A DNA stretch of 50,709 nucleotides from Deltaproteobacteria bacterium. GTDB taxonomy: Bacteria > Desulfobacterota > Syntrophia > Syntrophales > UBA2210. The notes beneath the pieces are model-generated. The model was given only the letters and a program-made list of their open reading frames with translations. It was not told the origin of the DNA and did no database searches. The position numbers and the translations under genes were made by a program. Of this stretch, positions 1-50,709 are shown in pieces. The number at the start of each line of letters is the position of its first letter. Within the stretch, counting starts at the first letter, position 1. The stretch spans positions 1-50,709 of the forward strand of contig JAFGGB010000189.1 of assembly GCA_016930775.1 (NCBI GenBank), given 5' to 3'.

Positions 1-93
1 AACGAGCGTTCCCTCACGGCTGCATTCCTTAGAAAAGTATTGGCAGCCAGTTGAAAAGCCGGAAACAAGATTGCGGGAGAAGACAAGCCGGGT

Positions 94-1200
94 TCATTCG
101 CCGGGAGGAATGCCGTTTGTCGGTGGAGTTACATCTTTCTCCGGTTTCTTTCGTTGAACTCCCGGGGGAGCGGTGATCGGTTTCGACTCTTTACGGTTCA
201 CGCCGACGATTTTCAAAAAACGATCGATGGCGATCGATGAAATTTCCTGGCGACGTTCCGGCGACAAACCCTTGAGAGGAATCTTTCCTGCCGCCGCTTT
301 CTCGTGGCCGCCTCCCGTCCCCAAACCGTGAACAATCCTCAGTGCCGTCATGCCTGCCATGCGCCGTCGCCGGGAGGTTCTCACCGACATATACAGATCG
401 TCTTGATATTCGCCGAGACAGAGCGTCCAACGAATCCCCTCCATCCTGAGAAGAAAATCTGCCATTTCGCCGACGATATCGGGTGTCGTGAGCTTGCCCA
501 TCTGAGAAACGATGGCATCCTGGTATTGAATCGAATTATCTATGGCGTCGGCGAACTTCAGGAAGTAGGATTTTGGAATGCTGGGATTCTCTATGGCGGC
601 GAGAGTTCTGGGGGCGGTCTTCGGGAAGAGAAAGGTGAATGCATCGAGATCGGCCTTCACCGTGGACCGCAGAAGTTCATTGGTATCCGTTTTGAGACCG
701 TAGAAAAGGGCCGTGGCGAGCCGCCTTCCGACGGTGAAGTTCAGCTCGCGCAAATATTCCGTGAGAATCGTCGATGAACTGCCGTATTTCGGGCGCACGT
801 CGAAAAAGGGACACTTCGTCGATTCCCTCCTCAGAGGATGGTGATCGATGACTATGTGGGGGAGGATGTTCTGCGGCAGGGCGTTGTTGCCCGTGTGAGG
901 CTGAGTATCCACGAGGCAGATAACGGAATAAACTCGGAAATCTATTTCACGGACATGGGTCAGATCGATCTTCAGCCGCCTGACAAACTGCCGGTTCTCG
1001 GCGCGGCCGATGATGCCGCCATAGCCGATGGTAACTTTCCGTTTTCCTGCCTGAAGGAAGATGCTTTTCAGGGCGAAGGCTGCGGCGATCGTATCGGGGT
1101 CCGGATTGTTATGACACATGATAAGAATCGATCGCTTCTGCCCCACGTAGGCGAGAAGACGATGCGCCGGTCCTTGATTGAGGCCATCTTGAAGTGCCAT
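94..1200 (-). CDS. DHH/DHHA1 phosphoesterase (NrnA-like)
   Basis: Probable Mn-dependent phosphoesterase of the DHH-DHHA1 superfamily (nanoRNase/pAp phosphatase/cyclic dinucleotide phosphodiesterase type), 368 aa and cytoplasmic. All DHH metal motifs are visible: H30-x3-D34-x-D36, D98, the signature DHH at 119-121, and a TDTNE motif around D172. The DHHA1 GGGH substrate motif is at 296-299. A proline-rich, charged tail follows about residue 345. The ATG at 1200 has AAGGA seven bases upstream. It lies 79 bp downstream of the diadenylate cyclase gene on the same strand, so the pair could form a c-di-AMP synthesis/degradation unit; that is inferred from proximity and family only. Alternative roles are degradation of short oligoribonucleotides or pAp. 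The family is sure, the substrate is not. Confidence 0.9.
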   Translation of the reverse strand: MALQDGLNQGPAHRLLAYVGQKRSILIMCHNNPDPDTIAAAFALKSIFLQAGKRKVTIGYGGIIGRAENRQFVRRLKIDLTHVREIDFRVYSVICLVDTQPHTGNNALPQNILPHIVIDHHPLRRESTKCPFFDVRPKYGSSSTILTEYLRELNFTVGRRLATALFYGLKTDTNELLRSTVKADLDAFTFLFPKTAPRTLAAIENPSIPKSYFLKFADAIDNSIQYQDAIVSQMGKLTTPDIVGEMADFLLRMEGIRWTLCLGEYQDDLYMSVRTSRRRRMAGMTALRIVHGLGTGGGHEKAAAGKIPLKGLSPERRQEISSIAIDRFLKIVGVNRKESKPITAPPGVQRKKPEKDVTPPTNGIPPGE

Positions 1201-1279
1201 CGTCAGGATCCTTTTTACAAGAGTTCCTTAACTTACCAGATTCTCTTCGGATTGACCTGAAGAACCGCTCGGGACCCGG

Positions 1280-2776
1280 TTATTGACCGGGCGCCCGGGC
1301 GCCCCCGGGAACGGCCGGTTTTGTCGATTCTTCGGCTGGCCTCACAACGTGGAATGTCACCAGAACTTCGGGAGGCTTGCTGTTCGTGAAGAGAATATCC
1401 GCCGGGAGGATAAGTTTTGGTTTGATGGTTATCGTTTCCTTGACAGTGTCAAGATTGATCGTTTCCGTCATAATTTCCGGGATGCGCTTCAAATTTTTCG
1501 AGACGAGGGCCGTCACCGACGGGGGGTTTACCTCGATGGAATCGAGAACATAGCCCGGCGGTAGATTTCCGGAAGTCACTGCCTTGACGGGTACATCGCT
1601 CGGAAACAACTGGTTTGACGTTATCCGGATATAACCGGGCTGGATGCTTACCACATCGAGATTTGAGGGGTGCTGCACGTCATCGCGCTGAATGGGTATA
1701 GTTTGACGGCCTTCCTGAATGTTCGATACGTTAAGGATTATTTTCAGACTCTGCTCGTTCAGCATATTGAATGCCTGCTCGGCGCCCGACATGGTCACTC
1801 TGGCCTCTTTGGGATATTGTTCCTTTATGATCCAGTCGTTGGAAAGATTTCCGAAGGCGATGGGAACGACGAAGTCGCGGCGAATGCTTTCCGCCTGGTA
1901 ACCGAAGGCGAACCAGAGACTTATGGCGACAGCCACGGCAACGACCTTTTCCCAGGAGTTCGATAGGAGTCGTCGGCGCAAGGATTTTCCTTCATTTTCC
2001 CGAAGGCTTTCTTTGGAAAAACCGTTCAGGACGCTCATGAGTTCTTCGCCGCTCAGAATGGATTTGAGGTCTCCGTGTCTGGCTATGGTAATGGTCCCCC
2101 GCTCCTCCGATACGATAATGCAAAGCGCATCGATTCGCTCCGATAGACCGAGACCCGCCGCATGTCTGAGTCCCCGCTGGCCCAGCTTGGCCATGTTCGT
2201 CGAGAGGGGCAGGTGGCAGCCGAACTTGACGATCCTGCCGTCGATAATGATGAGGGCGCCGTCATGACCGATGGAGTGGGGGTCGAAGAGGCTCTCGAGG
2301 AGAGGTTCGCTCAAGGCGCCGTCAAGGACGGTTCCTCCATCGAGATGGCGGTCCAGATAGTCTTTGCCTTGCAGAATGATCAGGGCGCCGTAGTGTTTTT
2401 TTGCCAGTGTCACAATGGAACGGCTCAGGACTTCCACATCGCGAGGAGCGCTCAGGGCGCTCTTTCTCTTCCGGAAGACGTTCCATGTGGCAAGCCGCTC
2501 GAAGAAGCGGCGGAGATCCTCCTGAAAAATGATAAGCATGGCGACGAGCAGGATGGCGAAGAAGCCCCGGAGGACATACTCCGTGAGATATAAATTGAAG
2601 AATCGTGCGAAGGTGTATGTAAGTCCGAGAATAATGATGCCTATCAGAATGAAACGCGAGGCCGCTTTCTCGAACCATACAAGAAAGGCATACAGCAGGA
2701 GCGCCACTATGGCAACGTCGATAAAATCGAAAAGCCGAATATTCTGAAAGAGATGTAGAAGATTGTCCGGTGTCAT
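1280..2776 (-). CDS. cdaA: Membrane diadenylate cyclase fused to YbbR domains
   Basis: Predicted c-di-AMP synthase (two ATP to c-di-AMP) of the CdaA type, 498 aa. Three hydrophobic segments lie within residues 15-85, followed by a DAC/DisA_N domain at about 110-245 with the DGA motif at 172-174 and a GLSE motif at 210-213. After a charged linker, another hydrophobic segment (about 278-292) precedes a YbbR-like beta-rich region (about 295-485). In Firmicutes CdaA and its YbbR-containing partner CdaR are separate proteins; here they are one chain. The usual RHR catalytic motif reads R204-H205-A206, so the second arginine is missing. It sits between nadD (49 bp upstream) and the DHH phosphoesterase, all on one strand. 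The ribosome site at 2776 is weak, so the exact start is less certain. Confidence 0.88.
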   Translation of the reverse strand: MTPDNLLHLFQNIRLFDFIDVAIVALLLYAFLVWFEKAASRFILIGIIILGLTYTFARFFNLYLTEYVLRGFFAILLVAMLIIFQEDLRRFFERLATWNVFRKRKSALSAPRDVEVLSRSIVTLAKKHYGALIILQGKDYLDRHLDGGTVLDGALSEPLLESLFDPHSIGHDGALIIIDGRIVKFGCHLPLSTNMAKLGQRGLRHAAGLGLSERIDALCIIVSEERGTITIARHGDLKSILSGEELMSVLNGFSKESLRENEGKSLRRRLLSNSWEKVVAVAVAISLWFAFGYQAESIRRDFVVPIAFGNLSNDWIIKEQYPKEARVTMSGAEQAFNMLNEQSLKIILNVSNIQEGRQTIPIQRDDVQHPSNLDVVSIQPGYIRITSNQLFPSDVPVKAVTSGNLPPGYVLDSIEVNPPSVTALVSKNLKRIPEIMTETINLDTVKETITIKPKLILPADILFTNSKPPEVLVTFHVVRPAEESTKPAVPGGARAPGQ

Positions 2777-2825
2777 GGTCGTCTGTCCATAGCATGCCGT
2801 CGTATTAGGCGGCCGGTTCTGAATA

Positions 2826-3491
2826 TTACTTCATTTTTCCGGGATGATCCAGTCCGTAAAGGTTGTGAAAATCGATGTGTCGGCGGACGGCCTCCGGAAC
2901 AAGGTAGCGTATCGACATTCCCCCCGCTGACAGATTTCGTATGGCCCGTGAAGAAATATCGAGGAACGTGACTCTTCGAAAGAGGAGCGTCCCGCCCCCA
3001 GGACCGATAAATCGATCGCTTGCTGCGTCGAAACGGTACATATCCGCTATTTCCGGCGAGAGAATTTTGGCAAGATCGAAGGTTTCAAATCCCGGCCTCG
3101 TCATCACGATGAAGCTGCATTGTCGTAGGAGTTCCCTCCAGTTCTTCCAGGTTCGAATATCGGCGAAGGCATCGAGGCCCGTAATGAAGAAGAGAGTCGC
3201 GTCGCCGCTGTGCGCCTGAAGGTGCTCGACCGTGTCGATAGAATAGGAAAAGCCCTGTCGCAGCGATTCCGCTTCCGAGACTTCGAATCGGGGATTGCCC
3301 TCGATGGCGGCCTCCAGCATGGTCTTCCTGTGATGAAAGGCGGTGATTGTCTGCCCCTGTTTGTGAGGCGGCTGAAAGGCGGGAATGAAGACGATCTTGT
3401 CGAGAGAGCATATCTCCAGTATTTCCTGGGCGCACCGAAGGTGTCCCAGATGGATCGGATCAAAGGTGCCGCCGAACAGACCCCATTTCAT
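2826..3491 (-). CDS. nadD: Nicotinate-nucleotide adenylyltransferase
   Basis: Transfers AMP from ATP to nicotinate mononucleotide in NAD synthesis. The 221-aa protein starts with the nucleotidyltransferase signature [11 protein letters not shown] (residues 7-17, HxGH at 14-17) and has the second ATP-binding motif ISSRAIR at 179-185. Length is normal for NadD. Its ATG overlaps the proA stop in an ATGA (3488-3491), so translation is probably coupled to proA. This proA-nadD order is common in Proteobacteria and relatives. The gene directly precedes the diadenylate cyclase. Confidence 0.96.
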
Positions 3492-4744
3492 GAACGGACC
3501 TGCCCGTTTCCGTAAATAATAAATTTCGTCGTCGTGAGCTCGTTGAGACCCATCGGTCCATAGGCATGCAGTTTTGTGGTGCTTATGCCGATTTCGGCGC
3601 CCAGTCCGAGCTGATATCCGTCGCTGAAACGAGTCGAGGCATTCACCAGGACCGTTGAGGAGTTCACCTCGTTCAGGAAGCGTTGCGAGTTGCGGTAGTC
3701 CTTTGTGATTATCGACTCCGTATGGAGGGACCCGTACGTCTCGATATGATCGATCGCCTCGTCGATTCCGGACACGATTCGAACGGCCAGAATCAAATCA
3801 AGATATTCGGCGTACCAGTCCTCTTCGGCAGCCTTTCCGATGTTCGGGACTATCGCCCTCGTGCGTTCGCACCCTTTCAAAACGACGCCTGAAGTGCGGC
3901 AATTTTCCGCCATGACCGGCAGAAAGGTTTCGGCAATGTTCTCGTGAACCAGGAGCGTTTCCAGGGCGTTGCAAACGCCGGGCCGCTGGGTCTTTGCGTT
4001 CATGGAAATTTTAACGGCCATGTCGATGTCTGCGCTTTCATCGACGAAGATGTGGCAGACGCCTTTGTAATGCTTGATGACCGGTATTCGCGACTGGGCA
4101 ACCACTGCCCTGATGAGATCTTCGCCTCCCCGGGGAATAATGAGATCTATATATTCATCGAGGAGGAGGAGTTCGTTCACTGCCTCGCGGTCGGCCGTCG
4201 GAATGAGCTGGATGGCCGCCTCGGGGATGGCGCAGTCGCGCAGAACCACGGCAAGAATAGCGGCAATCGCCCGGTTGGAATTGAGGGCCTCGGACCCGCC
4301 TCTCAGTATAACGGCATTTCCCGATTTCAGGCAGAGCCCTGCAGCGTCTACCGTGACGTTCGGTCGCGATTCGTAGATGATGCCGATGACTCCCAGGGGT
4401 ATTGTCTGTTTTCCCACGACGAGGCCGTTGGGACGACGTCCCATGGAAGTTACCCGTCCCACCGGATCGGGCAGCAGAGCGACCTCTTCGAGTCCCGCAG
4501 CCATGGCCTCTATCGTTTCGTCCTTGATGGTAAGGCGGTCGATCATGGCGTTCGAAAGGCCCTTTGCCTCTGCCAGTTCAATGTCCCGGCAGTTTTCATC
4601 CTGCAAATGACGGGTCTTCTGCCTCAGTTGCCCGGCCATCCGGCGAAGGGTCTGGTTTTTCAGGTCCGTCGGGAGGATTGACAATGTTCGGCTTGCTTTT
4701 TTTGCCCCGGTTGCCATCTTCCGCACCATGTCGCGCTGGTCCAT
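3488..4744 (-). CDS. proA: Gamma-glutamyl phosphate reductase
   Basis: NADPH-dependent reduction of gamma-glutamyl phosphate to glutamate semialdehyde in proline synthesis. The protein has the aldehyde-dehydrogenase-like fold with the active-site cysteine in the motif [11 protein letters not shown] (C258 counted from the chosen start). The reading frame is open to a TTG at 4780, but the ATG at 4744 has GGGGAG ten bases upstream and gives 418 aa, the family's usual size. It is the first gene of the minus-strand operon with nadD, cdaA and the DHH gene. A promoter and a perfect palindrome lie in its leader. Confidence 0.96.
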
Positions 4745-4770
4745 GTGAGCATTACTCCCCGATTTTGTCT

Positions 4771-4787
4771 GTATTATCAAATAATAC
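4771..4787. promoter_or_regulatory. 17-bp perfect palindrome in proA leader
   Basis: GTATTAT-CAA-ATAATAC is a perfect 7+3+7 inverted repeat. It lies about 30 bp downstream of the predicted proA transcription start and 27 bp upstream of its ATG. It could be a repressor operator or a small RNA hairpin. No regulator is encoded beside it. Confidence 0.5.
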
Positions 4788-4823
4788 GGCCAAGTAAAAA
4801 AGTATTTACATACGGCGAAAGAA

Positions 4824-4850
4824 TTTATAGTATTACCCCCCTTGTGTCAA
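4824..4850 (-). promoter_or_regulatory. Candidate sigma-70 promoter for proA operon
   Basis: On the minus strand, a perfect -35 box TTGACA (4850-4845) is followed after 15 bp by TATAAA (4829-4824); with a 17-bp spacer the -10 reads TAAATT instead. A start near 4817 would give a leader of about 73 nt before proA. The 15-bp spacer is shorter than optimal, so the exact -10 is uncertain. Confidence 0.5.
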
Positions 4851-4879
4851 GGACGGCGGGCAGGAGGCCCTTTTGCGCA

Positions 4880-5950
4880 ATGAAGGATATTCGAGTATTG
4901 GCAGGCCCCCGGGTCTTTCGGATGATTATGGACGGGGAATTTTCCCTCGACTCCATAACATCCTTCGTAGGACCCGCTACGGGTCCGCGATGGCTTCTCG
5001 CTTCGGGTTTTGATCGAACGCTGCTGAGAGAACATGCCCTGGGACGCCGGAATCCGTTGCTCCTGGCAGGCGCCTCGGCGGGCGCTCTCCGCTTTGCCGC
5101 ATGGCTGCAGCCAGAACCGCTGAAAGCCTATGAGCGGCTTGTTGATGGATACCTCTCTCTCGATTTCTCAAAAAATCACGGGCCTGCAGACATTCTGTCG
5201 GCCTTTCGGCGGCTCGTGGACGATTATATTCAGGACGACGTCCTGTCCTTTTCTTTGGTGAGTCAGCGATACCGCATGGCCATTATGTCGGCTCGATTTC
5301 GGAAGGTTCTTTCGGTCGAATTCAAACCTTTTCAGGCGATGGTTCTGGCCATGGCTTTCTCGGCCAATCTTGTCAGTCATTCCTGTCTGTCCCTCTTTTT
5401 CGAACGCGTGGTCTTTTTCCAGGGGCCCCTGCCGCCCTGGTTCTGCCTTCGAAAGGATTTCCGGGGGAGGACAGTTCCCCTTACGGCGGTGAATTTCAAA
5501 CATGCCCTTCTTGCGTCATCGGCCGTCCCACTTGCCATGGCGGGGGTTAGAGACATCTTCGGCGCCCCCTATGGTCTGTACCGCGACGGGGCGCTGACGG
5601 ACTATCATCTGAATCAGCGTTTTGACCGGCGCGAGAGCGACGTGACGCTTCTTTTCACCCACGACTCCCGGATAGCGCCCTTATGGTTCGACAAAGGATT
5701 GCCCTTCCGCCGGCCGCCGGCCGATTATCTGGATAACCTTCTCATGGTTCTGCCCTCGGAGGAATTTCTGGCGACTCTCCCGGGCGGCAGAATTCCCGAG
5801 CGCAGGGACTTCAAGACATTTGCCGGCGATCCCGGCGCCCGCGAATCCTGCTGGCGGGAGACGGTGAATCGGTCGGCTCATCTGGGGGAAGTTTTTCTCG
5901 ATGCGGTGTCGGGAGAGGGGTTCCGCTCGAAAGTGGAACGGCTTGCATGA
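4880..5950 (+). CDS. Patatin-like phospholipase family protein
   Basis: Putative serine acyl hydrolase with the patatin Ser-Asp dyad. The nucleophile elbow is GASAG at residues 64-68 (S66), and the catalytic aspartate motif is DGALTDY at 236-242 (D236). The protein is 356 aa with no clear signal peptide, so a cytoplasmic or peripheral-membrane location is likely. The frame is open upstream to 4745, but the ATG at 4880 is preceded by AGGAGG (12-nt spacing) and starts where homologous sequence would be expected. It is divergent from proA and stands alone. The lipid substrate cannot be told from sequence. Confidence 0.8.
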   Translation: MKDIRVLAGPRVFRMIMDGEFSLDSITSFVGPATGPRWLLASGFDRTLLREHALGRRNPLLLAGASAGALRFAAWLQPEPLKAYERLVDGYLSLDFSKNHGPADILSAFRRLVDDYIQDDVLSFSLVSQRYRMAIMSARFRKVLSVEFKPFQAMVLAMAFSANLVSHSCLSLFFERVVFFQGPLPPWFCLRKDFRGRTVPLTAVNFKHALLASSAVPLAMAGVRDIFGAPYGLYRDGALTDYHLNQRFDRRESDVTLLFTHDSRIAPLWFDKGLPFRRPPADYLDNLLMVLPSEEFLATLPGGRIPERRDFKTFAGDPGARESCWRETVNRSAHLGEVFLDAVSGEGFRSKVERLA

Positions 5951-6053
5951 GGCGGGACACCGAGATGGCGCTGTAAGGAAAGGACATGGCGGCGCATTGC
6001 CTTTTCCTTCGGTCCGTGCATAATGTCAAAGGAAATATTCGATCAATCGGGTG

Positions 6054-6284
6054 ATGTCTGTGACGGAACTGCCCCAACTGGGCAAAATTCTGATTGTTGT
6101 CGGCCTTCTGATTGCCGCCGTCGGAGTTTTTCTTTCCCTCGGGGGAAAAATCGGCTGGATCGGGCGCCTGCCCGGCGACATCTTAATCAAGGGGAAACGC
6201 GGCGTCTTTTACTTCCCCCTGGCCACATCCATTATTGCAAGCGTTGTCCTGTCGTTCGTCCTCTATCTTATTAAAAGGAAATAG
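6054..6284 (+). CDS. DUF2905 family small membrane protein
   Basis: A protein of about 76 aa with two hydrophobic helices (about residues 9-29 and 53-72) separated by a short segment containing GRLPGDI, the hallmark of the uncharacterised DUF2905 family. Function is unknown. Possible starts are GTG 6051, ATG 6054 and GTG 6060; none has a strong ribosome site. ATG 6054 is used here. It ends 39 bp before the stop of the convergent lolA. Confidence 0.75.
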   Translation: MSVTELPQLGKILIVVGLLIAAVGVFLSLGGKIGWIGRLPGDILIKGKRGVFYFPLATSIIASVVLSFVLYLIKRK

Positions 6285-6296
6285 GGAAGCAGCCAG

Positions 6297-6320
6297 TTGC
6301 CGGCGATAGGCCGGCGGCAA
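6297..6320. terminator. GC-rich hairpin between convergent genes
   Basis: Inverted repeat beginning TTGCCGGC and ending GGCAA, centred on GATAG, between the stops of the DUF2905 gene and lolA. It can form a stem in either transcript but has no T-tract, so it is only a candidate bidirectional terminator. Confidence 0.4.
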
Positions 6321-6323
6321 GGC

Positions 6324-7022
6324 CTAGTCGGTCCCGTAAATCTCTACGCCCTGCGGCGGCGTAAAGTGGAAGAGATCGTCGGAAAGACCGCTGTTGGCGA
6401 CTATGTCCGAAAAGGACAAGTCGGTTTTGTTGTTCATGAGATCGACGAAAGTCATTCTGACGATTGAGAACGTCGCCCCGTCGACGGCCACCAGCAGTTC
6501 TTTGATTCCCATATCGGGAACCTTTGGTTCCAGGGTGAGGCAATAACGCCCGTCGCTCTCGGTTTTTTTGCCTCCGGTGAAGGATATGGAAAAATCGTCG
6601 CCTATGGACCAGAGCCCCGTAAGAAACTTCATTACCACCTTGGATTTCAGGACCTCTTGAGAGGAATACCGGTAAGCTGTCTTGTCCTGGGGAAGATACA
6701 GCCAGGTCCACTCCGGATTGACGACAATTTTCTTGTCTGCCGGGATGCTGTAATTCCAGAGCATTCGCGCCGGTTTCTTTATAAAGACGATGCCTTCCTC
6801 ACGAATTGTCTGCCCCAGTGAAGCGACGGCCGCTTCCTGGACGAATCGAGCCTTGAAATCTCTCGTTTCTTCGTAATGTTTTTTGATCCCATCGGTCACA
6901 TCGCCGATAGACATAGCGGCCCGAGCGGGTGAAGGAATCAGCAGCGCCGCCGCAGTGAAAATAATCACAGTCAGCTTTATGACAAGCTTGATGATTGAAA
7001 AAGGTCCGTTGTGGCGGTGCAT
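6324..7022 (-). CDS. lolA: Outer-membrane lipoprotein carrier protein LolA
   Basis: Periplasmic chaperone that carries lipoproteins from the LolCDE complex to the outer membrane. The 232-aa precursor has a signal peptide (hydrophobic core about 12-30, probable cleavage after ARA near residue 35). The mature part has the LolA pattern: a KARFVQE segment near the N-terminus, an FIKKPARMLWNY strand, and a late SFSDI segment. AGGAT lies just upstream of the ATG at 7022. Its presence indicates a diderm cell. It is the last gene before the convergent DUF2905 gene. Confidence 0.92.
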   Translation of the reverse strand: MHRHNGPFSIIKLVIKLTVIIFTAAALLIPSPARAAMSIGDVTDGIKKHYEETRDFKARFVQEAAVASLGQTIREEGIVFIKKPARMLWNYSIPADKKIVVNPEWTWLYLPQDKTAYRYSSQEVLKSKVVMKFLTGLWSIGDDFSISFTGGKKTESDGRYCLTLEPKVPDMGIKELLVAVDGATFSIVRMTFVDLMNNKTDLSFSDIVANSGLSDDLFHFTPPQGVEIYGTD

Positions 7023-7371
7023 ATTTACATCCTATTGAAATAACTTATTATATTGTCTGCCTTAACAATGAGCAATTCGGTAAAAAACGTCATGATTTGC
7101 AAGCTTCCCGCCGGTATCCACAGAGTTGTCAAGAAGGTTATCAACAGCCCTGTGGATGGTGCGGCGGCAATCACTGGAATGTCGATCGATAATGAGTGGT
7201 TCGAAGAGGAATCGACAAGCCGGGCAGGGTTTTTCGGCATCCTTCCGGTTGCCCTGTCGCTGGAACCAATCAACAGATTCAGAGCCCGGCGCATAGGCAA
7301 GCGACGGCCGAACCATCATGAATGCCTTTATCCACGGGGCCTTGCTCACGTTTACGCCCTCGCGCGGCTGC
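7023..7371. other. Intergenic region with DnaA-box-like cluster
   Basis: No convincing gene. Next to an AT-rich patch (about 7037-7060) are GTATCCACA (7114-7122, 8 of 9 to TTATNCACA), TTATCAACA (7138-7146, 8 of 9), a reverse TGTGGATGG (7151-7159, 7 of 9), and further on TTATCCACG (7328-7336, 8 of 9). dnaA, dnaN or rpmH are not adjacent. This may be a DnaA-binding regulatory or titration site, or a chance cluster. Confidence 0.4.
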
Positions 7372-8448
7372 TCATGGGTAGATCTTCACGCGCCAGCCGA
7401 AGGGATCGTTCTTCACTCCATATTGTATATCCAGGATCTCGCGGTAGAGACGCTCCGTCAGCTTTCCGACCTTTCCGCCGCCGATGACGCACTCGATGTC
7501 CTTGTAGCAGATCTGTCCCACGGGGGAGACAATAGCCGCCGTGCCGGAGGCGAAAATTTCTTTCAGCGTTCCCTTGCCGTGGGCCATGATGATTTCATCG
7601 ATGGAGGGCGCCCGTTCGGTCACTTTAACGCCCCACGATCTGGCCATGGCAATTACGGAATCCCTGGTCACTCCGGGCAGGATGCTTCCGGATAGAGGGG
7701 GGGTGAGAAGTTCGTCGCCGATGAGAATGAAGATGTTGCTTGTGCCCACCTCTTCCACGTACTTGCGTTCAAGGGCGTCGAGCCAGAGAACCTGCGTGCA
7801 GCCCAGAGCGCTTGCCTTCTTGCTTGCCAACAGGCTGGCAGCGTAGTTGCCTGCCGCTTTGATGTTTCCGACGCCGCCTCTTACTGCACGGACATGCTCT
7901 TCGGAAACGTAGATCTTGGTGGGGCTGAAACCCTGCGGGTAGTAGGCGCCCACGGGACAGAGGATTATAAAGAAGAGGAATTCGTCGGCGGGATGGACGC
8001 CCAGGGCCGCCTCCGTGGCTATCATCGTTGGCCGTATGTAGAGCGCCGTGCCCTCAGACTTGGGTATCCAGTCTTTATCCAGAATGATCAATTTTTTGAG
8101 GGCTTCAAGGAAAAGCTCTTCGTCTATGACAGGCGAGCAGAGCCGTTCTGCCGAGGAGTTCATACGCCGGATGTTTTCCATCGGCCTGAACAGGTAAATG
8201 GCGCCGTCTTTTCCGCGATAGGCCTTCATGCCTTCGAAAAATTCCTGGCCGTAATGCAGGCACATGGCTGCCGGATCGAGGATGAGGGGTCGATAGGGTT
8301 CGATTGAAGCGTTGCGCCATCCCACGCCTTCCTTGTATTCCATGGTAAAAAAGTGATCGCTGAAGATCTTGCCAAAACCAAGTTTCGATTCGTCCTTCGG
8401 TTTCGGCTTTTTTTCTCCGGGCAGGATTTCCTTGATTTTAATTTCCAT
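7372..8448 (-). CDS. ilvE: Branched-chain amino acid aminotransferase
   Basis: PLP-dependent transamination between branched-chain amino acids and their 2-oxoacids, fold type IV. The 358-aa length fits the longer BCAT class. The Schiff-base lysine is in the motif GGVGNIKAAGNY (K197). Other family motifs are LHYGQEFFEGMKAYR near residue 65 and EEVGTSNIF further on. The frame extends 20 codons upstream, but the ATG at 8448 has AAGGA seven bases before it. It is transcribed in the same direction as comM upstream, 98 bp away. A 12-bp palindrome GCTGGCGCCAGC lies at 8472-8483 in that gap. Confidence 0.95.
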   Translation of the reverse strand: MEIKIKEILPGEKKPKPKDESKLGFGKIFSDHFFTMEYKEGVGWRNASIEPYRPLILDPAAMCLHYGQEFFEGMKAYRGKDGAIYLFRPMENIRRMNSSAERLCSPVIDEELFLEALKKLIILDKDWIPKSEGTALYIRPTMIATEAALGVHPADEFLFFIILCPVGAYYPQGFSPTKIYVSEEHVRAVRGGVGNIKAAGNYAASLLASKKASALGCTQVLWLDALERKYVEEVGTSNIFILIGDELLTPPLSGSILPGVTRDSVIAMARSWGVKVTERAPSIDEIIMAHGKGTLKEIFASGTAAIVSPVGQICYKDIECVIGGGKVGKLTERLYREILDIQYGVKNDPFGWRVKIYP

Positions 8449-8546
8449 CGGCTGATCCTTTTCTTTCAAAAGCTGGCGCCAGCCGCCGTATATTCGGCGT
8501 TCCGTCAATTATTCCGGCATCTCCCGTTCGGCTAAGCACCATAACA

Positions 8547-10073
8547 CTAAAAAATTGTTCTATCAAGGCTTCTATACTGAATTGCCTCGGATATCTGGGC
8601 GGCGGCTATGTTTTCTTCGCCGGCGAGGTCGGCTATCGTCCTGGCAAGCTTCAAGACGCGGCTCAATGCCCGGGCGCTCAGGCCCAGCTTGTCGACGGCC
8701 ATCTCAAGGAGTTCCCGGGAATCGCTGTCCACGGGACAGAAAGCCCTGATCTCCCGGCTTGTCATCCGGGCGTTCGTCTGCAGGGGGCTTCCGAATCGGC
8801 GAAGCTGGATTTCACGGGCGGCAAGAACCCGGTTCCTGATGTCATTCGATGATTCCGCCGTTCCGGTTTTCGCAAGTTCGCGATATCGGAGAGACGGAAC
8901 CTCCACGTGGATGTCGATCCTATCGAGAAGCGGCCCCGAGATTTTCGTGCGGTACTGGCGGATTTGCTGCTGCGTGCAGCGGCAGGCTTTGTGGCGGTCG
9001 CCGAAATGACCGCAGGGACAGGGATTCATGGCGGCGATGAGCATGAAGCGGGAAGGGTACGTGACGGACTGGGAGGCCCGCGCTATCGTCACGGCGCCGG
9101 ACTCCAGCGGCTGCCGGAGAACCTCCAGAACATTCCGCTTGAACTCCGGAAGTTCGTCGAGGAACAGGACTCCGTTGTGGGCAAGGCTGATCTCCCCGGG
9201 ACGGGGCGTTTGACCGCCGCCGACGAGGCCTGCGTCGGAAATCGAATGATGAGGCGACCGGAAGGGTCTCGTTGTCATGAGGTCTCCCCGGCCTGCCAGG
9301 AACCCGGCAACGGAATAAATTTTCGTCGTTTCCAGTGCCTCTTCGAGAGAGAGATCGGGCAAAATGGTAAGAAGGCGTTGGGCCAGCATGGTCTTGCCGG
9401 CGCCCGGAGGGCCTATCATAAGGAGATTATGCGAAGAGGCTGCGGCGATCTCCAGGGCTCTTTTCGCCTGCTGCTGGCCGGCGACTTCGCTGAAATCGAA
9501 AGGATAGTTCCGGTTCCTTGCACTGTCCGCAAAGAGAAGGGCTTTCTGCGGTTCGATAACCCTTCGCCCGCCGAAGTGCTCGACGATATCGGCCAGATGA
9601 TCGGCGGCGATGGCCTCGATTCCCCGGACAAGAGCAGCTTCGGCGGCGTTCTCCCGTGGCAGAACGATCCCCCTGAGCCCCCGGTCCCGGGCCGCAAGTG
9701 CCGCCGGCAGGGCCCCATGGACGCCCTTCAGCCGTCCGTCAAGGGATAGTTCGCCGAGGAAGAGATAGCCCGACAGAATCCCTGAATCGACAATTCCCTC
9801 GGAAGCCACAATGGCAACGGCAATGGGAAGATCGAAGCCCGTGCCTTCCTTTCGGATATCGGCGGGAGAAAGATTGACGGTGACGCGATAGCGGGGGAAG
9901 GGGTACCCTGAATTTTTAACGGCCGCCCTGATCCGGTCCTTGCTTTCCTTGACGGCGGCATCGGGGAGGCCCACGGTGGCGAACTGGGGAAGACCCGGAG
10001 AGGTGTCCACCTCCACGTCGATGATATGGCTGTCGATGCCGATGAGTGCGGCGCTCTTCACGGTGACGATCAT
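8547..10073 (-). CDS. comM: YifB/ComM-type Mg-chelatase-like AAA+ ATPase
   Basis: Member of the YifB/ComM family; ComM is a hexameric helicase assisting branch migration during natural transformation. At 508 aa it has the full family layout: an N-terminal Lon-like (ChlI) domain with GLPDAAVKESKDRIRAA near residue 36, then an AAA+ domain with Walker A GPPGAGKT (221-228) and Walker B FLDELPEF, a CPCG...CRC cysteine cluster, and a C-terminal Mg-chelatase domain. The frame is open for 68 more codons upstream, but the ATG at 10073 (MIVTVKSAALIG) matches the normal family N-terminus. No strong ribosome site is seen. No other competence genes are nearby. Confidence 0.93.
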   Translation of the reverse strand: MIVTVKSAALIGIDSHIIDVEVDTSPGLPQFATVGLPDAAVKESKDRIRAAVKNSGYPFPRYRVTVNLSPADIRKEGTGFDLPIAVAIVASEGIVDSGILSGYLFLGELSLDGRLKGVHGALPAALAARDRGLRGIVLPRENAAEAALVRGIEAIAADHLADIVEHFGGRRVIEPQKALLFADSARNRNYPFDFSEVAGQQQAKRALEIAAASSHNLLMIGPPGAGKTMLAQRLLTILPDLSLEEALETTKIYSVAGFLAGRGDLMTTRPFRSPHHSISDAGLVGGGQTPRPGEISLAHNGVLFLDELPEFKRNVLEVLRQPLESGAVTIARASQSVTYPSRFMLIAAMNPCPCGHFGDRHKACRCTQQQIRQYRTKISGPLLDRIDIHVEVPSLRYRELAKTGTAESSNDIRNRVLAAREIQLRRFGSPLQTNARMTSREIRAFCPVDSDSRELLEMAVDKLGLSARALSRVLKLARTIADLAGEENIAAAQISEAIQYRSLDRTIF

Positions 10074-10840
10074 GCTGGCATACCGGAAATGGAGTCTCCC
10101 TCCAAAAACGCAAAACCTGGAGGGGAAGAACAGTGAAACAGCGGCGCCGGCAAGATCAGAGAGCCGCCGGTCAGTATAGTACTCAAAGACGGCCGGAATA
10201 ACAAGCGATAATAAGCTTTTGGTCGCGTCCGCCAAGGGACTGAAACCGGCTGAGTCCGTGTCAGGGAGCAGCAGCACAGGAGAGCCGAAACCTCACGGCG
10301 ATGTCAATGCCGTCGAGGAGCATTCCTGAAACTTTGGCGCGGCGCCGGCGGATGGGCTGCCGGGTAGAACTAAAAGGACCAGGAAGAAGCAAGAGAAATA
10401 CAGCATTCTTCCCACCATAAAACAAAAGCAGCATATGATAGAGCAATTCAGGAAGTCCTGAACTCTCTTTCAATAAAGTAATCAATAAACTCTCGTTATG
10501 TTGGAGGGTTCGGATAAGCAGTCAGAATTTCACAGATATAAAATCACCGTAAATTAACGGTCCGCATCAATGAAAAAGGGCCTATCGCCGTTTCAAAGGG
10601 GATTTACGAATGCATACGGAGATCCATTGATCGCCGATTCGGAGATCTCAGGTTAATCACATATTGATGCTTCAGATAATCCATCACATGTTTCAAAATA
10701 TGAATGCCAGCCGCGAGGTTCCGCGGCGTCGAGCCAGTGGAGCAACCGAACTGCACGGCGCCGAACGGCCCAGCTCACAGAGAACTTTCTCAAAAAGACG
10801 CTGATGGGCCAGTATCACCGCCTCAAACACGTCAATACGG
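10074..10840. other. Gene-free stretch of 767 bp
   Basis: No supported gene. It contains a perfect inverted repeat TTCAGGA-AG-TCCTGAA (10447-10462) and a 5+6+5 repeat ACCGT-AAATTA-ACGGT near 10546. Around 10610-10650 the octamer CGGAGATC occurs twice. Fragmentary open frames show no recognisable protein. It may be degenerated DNA or regulatory sequence upstream of comM. Confidence 0.5.
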
Positions 10841-11785
10841 CTACTCTTTGCGGAACGCCTCAGCTATCTGTTTAGTCCTGATGAAAGCGGGAGTGGTTGT
10901 GATAGCGTTCTTGACGGCGGGACTGCGCATGGCCAGTGCGTTCATCTGTTGCACTCTTTCCTCGCTGGGCGGGTGCGTGCTCAAGGCGTCCGCAAGGCTC
11001 TTGATTATAAGATTCCCGCTTTTCTGGGCGTTTTTCTCTGTCTGAAGCAGTTTTTCATAAAATTTTCCAACCTGATCTTTGTCATATCCGGCGCCGGTTG
11101 CAAGCCTGAACCCGATTCGATCCGCTTCCATCTCGTCTTCCCGCGAATTGGCCATGAATCGATATTTCTGCACGAGCAGTCCCCCGCCGGCGCCGGCGGC
11201 GCCTCCTAACATCGTCGCTCTGGCCAGACAGCTCTTGTCGTCTTCCGGGCACAGGATTTTTCCCAAACCATATCCGGCGACAACGCCTACAAGTCCTCCA
11301 CCCGCTGCGAGCAGCCAGGTTTTGTTCTTGTCTTTTTCCATTGCATACATCCGCTCTGCAGTGTGCCTGGCTATGACGTGGCCGATTTCGTGCCCGATGA
11401 CCCCGGCAAGTTCAGCTTCATTTGACGCCGCGGCGATCAGCGGTGCGGTCACAAATATTTGACCGGCAGGCATGGCGAAGGCGTTGGCACTGACCACATC
11501 CACAACGGTGAATGTATAGTGGTAGGGATTGCCATCGAGCTTGTTGACCATGACGATTTTCATGCCAAGATCGGAAACATATTTTTGAAGGTCCTGGTTC
11601 TTTGCCGGGGGATAATCCGCCAGCATTTTCGGAAGAGCTTCCTTGGTCAAACGCTCTTCGTCCTGCACCGTCAATCCCGTCTCCTGACCGACGTTGCTGC
11701 CCTCGCGGTAGCGCGAACCTGTTGTCGGAGCGCACGAATACAGCAGCGATACTATAAGCATCAACAGACCAATGTATTTTTTCAT
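10841..11785 (-). CDS. M48-family metalloprotease lipoprotein
   Basis: Secreted zinc protease of the M48 (Ste24/HtpX/BepA-like) family, probably a membrane-anchored periplasmic lipoprotein. The 314-aa precursor has a short signal peptide ending in the lipobox LYSC (C18). The zinc motif HEIGH is at 132-136, with the third ligand expected at E218 in a DEMEAD segment. A glycine-rich hydrophobic insert lies at about 157-205. The ATG at 11785 has AGGAG seven bases upstream. It may act in envelope protein quality control, as BepA and YcaL do; no TPR domain is present. It is not in an obvious operon. Confidence 0.88.
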   Translation of the reverse strand: MKKYIGLLMLIVSLLYSCAPTTGSRYREGSNVGQETGLTVQDEERLTKEALPKMLADYPPAKNQDLQKYVSDLGMKIVMVNKLDGNPYHYTFTVVDVVSANAFAMPAGQIFVTAPLIAAASNEAELAGVIGHEIGHVIARHTAERMYAMEKDKNKTWLLAAGGGLVGVVAGYGLGKILCPEDDKSCLARATMLGGAAGAGGGLLVQKYRFMANSREDEMEADRIGFRLATGAGYDKDQVGKFYEKLLQTEKNAQKSGNLIIKSLADALSTHPPSEERVQQMNALAMRSPAVKNAITTTPAFIRTKQIAEAFRKE

Positions 11786-12120
11786 GGTTTGCTCCTCATG
11801 TAATATTCCGCATTGTCAAGGCTTCCCCGTGCAGTTTACGGTAAATGAAGCAGCGGACAAATTTCTTTCGACTGCGATGCCGTTCCCATGAAACACCGAT
11901 AAACCGGAGGCTGCCGGAAAAAAGATAGCACAACAAAGGCTTGAAATGCCACAGTCCTTCCGGAAGGTTTTCCTGCCGGGCGCCGATGCAACGCGCCGCC
12001 TCGGGCGCGGAGGACTTTATTGAGCAACTCGTTAAAGGCGCCATCCACTCATTATTCTCACTGTACTGCTGAAATGGTTCCTGCGCATACGGATCGCTGG
12101 ATGTCAACTATTCCACAAGC
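11786..12120. other. Gene-free stretch of 335 bp
   Basis: Only open frames without recognisable sequence or convincing start sites are seen on the minus strand. It should hold the promoter for the M48 gene, but no strong -35/-10 pair was found. Confidence 0.4.
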
Positions 12121-12966
12121 TCAGCGACTGAAGCGCAGCAAAGCGACACCCAGCAACGTGCACATCGTTGCAAGCGTTTTTATGAGATCGAGCCGTTCCT
12201 TGAGAACAAAGACACCAAGCAGAAGCGCAAATACTATGCTTGTCTCCCGCAAAGCGGTCACCAAAGGTATCGGCGCTACGGTAAAGGCCCAGATCACCAT
12301 TGCGTAGGCAAAAAATGAGGTTCCACCCCCGATTGCGGCAAGCCGCCAATTCTGCAAAATACCCCTCTTCACAATGCCCGGTCGGCGAACTCTCATGATT
12401 ACGGCAAAAATAACAGCATTCAGTGTTGACAGCCAGCCGTAGAAACCAAGCGCCGTGCCGGCCTCGCGCGCCCCCAAACCGTCCATCAGCGAATAGGACG
12501 CGATGAATCCTCCGGTGATTATGGCCAGTAAGGCGGCGCGGCCATTGCGAAGTCCGTCGCTGCGGCGGACCAGCGACAGGCTCATAATGCCGCTGCCAAT
12601 AGCGATCACTGCGGTTATTTCAAGCCAGGAGAGATACGAACCCAGAAAAGTTGCCGAAATAACTGCCACAATAAGGGGCGCTGATCCACGCGCCAAAGGA
12701 TATACCTGAGTTAGATCACCGATGCGATAGGAGGCCAAGAGGAACAGTTGGTAACCCGTGTGCAGGGCCGCACCTGCCAATATGTAGGGTAGCGATCCGA
12801 GACTGGGCAATGGCGAGAACAGCAGAGCTGCCACCGCAAAAGGCGTGTGCCCTAACACAACGGCGCTCATGCCGAGGTGTTTATCGTCCGTACTTTTGAC
12901 AAGAAAATTCCAGGAGGCATGCAACAGCGCTGCAAACAGGACTATGATCATAACCGGGAGAGACAT
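12121..12966 (-). CDS. EamA/DMT-superfamily permease
   Basis: Integral inner-membrane transporter of the drug/metabolite superfamily: 281 aa, about ten hydrophobic helices in two homologous EamA halves (roughly 1-135 and 145-280). The second half contains the typical PLVTALRETSIVFALLLG segment followed by KERL. Such proteins export or import small metabolites; the substrate cannot be predicted. The start ATG at 12966 has no clear ribosome site. Neighbours give no functional hint. Confidence 0.85.
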   Translation of the reverse strand: MSLPVMIIVLFAALLHASWNFLVKSTDDKHLGMSAVVLGHTPFAVAALLFSPLPSLGSLPYILAGAALHTGYQLFLLASYRIGDLTQVYPLARGSAPLIVAVISATFLGSYLSWLEITAVIAIGSGIMSLSLVRRSDGLRNGRAALLAIITGGFIASYSLMDGLGAREAGTALGFYGWLSTLNAVIFAVIMRVRRPGIVKRGILQNWRLAAIGGGTSFFAYAMVIWAFTVAPIPLVTALRETSIVFALLLGVFVLKERLDLIKTLATMCTLLGVALLRFSR

Positions 12967-13090
12967 AAGAGAACTTTATCTTTCTGATTTCTGGAGCTGA
13001 TTTGGCATAAGCCTGTTATTCTGTTAACGGTCAAATCGATCGGCGCTGCAGGCCGTCCACTCCAATAACGGGTTGAACACAGGCAACGTC

Positions 13091-13888
13091 TCACATCCCG
13101 GCCCGTCGGATTGCCTCTTCCAGGCTGATGCCATACGATCTGCCTATCTCGGTCTCGGGACTCTCCGATTTGTAGAGTTTCATGAAGGTTTCCAAACCTT
13201 TTGCCTCGACTAAATGCTTCACCAGGCGGTAACTTGCCGCGTAATACACCCGACGACGCGCCGGATCTGTTGCAAGCCAACGTGGGGGCGGCTTCGTCGT
13301 TCCCAAATGCTCAATCACGTCGGCCGGAACGACTAATGACCGATCGGCGCCCACAGGGCTCGCAGCTAGACCGGCAGGAAGAACTTTCAATGCAATATAT
13401 TCCGCGAGACCTTCACGAAACGTATGGCTATGATAGCGCCACATAAACAAATGGACGAGTTCGTGAATGCAGGTGGCGTCGAAACCCCTCATTGCCCCGA
13501 GATATGCCTTCCGGTGCAGAAAAATAATTCCCTTTGGATCCCGCGGATGATTGTATCCTTTCCACACGTGGCAAACATCTGGCAAATCTGACACATAGAT
13601 TCGAACCTTCGGACCCAGAACGGCCGCATCCAGCTTGACCCCCAACAACTTTTCTACATGCCTGCAAGCATCTTCGGCGACCCGGAGGAAGGCAGGGTCG
13701 ACTTTCATTCTGTGTTGATAAATCTCAATGGACTCGCCGACCGCAACCAGTTCAGACTCATCGATGATCTGTTCGTCTCCGCTTGCACGCCGCAGTCGCC
13801 CAGTTGCTGGACTGACAGCAGCAAAAACCAGGAAGAAACAAATAATTGAAGCAACTTGTCTCGTATGATGCAATGGCCCTGTCCGCAT
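13091..13888 (-). CDS. Secreted HExxH putative metallopeptidase
   Basis: Unassigned protein of 265 aa from ATG 13888. An N-terminal signal peptide or membrane anchor is followed by a domain with HELVH at residues 142-146 and a downstream FREGLAEY whose E159 is suited as third zinc ligand, the gluzincin arrangement of peptidase-MA-type proteins. The C-terminal YYAASYRLVKHLVEAKG and later LEEAIRRAGM segments resemble the helical tail of such peptidases. The frame continues upstream to a TTG at 13942, but the ATG gives a better signal peptide. A small secreted protein gene ends 19 bp upstream, so the two are probably co-transcribed. Substrate unknown. Confidence 0.65.
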   Translation of the reverse strand: MRTGPLHHTRQVASIICFFLVFAAVSPATGRLRRASGDEQIIDESELVAVGESIEIYQHRMKVDPAFLRVAEDACRHVEKLLGVKLDAAVLGPKVRIYVSDLPDVCHVWKGYNHPRDPKGIIFLHRKAYLGAMRGFDATCIHELVHLFMWRYHSHTFREGLAEYIALKVLPAGLAASPVGADRSLVVPADVIEHLGTTKPPPRWLATDPARRRVYYAASYRLVKHLVEAKGLETFMKLYKSESPETEIGRSYGISLEEAIRRAGM

Positions 13889-13907
13889 GATTGTTGCGCG
13901 CAGTAAA

Positions 13908-14195
13908 CTACAACCGGTCTTGGCTGAAGAAACCGGGACCAAAAACTCTCGTCGGTCTGATTGTCTCGGAGTTGGCCGTCGCTAAGAAGCGAAGCCGTCC
14001 GGCGTTCTGAGAAAAGTATATCGGTGGAGACGCTGTTGCCCGTTTGATCGCATCAATAGCGGCGCTGTTGTCAAAGTCATCGTAAATGGGGGCTCTGGCA
14101 TTTCCGCAGAAAAACGGAAATATGGCTGTAGCGGCCACAGCCGCCAGCAGCCGCACCGAGGCCTTGGAAGGCGAGTGTTCAGATCGTGGATTCAT
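13908..14195 (-). CDS. Small secreted hypothetical protein
   Basis: Protein of 95 aa from ATG 14195, not recognised. A basic N-terminus and a hydrophobic stretch (about residues 12-32) look like a signal peptide, followed by a short polar, aromatic-containing mature part. AGAAAG upstream is a weak ribosome site. It lies 19 bp before the HExxH gene and may be its partner or substrate. It could also be a spurious frame; only context and the signal-like N-terminus support it. Confidence 0.4.
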   Translation of the reverse strand: MNPRSEHSPSKASVRLLAAVAATAIFPFFCGNARAPIYDDFDNSAAIDAIKRATASPPIYFSQNAGRLRFLATANSETIRPTRVFGPGFFSQDRL

Positions 14196-14667
14196 ATAAT
14201 TTCTTTCTGCTTGCTCAACGCAGGATCTCCCTGAAAACAGCGATTTGATTGTATCAAAAGACGCATAAGAAAAATAGATTCGAAGATCTTGCGATCGCAA
14301 TCAAGCAATATGACAATCGAGCCAGCTATTATGAAAGCAGTATAATTTCAACATTCTAAAGCGTGTCCAAAACTATTTTATGCATGAACTCGAAGGGATC
14401 GATGGACCATCTTCATTCCTAAGGCCGCATCCATCTTTGTGGGCGTTGACCAACCATACATATATCGCATGCAGTCGTCACTCCCATATGTAGGGTCATT
14501 CTGTTGATGGAGTCCGGAGATTTCTTGCCTTTGACTCGTTCCCAAGAATATTTTTTACTATCTTATCAATATTAATAACTATTTGTTCTATCTGAAAAAA
14601 TGCTTGACAATCAATAATATGGGATTTAATGTATGGCCATGTAAAGCAATGTAGGGCATTGACGTAC
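14196..14667. other. Divergent intergenic region before iclR-type gene
   Basis: AT-rich region separating the secreted-protein pair from the plus-strand catabolic island. It contains the palindrome TTTGAT-TGT-ATCAAA (14244-14258), an exact 12-bp palindrome TTGCGATCGCAA (14289-14300), and two similar direct elements ATCAATATTA (14565-14574) and ATCAATAATA (14610-14619) beside the iclR-type promoter. No gene is seen. Confidence 0.5.
14604..14632 (+). promoter_or_regulatory. Candidate promoter of the IclR-family gene
   Basis: A perfect TTGACA (14604-14609) is followed after 17 bp by TAATGT (14627-14632, 3 of 6). A transcript starting near 14640 would exclude the in-frame ATG at 14629 and favour ATG 14668 as the start codon. 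Confidence 0.45.
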
Positions 14668-15447
14668 ATGGCAAAAAAAGTTCAATCTCTTCAACGGGCA
14701 ATGAAAATCTTAAGGCTATTCAGCCTGCACCGGCCGTATCTTGGAATCTCCGAAATAAGTCGAGAATTGAATATCAGCAAGGGCACCATACAAGGCATGG
14801 TCCAAACACTTTCGGATGAGGGATTGCTTAGAAAAGACCCTGCGACAAGAAAGTATTTGCTGGGATTGGATCTCTACGAGTTGGGAGTTGTAGTCGCCGG
14901 AAGTCTTGAGCTTAATCAGAAAGCGTCTGCCCCGGCAAATCAACTCGCTAAAAGAACTCAACGATTGATCAGCGTTGCAGTTCGCGACAACAACACCGCA
15001 TTGATAACTCTTGATGCCTATCCCCGGGTTGAACCTTTCATATCGCGTCACTTTGAACCACGCAGGCCTCTGTATTGCACTGCCATTGGGAAGTCAATGC
15101 TCGTCGCCATGAACGACTCGGAATTGGAAGATTATTTGGATGCGACTAAGTTACTGCCCTATACGGTCAACACTATAACAAAGAGGCAGTTGCTTCTGGC
15201 GGAAGTGCATGAAGCGAGGCTGCGAGGCTACGCCATTAACCGCGCAGAACACACATTGACTCGCGGCGGTATCGGAGCGCCGATATTGCAGCGAGACGGC
15301 AAGCTTGCAGGATCGATAGCAATAGTAATATCTCCTGATCAAATAACGGCAAATGAGGATAGATTGTCTTCGGAAGTGAAGAATGCGGCTGCGGAGATCT
15401 CTCGATACATGGGTTATTTCAAGGAGATCGCAGAACGGATGAGATAA
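14668..15447 (+). CDS. IclR-family transcriptional regulator
   Basis: Probable effector-responsive regulator of the catabolic island. At 259 aa it has an N-terminal winged HTH (about 8-65, recognition region LNISKGTIQGMVQTL) and a C-terminal IclR effector-binding domain with the family motif RRPLYCTAIGKSML and a later RGYAINRAEHT. The upstream ATG at 14629 is in frame but overlaps the predicted -10 box. IclR proteins typically control an adjacent catabolic operon in response to a carboxylic acid. This gene lies 218 bp before the TAXI receptor on the same strand, so the TRAP and dehydrogenase genes are the likely targets (inference). Confidence 0.92.
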   Translation: MAKKVQSLQRAMKILRLFSLHRPYLGISEISRELNISKGTIQGMVQTLSDEGLLRKDPATRKYLLGLDLYELGVVVAGSLELNQKASAPANQLAKRTQRLISVAVRDNNTALITLDAYPRVEPFISRHFEPRRPLYCTAIGKSMLVAMNDSELEDYLDATKLLPYTVNTITKRQLLLAEVHEARLRGYAINRAEHTLTRGGIGAPILQRDGKLAGSIAIVISPDQITANEDRLSSEVKNAAAEISRYMGYFKEIAERMR

Positions 15448-15665
15448 CAGCCAGAGATGAGGCTAGGATTGGTCGGCACAAGAAGCGCCTGCCTTGCGCG
15501 TTGCCAATATGGTTAAATTTGGTTTACCCATTGTGCGCTCTCATGATGTCCTCTGCAGCAAGGTCATCACGAGCAGAGTATGTTTCGTTACATCAACCCG
15601 GGCAAGGAGGAGATTCTTTATGCAGATCTTTTCAAGAGCCCGAAACAGCAAAGGAGGATTCAGTC

Positions 15666-16658
15666 ATGATTAAAAGAAAATTGCGTGGAACAGGCATATG
15701 TTTCGCTATTGCATTGGCTGCCATTTTTTTCTTGATGCCGGCCAACGGTGATTGCCTGACCAGAATTGCCGTCGGTGGAAACGGCGTTGGCGGAGTTTAC
15801 TACCTCTACTCCGGCGCCCTTTCCCAGATGATCAACAAGTATATTCCCGATGTGGAGGCGACAGTCGAGGTGTGCGCGGGATCTTCTGTCGAGCATATCA
15901 AACGCATTCAACTCGGTGAGCTTCAGGTTGGTCCGGCTATGAACGATTCGGTTTTTAAATCCTTACAGGGGATTGGACAATTCAAAACTCCCCACGACAA
16001 AATACGGACCCTCTTTACCATGTATCCCGCCGTCATGCAGGGCGCCGCGCTTGCAAGTTCAGGGATTCGGACCTTCAGCGATCTCGTCGGGAAAAGGGTG
16101 ACGTTCTACACCCCGGGAAGCGGAAGCTATAATATGGGAATGGCCGTTCTGGATGCGTTGGGAATGGATCCCAAAAAGATTAACCTCCAGTATTTAAACA
16201 TGATGGAAGGGGTCAACGCCATTCGCAATGGAAAACTCGATGTTCAATTCAGCGGCATGGCCTACCCCGCTCCCTGGATCATGGATTTGTCGGTAACCCA
16301 TAAGATCGTCCTGATAAGCGCTTCGGATGAGGAACTTGCCAAAATAAACGAAAAATATCCTTACTACATGCCCTCTTTCATTCCGGGAGGGACCTATACG
16401 GGAGTTGATAAAGACGCAAAAATGCCCGGAATCTGGAACTCCTATATTGGCAGCGCAGACTTGCCCGATGAGTTGGCTTACCAGATTACCAAGGTCGTTT
16501 ACGAGCACATAGACGATCTCAAAAAGGCATACAAAGGCGCCGGTTGGGCCACGCCCGAGAATACGATGAAGTACGGAATCGCACCTCTCCACCCGGGTGC
16601 GGTGAAGTATTATCAGGAAAAGAAAGTTGAAATTCCAAGCCGTTTGATGCCGAAATAG
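15666..16658 (+). CDS. TAXI-family TRAP transporter solute receptor
   Basis: Periplasmic binding protein (330 aa) delivering a solute to the adjacent TRAP permease. It has a signal peptide (hydrophobic core about 10-25), then the TAXI N-terminal strand RIAVGGNGVGGVYYLYSGAL, and the conserved GKRVTFYTPGSGSYNMG segment near residue 140. The ATG at 15666 has AAGGAGG nine bases upstream. The frame is open further upstream without a signal peptide. TAXI receptors bind glutamate, 2-oxoglutarate or other carboxylates in the few known cases; the ligand here is unknown but should feed the downstream dehydrogenase pathway. Confidence 0.93.
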   Translation: MIKRKLRGTGICFAIALAAIFFLMPANGDCLTRIAVGGNGVGGVYYLYSGALSQMINKYIPDVEATVEVCAGSSVEHIKRIQLGELQVGPAMNDSVFKSLQGIGQFKTPHDKIRTLFTMYPAVMQGAALASSGIRTFSDLVGKRVTFYTPGSGSYNMGMAVLDALGMDPKKINLQYLNMMEGVNAIRNGKLDVQFSGMAYPAPWIMDLSVTHKIVLISASDEELAKINEKYPYYMPSFIPGGTYTGVDKDAKMPGIWNSYIGSADLPDELAYQITKVVYEHIDDLKKAYKGAGWATPENTMKYGIAPLHPGAVKYYQEKKVEIPSRLMPK

Positions 16659-16821
16659 GGACTCTGACGATCCATGTTTGCCCCCCTTCCGCCTGAACGC
16701 AGACCTTGTGCACTGGCGCTATGGCGGAGGAGATGAAGTCGCCGTATGGCTTAGGATGGCCGGGGTTTGAAGTAGCATGTCAAGCCCCGGCCTCCGATTA
16801 AGATTAAAAAGGAATTTTATC

Positions 16822-18654
16822 ATGAAACATTTGATAAGCGGCATTTGCGTCGCGCTGGTTCTTTTCCATACGGCTACTGCCGGCATTATCCTTGTCCCCG
16901 AATTTATCCAACGCACGGTCCATATAACGCTGGTTTTGGTCCTTGCCTTTCTGCTCCGGCCCTTCGTTAAGCGAGTTGACGGCCGGCTATCTTTCTTTAG
17001 CTGGATCCCTGTCGTTATTTCCGTTTTAACGGGCCTCTATATAGTCGTTTTCAACAATGACATAATGTTCAGTCAGGGGATGCTGAGCATGGAGATGATA
17101 GTGATCGGGTGGGTTATGATCCTCCTGGTCCTGGAACTCACGCGCCGGGTAACCGGCTGGGTGCTCACTCTGATCGCTGCGGTGGCTGTCCTCTACCCCC
17201 TCTTCGGCAAGTATCTGCCGGGCCTGATAGGGCACCGTGGATACACCATGGGGCGCATCTCCTCTACCCTGGGACTTTCTCTCGAAGGAATTTTCGGCGC
17301 TCCTCTGGGAGCGTCCGCGGAGTTTGTCGTCCTCTTCATCTTCCTGGCCGCGCTGCTTAATCAGTGCGGGATGGGACAGTACCTGCTGAAACTGGCGCTC
17401 TCAATGACCGGCCGGTTGACCGGAGGACCAGCCAAAACGGCAGTCATCGCCAGCGCTTTATTCGGATCGATCTCGGGCAGCTCCGTCGCCAATGTCGCCG
17501 GAACGGGAACGTTCACCATCCCCATGATGAAAAAGCAGGGGTTTCCCGCCCATATCGCCGGCGCCGTGGAATCCGTGGCTTCAACGGGCGGACAGATCAT
17601 GCCGCCCATCATGGGCGCGGCTGCTTTCATCATGGCTCAAATCCTGAATGTTTCGTATGTCGATGTGGTCAAGGCGGCCATCATTCCGGCCCTGCTGTAC
17701 TTCACATCGGTTTTCATGAGCATCCATTTCCACGCGTTGCGATTGAACATCAAACCGTTGGATGCCTCTGATGTCCCTTCGTTCTGGAAGACCCTCAAAG
17801 AGGGCTGGCATTATCTCGTACCTCTGGTCGTTTTGATTGTACTCATGGTGGTCGTCCGGTATACGGTGACCCTGTCGGTGCTCTGGTCGATTGCGGCCAC
17901 TTTCATCGTAACATGGTTCAACCGTGAAAGCCGCATCACCTGGAGCAAATTTGTGAAAGCCTGTGTCGATGCCGGCGAAAATGTTCTGACTGTCGCGGCT
18001 GCTTGCGCGGCGGCCGGCCTCGTGATCGGGAGCATCAATCTCACCGGGATTGGTTTTAAATTGTTTTCCCTCATCATGGGGCTCACGGGCGGAATCATGA
18101 TACTCGTCCTTATCTACACGATGTTCGGCTCCATAGTGATGGGAATGGGCGTTCCCACCACAGCGGCCTACATTGTCGTGGCTGTGACCTGCGCTCCCGT
18201 ACTCGTCGATTTCGGACTCTCGCCCATGGCTGCCCATATGTTCGTTTTCTACTTCGCCATTCTTTCGGCGATCACGCCTCCCGTGGCTCTGGCGGCTTAC
18301 GCCGCCGCGGGACTCGCCGGGGCGAGACCGATGAAAATCGCCTGGGCCTCCGTAGGCTTGGGCATCAGCGCCTTTCTCGTTCCCTTCATCTTTGTCTATA
18401 GCCCTCAGCTGCTGGGAGAGGGCGCCCCATTGAGAGTCCTCTTGGCATGCGTCACGGCTATAGTTGGAGTGACTGCCATTTCTGCCGCGTCCATTGGATT
18501 TTTCTTCATGGCGCCCCTCAAATGGCTTGAAAGGATTTTACTGGCCGGAGGAGGACTGATCCTGATCATTCCGGGAATCTTGACCGACATGATCGGTTTG
18601 GGCTTGGTGAGCATTGTCTTATTCCTCAATTACGTAAGAAAAAAGTCATCCTGA
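16822..18654 (+). CDS. TRAP transporter fused 4TM/12TM permease
   Basis: Inner-membrane component of the TAXI-TRAP system, 610 aa, with the small (DctQ-like) and large (DctM-like) subunits fused, as is usual for TAXI systems. Many hydrophobic helices cover the chain. The DctM signatures include GSISGSSVANVAGTG near residue 215 and the later GMGVPTTAAYI motif. ATG 16822 has AAGGA nine bases upstream; an earlier in-frame ATG at 16777 lacks one. Uptake is expected to be driven by a sodium or proton gradient. The receptor lies directly upstream and the E1 alpha gene 76 bp downstream. Confidence 0.93.
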   Translation: MKHLISGICVALVLFHTATAGIILVPEFIQRTVHITLVLVLAFLLRPFVKRVDGRLSFFSWIPVVISVLTGLYIVVFNNDIMFSQGMLSMEMIVIGWVMILLVLELTRRVTGWVLTLIAAVAVLYPLFGKYLPGLIGHRGYTMGRISSTLGLSLEGIFGAPLGASAEFVVLFIFLAALLNQCGMGQYLLKLALSMTGRLTGGPAKTAVIASALFGSISGSSVANVAGTGTFTIPMMKKQGFPAHIAGAVESVASTGGQIMPPIMGAAAFIMAQILNVSYVDVVKAAIIPALLYFTSVFMSIHFHALRLNIKPLDASDVPSFWKTLKEGWHYLVPLVVLIVLMVVVRYTVTLSVLWSIAATFIVTWFNRESRITWSKFVKACVDAGENVLTVAAACAAAGLVIGSINLTGIGFKLFSLIMGLTGGIMILVLIYTMFGSIVMGMGVPTTAAYIVVAVTCAPVLVDFGLSPMAAHMFVFYFAILSAITPPVALAAYAAAGLAGARPMKIAWASVGLGISAFLVPFIFVYSPQLLGEGAPLRVLLACVTAIVGVTAISAASIGFFFMAPLKWLERILLAGGGLILIIPGILTDMIGLGLVSIVLFLNYVRKKSS

Positions 18655-18730
18655 ATGCCTCTTCTTTTCGGTGCAGCCGGTCATGGGATAGGAAGGGACA
18701 TTTTTATTTTGTCTGTTTAAGGAGAATGTA

Positions 18731-19729
18731 ATGGAGATTTCACGGGAAATACTGATCGGCATGTATTCAAAGATGCTGCTCTTGCGACGGTTTGATGAAA
18801 AAGTTGTCGAGTTGTATCGGAGCGGCATGAAGGGATTGTATCATCTGACGGCCGGAGGAGAAGCGGTGGCCGTTGGCGTTTGCTCAGCTTTAAGCCAAGA
18901 TGATTATATTCTGAGCACCCACCGGGGCAAAGGCCATTATCTTGCCAAAGGCGGCGATCTTCAAGCAATTCTGGCTGAATTCATGGAAAAACAAACGGGA
19001 TGCAACAGAGGCAAGGGAGGACCCATGCATATTATTGACCCCTCCGTGGGCATGCTGGGCGCCAATGGCATCGTTGGATCGAGTCTTCCAATCGCCTGCG
19101 GGGCTGCACTTTCGGCGAAGCTTCGCCGCAGCGGGCAGGTAGCCGCAGCATTTTTTGGCGACGGCGCAGCCAACAGCGGGGTATGGCATGAATGCATGAA
19201 CCTTGCCGGCATTTGGAAGCTTCCCGTGATATTCGTTTGCGAAAATAATTTCTACCAGGAATCGGTCCCTGTTTCACGGCATTCATCCATTCAGGACCTT
19301 TATGCCCGAGCTGCCGGCTATAATATTCCGGGATACGGGATCGACGGCATGGATGTTTCGGCTGTATACGAAGCCGCCGTAGAGGCAGTGCAACGCGCCA
19401 AACGTGGAGACGGCGCCACTATGCTGGAATGCAAGACCTACAGGTTTCATGGCCATAGCGAGGCCGACCCGACGAAAGGACTAAGATATCGATCCGGAGA
19501 AGAACTGGCCGCATGGTTGGAGAAGTGTCCTCTAAAGCAGGCGAAGGCTCGTTTGCTCGAAAGGGGTTGGATTGCCGATGCGGAACTGGAGGCAATTGAC
19601 CAACGGTGCACTCAAGGGATCGAGGAAGCCGTGAATTTTGCGAAAAGCAGTCCTGATGTCCCTGCGGAATGGGCATTGAAAGATGTATTTACAGATGATC
19701 AAGGAGAGATCTGTCATGAAGGATGTTAA
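18731..19729 (+). CDS. 2-oxoacid/acetoin dehydrogenase E1 alpha subunit
   Basis: TPP-dependent decarboxylating subunit of a pyruvate- or acetoin-dehydrogenase-type complex, 332 aa. The TPP/Mg motif starts at GDGAANSG (143-150) and ends with ENN at 171-173; THRGKGHYLAKG (63-74) and YRFHGHSEADP are further E1 alpha hallmarks. The length and sequence fit AcoA/PdhA proteins. The true substrate (acetoin, pyruvate or another 2-oxoacid) cannot be told by eye. A strong ribosome site, AAGGAG, precedes ATG 18731. The 3' end overlaps the E1 beta start by 14 bp, so a coupled 1:1 heterotetramer is likely. Confidence 0.93.
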   Translation: MEISREILIGMYSKMLLLRRFDEKVVELYRSGMKGLYHLTAGGEAVAVGVCSALSQDDYILSTHRGKGHYLAKGGDLQAILAEFMEKQTGCNRGKGGPMHIIDPSVGMLGANGIVGSSLPIACGAALSAKLRRSGQVAAAFFGDGAANSGVWHECMNLAGIWKLPVIFVCENNFYQESVPVSRHSSIQDLYARAAGYNIPGYGIDGMDVSAVYEAAVEAVQRAKRGDGATMLECKTYRFHGHSEADPTKGLRYRSGEELAAWLEKCPLKQAKARLLERGWIADAELEAIDQRCTQGIEEAVNFAKSSPDVPAEWALKDVFTDDQGEICHEGC

Positions 19730-20687
19730 TTATAGGACTGTTGTTGCCGGGGCCATTCGGGAAGAAATGGAAAGAGATGAGCGGGTTTTTCTCATGGGTC
19801 AAGGCGTGCAGGCCGGCGGGAGCTACATGACGTGCGAGGGGTTGTTCGATCTGTTTGGACCGGATAGAGTCCGCGACACTCCCATATCGGAGGATTCCGT
19901 GGTCGGATGCGCAGTGGGCGCCGCTATCACCGGGCTGAGACCTATAGTGGAGATCCTGTATTGTGATTTTGCTCTTCGCGCGATGGATCAGATCGCCAAT
20001 CAGGCTGCTAAATATCGATACATGTCGGGAGGACGGATGGCGGCGCCTATGGTCATACGCACTTCCTGCGGATACGGCGCCAGCCGAGCCGCGCAGCATT
20101 CACAAAGCCTGGAGTCAATGTTTTTCCACTTTCCGGGGCTCAAAATAGCGCTGCCCTCTTCGGCCTATACGGCAAAGGGTCTTATGAAATCGGCCATTCG
20201 AGACGACAATCCCGTGATAATAATGGAATCATTCCAGTTTTACAGAACAGCGGGACCCGCGCCCGAAGGAGATTACACGATTCCCTTGGGAAAGGCCGAA
20301 GTTAAAAAAGAAGGAACAGATATAACGCTTCTGGCCATTTCCGCAATGGTTCCCCAGGCCATGAAAGCAGCCGATTCATTGGCCGGTGAAGGAATCGACG
20401 TTGAGGTGATAGATCCACTTACGCTGGTTCCTCTCGATATGGAAACAATCGTTAACTCCGTGCAAAAAACGAACCGATTGCTTGTAGTGGAAGGCGGAAC
20501 AAAGCGCGGAGGAGTCGGCAGTGAAATTATTGCCTCCGTTGTGGAAGAGGCCTTCGATCATTTGGACTGCCCTCCCTCACGCCTGGCTGTTCCCAACACT
20601 CCCATCCCCTTTGCATCCAACATGGAAGACTTAGTGCTTCCCAACAGCGCGAGCATAGCGAATGCAATCCGTAGAATGTTGAGATAG
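19716..20687 (+). CDS. 2-oxoacid/acetoin dehydrogenase E1 beta subunit
   Basis: Partner of E1 alpha, 323 aa, with transketolase-like pyrimidine-binding and C-terminal domains. Recognisable segments are DTPISEDSVVGCAVGAAITGLRP (about 60-82) with the activating glutamate in ISE, and DPLTLVPLDMETI in the C-terminal half followed by VVEGGTKRGGVGSEI. ATG 19716 has AAGGAGA about eight bases upstream, inside the end of the E1 alpha gene. An in-frame ATG at 19683 lies earlier but lacks a site. The E2 gene follows after 71 bp. Confidence 0.93.
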   Translation: MKDVNYRTVVAGAIREEMERDERVFLMGQGVQAGGSYMTCEGLFDLFGPDRVRDTPISEDSVVGCAVGAAITGLRPIVEILYCDFALRAMDQIANQAAKYRYMSGGRMAAPMVIRTSCGYGASRAAQHSQSLESMFFHFPGLKIALPSSAYTAKGLMKSAIRDDNPVIIMESFQFYRTAGPAPEGDYTIPLGKAEVKKEGTDITLLAISAMVPQAMKAADSLAGEGIDVEVIDPLTLVPLDMETIVNSVQKTNRLLVVEGGTKRGGVGSEIIASVVEEAFDHLDCPPSRLAVPNTPIPFASNMEDLVLPNSASIANAIRRMLR

Positions 20688-20758
20688 GAGTGATCGCGGC
20701 TGCGATTGATCTTCTATGACATGTAAATTGAAATATTGATTTAAGAGGAGAAAAAAAG

Positions 20759-21976
20759 ATGATCTCGGAAGTTAGGATGCCCCGTCTCGACGAGGACATG
20801 ACAGAGGGCACGATCAATAGCTGGCTGAAGAATGAAGGTGATTTTGTCAATACAGGCGAGCCTCTCGTAGAAATAGAGACTCAAAAGGTCAATTATCAAA
20901 TTGAGGCGCCTGGTTCCGGCATATTGAGGCTTATACTGGCCCACAGAGAAGAGGTTGTTCCGATAAATGCAATTATTGCCGTCATAGCGGATCATGATGA
21001 AGATATAAGTTTCTACCGTGCGTCAGTGCCGAAAAAAGATGAATCAGCTATCCCGGCGCCAACCGCTTCTGAATCCAAAGGCGCCGAAACATCAGAAGTC
21101 CGTGGGGATGAAACAAGGCGAATTGTCAGTCCTGTTGCAAGAAAGCTGGCAAGCGATATGGGTGTTGACCTGTCAAAGATTCAGGGTACCGGACCCGGAG
21201 GCCGCATCACCAAAGATGACGTCTTGAATTTCAAGTCCCGTAAAGAGGACCTCGTTGCGCCGGCGACAGAGAGAAGAATTCGTCAGACCCTTCCTTTTTC
21301 AGGCGTCCGTAAAACGATAGCAACCCGATTGTCGGAGAGTTGGCGCAACAGCCCGAGGGCGCAAAACTACATGAGCGTCGATGTCACGGAACTCTCCAGA
21401 ATTCGCGAGAAAAATAAGGCGGTATGGAAAGAGAAACATGGAGTAAGTCCGTCGGTGAACGATGTGATCATAGCAGCCGCGGCCATTGCCCTCAGAGAGC
21501 ATCCTATCGTGAACTCCGCATTACAGGAGGGGAAGATCGAAGTCTATGAAGACATCAACATCAGTATAGCCGTAGCATATGAAAAGGGTCTCATTACTCC
21601 GGTGGTGCGCAAGGCGGATGCCCGCGATATTTTTAATATAGCGCGGGAAAGTCGCCGTTTGGCCGACACGGTGAGAAAGAGCGAGCATACCTCTCAGATG
21701 CTTGCCGGCAGCACGTTCACAATAACTAATCTTGGAATGTACGATGTTGAATTCTTCGTTCCCATAATAAATCCGCCGGAAAGCGCTATCCTGGCCGTTG
21801 GCAAGGTCGAGAGGAAACCTGTCGTAATCAATGAAGCCATTGCTATTCGGTCCATGATGAGATTGTGTCTGGCTTATGATCATCGCGTGCTTGACGGCGT
21901 TGTTGCAGCGCACTTTCTTGCATCTGTCAAGGCCGTGCTTGAGAATCCAAAAATGGTGATTCCTGAGGAAAATTAA
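20759..21976 (+). CDS. Dihydrolipoamide acyltransferase (E2)
   Basis: Core acyltransferase of the complex, 405 aa. One N-terminal lipoyl domain (about 1-78) has the lipoylated lysine in IETQKVN (K43). A peripheral-subunit-binding domain (about 121-156, with GTGPGGRITKDDV) follows a flexible Ala/Pro/Ser linker. The catalytic domain (about 178-405) ends with the active-site motif YDHRVLDG (H375, D379). A GAGGAG site precedes ATG 20759. The complex needs lipoylation, and lipB and lipA are encoded in the same cluster. Specificity (acetyl versus longer acyl) is not clear. Confidence 0.93.
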   Translation: MISEVRMPRLDEDMTEGTINSWLKNEGDFVNTGEPLVEIETQKVNYQIEAPGSGILRLILAHREEVVPINAIIAVIADHDEDISFYRASVPKKDESAIPAPTASESKGAETSEVRGDETRRIVSPVARKLASDMGVDLSKIQGTGPGGRITKDDVLNFKSRKEDLVAPATERRIRQTLPFSGVRKTIATRLSESWRNSPRAQNYMSVDVTELSRIREKNKAVWKEKHGVSPSVNDVIIAAAAIALREHPIVNSALQEGKIEVYEDINISIAVAYEKGLITPVVRKADARDIFNIARESRRLADTVRKSEHTSQMLAGSTFTITNLGMYDVEFFVPIINPPESAILAVGKVERKPVVINEAIAIRSMMRLCLAYDHRVLDGVVAAHFLASVKAVLENPKMVIPEEN

Positions 21977-22132
21977 TGCTGTGGTCTCAAAAGAGATTTT
22001 ATTGAATGAGAACGCCGTCGGTGCGGCAAGGCGCTTCAGATAAACAATATCATCAAAGAATCGATTGCGGCATGAGAAAACGGTTTGTTAATTCTCAACT
22101 CCGAGCGCATTCGAAAGGGGGGTGATTGGCCG

Positions 22133-22990
22133 GTGGAAGACCTTGGCAAGAAACTAAACGAGCTATGCAATGCACAACCTTTTAACATGGCGTGGCATGT
22201 TAAAGATGTTACGTCGGGGAAAAGCGCCGACAGGGCAGGCAGCATGGTTGTCGCTTCCCGCAGCACACGCAAGGTGTCCATCATGATGGCGCTGCTGAAG
22301 GCTATCAACGACGGCGCATTCAGCATGACAGAGCAGATCAGGATTCTTGAGAAGTATCAGAATACCACGTCTGGCGTGACTCCTTTTCTGCTGCCCAATC
22401 TCGAATTGTCCTTGCGGGATGCCATGATACTGATGATTATTGTGAGCGACAATCCTTGCACGGCCACAATTGTCGACATGCTTGGAACCGAATATATCAA
22501 CAAGTATTGTCAATCAATCGGGATGAAGCATACTATTCACCGCTTTTCGCTGCCGCTGCCGACGACGGATCTGAACGTCAATACGGTTATCAGCGCGCGC
22601 GATCAAGGGCTGTTATTGGAAATGATCCTCAAGGGAAGCCGGCGCGAGGCGGAAGCTGCAAACTTGGGATGCACTATGGAACAATGCAGGTTTGCCCTTA
22701 ATGTCATGAGCTGGCAACGGTGCGATCTCAAGATAGCTTCAATGCTTCCCGTGCTATGGCCGCCAAACCCGAATAAGGGTGCGATGGTGGCAGGCAAGGG
22801 AGGCATTGGTCCCGGCATGCATTGCGAGACGGGAATCGTCTTTCGGGACGGAAAACCCCTGTTCATTCTCTGCATGTACACGTGGGATGTTCCTGAGACG
22901 TTGCACGACGGAACGCCAGGAGCAGCCGGCGTTTCGCGATTCATGGGTCTGCTTGCGAGGACTGTGTGGGATGCCCTGAGCGGCATGTAA
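22133..22990 (+). CDS. Class A beta-lactamase-fold serine hydrolase
   Basis: Penicillin-binding-protein/beta-lactamase-like serine hydrolase, 285 aa from a GTG start preceded by GGGGGTGAT. The SxxK motif is S44-T-R-K47, an SDN triad lies in IIVSDNPCTATIVD, and the third motif reads KGG (AGKGGIG) instead of KTG. There is no signal peptide, so it should be cytoplasmic, unlike a resistance beta-lactamase. It sits between the E2 and E3 genes of a dehydrogenase complex, which argues for a metabolic hydrolase (amide, ester or lactone) in the same pathway. The frame is open upstream to a TTG at 22085. Function is inference. Confidence 0.8.
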   Translation: MEDLGKKLNELCNAQPFNMAWHVKDVTSGKSADRAGSMVVASRSTRKVSIMMALLKAINDGAFSMTEQIRILEKYQNTTSGVTPFLLPNLELSLRDAMILMIIVSDNPCTATIVDMLGTEYINKYCQSIGMKHTIHRFSLPLPTTDLNVNTVISARDQGLLLEMILKGSRREAEAANLGCTMEQCRFALNVMSWQRCDLKIASMLPVLWPPNPNKGAMVAGKGGIGPGMHCETGIVFRDGKPLFILCMYTWDVPETLHDGTPGAAGVSRFMGLLARTVWDALSGM

Positions 22991-23066
22991 GTTGGGCTGC
23001 TCCGCATTGTCCTATTGTTTGTTACGTCAGAAACTATGGTTGTTAACTTAAAAACGAGGATGCGAG

Positions 23067-24458
23067 ATGTCTGAAAAAGAGCAAAGGATCATAGTTGTTG
23101 GTGGAGGACCAGGAGGATACGTAGCCGCCATCGAGGCGTCGCATTGCGGCGCGAAAGTCACCCTGATTGAGAAGGACGCCCTTGGCGGCACATGCGTCAA
23201 TCGCGGCTGCATACCGACAAAGGCTCTCGTTCAGACGGCCAATATGCTGCATGAAATCGGCAGGGCCGGCGAGTATGGCATAGTTGTCAATGGATATGCA
23301 CTGGATTTTATCAAAGCCTCAGAGCGGAAAAGCAAGATCGTCAAACAGTTGCGGGACGGCGTAGCCTACTTGATGAAAAAGAATAAGATAACGGTCCTTC
23401 ATGGGACAGCCTCGATTCTTGACAGCGGCAGAGTTCTCGTATCGGGCAATGAACGACAGGAAATCTCGGCTGATAAAATAATTATTGCCTCAGGTTCCCA
23501 GCCCGGTTCTATTCCTGTCGAAGGCGTCGAAGATAAGGGCGTCATGAACAGCGATGACGCCCTAGAAATGAAAATCCTTCCCAAGAAGATGGTCGTAATC
23601 GGCGGCGGAGTGATCGGTCTTGAATTCGCGCAGATATTCAAGCGAATGAGTGTGGATGTGTCAGTGATAGAAATGATGCCTCAGATACTGCCCACGGAGG
23701 ATCATGACATTGCACGGCATCTCGAACGGGCCTTGAAAAAAGAAGGCATCGATATATACGTCAACGCGAAAGTTGCCTGCATCACAACCGCGCCTTCAGG
23801 CGAAAAGCAGGTTCTATTCACCGTAAACGGCATTGAAAAAGCGCTGGAGTGCGAAAAGGCGCTGGTTGCAGTAGGTCGGGTTCCTTACACCGAGGGCCTG
23901 GGTCTGGAGCAGATAGGCATTGCCCTTGAGAAGGGTCGCATACCTGTAAACGAGCGCATGGAAACAACGGTAAAAAACGTCTACGCAATTGGCGATGCCG
24001 CAGGAGGCCTCATGCTTGCTCACAAGGCAATGGCCGAAGGCCGATGCGCGGCGAAAAACGCGCTGGGCATCGAATCTGCGATGAATTACAAGGCCGTGCC
24101 TCGATGCATATGGACCTCGCCCGAGGTGGCTGCAGTCGGTTTGACTGAACTTCAAGCGCGGGAACAGCATGATGATGTGAAGGTCGGTTCGTTCCCCTTC
24201 ACTGCCAACGGCAAGGCAAAAATTATCGGTGAAACTCAAGGCTTCGTCAAAATTATATCGGAGAGTCGCTATGGAGAAATACTGGGAGTCCATATTCTTG
24301 GACCTCATGCAACCGAGATGATCGCGGAATCTGTTTTGGGTATGCAAATGGAAGCCAGCTTTCATTGCTTAAACGAGACGATTCATCCCCATCCCACGTT
24401 ATCGGAAGCGCTTGTCGAGGCAGGCCTTGGCTTGGAGGGGAAATCGATTCATATTTAA
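23067..24458 (+). CDS. lpdA: Dihydrolipoamide dehydrogenase (E3)
   Basis: FAD-dependent enzyme reoxidising the lipoyl group with NAD+, 463 aa. The FAD fingerprint GGGPGGYVAA is at 12-21, the redox disulfide is C43/C48 in GGTCVNRGC, an NAD-binding GGGVIGLEFA lies in the middle, and the C-terminal HPHPTLSEAL carries the catalytic His-Glu pair. A GAGGAT site precedes ATG 23067. The stop is immediately followed by the lipB ATG. It completes the E1-E2-E3 set of this cluster. Confidence 0.96.
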   Translation: MSEKEQRIIVVGGGPGGYVAAIEASHCGAKVTLIEKDALGGTCVNRGCIPTKALVQTANMLHEIGRAGEYGIVVNGYALDFIKASERKSKIVKQLRDGVAYLMKKNKITVLHGTASILDSGRVLVSGNERQEISADKIIIASGSQPGSIPVEGVEDKGVMNSDDALEMKILPKKMVVIGGGVIGLEFAQIFKRMSVDVSVIEMMPQILPTEDHDIARHLERALKKEGIDIYVNAKVACITTAPSGEKQVLFTVNGIEKALECEKALVAVGRVPYTEGLGLEQIGIALEKGRIPVNERMETTVKNVYAIGDAAGGLMLAHKAMAEGRCAAKNALGIESAMNYKAVPRCIWTSPEVAAVGLTELQAREQHDDVKVGSFPFTANGKAKIIGETQGFVKIISESRYGEILGVHILGPHATEMIAESVLGMQMEASFHCLNETIHPHPTLSEALVEAGLGLEGKSIHI

Positions 24459-25202
24459 ATGCCCATGATTGAAATGAAAAGCGATGTCAACGAATCGGAA
24501 GGCTGTCTGAGAGGGTTCTGTGCTGTTTATCATTTGGGCACTGTGGATTACACAACCGCCTATAGTCTTCAGCAGAATCTTCAAGAGGCGCGAATCGATG
24601 GTCTCATAGATGACACCATACTGCTCCTTGACCATAATCCTGTGATAACCCTGGGGAAGAGCGGCAATAAAAACAATGTGCTCGTATCTCAGGAATATCT
24701 CAAAACGCAGCAGGGTATTGATGTGCTTCGGACTGACAGAGGAGGAGACGTAACATTCCATAATATCGGACAAATCGTCGCCTACTTTATTGTCAATATC
24801 GAAGATCTGGGAATATCGGTTTATCAATATGTCCGATCGCTGGAAGAAATAGTCATAAAAACGCTTGAGGACTTCGGCATTACGGGAGATCGAGACGCAC
24901 AACATCCCGGCGTCTGGGTCGGCAATAAAAAGATCTGCGCGATTGGATTAAATGTTACACGGGGAGTAAGCATGCATGGCTTTGCACTGAATGCAAACAA
25001 TGATCTTTCAATAACCTCGTACATTAACCCCTGCGGCCTGCATGACAGAGGTGTAACTTCATTGAGGGAATGCTTGTCTCAAGCGGTCGATATGAAAACC
25101 GTTGTCACATCACTGCTTCACAAGATGGATTTGATATTGGATGTAGACATAGCATTCCACGAAGCAGGCGCCCAAGATCCTGATTTTTTGAAGGTGTTTT
25201 AG
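24459..25202 (+). CDS. lipB: Octanoyltransferase LipB
   Basis: Transfers octanoate from acyl carrier protein to lipoyl-domain lysines, the first step of lipoate synthesis. The 247-aa protein has RGGDVTFHNIGQ (94-105), the conserved lysine in NKKICAIG (K158) and the catalytic cysteine in INPCGL (C192). The usual HGPGQ is here HNIGQ, a change at a normally conserved loop. ATG 24459 abuts the lpdA stop with no spacer; M3 or M6 could also be used, as no ideal ribosome site is present. It lies in the dehydrogenase operon directly before lipA, suggesting lipoylation dedicated to this complex. Confidence 0.93.
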   Translation: MPMIEMKSDVNESEGCLRGFCAVYHLGTVDYTTAYSLQQNLQEARIDGLIDDTILLLDHNPVITLGKSGNKNNVLVSQEYLKTQQGIDVLRTDRGGDVTFHNIGQIVAYFIVNIEDLGISVYQYVRSLEEIVIKTLEDFGITGDRDAQHPGVWVGNKKICAIGLNVTRGVSMHGFALNANNDLSITSYINPCGLHDRGVTSLRECLSQAVDMKTVVTSLLHKMDLILDVDIAFHEAGAQDPDFLKVF

Positions 25203-25203
25203 T

Positions 25204-26157
25204 GTGATGCCCGCACAGGCTTCGAGAATGCCCTCATGGCTTACTGCCAGCGTTCCTGCCGGATCCGACCTGAAGCTCGATGAAATGAGGCAGCTTCTGT
25301 CTAACAGGAGGCTCAATTCTGTATGTCAAAGCGCGCGCTGCCCCAACATTGCCCATTGCTTCTCCAGAGGAACGGTCACCTTCATGATTCTCGGCGATGT
25401 CTGTACTCGAAACTGTCTTTTTTGCGGAGTCGCCAAGGGAATTCCGGGAAAGCCTGATGCTGATGAGCCAAGCCATGTAGCTGAAACCGTCTCATTGTTA
25501 AAGCTCAGACACGTCGTCATTACATCGGTTACCCGAGACGATCTGTGCGACGGAGGCGCTGCACATTTTTCCAATGTGGCCGATGAAGTCCGCACGAGAA
25601 ATCCACATACGGCCATCGAATTGTTAATTCCGGATTTTCAGGGGTCCCTCGACTCGATGCAAACAATAGTCAATTCTCAACCGGATATCGTCGGTCACAA
25701 TATTGAAACAGTGCCAAGAATTTTCAAAAAGCTGCGAAAAGAAGCTTCCTTCGAGAGATCTCTGGATATGCTTGCAGCAGCCAAGAATGGAAAAAGTTCG
25801 ATATTGACAAAATCAGGTTTCATGGTTGGCCTGGGAGAAAAAGAAGGAGAAGTGATAGATCTCCTTTCCGCATTGCGCGATGTCCGGTGCGATATTGTTA
25901 CTATCGGTCAATACTTGAGACCTTCATCATCCCGGACGCCCGTTGTCGAGTATATAAAACCGTCTGTCTTCGAATGCTACAGGGAAATGGCCGTGTCAAT
26001 GGGATTTAAAGCCGCATTGTCGGGGCCATTGGTTCGAAGCTCATTTAACGCATTAGAATTGCTAGATAATATTGATGAAGGTTTCAGGGGCGGCCTTGAG
26101 AGAAACACAGAGAAATGCAACCAAGCCATATTGAATGTTGCCGTCGAAAGCGATTGA
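25204..26157 (+). CDS. lipA: Lipoyl synthase LipA
   Basis: Radical-SAM enzyme inserting two sulfurs into the octanoyl-lysine of E2, 317 aa. The auxiliary cluster ligands are C41-x4-C46-x5-C52, the radical-SAM cluster is C67-x3-C71-x2-C74, and the serine ligand motif is R278-S-S-F (usually RSSY). The start is GTG 25204 or ATG 25207, one base after the lipB stop. Together with lipB it can make the cofactor for the E2 encoded upstream without exogenous lipoate. Confidence 0.95.
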   Translation: MMPAQASRMPSWLTASVPAGSDLKLDEMRQLLSNRRLNSVCQSARCPNIAHCFSRGTVTFMILGDVCTRNCLFCGVAKGIPGKPDADEPSHVAETVSLLKLRHVVITSVTRDDLCDGGAAHFSNVADEVRTRNPHTAIELLIPDFQGSLDSMQTIVNSQPDIVGHNIETVPRIFKKLRKEASFERSLDMLAAAKNGKSSILTKSGFMVGLGEKEGEVIDLLSALRDVRCDIVTIGQYLRPSSSRTPVVEYIKPSVFECYREMAVSMGFKAALSGPLVRSSFNALELLDNIDEGFRGGLERNTEKCNQAILNVAVESD

Positions 26158-26227
26158 CCATCAAAGTCTGAATAATATTGTTGATATTCCGATGAAGAGC
26201 GACATGAACTAAATCCGGAGGGGACAT

Positions 26228-27163
26228 ATGAAGCATCTGACGAAGAAGAAGATAGACGAATTAAACGATATGGCATATCAGATCAGACGCATGTCGCTTG
26301 ATATGATCACGTATTCTCAGTGGGGACACATAGGGGGGACTTTCTCACAGGCGGAAATTCTGGCCTGTCTTTATGATCATGTTCTGCGCATCGCCCCCGA
26401 CAATCCCCAGTGGGAAGACAGGGACTGCTTTGTGCTGTCCAAGGCCCATGCTTCGCCGGCGCTCTATGCCGCACTCGCCTTAAAAGGTTTCATTGATTAT
26501 GACGATATCTACACGTACTGCAGGATTGGAGGGCTGGAAGGGCATCTTGATATGCTGGAAACTCCCGGCGTGGAATGTTCCGGAGGCTCCCTGGGCTTGG
26601 GCCTTTCCTATTCGGCAGGCGTCGCATATGGCCTGAGACTCAAGGAAGCCTTTCATCGAAGAGTTTATTGCCTCCTGGGCGACGGCGAGCTCTGCGAGGG
26701 ACAGATCTGGGAAGCGGCCATGTTTGCCGGCCATCACAAACTGGACAATCTCACAGCCGTCGTTGATTACAATAAACTTATGGCTAAAGGTTTTATCAAT
26801 GAGTTGATGGCCCTGGAGCCCTTAGCCGACAAATGGAAGGCCTTTGGATGGAATGTGATAGAGGTTGATGGGCATGACGTTGAGGAACTATGCAATGCCT
26901 TCCATAAAGTCAAGTATCTCGAATCAACGGGAAAGCCTGCCTGTATAATTGCTCATACAGTTAAGGGCAGAGGAGTAGAAGAATGCGAATTTAACTATAA
27001 ATGGCATACACATGCTCCGTCTGTTGTTAAAGCAAACGCATTCTTGCATGAGCTGTCATGCACCTATGATAAGGCCAAGGGCAATGATCTGAAATCGGCG
27101 GCCAATGGCGGAGAAGGAGATTTGAATTATATTATTGAGGAGCATGAATATGAAGTTCGATAA
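26228..27163 (+). CDS. Transketolase N-terminal subunit
   Basis: TPP-binding half of a split transketolase, 311 aa. The TPP/Mg motif begins GDGELCEGQIWEAAMFAGHH and ends VVDYN; SKAHASPALYAAL and the SGGSLGLGL region are also typical. GGAGGGG precedes ATG 26228. Its end overlaps the C-terminal subunit by 14 bp. Split transketolases in catabolic clusters often serve ketose-phosphate or diketone cleavage rather than the pentose-phosphate pathway. Here it follows lipA by 70 bp and may belong to the same transcript. Confidence 0.92.
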   Translation: MKHLTKKKIDELNDMAYQIRRMSLDMITYSQWGHIGGTFSQAEILACLYDHVLRIAPDNPQWEDRDCFVLSKAHASPALYAALALKGFIDYDDIYTYCRIGGLEGHLDMLETPGVECSGGSLGLGLSYSAGVAYGLRLKEAFHRRVYCLLGDGELCEGQIWEAAMFAGHHKLDNLTAVVDYNKLMAKGFINELMALEPLADKWKAFGWNVIEVDGHDVEELCNAFHKVKYLESTGKPACIIAHTVKGRGVEECEFNYKWHTHAPSVVKANAFLHELSCTYDKAKGNDLKSAANGGEGDLNYIIEEHEYEVR

Positions 27164-28100
27164 TGAAAGCATGCGAGAAGTGTTTGGTAAAACCCTGGTG
27201 GAGTTAGGGGAAAAGCATGATGCATTGATTGTTATGGATGCAGATTTAAATACTTCTACCAGAACGGTTCTTTTTAAGAAACGCTTTCCGGATAGATTCG
27301 TCCAGTGTGGAATTGCCGAGGGCAACATGTTTGGAGTAGCTGGGGGCCTTTCCTATGCCGGTTTTGTTCCTTTTCCCGTAACTTTTGCCGCCTTTGCGAG
27401 TCGCAAGGCCTTAGATGTTATTTTTATGAATATTTGCTGCCCGAAATTAAACGTTAAGATACCGGGTTGTTATGCCGGGGTAACGGCGGGAGAGGGTGGA
27501 CCGTCTCATAATTCAGCAGAAGATATCGCAATAATGAGATCACTTCCCCATATGAGGGTAATTGATCCGGGCGACAATAATGAATTGAGAAGCGCAATGA
27601 ATGAAATGATGGCATATGACGGCCCCGTTTATTTCAGAGTGCCTAAAGTCATCCCTCCTTTATTGATGGAAGAGATGCAGGCCTTTCGGTGGGCGAAAGG
27701 CATCGTTATCAGAGAAGGAACGGATGTAAGTCTCATAGGGACGGGCATCATGACCAGCATATGTGTAAAAGCGGCAGAATTCCTTGAGGCGGAGGGAATC
27801 CATGCAGAGGTTATACATATGCCGTCGATTAAACCCATAGATGAGGATTTAATTGTGAAAACAGCCAAAAAAACCGGCCGCATTGTTACCGTTGAAAATG
27901 GAAGCGTTTACGGTGGTTTCGGGAGCGCCGTTGCAGAAGTGCTGGTTGAAAAATATCCCGTAAAGCTCGATGCCGTCGGAATAAAAGATAGTACGTTCGG
28001 CAGTGCTCCGATCAGGGATTTATTGATTCACCATAAACTCACGCCAAAGGATGTGGCGGAAAGGGCTAAAAACATTCTTCATGCTAAAAATGTCCAGTGA
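27150..28100 (+). CDS. Transketolase C-terminal subunit
   Basis: Second half of the split transketolase (pyrimidine-binding and C-terminal domains), 316 aa. The pyrimidine-binding glutamate lies in CGIAEGNMFGVAGGLSYAG, and VTAGEGGPSHNSAEDIAIMR and FGSAPIRDLL are family segments. ATG 27150 has GAGGAG nine bases upstream, within the N-subunit gene. An in-frame ATG at 27144 lies too close to that site. Works with the preceding gene as a heteromer. Confidence 0.92.
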   Translation: MKFDNESMREVFGKTLVELGEKHDALIVMDADLNTSTRTVLFKKRFPDRFVQCGIAEGNMFGVAGGLSYAGFVPFPVTFAAFASRKALDVIFMNICCPKLNVKIPGCYAGVTAGEGGPSHNSAEDIAIMRSLPHMRVIDPGDNNELRSAMNEMMAYDGPVYFRVPKVIPPLLMEEMQAFRWAKGIVIREGTDVSLIGTGIMTSICVKAAEFLEAEGIHAEVIHMPSIKPIDEDLIVKTAKKTGRIVTVENGSVYGGFGSAVAEVLVEKYPVKLDAVGIKDSTFGSAPIRDLLIHHKLTPKDVAERAKNILHAKNVQ

Positions 28101-28189
28101 AAAGAGGCCTGTCGAAAATGATCGGTAGAACGCTGTCATCAGCTTCGGATAGACATGCAGACTGATTGTATTTTCTGCAGCGACCGGTT

Positions 28190-28957
28190 GTGACGTTGGA
28201 TCTATCGCAGCATATTCTGGCGGGCGTAATTATCTTTTTAGCCGGCATAGTCCAGAGCGCCGTCGGATTCGGATACGCCTTGTTTTCAACGCCGCTCCTT
28301 GTCTGGATCGGCATTCCCTTGCATGTTGTGATCACGGTGGTGGCGACGTGTGCGCTGATCCAGGGAGGGATCGGCGTGCGACAGCTCAGAGCGACGGCGC
28401 CGTGGCGTCTGTCGGTGATCGCTACCGGCGTTCGCATGCCGAGCATGATCATCGGCGTATTTGTTCTGAAGAGGATAGTTGATTTGAGAGCAGATCAAAT
28501 CAGAATAATCGTCGGCTGCATGCTCTGCCTTCTGGTTGCGGTGCAATTTTTTTGAAAACCTCGACCCGTGGAGAAGACGCACTGGAGTTGGGCAGGACTT
28601 TCCTTTGTTGCAAGCGGCCTGTTGGCGGGAATCTGCGGCATGGGCGGTCCTCCTCTGGTCCTGTGGTCCATGGCGCATACATGGTCATCGGAAAAAACGA
28701 GAGGTTTCCTGTTCGCCGTATATGTCGCATCAATTCCTATCCAGATCATCCTGCTGTATTTCGCCTTCGGTTCGAATATCCTGTCGAGCGTGATGCTTGC
28801 GATCATATTTTCGCCTTTTGTCTACCTGGGAACGCTTGTAGGAATGCCCATAGGAAACCGCATGTCCAAAGATAAGCTTCGCGGCATCGCCTATGCTATA
28901 CTGATGACTCTTGGAATATCCGCTGCGGCGCCGGCGGCTTTGGCGTATTTCCGCTGA
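28190..28957 (+). pseudogene. TauE/SafE-type permease with in-frame stop
   Basis: A sulfite exporter/TauE-SafE family membrane permease interrupted once. The first half (GTG 28190 to stop TGA at 28553-28555) has GIVQSAVGFGYALFSTPLLVWIG. The second half resumes in the same frame from 28556 with LLAGICGMGGPPLVLW, the repeated family motif. Read through, it would be about 255 aa with normal architecture. Because both halves share a frame, an indel cannot explain it; a nonsense substitution can. It could be a recent pseudogene, two interacting half-proteins (a GTG at 28568 could restart), or a recoded stop. No convincing selenocysteine hairpin is seen. Confidence 0.7.
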
Positions 28958-29131
28958 AATGTCCGAATAAATGACTTCCCTAATGGTCTGCTATTTTTCC
29001 TATGCTCCAATTGCATCCTGCTACTGGCGCAATGATGTGAGATTCCCGCACTTTGTCCCACGGCAAGCAGGCGTTCCATTGCATCGTTGTTCATGTACTG
29101 TGAAAAAAGGGGTCCAGTATCGGAAAATAAC

Positions 29132-29160
29132 TTGACACAACCGGCTGAAATCCTTAACAT
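29132..29160 (+). promoter_or_regulatory. Candidate sigma-70 promoter
   Basis: TTGACA (29132-29137), a 17-bp spacer, and TAACAT (29155-29160, 4 of 6). It lies 85 bp before the EthD-like gene and probably drives it and the flavoprotein gene. Confidence 0.5.
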
Positions 29161-29162
29161 TA

Positions 29163-29180
29163 CAATGCACATATGCATTG
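29163..29180. promoter_or_regulatory. Palindromic candidate operator
   Basis: CAATGCA-CATA-TGCATTG is a perfect 7+4+7 inverted repeat starting three bases after the -10 box, so it overlaps the expected transcription start. A bound repressor there would block initiation. The binding protein is unknown. Confidence 0.5.
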
Positions 29181-29245
29181 ACTGAGCCATGTGACTTTAC
29201 GAAGTGAAGAACGAAAACAACCATACAGATTCGGAGGACAACAGA

Positions 29246-29560
29246 ATGGAACAGTGGCTTTTGATTGTGGAAACCAATTGCAAGGACAAATCCCGAGAGA
29301 CAGAGTTCGATGCCTGGTACGATACGATTCATATTCCTGACATCTTGGAAGGTTCGCCAGGCTTTAAGAAAGTTGCTCGCTACATCAACAGAAACCCCCT
29401 TCCCGGCCAGGGAAAGTATCTGGCGATCTACGAAATCGAAACGACGGACATCGACGCGACAATGAAGTCCCACCAGGAAAACGTCGAAGCGAAATACGCC
29501 CTGGGAAGAAAGTCGCAAATTCTTGAAGTGGTTTCACGCAGGATCTGCAAAGTAAAGTAA
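29246..29560 (+). CDS. EthD-like dimeric alpha-beta barrel protein
   Basis: Small cytoplasmic protein (104 aa) with the pattern of EthD/ferredoxin-like dimeric barrel families: an opening beta strand WLLIVETN, then FDAWYDTIHIPDILEGSPGFKKVARY, and YLAIYEIET. Such proteins are accessory enzymes or binding proteins in degradation pathways. ATG 29246 has GGAGG eight bases upstream; the frame is open further back without a site. It sits behind its own promoter and 134 bp before a fumarate-reductase-like flavoprotein. Confidence 0.75.
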   Translation: MEQWLLIVETNCKDKSRETEFDAWYDTIHIPDILEGSPGFKKVARYINRNPLPGQGKYLAIYEIETTDIDATMKSHQENVEAKYALGRKSQILEVVSRRICKVK

Positions 29561-29694
29561 TGCTAGTGCGTTACACATACGCCCGCATGTTTGGTCGAGG
29601 CAGCCTATTGCATGATTATTTTGGGCCGGATTTCACTTGATGTGTCAAAACGTTAAGAATTACAACTTGTTCAAACGAAGCATCGATAAAAGAA

Positions 29695-31119
29695 ATGCAG
29701 AACACCGACTCTCGAAGAAAAACATGGGATGAAATCAGGGATGTTGTGGTCATCGGCAGCGGTTTCGCCGGGCTTGCCGCAGCAATAGAGGCCCGTACTG
29801 CCGGCGTCTCGGTTGCGATCCTGGAAAAGATGAAAACCCCCGGTGGAAATTCGGTCATCAGCGACGGTGGGATTGCTGCGGCGGGAACGCTCATGCAGCA
29901 AAAGGCAGGTATTCACGACTCCCCTGAACTCATGTATGCAGATATGATCAAGGCGGGCATGGGCCTTAATCATCCCGATTTAGTCCGCGAACTCGTGGAA
30001 AAATCAAACGAGGTTTTTCAATGGTCCATTGACTGTCTGGGAGTGAAATATCTTGACAGGGTTGACCAATTTGGAGGCCATTCAGTGCCTCGCTGCTACA
30101 CTGCCCTCAACATATCCGGTTCGACAATTATTAAACAGCAATTGGCCAAAGTTCGAGAACTTGGAATCGAACTCCGACTGCAAACATACTTTCAGACTTT
30201 TATAAGAAACGTGGACGGCAGGGTTTCCGGCGTGCTGGCGCGCAATTGTTATGATCGCAAGAATGCGGAAAGCGGCAACGACAGGTGCATTAAGGCAAGA
30301 AAGGCTGTCATTCTAGCTGCTGGCGGCTTTGGCAGTGATGTTGCTTTCAGGATTGCTCAGGATCCCCGGCTGTGTGAGAAGATCGACAGCACCAACAAGC
30401 CGTCCGCCACTGCCGAGGCTTTAAAGGAGGCTTTGAAGATAGCCGCTGTTCCTGTTCAACTTTCGCACATCCAGCTCGGTCCATGGGCTTCTCCGGACGA
30501 AAAAGGTTTTGGCGTCGGGCCTGGGTTCTCCGACTATATCGTATTTCTCTATGGAATAGTCGTAGACCCGAATACGGGCAAGCGATTTGTAAACGAATTA
30601 GCGGACCGCAAGACTCTATCTGACGCCATTCTCAACATTGGCAAACCATGCATCGGCATCGCCGATGCGAAAGCCGTCAAGCAATCGGGATGGAACATAG
30701 ACAAATGCCTTAGAAAAGGCGTGGTTAAGGAATTCTATGGTTTGCAGGAACTTGCTTCGTTCTACGGACTGCCCTACGCCAAACTGAAACATTCTGTAGA
30801 TCAATACAATAGGTATGTCGAGAACAAAGTCGACGAGGAATTCGGCAAGCAAATTTTATCGAATGCCCTTCCGATAAACTGTCCTCCCTATTATGGAATA
30901 CGTTTATGGCCAAAGGTGCACCATACAATGGGCGGAGTTCAAATCAATGTGAGAGGCCAGGTGATTGATCTGAACCAGCAGCCTATACAGGGACTATACG
31001 CCGCCGGAGAGATCGCCGGCGGAATTCACGGCGCCTGTCGTCTTGGAAGTTGCGCCATTACAGATTGCCTTGTATTTGGCCGCATTGCCGGTAGAAACGC
31101 CGCCGCCGAAAAATCTTGA
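29695..31119 (+). CDS. Fumarate-reductase-like FAD flavoprotein
   Basis: FAD-dependent oxidoreductase of the fumarate reductase/flavocytochrome c/3-ketosteroid dehydrogenase group, 474 aa. The FAD motif GSGFAG is at 21-26, ILEKMKTPGGNS follows, and the C-terminal half has HHTMGGVQI and AGEIAGGIHGACRLG with ITDCLVFGRIAG. There is no signal peptide, heme motif or FMN-binding domain, so it is probably a cytoplasmic enoate- or fumarate-type reductase or dehydrogenase. The ribosome site is weak. It follows the EthD-like gene and is convergent with the osmolyte transporter. Confidence 0.87.
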   Translation: MQNTDSRRKTWDEIRDVVVIGSGFAGLAAAIEARTAGVSVAILEKMKTPGGNSVISDGGIAAAGTLMQQKAGIHDSPELMYADMIKAGMGLNHPDLVRELVEKSNEVFQWSIDCLGVKYLDRVDQFGGHSVPRCYTALNISGSTIIKQQLAKVRELGIELRLQTYFQTFIRNVDGRVSGVLARNCYDRKNAESGNDRCIKARKAVILAAGGFGSDVAFRIAQDPRLCEKIDSTNKPSATAEALKEALKIAAVPVQLSHIQLGPWASPDEKGFGVGPGFSDYIVFLYGIVVDPNTGKRFVNELADRKTLSDAILNIGKPCIGIADAKAVKQSGWNIDKCLRKGVVKEFYGLQELASFYGLPYAKLKHSVDQYNRYVENKVDEEFGKQILSNALPINCPPYYGIRLWPKVHHTMGGVQINVRGQVIDLNQQPIQGLYAAGEIAGGIHGACRLGSCAITDCLVFGRIAGRNAAAEKS

Positions 31120-31255
31120 TAAAAAACCCCTGCAGATTCCTCTGAACGATCGATCCGCTCCGAGATGAATGAGGTCTCGAAGCGAATCAATCTTACAAGT
31201 CCCTGAACAGGCGAGAACGTTTTTGATGCACTTGCCCGCTCATTATACAGGCGGC

Positions 31256-32167
31256 TCATTTAATAAGCTTCACGCTCTTCAGCCAGTCCATCGCTACATC
31301 ATGAACTTGCTTATGTTCCACATCAACGGCGGCGTTGAGCTGCTGCATCGTTTCTGTTGTTAAATTACCTGCCATCGGTTTTAAAATATCTCTGATTTCG
31401 GGATACTCATCAAGAACGACCTGACGAACGACCGGTACAGGATTATAAACGGGGAAGAAGTATTTGTCGTCCACCAGATTGACGAAGCCGAAGGCCGCGA
31501 TCCGCCCGTCGGTGGCAAAGCCCATGGCTGAATTAACCAGGCCGTCCTTCAACGCCTGATAGGTTAAACCTACGGACATTTTCTTGACCTGTTGAGAGGG
31601 CAACGTGAAATTATAAACTTTCATAACCTTTTTGAATCCATCGGGCCGTTCCCAGAATTCCGAGTCCAAGGCAAAGATAAGCTCGTTGGGATGTTTGTCG
31701 ACGTATCGGGCAAGATCCGATATGGTTGCAATCCCCAATGAATCAGATTGAGTCTTCTTCATCATCAGCGTGTAGGTATTATTAAATTTGATGGGATCAA
31801 GCCATACGAGTCCCTTTTGTTCGTCCGCTTTTTTTACCCAATTATATACTTTGTCGGGAACTGTCATGATTTCCATATCTTTTTGTTTGTAATACACAGT
31901 ATAGGCAGTCCCTGTATATTCGAAATAGAGGTCGAATTGTTTGTTCTCTAAGGATTTGCGGGCGATAACAGAACCGACTCCCGTTTTCAGGGTCACGTCA
32001 AATCCTTTATCTCTCAGCAGTATGGTTCCCATTTCTGCAAGCAAATACTGTTCGGTGAAGTTCTTTCCGCCCACGATAAGCTTTTTCTCTTTGGCAAAGG
32101 CAATGCCTGAAAAGAGAAACACAGCCGCAATAAGCGAACACAGCAACAAATTTGAAAATTTTTTCAT
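31256..32167 (-). CDS. Osmoprotectant ABC transporter binding protein
   Basis: OpuAC/ProX/OpuCC-type substrate-binding protein for betaine- or choline-like compounds, 303 aa. The signal peptide has a hydrophobic core at about 5-24, with probable cleavage after AFA. The mature start LIVGGKNFTEQYLLAEMG is the family signature, with EYTGTAY and FATDGRIAAFG later. AGAGGAGG lies upstream of ATG 32167. It is the last gene of a four-gene operon, 72 bp after the second permease. No lipobox, as expected for a diderm periplasmic receptor. Confidence 0.92.
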   Translation of the reverse strand: MKKFSNLLLCSLIAAVFLFSGIAFAKEKKLIVGGKNFTEQYLLAEMGTILLRDKGFDVTLKTGVGSVIARKSLENKQFDLYFEYTGTAYTVYYKQKDMEIMTVPDKVYNWVKKADEQKGLVWLDPIKFNNTYTLMMKKTQSDSLGIATISDLARYVDKHPNELIFALDSEFWERPDGFKKVMKVYNFTLPSQQVKKMSVGLTYQALKDGLVNSAMGFATDGRIAAFGFVNLVDDKYFFPVYNPVPVVRQVVLDEYPEIRDILKPMAGNLTTETMQQLNAAVDVEHKQVHDVAMDWLKSVKLIK

Positions 32168-32239
32168 GGTGATACCTCCTCTTGTTGGCTATCGGTGCAG
32201 TACGACGCACCTCGTAGGGTTAACGGTTTAGACCTTGCG

Positions 32240-32971
32240 TTATTTGGAAATGCGCAGTCCTTTTGAAATCAGAAGGAACCCCAGCAACTCGGATAGAAAA
32301 TCGGCGAAAAGGGCCATCAGTGTGATCGGAATGGCGCCGGCTAAAAGCTTTTCCGTTTGCATCAGGCTGATTCCTGTGAAAATCAAATCTCCCAACCCCC
32401 CGGCGCCGATAAGATAGGAAAGCGCTGCCGTGCCGATATTGATTATCAGCGCGATTCTGAAACCCGTGAGAATGACCTGCATGGCATTGGGGAGTTCAAC
32501 TTCAAACAGAATTTTAAGAGGAGTCATTCCCATCCCTTTGCCGGCATCTATTAGCGAAGGCGGCACTGCCATGATGCCCGCAAGGGTGTTTCTCGCAATG
32601 GGAAGGATTGAATAAATGGTAAGAGCAAATACGGCCGGCTTTGTGCCGATACCCAAAAAGCTCATGGCTAGTGCAAGAACGGCGAGCGATGGAATAGTTT
32701 GCCCCAGTCCGATAATGTACATGCAGATTCCTGCGAACTTGCGAAAACGCCGTCGAGTAAGAATAATGCCGGCTGCTAATCCGATTGCGGCAGCGAAAGC
32801 CATGCTGAGAGCAACGATGTGGATATGCTGCAGGATCAATTCGATGATGACAGGATATTCATAAGGATCGGAAAGATATTCTATAAGTCCTGTCCGTTCT
32901 GCCATCACGCCGGCGAAAAGAATTATCGCCATCAAGATAAGGCGGTATATCTTGGCAAAAAGCAGTTTCAT
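32240..32971 (-). CDS. Osmoprotectant ABC transporter permease (second)
   Basis: Inner-membrane permease of the OpuC/YehY type, 243 aa with about six helices and the cytoplasmic EAA-like loop MGMTPLKILFEVELPNAMQVILTG that contacts the ATPase. It overlaps the upstream permease gene by 4 bp (ATGA, 32968-32971), so translation is coupled. Two different permease genes indicate a heterodimeric channel. Confidence 0.92.
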   Translation of the reverse strand: MKLLFAKIYRLILMAIILFAGVMAERTGLIEYLSDPYEYPVIIELILQHIHIVALSMAFAAAIGLAAGIILTRRRFRKFAGICMYIIGLGQTIPSLAVLALAMSFLGIGTKPAVFALTIYSILPIARNTLAGIMAVPPSLIDAGKGMGMTPLKILFEVELPNAMQVILTGFRIALIINIGTAALSYLIGAGGLGDLIFTGISLMQTEKLLAGAIPITLMALFADFLSELLGFLLISKGLRISK

Positions 32972-33636
32972 CGCAGCGATTTCCTTTGAACCTTTATGCC
33001 TTTGGGGGTGACCGTCCTTTCCAGGAGGGCCATGAGTCCGTCAACGATGATCGCCAGGAGGGAGACAAGAATGGCCCCGCTCAAGATCATCTCGGGATAA
33101 ACGCGGTCTATCCCCTGTTGAATATATACCCCAAGTCCTCCCGATCCTATGTACGTGGCAATGGCAGCAATCCCGATATTCATAACGGCTGCGGTCCGAA
33201 GCCCGGCAATGATGACCGGCGTTGCTAATGGAATTTCTACCTCGCGCAGGAGCTCCCACTTGTTCATGCCCATTCCCTTGGCCGCATCCACTATGGCGTG
33301 TGGAACATTCTTGATGGCTGTGTAGGTGTTTCTGATGATGGGAAGCTGACTGTACAGAACCAGGGCTATGACGGCCGGGACCTTTCCAAGGCCAAGATTA
33401 ACAAGGGAAAGCACGGGCAGCATTATTCCAAAAAGTGCGATCGAAGGGATAGTCATAAGTATGTTCGCAAAATTAAGGATTCGGGCGGCGATCTGTTTAT
33501 GGCCCGTTATGAAAATTCCCAGGGGAACGCCGATAGCGGCGGCGATGATAAGCGCCAACCCCACGATCCATATATGGTCCCAGGAAAGAACTATCACCTC
33601 GGAATAATTATCGATGATAAACTGCAGTGTGCTCAC
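32968..33636 (-). CDS. Osmoprotectant ABC transporter permease (first)
   Basis: Inner-membrane permease of the OpuC type, 222 aa, with five to six helices and the EAA-like loop MGMNKWELLREVEIPLATPVI. It begins 5 bp after the ATPase stop and overlaps the second permease by 4 bp. The SGGLGVYIQQGI segment close to the C-terminus is typical of this subfamily. Confidence 0.92.
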   Translation of the reverse strand: MSTLQFIIDNYSEVIVLSWDHIWIVGLALIIAAAIGVPLGIFITGHKQIAARILNFANILMTIPSIALFGIMLPVLSLVNLGLGKVPAVIALVLYSQLPIIRNTYTAIKNVPHAIVDAAKGMGMNKWELLREVEIPLATPVIIAGLRTAAVMNIGIAAIATYIGSGGLGVYIQQGIDRVYPEMILSGAILVSLLAIIVDGLMALLERTVTPKGIKVQRKSLR

Positions 33637-33641
33637 AGTGT

Positions 33642-34784
33642 CTACACCTTGTTGTTATTTGATTCGGTATCGTCTGCATAACTTTCTTTGACGATTTTCT
33701 GTATGTCGTTATAAGTTACAGTTCCGGTGAAGTTGCCGTTATCGTCCAATACGCAAAAGGTTGCCTGATCGTGCATGAGCATGAAGGAAAGAACATCCCG
33801 TAAAGAAGTCCGTTCCTTGAGGAAGAGGGGATATTTTTCCACCAGGTCCCGAACGACGCCTTCTTCATATTTCAGGATCTTGGGTGTGACATAGCCGATG
33901 GGCTTGTCTCGATCGATTGCGATACCGTAGCGCAATCCCTTTTCATTGAGAAAATTCAAGGCATCTTGCGCCCGGTCCGCTGCACGAACGATATTTTGGG
34001 GTTTGCGGTTAATAACGTCCATGACCCGCAAGAGACCCAGGACTTTCAACGCTCGGTCGGCGCCGACGAAGTCCGCCACAAATTTGTTCTTAGGCTGTGT
34101 AAGGACGATCTCGGGCACATCGTACTGCACCAAACGACCCTTGTCGAAGAGGGCAATGCGGTCCCCCATCTTCATCGCTTCATGTATGTCATGTGAAACA
34201 AAGGCAATGGTTTTCTTCAGCTTTGTCTGAAGTTTGAGAAACTCATTTTGAATCTCTTCTCTGTTAATGGGATCAATCGCGCCAAAGGGCTCATCCATGA
34301 GCAGGATATCGGGATCAGCAGCCAGTCCTCGGGCAACGCCGATTCGCTGTTGTTGACCTCCGGAAAGTTCGACGGGATAACGGTCGCGATACATGTCCGG
34401 CTCCAGGCTTACCATTTGAAGCAACTCGTTGACGCGTTCATCAATGCGTTGCTGCGACCATCCCAACAGTCGAGGAACAACGGCGATGTTTTCGGCGATC
34501 GTCTTATTGGGAAAGAGTCCAATAGCCTGTATAACATAACCAAGCCGTTGCCTCAGAGCTACAGCGTCGGTATCCATTATATTCTGGCTATCTATATATA
34601 TGTTGCCCCGGGTTATGGTTTCAAGTCTATTGGTCAGGCGAAGCGTGGTGGTTTTGCCGCATCCAGACGGTCCGAGGAATACCACAATTTCACCCTTCGG
34701 GATGTTAAAACTTACGTTGTCGAGAGCAGTGACGGCCTCTCGTCCGGTTCCGAATATCTTTGTGACTGATTCATAGGTTATCAC
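33642..34784 (-). CDS. Osmoprotectant ABC ATPase with CBS domains
   Basis: ATPase of the OpuCA/ProV type, 380 aa. Walker A GPSGCGKTTT (about 37-46), signature LSGGQQQR, Walker B ILLMDEPFGAIDP and the H-loop SHDIHEA are all present. Two CBS repeats (about 255-375) form the C-terminus; in OpuA/OpuC relatives these sense ionic strength or bind c-di-AMP. GTG 34784 has GAGGAG six bases upstream; the in-frame TTG at 34790 would abut the site. It is the first gene of the operon. Confidence 0.93.
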   Translation of the reverse strand: MITYESVTKIFGTGREAVTALDNVSFNIPKGEIVVFLGPSGCGKTTTLRLTNRLETITRGNIYIDSQNIMDTDAVALRQRLGYVIQAIGLFPNKTIAENIAVVPRLLGWSQQRIDERVNELLQMVSLEPDMYRDRYPVELSGGQQQRIGVARGLAADPDILLMDEPFGAIDPINREEIQNEFLKLQTKLKKTIAFVSHDIHEAMKMGDRIALFDKGRLVQYDVPEIVLTQPKNKFVADFVGADRALKVLGLLRVMDVINRKPQNIVRAADRAQDALNFLNEKGLRYGIAIDRDKPIGYVTPKILKYEEGVVRDLVEKYPLFLKERTSLRDVLSFMLMHDQATFCVLDDNGNFTGTVTYNDIQKIVKESYADDTESNNNKV

Positions 34785-35775
34785 GAACAACTCCTCATAT
34801 CTTTGAATCTGGCCTATTGTTTCTTATCAGACGGATGGTTTTCTTGAGCGTCAGAAGCGCTATGCATCCTGCCTGAGTGCCAACATTAGAGGAGGATGAA
34901 TGTCCTATATTCTTCAAGCATGGCGGAATCCTCTCTGAATAGGCGCTATCGTTTGTATAAGGTGCAATAGCGAAACAATAACGACAAACATAGTCATCGC
35001 TATCGCTGCGGCTATGGCTTGTGCGCTGTCTCAATAAAACGCGAGATTACTTCAATTGTTTTTTCACGACCGAAACGATGCAATGAACGAAAGGTTTTGC
35101 AATTTGTTTGAATTCTCTTTGAAAAATAAACAAATCACATCTGATCAACTCTGGGTATGCACCGAAATGTTTGCGCCGCACGTTATCATTTGTTTCTTTT
35201 GCAATACAACCCTAAATTGCAACGCTCTCAACGATGTTTCGGCAATTCGCTTTGAAAGTCAAGCGAGTTAAACTGATCAACTTATGCATGTTTTAAAACA
35301 GCTGCTTTAACATTATTGCACTGTACATCATCAAAACGTCGGTTTGCTTTAAATCACATTCCCGATGATATGTCAAGCAATTTATTGATTTATATAACAA
35401 TTTAAGGAAGGTAGAGAAACTTAAGCATGCGGGGGTCAAAGAAATGTTCCAGACGGCTCAACATACAACATGTTCATACCCGATAAGTTAATAACGGATC
35501 ATCAAAGATGCATTGCATTGTTTCGTTTATTGATCGGCATTTGCCAGATGCTGCACATTTAAATAAGAGCTTTCTACTTTCAACGCATTCTGTTTCAAGC
35601 GCCAAACACTTACACCTTTATTCATAAATGACCATAGGAACCTTGACATACCTCCTTTTCAGAAATTTGCGGAGTTATCTGTCTTTGAGACTATTATAAG
35701 TGTTTGAAGACAGGCTCAATAATCACGATCAGCTTGGTATAAAAGACCATTCTTTCCGGTATTCGTCAGTACAAA
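34785..35775. other. AT-rich 1-kb intergenic stretch
   Basis: No convincing gene on either strand, and clearly AT-richer than its surroundings. It holds the upstream region of the osmolyte operon, three copies of a CGCTAT(C/T)G element (34943-35005), and an 8-bp inverted repeat ATTTGTTT/AAACAAAT (35102-35135). Short frames around 34795-35034 (minus) and 35056-35271 (plus) show no recognisable protein. It may contain an unannotated RNA or decayed DNA. Confidence 0.5.
34943..35005. repeat. Three CGCTAT(C/T)G elements upstream of osmolyte operon
   Basis: GCGCTATCG (34943-34951), an inverted CAATAGCGA (34965-34973) and TCGCTATCG (34997-35005) lie 160-220 bp before the ATPase start. They could be operator half-sites; the spacing (22 and 32 bp) fits two and three helical turns. 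Confidence 0.35.
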
Positions 35776-37080
35776 CTACAGGTGTTTTCTTAAGTAGCGG
35801 TAATCCGGCGTGAGAGTCCCCCGGTGAAGGATCATAGCGCCTTTTAACTCCGGAATCATGGTCAGACGGGCGAAGTCGTCTTTGTAATTTGCGGCGGCGA
35901 TTAACGGTATGTATTCCCTGAGGATAGAGCTGAAATAGCAGGACGATTCGTAAGGTATCTCCGTAGGAAGAATGTCTACGGCCATGACAAGCGGTCCCCA
36001 ACCTTTGAATCCATGAGAAATGACGCCGTTCCGGGGGTCATAGACGTACACCGGGTCATCCGGCGAGGTCGATTCGACAGTGCACTCAATCGACCCTCCT
36101 GGATCGCAGGTGATGTCGCCGATGACTTTAAGTTTCGGCGGCACGGTTCCATTCCATAAATTCCTGCAGTCCTCGATTGTCATCAATCGAGGATACCGGG
36201 CATCCCAGTATATTCCGTTGACCAGCACTGTAAGCTGCGGGAGATATCGATAGAACTGCGATCTGTATTTTTTTACGCCTTCCCTGTAGTAATGATTAAG
36301 ATCGAAGGATTGCGAGCCGTCAATTGATTGAACCATATGCTTTTCCCGGAAGACGATCTTGTAGAGGACATGGCGCGACGCCGGGTCATTTAGCATGATG
36401 TCTTCAGGGGCTTCCGGTTCTATGCTCCGGAAGGGCAAGATGTCAAAGATGTCCTGGGCGCCCTGGGAGACATTGCCGTATCCCGTGAAGCCGACAATAA
36501 GGGGATTAAGGATCTCCGGGATTCCTCTGGTTCGTATAACCTCGGCCACGCGGTCCAATTCTTCACGGGCTTCTTCGAGATTGCGATAGTTTTTGGCCTG
36601 GCGAAGAACGCTGAAGGGATTCTCGATATTTTCTTCCTCCAAACGTTGCCCCAGCGCCCAGAGAGTGTTGATCATGCCGGCCATTCCGGCATGTCGGCCA
36701 AAAAATATAAGGCGGCGATTGTTGCCGTCGACGATGCGTTCATAGTCCAGAAGTGTTGTTTCAAGCTCCATCATTCGTTCAAGCATCGGCATGTTGTAGG
36801 GTTGTCCTTTTATGACATGGGCGAAAAAAAGATAGATTTTCCGAAATTCAAACATGTCCTTAGGGATTTCCTTTATGCCGATGATGATGTCGCAGTCTTT
36901 CAGAGATGTCTGAACAGGGATGCCTGCGGATCGGAAGTCGTTATCGGAAAAAACTCGATGGGCGCTTGCCTGAACCACAATGGAAATTCCCTGCTCCCGC
37001 AGGGCCTGAATGTCCTTCGGTATAAGCGGCGATCGTCGTTCCCAGGGACTTTTGTCCTCCGAACGGATTCCTATTTTCAT
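35776..37080 (-). CDS. Lysine-ketoglutarate reductase (LOR) domain protein
   Basis: Counterpart of the N-terminal half of eukaryotic alpha-aminoadipic semialdehyde synthase, which joins lysine and 2-oxoglutarate to saccharopine or reverses this. At 434 aa it has the alanine-dehydrogenase-like N-terminus (EDKSPWERRSPLIPKDI), the FFGRHAGMAGMIN and NYRN segments, a Rossmann TGYGNVSQGAQ, and LVNGIYWDARYPRL plus DITCDPGGSIE near the end, all matching AASS in order. AGGA lies nine bases before ATG 37080. It is the last gene of the dpp operon, 19 bp after the PrpD-like gene. The saccharopine dehydrogenase half is a separate gene in the same operon. Confidence 0.88.
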   Translation of the reverse strand: MKIGIRSEDKSPWERRSPLIPKDIQALREQGISIVVQASAHRVFSDNDFRSAGIPVQTSLKDCDIIIGIKEIPKDMFEFRKIYLFFAHVIKGQPYNMPMLERMMELETTLLDYERIVDGNNRRLIFFGRHAGMAGMINTLWALGQRLEEENIENPFSVLRQAKNYRNLEEAREELDRVAEVIRTRGIPEILNPLIVGFTGYGNVSQGAQDIFDILPFRSIEPEAPEDIMLNDPASRHVLYKIVFREKHMVQSIDGSQSFDLNHYYREGVKKYRSQFYRYLPQLTVLVNGIYWDARYPRLMTIEDCRNLWNGTVPPKLKVIGDITCDPGGSIECTVESTSPDDPVYVYDPRNGVISHGFKGWGPLVMAVDILPTEIPYESSCYFSSILREYIPLIAAANYKDDFARLTMIPELKGAMILHRGTLTPDYRYLRKHL

Positions 37081-37099
37081 TCTCTGCTGTCCTGTTTGG

Positions 37100-38467
37100 T
37101 TATTCTCTTTTCATTTTTGGGTCAAGAAATTTAATGCTTCCCAGCAAATTGACAAGCTTGGAAAAGCTTCCATTCATCGTCGAGGACAGGCATTTTAAAA
37201 GATCACCCTGTCGTTCCGGTGAAAGATATTTGTTTGAAAGTCCGAGCAGCTTTTCTTCTATCATTCGATAATCCATAGGATTGCCGGGGTCTCCCAGCGG
37301 ATCTTCAATGGTCGTTTCGTAGGTTTCTCCCCTTGCTGCCAGTCTTACGCGGGCCGGAACTTTTGCAGGGAACACGGCATCGAAGGCGGGATCCACGGCG
37401 AGTTTTATCTTTCGCGCCAGGGCTATGATATCCGGCCGGACCAGGAGTGAATTATCGAGCGGCAGGAGGGCGGGCTTTCCATCGACGGCTAGGACAGCGA
37501 GGCAAAAAGGTATGCTGTACTGGGCAGCCTCGATGGTAGAAGGATCGGGATAATTATTTAAAAGCAGAGCCCGTCCGAAGGTATCGACACGGATAGATCG
37601 AATGTCCTTCGCGGCAACGTTGCAATCATTCATGAGGCGCTCCAGACCGTCGAGAGCGCTGTGTATCCATCGGCAGCAGGCATAGGGTTTGAAGTACACT
37701 CCGTCAATGGCGAATCCTGCGCCCAAGTCAGAGAGTATCTTTTCAGCCTGGTAGTAGTCTTTATGATCAAGGATGTCCGTAGGTCCGGTAAACGATTGTT
37801 CGGCCAGCTCCAGGGCCACGAGTCCTGTGACTGCGGACCAGGGTATTCCTTCCTTGACGTGGTTTCCCATGATCGCGCTGTAACCCGCGGCCGAAAGTCC
37901 GGGTGACTGAACCCCCGCGATAGCCAGAGCCTGAGCCAATTTTCCCGGCTTGAAACCCTTGATCTTGCCGGCCGCCGCGGCTGCGCCGTAGGAGCACCAT
38001 CGTCCAGTGGCAAGCGTGTCAAGACGCGAGAAATCCCTTGCTGCCCCAATGCGGACGGCGACTTCATATCCGGCAACAACAGCAGCGATAAGGGTCTCAT
38101 CGTCGCAACGCCGTTCCTCATATGCGGCAAAAGCTGCGGGGATAATCGCCGCGCCGGGGTGACCGCCGGCGGCACGATGCCCGTCATCCAGGTCCAGGGC
38201 GCTGGCAGCGGCACTGTTGGCGAAAACTGCGCCTGCGACAGTGCGGCTCACCCCGGCGAACCAGAGGCCGGCAGGTCCTTCGCTGAAAATGGCTTGCGAA
38301 ATTTTTCGGATATGCTTTGCAGAATCACTGGAATACCCCCCAATAGAAGCCGCGATGAGGTCGGCGATGCATTTCTTCACTGATTCCCTGGTGGCCGATG
38401 GAATCTTTTCCGGCTTGAGGTTGCAGACGAATTCCGCGAGAACCTCCGTCGTTGAGATTTTTGCCAT
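37100..38467 (-). CDS. MmgE/PrpD family protein
   Basis: Member of the MmgE/PrpD family, 455 aa, with the family segments ANSAAASALDLDDGHRAAGGHPGAAIIPAA (about 75-105, first part DLDDGH) and a C-terminal alpha-beta domain. Known members include 2-methylcitrate dehydratase, cis-aconitate decarboxylase and the iminodisuccinate epimerase of Agrobacterium. ATG 38467 starts one base after the stop of the HTH-DctP regulator gene, with GGA eight bases upstream; an earlier in-frame start exists at 38512. There are no other methylcitrate genes nearby, so an epimerase, lyase or dehydratase in amine/opine breakdown is more plausible than propionate metabolism (inference). Confidence 0.88.
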   Translation of the reverse strand: MAKISTTEVLAEFVCNLKPEKIPSATRESVKKCIADLIAASIGGYSSDSAKHIRKISQAIFSEGPAGLWFAGVSRTVAGAVFANSAAASALDLDDGHRAAGGHPGAAIIPAAFAAYEERRCDDETLIAAVVAGYEVAVRIGAARDFSRLDTLATGRWCSYGAAAAAGKIKGFKPGKLAQALAIAGVQSPGLSAAGYSAIMGNHVKEGIPWSAVTGLVALELAEQSFTGPTDILDHKDYYQAEKILSDLGAGFAIDGVYFKPYACCRWIHSALDGLERLMNDCNVAAKDIRSIRVDTFGRALLLNNYPDPSTIEAAQYSIPFCLAVLAVDGKPALLPLDNSLLVRPDIIALARKIKLAVDPAFDAVFPAKVPARVRLAARGETYETTIEDPLGDPGNPMDYRMIEEKLLGLSNKYLSPERQGDLLKCLSSTMNGSFSKLVNLLGSIKFLDPKMKRE

Positions 38468-38468
38468 A

Positions 38469-39647
38469 TTATTTGTCCGGCGGTTTACAGGCGTTAATGG
38501 CGTCGGAGACATCTTTCTGCACTATTCCTTTGCCGATTAGAATATCACGGACCCGTTCGGCTTCCTTTTTCCATAGCGAGGTGTCTACTTTTATGTAGGC
38601 AGCATTAAATCGTTTTATGTTGAGAAGTTCGTTGCTTTCTTCGGCTTCCCGGATACAAGCGGAGAATGAATCTCCCGCGGAGTCGCATACCTGGATCAAG
38701 GTTTCCTGAAGCGACGGAGGAAGCATTCGGTATTTAAGATCATTCATGGCAACTCCCAGAACCGGAGGGATATCTCCCAGGAGTGTTACAAAGGGCGTGT
38801 ACCTGCAGAACGAGAGAGGATATACATGCGCCTTATGGGTCGGCAGGATGTCGATTTCTTTCTGGCGGAGGCTGGTTCGCACGTCCGACCATGGTACAAC
38901 AACGGGAATCGCTCCCAGTTCTTCCCAGAATCGGGCAAGAACAGAAGACTCATAGATCCGCACGCGCAATCCTTTTACATCGGCCGGTGCAATGATGGGC
39001 CGTGAAGAAACGATAACCCACTCGAGGCCTCGGATCCAGTTCCATCGATTGTTTATGAATCGAATGCCCTGTGCCGGGAGCGGCGCCTTCATCTTCTCGA
39101 TGAAATAATCGCTTTCCAGGAACGCCCTCTGGTGGGATTCACTCGAAAATATGTAGGGTAGCGAAAGATAAGAATAGTCTGTGACAAACTTTCCATAATG
39201 ATAGAGTTGCTCAATAAAAATATCGATGATCCCCTGTCGAAGCTGATCGACCTGCTCGCCGGGGCTTCCCAGTTGCGATTCCTTGAGGGGTATGAGGGAA
39301 ATCGAATGGTTTGTCCTCTCATAGACATCTTGGGCGAACCGCAGGATTGCCTCATTTTCCGGACCTTCCACACTTGTCAGCGTACCGAGCACCCTCGGAA
39401 TTTCCTCATCGCTCAGGAAAAGATAGCTGAGAGGGCGATTCAGGGCTGCACAAATATTTCCCAGGATTTTTATGGATAGAGTGGCCCGTCCGTTTTCGAT
39501 CTTAGATAATTGGCCCTGGGATATTCCGGCCAAGCGGGCCAGTTGCAATGAAGTGATGCCCGTCGATGCCCGCAGTTCGCGCACTTTCGCGCCGATTCGC
39601 GCTTGAATCCGAGTTTCCAGGTCCTGTGTATTAGCATGAGGCGTCAT
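38469..39647 (-). CDS. XRE-type HTH fused to a DctP TRAP receptor domain
   Basis: Predicted one-component regulator of about 392 aa. Residues 14-78 form a Cro/CI-type HTH (LQLARLAGISQGQLSKIENG). From about 97 to the end is a TRAP solute-receptor (DctP) domain: QLGSPGEQVDQLRQGIIDI (126-144), SLPYIFSS, and DVKGLRVRIYESSV with the carboxylate-binding arginine expected at R230, then GAIPVVVPWSDVRTSLRQKEID. No signal peptide is present, so the normally periplasmic domain would sense a ligand in the cytoplasm. It lies inside the dpp-SDH-LOR operon, one base before the PrpD-like gene. The start is ATG 39647 or GTG 39656. The link to the palindromic operators at 46.7 kb is inference. Confidence 0.88.
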   Translation of the reverse strand: MTPHANTQDLETRIQARIGAKVRELRASTGITSLQLARLAGISQGQLSKIENGRATLSIKILGNICAALNRPLSYLFLSDEEIPRVLGTLTSVEGPENEAILRFAQDVYERTNHSISLIPLKESQLGSPGEQVDQLRQGIIDIFIEQLYHYGKFVTDYSYLSLPYIFSSESHQRAFLESDYFIEKMKAPLPAQGIRFINNRWNWIRGLEWVIVSSRPIIAPADVKGLRVRIYESSVLARFWEELGAIPVVVPWSDVRTSLRQKEIDILPTHKAHVYPLSFCRYTPFVTLLGDIPPVLGVAMNDLKYRMLPPSLQETLIQVCDSAGDSFSACIREAEESNELLNIKRFNAAYIKVDTSLWKKEAERVRDILIGKGIVQKDVSDAINACKPPDK

Positions 39648-39774
39648 TATGGTCACTGAACCAGCCGTCTATGTAAAAGTAACTTTAGCATCTTCCAGAC
39701 AGTACAGGCATCAAACGCTGCCGTTTTCATCATTGTAGGACAGCAAGGGATTATCCTTTGCCATAACTGCATGC

Positions 39775-40983
39775 CTATGATCCTGCAGTAGGCTCGGTTT
39801 CATTATCATTGATCTCGCCGCATTGTCGTCTCACCTGCATGCCTCTCCGCGAGAGTTCCTCTATGAGGATCTGTGGCGGCACGTGAAGGGCCGGCGATAG
39901 AACGCCGGGCTGTTGTATTTTCCCCGAGAGGATCATCTGAGCGCCGATACTTGCTGTAAATCCAACCGTTCTGTTCATTGCGAAGAGCCCGGTTGAAAGA
40001 TCACGGTAATCGGTGAGGCTGTATGTGACATTGACTTTCTTGCCCGATTTGATCCCCCAGGCTTTGACAAGAAGGATTACGATGTCGCGTTCATTTTCTC
40101 TGAATTGGAGTCGTGGAGTCAGATGTTCCACTAAAAATTGCCGGGGGCTGATATCGGCCCCTGCAATCTTTTCCGGTGTGTCATCGAGAAAGCCAAGTTC
40201 CGCAATGATGCGCCAGAACTGGCTGTGGCCGGGCCACCGCAAGGCAAATCTACCCATGTTCTGAATGTTTTCCGATAATTTGAAAACAGAGATGTAATGG
40301 ACTGCATCGCCATTCGGATAGGCTTCTAAAATGCCGAGTTCGGGCACATAGATGTCATGAATATATTCTTTTCTGAAGATCTTTTCTCCCGGTACGGAGA
40401 CGACTTCGCCGTTTTTCAGGAATTGCGCCGGGCGTTTGTAGGCTTTGAGAACGCCGTTGAAGGTCCAGGTAATCTTGTAATTCAAAGGATTGTCTGCGGC
40501 GCAGACCGGTTCGGGAAGACCGGCGCCGTAAGAGTACAGACCCTTTACCTCGTCGAGTTCATCGATGGCAAGTCGTCCAAGGATTAGATCGATCCCCGGA
40601 TCCATGCCCATTTCGGGAAGAATCGATATTCCCCGTGACCGCGCCTCCCCGTCGAGTTCGAGAATCCTTCCGGTGTAACTGCTGCTCACGAATGGAATCC
40701 CCGCTTTTAGAGCCGCCTGGGCCACGATGAAACCGTAATCGGGAGGTATCATGCAGATGACGAGTTGCGCGCCCGTTTCTCTTATAGTCGCATCGAGGCG
40801 ATCGTTCACGTCGGCGTTGACATAATAACCCCTAGTTTTTTTAAGACCTTTCTGACTGATATATTTCTCCACCATCGCCAAGTCTTGATCGGCGACAATA
40901 ATATCCGTAATCAAAGATGATTCTTCCAGATCATGAACCACTGCCTTGCCCTGCAATCCCATGCCCAGTATGAGTACTTTCAT
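39775..40983 (-). CDS. Saccharopine dehydrogenase (glutamate-forming type)
   Basis: Counterpart of the C-terminal half of eukaryotic AASS, which oxidises saccharopine to glutamate and alpha-aminoadipate semialdehyde with NAD(P)+. At 402 aa it has a Rossmann GMGLQG (7-12), ISILPEMGMDPGIDLIL, and SYGAGLPEPVCAADNPLNYK, corresponding to the human GGLPAPEHSNNPLRYK region. ATG 40983 has GAGGGAC about eight bases upstream. It follows dppC by 53 bp and precedes the HTH-DctP gene by 127 bp. Specificity for saccharopine itself rather than a similar secondary amine is not proven. Confidence 0.88.
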   Translation of the reverse strand: MKVLILGMGLQGKAVVHDLEESSLITDIIVADQDLAMVEKYISQKGLKKTRGYYVNADVNDRLDATIRETGAQLVICMIPPDYGFIVAQAALKAGIPFVSSSYTGRILELDGEARSRGISILPEMGMDPGIDLILGRLAIDELDEVKGLYSYGAGLPEPVCAADNPLNYKITWTFNGVLKAYKRPAQFLKNGEVVSVPGEKIFRKEYIHDIYVPELGILEAYPNGDAVHYISVFKLSENIQNMGRFALRWPGHSQFWRIIAELGFLDDTPEKIAGADISPRQFLVEHLTPRLQFRENERDIVILLVKAWGIKSGKKVNVTYSLTDYRDLSTGLFAMNRTVGFTASIGAQMILSGKIQQPGVLSPALHVPPQILIEELSRRGMQVRRQCGEINDNETEPTAGS

Positions 40984-41036
40984 AATGTCGGTCCCTCGCA
41001 ATTGTACCGGATAGCCGGCGCCAAAAAATGTGAACC

Positions 41037-41945
41037 TTATATATTTCTCAGGCGGGGATCAAGAGCATCCCTCAAGCCGTCGCCGAGAAGGTTAATTGAC
41101 AGGATTGTAATCATGATTGCGATGCCGGGGAAGGTTACGAGCCACCAGGCATCGGTAATGTAAATCCGACCATCGGCGAGCATCCGTCCCCAGGTGGCCA
41201 TAGGAGGAGGCACTCCCATGCCAAGGAAGGATAGTCCGCTTTCCCAGATGATGATGTTCGCCACCCTTAAAGTGCCCAGGATCAGAAGGGGGGATATGAC
41301 ATTCGGAAGAATATGCCTCGTTATAATAGTGCGATGAGGAGTTCCTATCGCTCGTGAAGCTTCAACAAATTCCTTTTCCTTCAAGGATAAGACGCTTCCT
41401 CGAATCGTACGCGCATAAGTCACCCAATCGGAGAGACCCAGAACGAGGATGAGATTGAACAGAGACGTGCCGAGCACGGCAATGATCGATATTGTCAGCA
41501 GCATGAAGGGGTAGGCCATGAATATGTCGGCGATTCGCATAATGATGTTATCGATCCGCCCGCCGTAGTATCCTGATATCAAGCCTAGAATGATGCCGGC
41601 TAATGCTGCTAGGGCCACTGCGGCGAAACCGACGAGAAGAGATATCCTGCTTCCGTGCAGCAGTCTTGCCAAAATGTCGCGACCCAGGTTGTCCGTCCCG
41701 AGAAGATGCGCGACGGTTCCTCCTTCCTGCCAGGCCGGAGGAGTAAACCGGGCCATCAGGTCCTGAGACAGGGGGTTAACATTGTAAACGGCAGGGAAGG
41801 AGAGACTCGTCAAAACGATGATGATCAACATGGCTCCTCCGACCAGGGCGCTGGGGCGACGGGCCACTTCTCTCAGCGTTTCATTCAGGAGCCGGAGGCG
41901 GGGAGCTATCTCATCAATGATTATCGTCATCGCACCTGATCTCAT
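41037..41945 (-). CDS. dppC: Dipeptide/oligopeptide ABC permease DppC-like
   Basis: Inner-membrane permease of the peptide/nickel family, 302 aa. It has the OppC N-terminal domain with NPLSQDLMARFTPPAWQEGG and LGTDNLGRDILARLLHGSRISL, then the permease core with the EAA loop EFVEASRAIGTPHRTIITRHILPN. The start lies 5 bp after the dppB stop. It pairs with DppB. Substrate may be peptides or opine-like amines. Confidence 0.93.
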   Translation of the reverse strand: MRSGAMTIIIDEIAPRLRLLNETLREVARRPSALVGGAMLIIIVLTSLSFPAVYNVNPLSQDLMARFTPPAWQEGGTVAHLLGTDNLGRDILARLLHGSRISLLVGFAAVALAALAGIILGLISGYYGGRIDNIIMRIADIFMAYPFMLLTISIIAVLGTSLFNLILVLGLSDWVTYARTIRGSVLSLKEKEFVEASRAIGTPHRTIITRHILPNVISPLLILGTLRVANIIIWESGLSFLGMGVPPPMATWGRMLADGRIYITDAWWLVTFPGIAIMITILSINLLGDGLRDALDPRLRNI

Positions 41946-41950
41946 GTCTG

Positions 41951-42877
41951 TTATTGTTCCTCAAAGTATCTGATCTGCGGATCCAGATAGAGATACAGCA
42001 GGTCTACAAAAAAATTGACGGCGACGAAGATGACGGCCAGAACGAGGACAATCGCCTGGACCAGAGGGTAATCCCGGTTGAAAATGGCCTGTACCACCAA
42101 TCGGCCTACGCCGGGCCAGGCAAACACGGTTTCTATGATGACCGTCCCGCCGAGGAGAAAGCCGAACTGCATTCCTGCGACGGTTACGATGGGGATAAGT
42201 GCGTTTTTCAAGGCATGCTTCGATATGACGATCTGCTCTTTCAGTCCCTTCGCCCGCGCCGTCCTGATATAATCAAGACTGAGAATCTCCAGCAAAACCG
42301 ATCGGGTGAGGCGGGCGAACATGGCCATCAGGCTGAGACCTAACGCAAGAGACGGCATGATGAGATGAGCGAAAGTCCCGCGACCCGATGTAGGGAGCCA
42401 TCCAAGCTTGACGGAAAACAAGAGAATGAGCATGATGCCGAGCCAGAAATGAGGCATGGAAAGCCCGAAGAGAGCGGCGAACATGCTGCCCATATCCAGC
42501 AGAGATCCCCGCTTGACCGCCGATATGACGCCGATGGGAATCGCAAAGACTAAGGCGATTATCATTGATGTCAGGGCAAGTTCGAGGCTGGCGGGCAGTC
42601 GCTCGACGATCAATTTCATGACCGGAATCTTATAGTATAAAGAGTTGCCGAAATCCCCCTGAATGGCGTGGGCGGCAAACCGGATATATTGCTTGTACAG
42701 GGGATCGTTGAAACCCAATTGTTGCCGCAATTCCTCTATTTCCTGGATCGATGCATCGCCGGGAAGCATGAGCATGACCGGATCTCCCGAGAGGTGGATG
42801 AAAATGAAGCTGATGACGGAGATGCCGATCAACACGTAAACGGTGTGCCAGAGACGTTTCAACAGATAACGAAGCAT
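41951..42877 (-). CDS. dppB: Dipeptide/oligopeptide ABC permease DppB-like
   Basis: Inner-membrane permease, 308 aa from ATG 42877 (typical MLRYLLKRL start, GAAGGGA just upstream); the frame also allows ATG 42889. Helix 1 is followed by the HLSGDPVMLMLPGDAS and QLGFNDPLYKQY segments characteristic of DppB, with the EAA loop DYIRTARAKGLKEQIVISKHALKNA near the C-terminus. A large inverted repeat separates it from dppA. Confidence 0.93.
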   Translation of the reverse strand: MLRYLLKRLWHTVYVLIGISVISFIFIHLSGDPVMLMLPGDASIQEIEELRQQLGFNDPLYKQYIRFAAHAIQGDFGNSLYYKIPVMKLIVERLPASLELALTSMIIALVFAIPIGVISAVKRGSLLDMGSMFAALFGLSMPHFWLGIMLILLFSVKLGWLPTSGRGTFAHLIMPSLALGLSLMAMFARLTRSVLLEILSLDYIRTARAKGLKEQIVISKHALKNALIPIVTVAGMQFGFLLGGTVIIETVFAWPGVGRLVVQAIFNRDYPLVQAIVLVLAVIFVAVNFFVDLLYLYLDPQIRYFEEQ

Positions 42878-42907
42878 AGTCCCTTCCATCGATCGATTGA
42901 TTCAATG

Positions 42908-42957
42908 GCCGCTGGGAACCACGAATTTTCTTCACAAATCCGGAGATTCCCAGCGGC
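42908..42957. repeat. 11-bp inverted repeat between dppA and dppB
   Basis: GCCGCTGGGAA (42908-42918) and its exact complement TTCCCAGCGGC (42947-42957) are separated by 28 bases. In the operon mRNA it would form a stable stem just after dppA, likely giving more receptor than permease. No T-tract follows, so it is not a classic terminator. Confidence 0.55.
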
Positions 42958-43000
42958 GCGCAGCGGTTGCCTTCCGCGGTCAGAACGACATTGCTTTCTC

Positions 43001-44500
43001 CTACTTTTTAGGCGACGCGTAGCGCATGTCGAGGAACCCGTCCCGTTTCCCCTGATAACTCACGCCATTTGCAACGCCGAAGACTTCGGGAATGACATAG
43101 AGGTACGCCCAGGGGCAGTCATCGTAGAGGATTTTGTCGATTTCATTGTAAACGAGGGCCCGTTTCCCCCGATCCATTGTTGCGGCGCCTTTGTCAAGCA
43201 GTTCGTCGATTTTCGTATTCTTGTAATAATAATCCCTGCTCTTGGAATGGAAGAGGGAGTAGATGTACCGGTGAGGTTCGGGAGCGTCATCCCACCAGTA
43301 AATAAACAATTGGTGCTTTTTCCCCTTGTACCGCTCCCACATTACGGCTCGTTCAAAAGGTTCCAGCGTCACTTCTATTCCGCCTTTTGCAAGATCCGAA
43401 GCGATGGCCTCCGACTGCTCCTGAATTTGCGACATGTACGTTCCATAGGCGAGGCGGACCTTAATCCCGTTGGGATGCCCGGCGGCCTTGAGAAGCTCCC
43501 GTGATTTCTTGGGATCAAAGGGGTAAGGTTTGAGAGCCGGGTTCGCACCGAAGGTCCGGGGGCTGGTGGGACCGTTGCAGATTATTGCCTTGCCTCCGAA
43601 AAGCGCCTTGTTGATCAGTTCCCGGTTGATTGAATAGTTGACTGCCTGCCGTACGCGAACGTCATCGAAGGGGGCTTCATAGGTATTGATGCCGAGGTAG
43701 GGCATGACGCCCATTTGCGGTGTGAGATAGGCCTTGCGGGAATCTTCGATCTTTTTCCGTTGGTGTACGGGGATGCCGCTGATCACGTCGGATTCTCCCG
43801 TCAACAAGGCGGCGATTCTCGATGATTCTTCCGGAATGGCCTTGAAGACAAGGCGTTTATACGCCGGTTTGGGACCGTAATACTTGTCATAGCGTTCCAT
43901 GATGACTTCTTCGCCGCGAACCCATTTAATCAGCCTGTAGGGACCTGATCCGATTGGCGTCGCGTTGTATTCCGCATCGCCAACTTTCTTAATGTATCCG
44001 GGCGGCACGATGGGAAGATAATAGGCAAGCATGTACAGTCCAGGTGCGAAGGGAGCGTCCGTCGAAATTGTAACGGTATAGGGATCGATCACCTTCACTT
44101 CCTTGAAACCAGAGAGTTTCCCTTTGTGGGGACACTGGATGTCGGGATTAAAAACCCGGTCAAAAGAGTATTTAACGGCGTCTGCATTGATGGGTTCACC
44201 GTTATGAAAGGTCGCTCCCTTTCGGATTTTGATTTTCCATGTCAGGTCATCGACCTGTTCCCACGATTCGGCAATTGCCGGAGTAACACTGGCATCCTCC
44301 TGGGGGTGGAAGAGCGTGTCGTGGATGTTGTAAGCGACATTCATTGTCGTCTGAATCGAGCTCCGCATAAGGTCGAGACCAACGGGCTCCGCTTCTTGTA
44401 CGACTACCAGGGTCCCGGCATCTCTGGCCGCGACGGGTCCTGGAATCGCGATGGCCAACGCCACTGCTGCAAAGATGCATACGAACGATAGCTTTTTCAT
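43001..44500 (-). CDS. dppA: Peptide-type ABC substrate-binding protein
   Basis: Periplasmic receptor of the family-5 extracellular solute-binding proteins, 499 aa. The signal peptide (hydrophobic core about 5-23) is cleaved near VAARDAG. The family signature ATFHNGEPINADAVKYSFDRV lies near residue 95, and GSGPYRLIKW in the middle. A GGGAGG site precedes ATG 44500. In this cluster it is the best candidate to define the imported compound; related receptors bind peptides, opines (agrocinopine and nopaline-type systems use several families) or nickel chelates. Confidence 0.92.
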   Translation of the reverse strand: MKKLSFVCIFAAVALAIAIPGPVAARDAGTLVVVQEAEPVGLDLMRSSIQTTMNVAYNIHDTLFHPQEDASVTPAIAESWEQVDDLTWKIKIRKGATFHNGEPINADAVKYSFDRVFNPDIQCPHKGKLSGFKEVKVIDPYTVTISTDAPFAPGLYMLAYYLPIVPPGYIKKVGDAEYNATPIGSGPYRLIKWVRGEEVIMERYDKYYGPKPAYKRLVFKAIPEESSRIAALLTGESDVISGIPVHQRKKIEDSRKAYLTPQMGVMPYLGINTYEAPFDDVRVRQAVNYSINRELINKALFGGKAIICNGPTSPRTFGANPALKPYPFDPKKSRELLKAAGHPNGIKVRLAYGTYMSQIQEQSEAIASDLAKGGIEVTLEPFERAVMWERYKGKKHQLFIYWWDDAPEPHRYIYSLFHSKSRDYYYKNTKIDELLDKGAATMDRGKRALVYNEIDKILYDDCPWAYLYVIPEVFGVANGVSYQGKRDGFLDMRYASPKK

Positions 44501-44623
44501 AATAATACCTCCCTCGTTGCGTCTGGTTCGTTTTCCCTGTTTCCCCTCCGGAAAAGAGGCATCGTCACCGAAACAACTTACGCATTCCTAATCCGGACGG
44601 GTAACGCCTATACTCGTTAAACT

Positions 44624-45652
44624 CTACCCGCACTGCCGCTCATCGCCCGTGGCCGGTGGGATTGATGGGAGCCTGCGGGTTTCCCCCTCTGCATAATAGT
44701 GACAGGAAACGGCATGACCCATTCCTCTGTCGTGCGTGACTGGTTTTTTTGTGTCGCATATATCCAAACGATAGGGACAACGGGGATGAAAACGACATCC
44801 CGACGGTGGATTGAGGGGTGAGGGAACGTCGCCCTGAAGGATAATCCGTTGCTTGTGACGACGGGGATCGGGAATCGGCACGGCTGAGAGGAGCGCAATC
44901 GTATAGGGATGGAGTGGATTCTTATACAGTTCGTCAGTTTTTGCCAATTCCACAATTTCCCCGAGATACATGACAGCGACGCGGTGGCTGATGTACCGAA
45001 TAACGCCGAGATCATGCGAGATGATGACGTATGAAAAGCCGAACTGCCTTTGGAGGCGCACCATGAGATTGAGTATCTGGGCTTGGACGGATACGTCCAA
45101 GGCCGACACCGGTTCATCTCCGATTATCAGACTGGGCCCAAGGATGAGAGCCCTGGCTATCATAATCCGCTGGCGCTGACCGCCGGAAAACTCATGAGGG
45201 AATCGCTTCATGTGTTCAGGAAGAAGCCCCACGATCTTGAGCGTTTCCTGAACCTTGCGCCGCCTCTCGCACGTTGCCCCCATCCGATGGGTGATCAGTG
45301 GCTCTTCGACTATTCGTTCAACGGTAAGCCTCGGATTGAGGGAACCGAAGGGATCTTGAAAGATCATCTGCATATGCCGCCGCAGATGGTTTTTTTCGCG
45401 GTTCCCCAGTTCAAAAACATTGCGTCCCTGAAAGAAGACCCTTCCGCCCGTTGGTTCTATGAGACTGAGGATTGTCCTGCCGGCCGTGGATTTGCCGCAA
45501 CCCGATTCACCAACGAGACCAAGGGTTTCCGATCTGTTGAGAGAAAAGGTTATGTCATCGACGGCATGAATATATTCGCGGGACCGCTTGAAAAACCCGC
45601 GGTGAACAGGGAAATATTTTACGAGATTTTTTACTTCAAGCAGCGGTGTCAT
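44624..45652 (-). CDS. dppF: Peptide-type ABC transporter ATPase DppF-like
   Basis: Cytoplasmic ATPase, 342 aa from ATG 45652 (GGGGGAAA directly upstream). Walker A is GESGCGKST, the signature is FSGGQRQR, and Walker B reads [12 protein letters not shown]; the oligo_HPY C-terminal region [16 protein letters not shown] with the cysteines [14 protein letters not shown] follows. Its start overlaps the end of dppD by 17 bp. The frame extends upstream to 45700 without support. Confidence 0.93.
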
Positions 45653-46622
45653 TTTCCCCCGCATGCCAGCATGCCGCGTAATGGCTCGGCAATACTTCAT
45701 TCAATTCCGGTTCTGCTTCTCTGCATCGGGCATCGGCCAAAGCGCACCGGGGATGAAAAGGACATCCCTTGGGCAGCGACATCAGGCTTGGCACAACTCC
45801 GGCGATCTCATAAAGTTCTCCCTGTTCATGGTCGGTTCCGGCGCTCGGTATGGCATGCATCAAACCTCGCGTGTAAGGGTGGAGAGGGCGCTCGAAGAGA
45901 TCGAGCGTGACCGCCGATTCCATGATCTTGCCCGTGTACATAACGATAATGCGTTTCGCCATTTCAGCTATGAGACCGAGATCGTGTGAAATAAGCATGA
46001 TCGCCGTGTTCAACTCCCGTTGGAGCTGTTCCATGAGATCCATTATTTGCGCCTGAATTGTGACATCCAGGGCTGTTGTGGGCTCGTCGGCTATGAGCAA
46101 TTTTGGCCGGCAGGCCAGGGCCATTGCAATCATGACCCGTTGGCGCAGACCGCCGGAAAGTTGATAAGGATATTCCCGTATGCGTTTTGCCGGCGCCGGA
46201 ATTCCAACCTTTTCCATCATTTCAACCGCTTTCGTCAGGGCCTTGCTGTACGAAATTCCCCAATGGGTTCTATAGACTTCAGCCAGTTGATTTCCCACGG
46301 AAAACACGGGATTTAACGCTGTCATGGGTTCCTGGAAAATCATGCTGATCTGATTGCCTCGTATTTTTCTGATATCGTCCTGGGAAAGGCTAAGCAGGTT
46401 AACGCCGGAAAAAAAGATGGAACCGCCGGCGAACATGGCAGGAGGCACAGGAAGAAGCCGCAGAATAGACAATGCAAGGACGCTTTTCCCGCAGCCTGAC
46501 TCGCCGACAATTCCGAGGACATCGCTCTCCTGCATTTCAAGTGAAACACTGTCAACGGCCCGGGCGACGCCTTGGGGCGTTTGGAAGTAGGTCTTCAGAT
46601 TGTCGATGCGAATCAGAGACAT
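45636..46622 (-). CDS. dppD: Peptide-type ABC transporter ATPase DppD-like
   Basis: First gene of the operon, 328 aa from ATG 46622; the frame is open to a TTG at 46667, inside the palindromic operator, which is a less likely start. Walker [10 protein letters not shown], signature LSGGLRQR, Walker [13 protein letters not shown] and the C-terminal oligo_HPY region [13 protein letters not shown] with CPFHPRC are visible. It forms a heterodimer with DppF. The predicted leader from the minus-strand promoter is about 117 nt. Confidence 0.92.
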
Positions 46623-46656
46623 GCGCTTACGGATATCCGTTACGGCAGTTTGAAAT

Positions 46657-46671
46657 ATTCTTGACAAGAAT
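46657..46671. promoter_or_regulatory. Palindromic operator copy 1 (dpp side)
   Basis: ATTCTTG-A-CAAGAAT is a perfect 7+1+7 palindrome. It contains the TTGACA -35 box of the plus-strand promoter. A second copy lies 107 bp away (46764-46778). Confidence 0.7.
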
Positions 46672-46689
46672 GTTCCAAGCTCCTATTAT
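46661..46689 (+). promoter_or_regulatory. Sigma-70-type promoter for the AOR unit
   Basis: TTGACA (46661-46666), a 17-bp spacer and TATTAT (46684-46689, 5 of 6). The expected start near 46696 gives a leader of about 116 nt before the AOR ATG. This promoter points towards the opposing one. Confidence 0.65.
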
Positions 46690-46745
46690 CGGGTACATTA
46701 ATAAACAGAATATCCCTTACAACATTTGATATACAGATGTTTTTA

Positions 46746-46774
46746 TTTATAAACTGCATAGATATTCCTGTCAA
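46746..46774 (-). promoter_or_regulatory. Sigma-70-type promoter for the dpp operon
   Basis: On the minus strand TTGACA (46774-46769), a 17-bp spacer and TATAAA (46751-46746, 5 of 6). The expected start near 46739 lies beyond the opposing start near 46696, so the two transcripts overlap by about 43 nt at their 5' ends. Confidence 0.65.
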
Positions 46775-46778
46775 GAAT
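46764..46778. promoter_or_regulatory. Palindromic operator copy 2 (AOR side)
   Basis: ATTCCTG-T-CAAGAAT, identical to copy 1 except at two positions, and extending to ATAT at both outer ends (46762-46780). It contains the TTGACA box of the minus-strand promoter. Confidence 0.7.
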
Positions 46779-46811
46779 ATTTGGTAAGGGCGATTAATAA
46801 GGAGGCCTGTT

Positions 46812-48641
46812 ATGTATGGTTGGTGCGGCAAGATCCTTCGTGTCGATTTGACAAGCGGAGCAATCACCGAAGAGGCGCTCGATCCGAAGACAGCCAGGGA
46901 CTATATCGGCGGTCGGGGTCTGGGAATTCGCTATATGCTCAACGAACTGAATCCGCTTTGCGATCCTTTTGGAGCGGAAAATCTCTTCATTATGGCGGCG
47001 GGACCCCTGACGGGCACCAAGGCGCCGACAGGCGCCCGGTATATGGTGATGACAAAATCGCCGTTGACGGGTGCGATTACCTGCTCCAACGCCTCGGGAT
47101 ATTTTCCGGCCGAGTTGAAGAAGACGGGATACGATATGATCATCTTCAGCGGTCAGGCGCCTGAGCCCGTATATCTCTGGCTGCACTCTGGCGGGGCCGA
47201 ACTCCGTCCGGCCGGTCATATCTGGGGCAAGACAAGCCATGAAGTTGACGCTTTGGTTCACGGCGAAACAGAGGCAAAAGCCAGGATCGCCTGCATCGGT
47301 CCCGCTGCTACGAAGGGTGTTCTCTTCGCTTCCATAATGAATGACCTGAACAGAACAGCCGGACGTTCCGGCGTGGGCGCCGTCATGGGATCGAAAAAGC
47401 TTGTGGCCGTGGCCGTTCGGGGTACGAGCGATGTTCCAATAAAGGATCCCGACCTGTTCCGCGCCGTTGTTGACAAATATTTAAAACAGTACCGTGATTC
47501 TCTTGGTGGAGAAAGACATTCGCTCAATCAGTATGGAACAGCTGCGACGATTACAAAAACCCAGAAATTCGGAGTGCTCCCGACTCGTAATTTTCAACAG
47601 GGAACCTTTGAACATTGGGAGTCCCTGAGCGGCGAAACGCTGACCGAACAGTTCCTCATAAAGACGAAGACCTGTCATAGCTGCCCTATCGGCTGCGGTC
47701 GCGTAACGAAGGTTGTGAAACCGGGATTTGAAGGCGAGGGAGAAGGGCCTGAGTATGAAACGATCTTCGCCCTCGGAAGCAACTGCGGAATTGGCGATCT
47801 TGCCGCCGTCGCTAAGGCCAACTACGTTTGCAACGAAATGGGGCTCGATACGATCAGCATGGGCGCCACGATTTCCTGCGCAATGGAACTATTTGAACGG
47901 GGTTGGATTAGCGAAACCGATATTGGCCGGCCGCTCCGTTTCGGCGACGCCGAGGCTCTCGTTGAGATGTGTCGCCTCACGGGCCTCCGCGAAGGATTCG
48001 GGAACTATCTCGCCGAGGGGAGCCTGAGGCTTGCCACCCGTTACGGTCATCCCGAGCTTGCCATGGTGTCGAAAGGTCAGGAATTCGCCGGTTACGATCC
48101 CAGAGGAGAACAAGGCATGGGCCTGGCCTACGCGACATCGCCGATAGGCGCTTCCCATATGCGCGGCGATCCGGCCTATATTGAACTCCTCGGGGTGCCG
48201 AAGACGATCGATCCGATCGCTTCCAAAGGGAAATCTCTTATCGTTAAGGACTGGCAGGAAGTTTTCGCCGTTATCGATTCGGCCGGCCTGTGCGTTTTTT
48301 TCTCGGTCCGCAACTATATGACTCCTACGGAGGATATCCGCCCGGTGGGCATTGTTGAACTCCTCAATGCGGCTACCGGGGCCGATTACAGCCTGGAAGA
48401 ACTGGTCAAAGCCGGAGAGCGGATTATCAACGCCGAAAGATTGTTTCTCGTAAAGGCTGGTTTTAGCAGAAAGGATGACACTCTCCCGCCCCGGATGCTG
48501 CAAGAACCCCTCCCGGACGGGCATGCCAAGGGGCACGTAGTTCGCCTGGAGGAAATGCTTACGGAATACTATCGGCTTAGAGGATGGAACCAGAACGGTG
48601 TTCCCACAGAAGAAAAACTGAGAGAATTGGACCTTAAGTGA
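46812..48641 (+). CDS. aor: Aldehyde:ferredoxin oxidoreductase (AOR family)
   Basis: Tungsten-pterin enzyme oxidising an aldehyde to its acid with ferredoxin, or the reverse; 609 aa, cytoplasmic and oxygen-sensitive. The N-terminal MYGWCGKILRVDLTSG and GGRGLG segments are typical. The 4Fe-4S ligands are C288-x2-C291-x3-C295 (CHSCPIGC) and C494 (AGLC). AAGGAGG precedes ATG 46812. It is the first gene of a plus-strand unit facing the dpp operon across shared operators. It could oxidise aminoadipate semialdehyde or another aldehyde from that operon, or work with the Liv-type importer downstream; both are inference. Related benzoyl- or glyceraldehyde-type enzymes look similar. Confidence 0.93.
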   Translation: MYGWCGKILRVDLTSGAITEEALDPKTARDYIGGRGLGIRYMLNELNPLCDPFGAENLFIMAAGPLTGTKAPTGARYMVMTKSPLTGAITCSNASGYFPAELKKTGYDMIIFSGQAPEPVYLWLHSGGAELRPAGHIWGKTSHEVDALVHGETEAKARIACIGPAATKGVLFASIMNDLNRTAGRSGVGAVMGSKKLVAVAVRGTSDVPIKDPDLFRAVVDKYLKQYRDSLGGERHSLNQYGTAATITKTQKFGVLPTRNFQQGTFEHWESLSGETLTEQFLIKTKTCHSCPIGCGRVTKVVKPGFEGEGEGPEYETIFALGSNCGIGDLAAVAKANYVCNEMGLDTISMGATISCAMELFERGWISETDIGRPLRFGDAEALVEMCRLTGLREGFGNYLAEGSLRLATRYGHPELAMVSKGQEFAGYDPRGEQGMGLAYATSPIGASHMRGDPAYIELLGVPKTIDPIASKGKSLIVKDWQEVFAVIDSAGLCVFFSVRNYMTPTEDIRPVGIVELLNAATGADYSLEELVKAGERIINAERLFLVKAGFSRKDDTLPPRMLQEPLPDGHAKGHVVRLEEMLTEYYRLRGWNQNGVPTEEKLRELDLK

Positions 48642-48667
48642 AGTTTGCCCGAAAAATGAAGGGAAAA

Positions 48668-48717
48668 CCGGCGCGCAGAGCGCCGGGAGAAACATATTTC
48701 ACAGGACGTGCCTGTGA
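48668..48717. repeat. Two hairpins between AOR and livK-like gene
   Basis: CCGGCGC-GCAGA-GCGCCGG (48668-48686) and TCACAGG-ACGTG-CCTGTGA (48699-48717) are perfect 7+5+7 inverted repeats in tandem. The first may be a stem at the end of the AOR message; the second could be an operator or second stem. Neither has a T-tract. Confidence 0.5.
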
Positions 48718-48780
48718 GCGTTCGGTTTCTCTGTATGGTCATTTTTCCGATTTGGCTCAAACTGAAAGGAGGGGACTTCA

Positions 48781-49971
48781 ATGATGGGGAAGAAGAAGGT
48801 TCTCGGTTGTGTATTGGTTCTGTGTTTCATCATCCTTGTTGCGATGGGGCCGGTCTGGGCGGCCGATTCAATTAAGGTTGGCGTCGTCGGACCGCGAACA
48901 GGCACGGCGGCGGCCACCGGTCAGGCCTTCGAAGAGGGCATCAAACTGGCCGTCGGCTATGTTAACGGCAAAGGAGGCGTTCTCGGCAAAAAGTTAGAGA
49001 TCGTCTTTGAGGACACGGCAGGCTCCCCCGAAAAGGCCGCTTCAGGCTTTGAACGTCTCGTGACCCGGGATAAGGTCGCCTTGGTTCTCGGGGAAAGCCA
49101 CTCCTCGTCCGCTCTTGCGGAAATCGAAGTGGCAAACCGTCTCAAGGTGCCCTTTATCGTCGTTGAAGCTTGGGCAGATCCGATCACTGAGAAAAATTAC
49201 CGGTATATCTTTCGGGCCGGTCCTTCCAACTCCGGGGTCGTTAAAGAGAGTATCGCAAAATGGGTGATTCATGAAAAGTTCAAAAAGGCCTGTATAGTCG
49301 CTGAAAACACCGACTGGGGTCTTGGCATCGGCAAACTCACCGAGGGTGCTCTTAAGGATGCCGGAGTGGAGTACATGACAATCACGACGGAGCGGCAAAG
49401 CCAGGATCACTATATTGAACTGCAGAAAATTAAAGCGTTCAACCCAGACATTGTGCTGGCCTATGTCTATGGCACGGGGCTCCATTATTTGGTAGCCCAG
49501 GCCGGTGAAGTGAAGCTCACACCACAGGCAATCATCCTTGACGGCGCCGGTCCTCCCAGCCTGTGGCCCGATTTCTGGAAGAACGTGGGTGACTACGGCA
49601 ATCTGGAGTGTTTGGTTTCTTCCATGCATGAAAAAGTTGAACTTACCGAATTGGCAACGTATTTTCGCAAGGCCTACGTGAAAGCCTACGGGAAGAACCC
49701 CACCGATTATAAATCGCGATCGATTTTCGACAGCGTCCTTATTGCCGCTGATGCAATCAATCGCGCCGGATCGACTGATTCGGAAAAACTGGTGGATGCG
49801 CTAGAACAGACGAAGCTGCTCGTCACCCGCGGCACAGCTCAGTTCTCGACTCTGAAAGGCGGTGCGGAGTATCATCAATGGATGCCGCCTATGCTGGTGA
49901 TTCAGTGGCAGAACCGCGAACAGGTTGTCCTCTATCCACCGGAGGCCGCCACCGGCAAACTCAAACGCTAA
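48781..49971 (+). CDS. livK: Branched-chain amino-acid-type ABC binding protein
   Basis: Periplasmic receptor of the Leu/Ile/Val (peripla_BP_6) family, 396 aa. The signal peptide is followed by SIKVGVVGPRTGTAAATGQAFEEG and YVNGKGGVLGKKLEIVFEDTAG, the classic opening of these proteins. AGGAGGGG precedes ATG 48781. Receptors of this family bind amino acids, amides, urea or aromatic acids; the ligand is unknown here. A strong hairpin follows the stop, then livH. Confidence 0.9.
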   Translation: MMGKKKVLGCVLVLCFIILVAMGPVWAADSIKVGVVGPRTGTAAATGQAFEEGIKLAVGYVNGKGGVLGKKLEIVFEDTAGSPEKAASGFERLVTRDKVALVLGESHSSSALAEIEVANRLKVPFIVVEAWADPITEKNYRYIFRAGPSNSGVVKESIAKWVIHEKFKKACIVAENTDWGLGIGKLTEGALKDAGVEYMTITTERQSQDHYIELQKIKAFNPDIVLAYVYGTGLHYLVAQAGEVKLTPQAIILDGAGPPSLWPDFWKNVGDYGNLECLVSSMHEKVELTELATYFRKAYVKAYGKNPTDYKSRSIFDSVLIAADAINRAGSTDSEKLVDALEQTKLLVTRGTAQFSTLKGGAEYHQWMPPMLVIQWQNREQVVLYPPEAATGKLKR

Positions 49972-49978
49972 AAGAGAC

Positions 49979-50014
49979 AAAGCGGGTGGCCCTTTTGAAA
50001 GGGCCGCCCGCTTT
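49979..50014 (+). terminator. Strong hairpin after livK-like gene
   Basis: A 16-bp stem (AAGCGGGTGGCCCTTT paired with AAAGGGCCGCCCGCTT, one G-T pair) closed by a two-base loop, 7 bp after the livK stop. Only a short, interrupted T-run follows, so partial termination or mRNA stabilisation is likely, giving more receptor than permease. Confidence 0.6.
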
Positions 50015-50065
50015 CTAATCCATGTCAACACTGTTTCATCGATTGTCTGTGAACTGGGAGTGACA

Positions 50066-50709
50066 ATGTTTGCCATAGCAGCAACGAACGGCGTGGTCAT
50101 CGGGGTGATTTACGCCCTGACGGCCCTTGGCGTTTCTCTTGTCGTCGGCATTATGAATGTTGTAAATTTCGCTCATGGGGAACTGTACATTCTTGCTGGC
50201 TACTTCAGCTATATTTTCTCGATTCTTCTGGGATTCAATTACATCGTCTCCATGATTATTTCTGTATGTCTGGTCTTCGTCCTGGGGATTGTCATCGAAT
50301 ACATCCTGATCCGACCAACCTATGGAAATGATATGTATTCATTGATCCTGACATTCATTCTTTCCATAGTGCTCCAAAATGCCTATCTGCTCATTTTCGG
50401 CCCCTATCCCCTGAAGCCGGCTACATGGGTCAAGGGATCGACAAGCGTTCTCGGCCTTTTCTACTACGGCAATCAGCGACTTGCCGCGCTTTTTGTCGGC
50501 GCCGCCGTCATTGCGGCCCTTTTCCTTGTTGTTAAAAAAACATGGTTCGGCCGCATCATAAGAGCGGCAAGCCAGGATCGGGGCATGGCCGAACTTAACG
50601 GCATCAATACGGCGCGATTGAACATGTTAAGCTTCGGTCTCGGCTGCGCCCTGGCGGCTGCTGCGGGAGTCATCCTGGCGCCCGTTTTCCCCGTCACGCA
50701 CACGGCGGG
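50066..50709 (+). CDS. livH: LivH-type ABC permease, cut by window end
   Basis: Branched-chain amino-acid-type permease; the first 214 codons are present and the frame is open at the window edge. GVIYALTALGVSLVVGIMNVVNFAHGELY is the family opening (about residues 13-41, key part NFAHGE), and the EAA-like loop WFGRIIRAASQDRGMAELNGI is near residue 160. GGGAGTGA precedes ATG 50066. livM, livG and livF are expected beyond the window. Confidence 0.92.
   Translation, partial: MFAIAATNGVVIGVIYALTALGVSLVVGIMNVVNFAHGELYILAGYFSYIFSILLGFNYIVSMIISVCLVFVLGIVIEYILIRPTYGNDMYSLILTFILSIVLQNAYLLIFGPYPLKPATWVKGSTSVLGLFYYGNQRLAALFVGAAVIAALFLVVKKTWFGRIIRAASQDRGMAELNGINTARLNMLSFGLGCALAAAAGVILAPVFPVTHTA

Follow-up and report, generated by a model that had tools for sequence, protein, structure and literature searches.

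The window—the whole stretch of DNA analysed here, 50,709 nucleotides from a bacterium of the Syntrophales (Desulfobacterota)—carries a minus-strand operon that encodes an ABC importer, several enzymes and a protein joining a helix-turn-helix (HTH) domain to a TRAP receptor (DctP) domain. Together with the oxidoreductase gene on the opposite strand, the genes are the following:

35776–37080, minus strand: lysine-ketoglutarate reductase (LKR) half-like enzyme (human AASS 8dda, 3.3e-74)
37100–38467, minus strand: MmgE/PrpD-family enzyme, the next gene downstream of the regulator (PF03972 4e-48; 2hp0 1.1e-24, 7bra 8e-26)
38469–39647, minus strand: HTH-DctP regulator, 392 aa, single frame (open frame and domain search)
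39775–40983, minus strand: saccharopine dehydrogenase-like (SDH-like) enzyme (1e5l saccharopine reductase 1.3e-40; Sacchrp_dh_C 3.9e-56)
41037–41945, minus strand: ABC permease of the operon's importer (sequence and gene order; same cluster order in related operons)
41951–42889, minus strand: ABC permease of the operon's importer (same grounds)
43001–44500, minus strand: ABC receptor, SBP family 5 (PF00496 2.9e-90; AgaA 6hlx among the PDB matches)
44624–45652, minus strand: ABC ATPase (ABC_tran and oligo_HPY)
45636–46622, minus strand: ABC ATPase, the operon's first gene, probable ATG at 46622 (sequence and gene order in related operons)
46812–48641, plus strand: aldehyde:ferredoxin oxidoreductase (PF01314 1.1e-145)

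The importer is an oligopeptide/nickel-type ABC system. No TRAP permease and no DctQ or DctM partner genes were found in the operon, whose transporter genes are of ABC type only, as the original prediction had stated. The MmgE/PrpD protein is related to IDS epimerase and IRG1 according to structure-database matches. AASS is the lysine-degrading enzyme of animals, and relatives of both its halves (LKR and SDH) are encoded here by separate genes at 35776–37080 and 39775–40983, within one bacterial operon that also holds an importer. Downstream of the operon, at 31256–34790, lies a separate glycine-betaine-type ABC system with an OpuAC receptor, a permease and an ATPase.

The HTH-DctP frame is uninterrupted from the ATG at 39647 to the stop codon ending at 38469, with an in-frame GTG at 39656 as a possible alternative start. 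It contains the following elements:

39420–39584, minus strand: XRE/Cro-type HTH, residues 22–76 (Pfam HTH_3, E 5.5e-12)
38604–39380, minus strand: DctP domain (TRAP receptor, SBP family 7), residues 90–348 (PF03480 4.6e-39; fold match Z 33)
38958–38960, minus strand: codon of R230, equivalent to SiaP R147, the TRAP-receptor carboxylate arginine (profile alignment to SiaP)

Both domains score above their Pfam cutoffs (46 versus 23 bits for HTH_3, 134.9 versus 23.4 bits for PF03480), and the cutoff of the NCBIfam model TRAP_S1 is likewise exceeded (93.6 versus 50 bits). Hence, the domain search bears out the joining of an XRE/Cro HTH and a complete DctP domain in one frame that had been read from the letters, and the sequence motifs named with it are present: QLG (125–127), GIID (139–142), GLRVRI with R230 and GAIPVVVPW (245–253). 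A signal peptide is absent, and the HTH takes up the N-terminus in its place, as had also been proposed. The 19-residue hydropathy mean peaks at 1.24, and the protein thus has no transmembrane helix or hydrophobic segment anywhere. No match at 0.001 was obtained for the LacI HTH, the type I receptor fold (Peripla_BP), the SgrR N-terminal domain or SBP family 5 (Pfam; for SgrR also NCBIfam). The AlphaFold model (12 family members) has a mean pLDDT of 87, with low confidence in the linker at residues 81–89; its DctP part superimposes on SiaP and other TRAP receptors with Z 31–33 and rmsd 2.2–2.9 over ~300 residues.

In TRAP receptors, SiaP R147 is the arginine that binds the ligand carboxylate. 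Its equivalent R230, within the GLRVRI motif, is invariant in all fusions and plain receptors compared, and would contact the ligand in the DctP domain. R206 is invariant in the fusions as well; alignments put either R206 or E209 opposite SiaP R127, the second pocket arginine. An equivalence of E146 to SiaP E67 was dropped, as E146 faces A66 in the alignment. Near the recognition helix of the HTH, S43, Q46, S48 and K49 are invariant in 13 aligned homologues.

Both domains are kept in 14 homologues, 30–51% identical where aligned, from Desulfobacterota, Tistlia, Mesorhizobium and Bradyrhizobium. A tblastn search against plasmids gave a Mesorhizobium protein of the same architecture (31% identity over 96%), and an alignment-based scan of genome contigs gave 11 full-length fusions, from Desulfobacteraceae and other MAGs, Tistlia consotensis, Mesorhizobium and Bradyrhizobium. 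The alignment-based scan was needed, single-sequence scans of genome contigs and viral contigs having returned no fusions. Whole-genome searches added a second Bradyrhizobium copy and a fusion in G191, a genome from the same phylum assembled as one 4.2-Mb contig. No further fusion of this kind was found in the window protein's own genome, where the remaining DctP proteins that were checked (L002, L003, L004, L005) begin with signal-peptide-like segments. Two trivial explanations fall away: an assembly frameshift or chimera is ruled out by retention of the fusion in 15 genomes or records, and a transporter receptor with a mis-called start by conservation of the HTH at the N-terminus of all members. 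Thus, both outcomes that the original prediction had named as fatal—an assembly error joining two genes, or homologues lacking one domain—were tested, and both domains stand in a single frame in many genomes, including the 4.2-Mb contig.

HTH-DctP fusions are rare and patchy. They occur in at least one of 155 genomes of the class and at least three of 395 of the phylum; in Tistlia's class (385 genomes) and Bradyrhizobium's family (249 genomes) the fusion is present in the centre genome, hence at least one each—all of these being lower bounds, since scoring was restricted to the top few candidates of each genome. In a tree with plain receptors, the 15 XRE fusions form one clade (support 96/99), and placement of the Tistlia copy among those of Desulfobacterota suggests horizontal transfer. 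RefSeq names the Mesorhizobium protein (L009 11986–13158, WP_044552287.1) a TRAP transporter substrate-binding protein/receptor; the name conceals its DNA-binding domain, and annotation of this sort hides regulators of this type.

A second kind of fusion carries a GntR-type winged HTH. One example (L040 1183–2427, G156:C296; GntR 9e-19, DctP 5.3e-44) adjoins a gene of the isocitrate/isopropylmalate dehydrogenase family. A relative 50% identical to it (L079 8334–9509, G196:C19) clusters with a TRAP receptor gene and with genes that look like DctQ and DctM. Between its DctP domain and the receptor of this cluster the identity is 48% (E 3e-100), versus 25% between that domain and the window protein. 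The tree groups the GntR–DctP pair with that cluster receptor (97/93), apart from the XRE clade. By this placement GntR–DctP is an independent fusion, and the DctP domain was therefore recruited at least twice.

The 5′ ends of the operons and regulator genes share a palindrome, AATWTTCYTGWCARGAAWATT, a consensus over 19 sites. Two sites lie in the window, within the region 46650–46785 that had been proposed for DNA binding:

46764–46778, minus strand: predicted operator 1, ATTCTTGACAGGAAT, at the ABC operon promoter (-35 TTGACA 46774–46769, 17-nt spacer, TATAAA 46751–46746)
46657–46671, no strand assigned: predicted operator 2, the perfect palindrome ATTCTTGACAAGAAT (-35 TTGACA 46661–46666, 17-nt spacer, TATTAT 46684–46689)

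The promoter elements at operator 1 were read by eye; at operator 2, the plus-strand promoter toward the oxidoreductase matches the consensus at 11/12 positions. The two predicted operators are 107 bp apart, and each covers the -35 box of one of two facing, overlapping promoter-like sequences. Allowing up to two mismatches, the window gives six strand hits versus 0.33 expected, a number reached in none of 100 shuffles; four of the hits come from operators 1 and 2, and two from a 2-mismatch site at 22343.

Beyond the window, the palindrome stands at operon or regulator 5′ ends in L011, L013/L072, L017, L009, L019, L021 and L046, and with one mismatch in L014, L020 and L045. In rhizobial loci a copy precedes the regulator gene, and the three Mesorhizobium loci have a second one just after it. 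Wherever a 5′ end is readable, L016 (G160) set aside, the palindrome precedes the operon or flanks the regulator gene. For a held-out test, 23 genomes were searched with the pattern WTTYYTGWCARRAAW, which gave matches on contigs new to the analysis: ahead of the first ABC gene of the operon in G156 (the genome's only match) and in G159 (one of eight), and ahead of an SDH-like gene in G162 (one of two). Of the 42 exact matches in the 13 regulator-bearing genomes, 12 fall at 5′ ends of this kind versus ~0.005 expected, a figure that is partly circular because the consensus derives from some of these sites; the held-out matches are not circular. Further matches in the window's own genome (G000: C122, C158, C194), in G155:C1 and in G160:C89 are inside genes or near unrelated genes and were treated as chance or unexplained. 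The genome of locus L013 encodes an additional XRE-type regulator (L072 1049–1654, G157:C169), divergent from the ABC operon and close to the palindrome. Overall, AATWTTCYTGWCARGAAWATT is the probable operator of HTH-DctP, and the oxidoreductase gene is possibly co-regulated from operator 2.

The fusions are accompanied by ABC importers, MmgE/PrpD and, in many cases, an SDH-like enzyme. The recurrent order in Desulfobacterota is two ABC ATPases, SBP5 receptor, two permeases, SDH-like enzyme, HTH-DctP and MmgE/PrpD, which an LKR-like gene sometimes joins (loci compared: window, L011 and L012). The Tistlia locus is an unbroken run of SDH-like gene, PotD-type ABC system, HTH-DctP and MmgE/PrpD. 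Genes divergent from HTH-DctP encode, in Mesorhizobium, another ABC importer together with MmgE/PrpD, an oxidoreductase, an amidohydrolase and an M24 protein and, in Bradyrhizobium (L046), an ABC importer, an M24 protein and an FAD amino-acid-oxidase-like protein. In locus L013 a DctM gene follows ~5 kb downstream, where it adjoins the gene of an exported receptor of its own. Judged by gene content, the loci share a theme, the uptake and degradation of N-substituted amino acids or opine-like carboxylates. At L016 (5795–12763), the HTH-DctP operon has as neighbours an MTTB-family methyltransferase, a DAO-type oxidase and a further two SDH-like genes, a combination that points to amino acids with N-methyl or N-alkyl groups.

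The substrate of IDS epimerase is a secondary-amine dicarboxylate, chemically akin to saccharopine. A saccharopine-type ligand of the regulator is plausible, since the window operon encodes relatives of both AASS halves; the aldehyde oxidoreductase (46812) could then oxidise the semialdehyde from a saccharopine-dehydrogenase reaction. The enzymes next to the regulator vary by lineage, so that a single common ligand is not assured.

Recruitment of a TRAP receptor fold as a cytoplasmic regulator, as originally proposed, is supported by the family-wide fusion, the invariant carboxylate arginine, the operon context and the conserved palindrome, and the independent GntR–DctP fusion demonstrates that recruitment of this sort does occur. 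We consider it likely that HTH-DctP is a one-component cytoplasmic regulator, namely a repressor, which acts at AATWTTCYTGWCARGAAWATT and is released by an amino-dicarboxylate or opine-type ligand; DNA binding, repression over activation, induction and ligand identity are what we infer within this scheme. The XRE HTH would bind the palindrome, presumably as a dimer, and thereby block the -35 boxes of the two facing promoters, one serving the operon of ABC importer, SDH-like enzyme, regulator, MmgE/PrpD and LKR-like enzyme, the other the aldehyde oxidoreductase gene. The position of the palindromes over both -35 boxes makes repression of both most likely. The DctP domain—a TRAP receptor minus its export signal—would sense either the carboxylate taken up or an intermediate formed early from it, with an N-substituted amino-dicarboxylate of opine or saccharopine type, held through R230, as the most likely ligand; clam-shell closure of the domain on this ligand would release the operator.

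The -35 overlap suggests repression and is compatible with activation too. That the same architecture and operator serve a ligand-dependent activator is unlikely, yet it is the best of the other readings: the effector domain of SgrR is of solute-binding type, and this regulator activates sgrS (PMC4021124); the HTH-DctP gene, moreover, often lies within its own operon, which fits either sign. Against activation, a complete consensus -35 (TTGACA) lies within the palindrome and is followed after 17 nt by a plausible -10, an arrangement suited to occluding a strong promoter. We regard it as improbable that the DctP domain is a degenerate dimerisation scaffold without sensing and the HTH a repressor that is constitutive or controlled in another way; SiaP's second arginine is indeed not clearly conserved, but R230 and many further DctP-domain residues are invariant across two phyla, and the DctP domain of GntR–DctP remains 48% identical to its cluster's receptor. 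Very improbable is an assignment of the palindrome to another regulator with HTH-DctP acting elsewhere: the divergent XRE regulator at the L013 site speaks for it, but HTH-DctP is the only DNA-binding protein seen common to all these loci, and in rhizobia the palindrome is found beside the HTH-DctP gene as well.

Receptor folds are already known as effector domains of regulators: LacI uses a sugar-receptor fold and SgrR an ABC-receptor one, and the LysR-type regulators are a further example. In the LacI/GalR family (e.g., RbsR with RbsB), a DNA-binding domain is joined to a solute-receptor fold for cytoplasmic sensing of a transported compound. HTH-DctP shares this coupling, but pairs an XRE HTH with a TRAP (SBP family 7) receptor where LacI has its own HTH and the type I sugar-receptor fold. 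SgrR consists of an N-terminal DNA-binding domain and a C-terminal ABC-type solute-binding-protein domain, an order also found in HTH-DctP; its effector domain is of SBP family 5 and its HTH of another type, whereas the window protein has DctP and an XRE HTH. With the TRAP receptors SiaP and DctP the whole fold and the carboxylate arginine are common, but these are exported by a signal peptide and work with DctQM partners, while HTH-DctP is cytoplasmic and carries a DNA-binding domain. Among precedents worked out by experiment, BzdR of the BzdR/BoxR type comes closest: this catabolic repressor combines an XRE HTH with a recruited effector-binding domain, has palindromic operators on its promoter and is released by an intermediate of the pathway (PMC3602430, PMC6678401). 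The likeness extends to the HTH sequence, as residues 5–81 of the window protein match PRK08154 (NCBIfam, BoxR/BzdR-type anaerobic benzoate catabolism regulator) at 7.3e-12, below the family cutoff. However, the effector domain there is shikimate-kinase-like and the operator TGCA-based; HTH-DctP lacks a shikimate-kinase-like C-terminal domain, DctP standing in this position, and its predicted operator is the palindrome described above.

In the literature searched, of which subscription journals formed only a small part, no characterised HTH-DctP or other DctP-based regulator was found. TRAP receptors are one of the largest receptor classes. On balance we lean toward DctP being a general effector module of cytoplasmic one-component regulators, which would have arisen at least twice (XRE and GntR), would read amino-dicarboxylates and related acids by clam-shell closure and would thus be the TRAP counterpart of the LacI family. 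The predicted operator, the regulon and the pocket residue make the HTH-DctP family immediately testable, and TRAP receptors with known ligands could serve as biosensor modules. The GntR–DctP cluster, finally, offers a regulator and its transporter paralogue side by side and, hence, a view of how a receptor becomes a switch.
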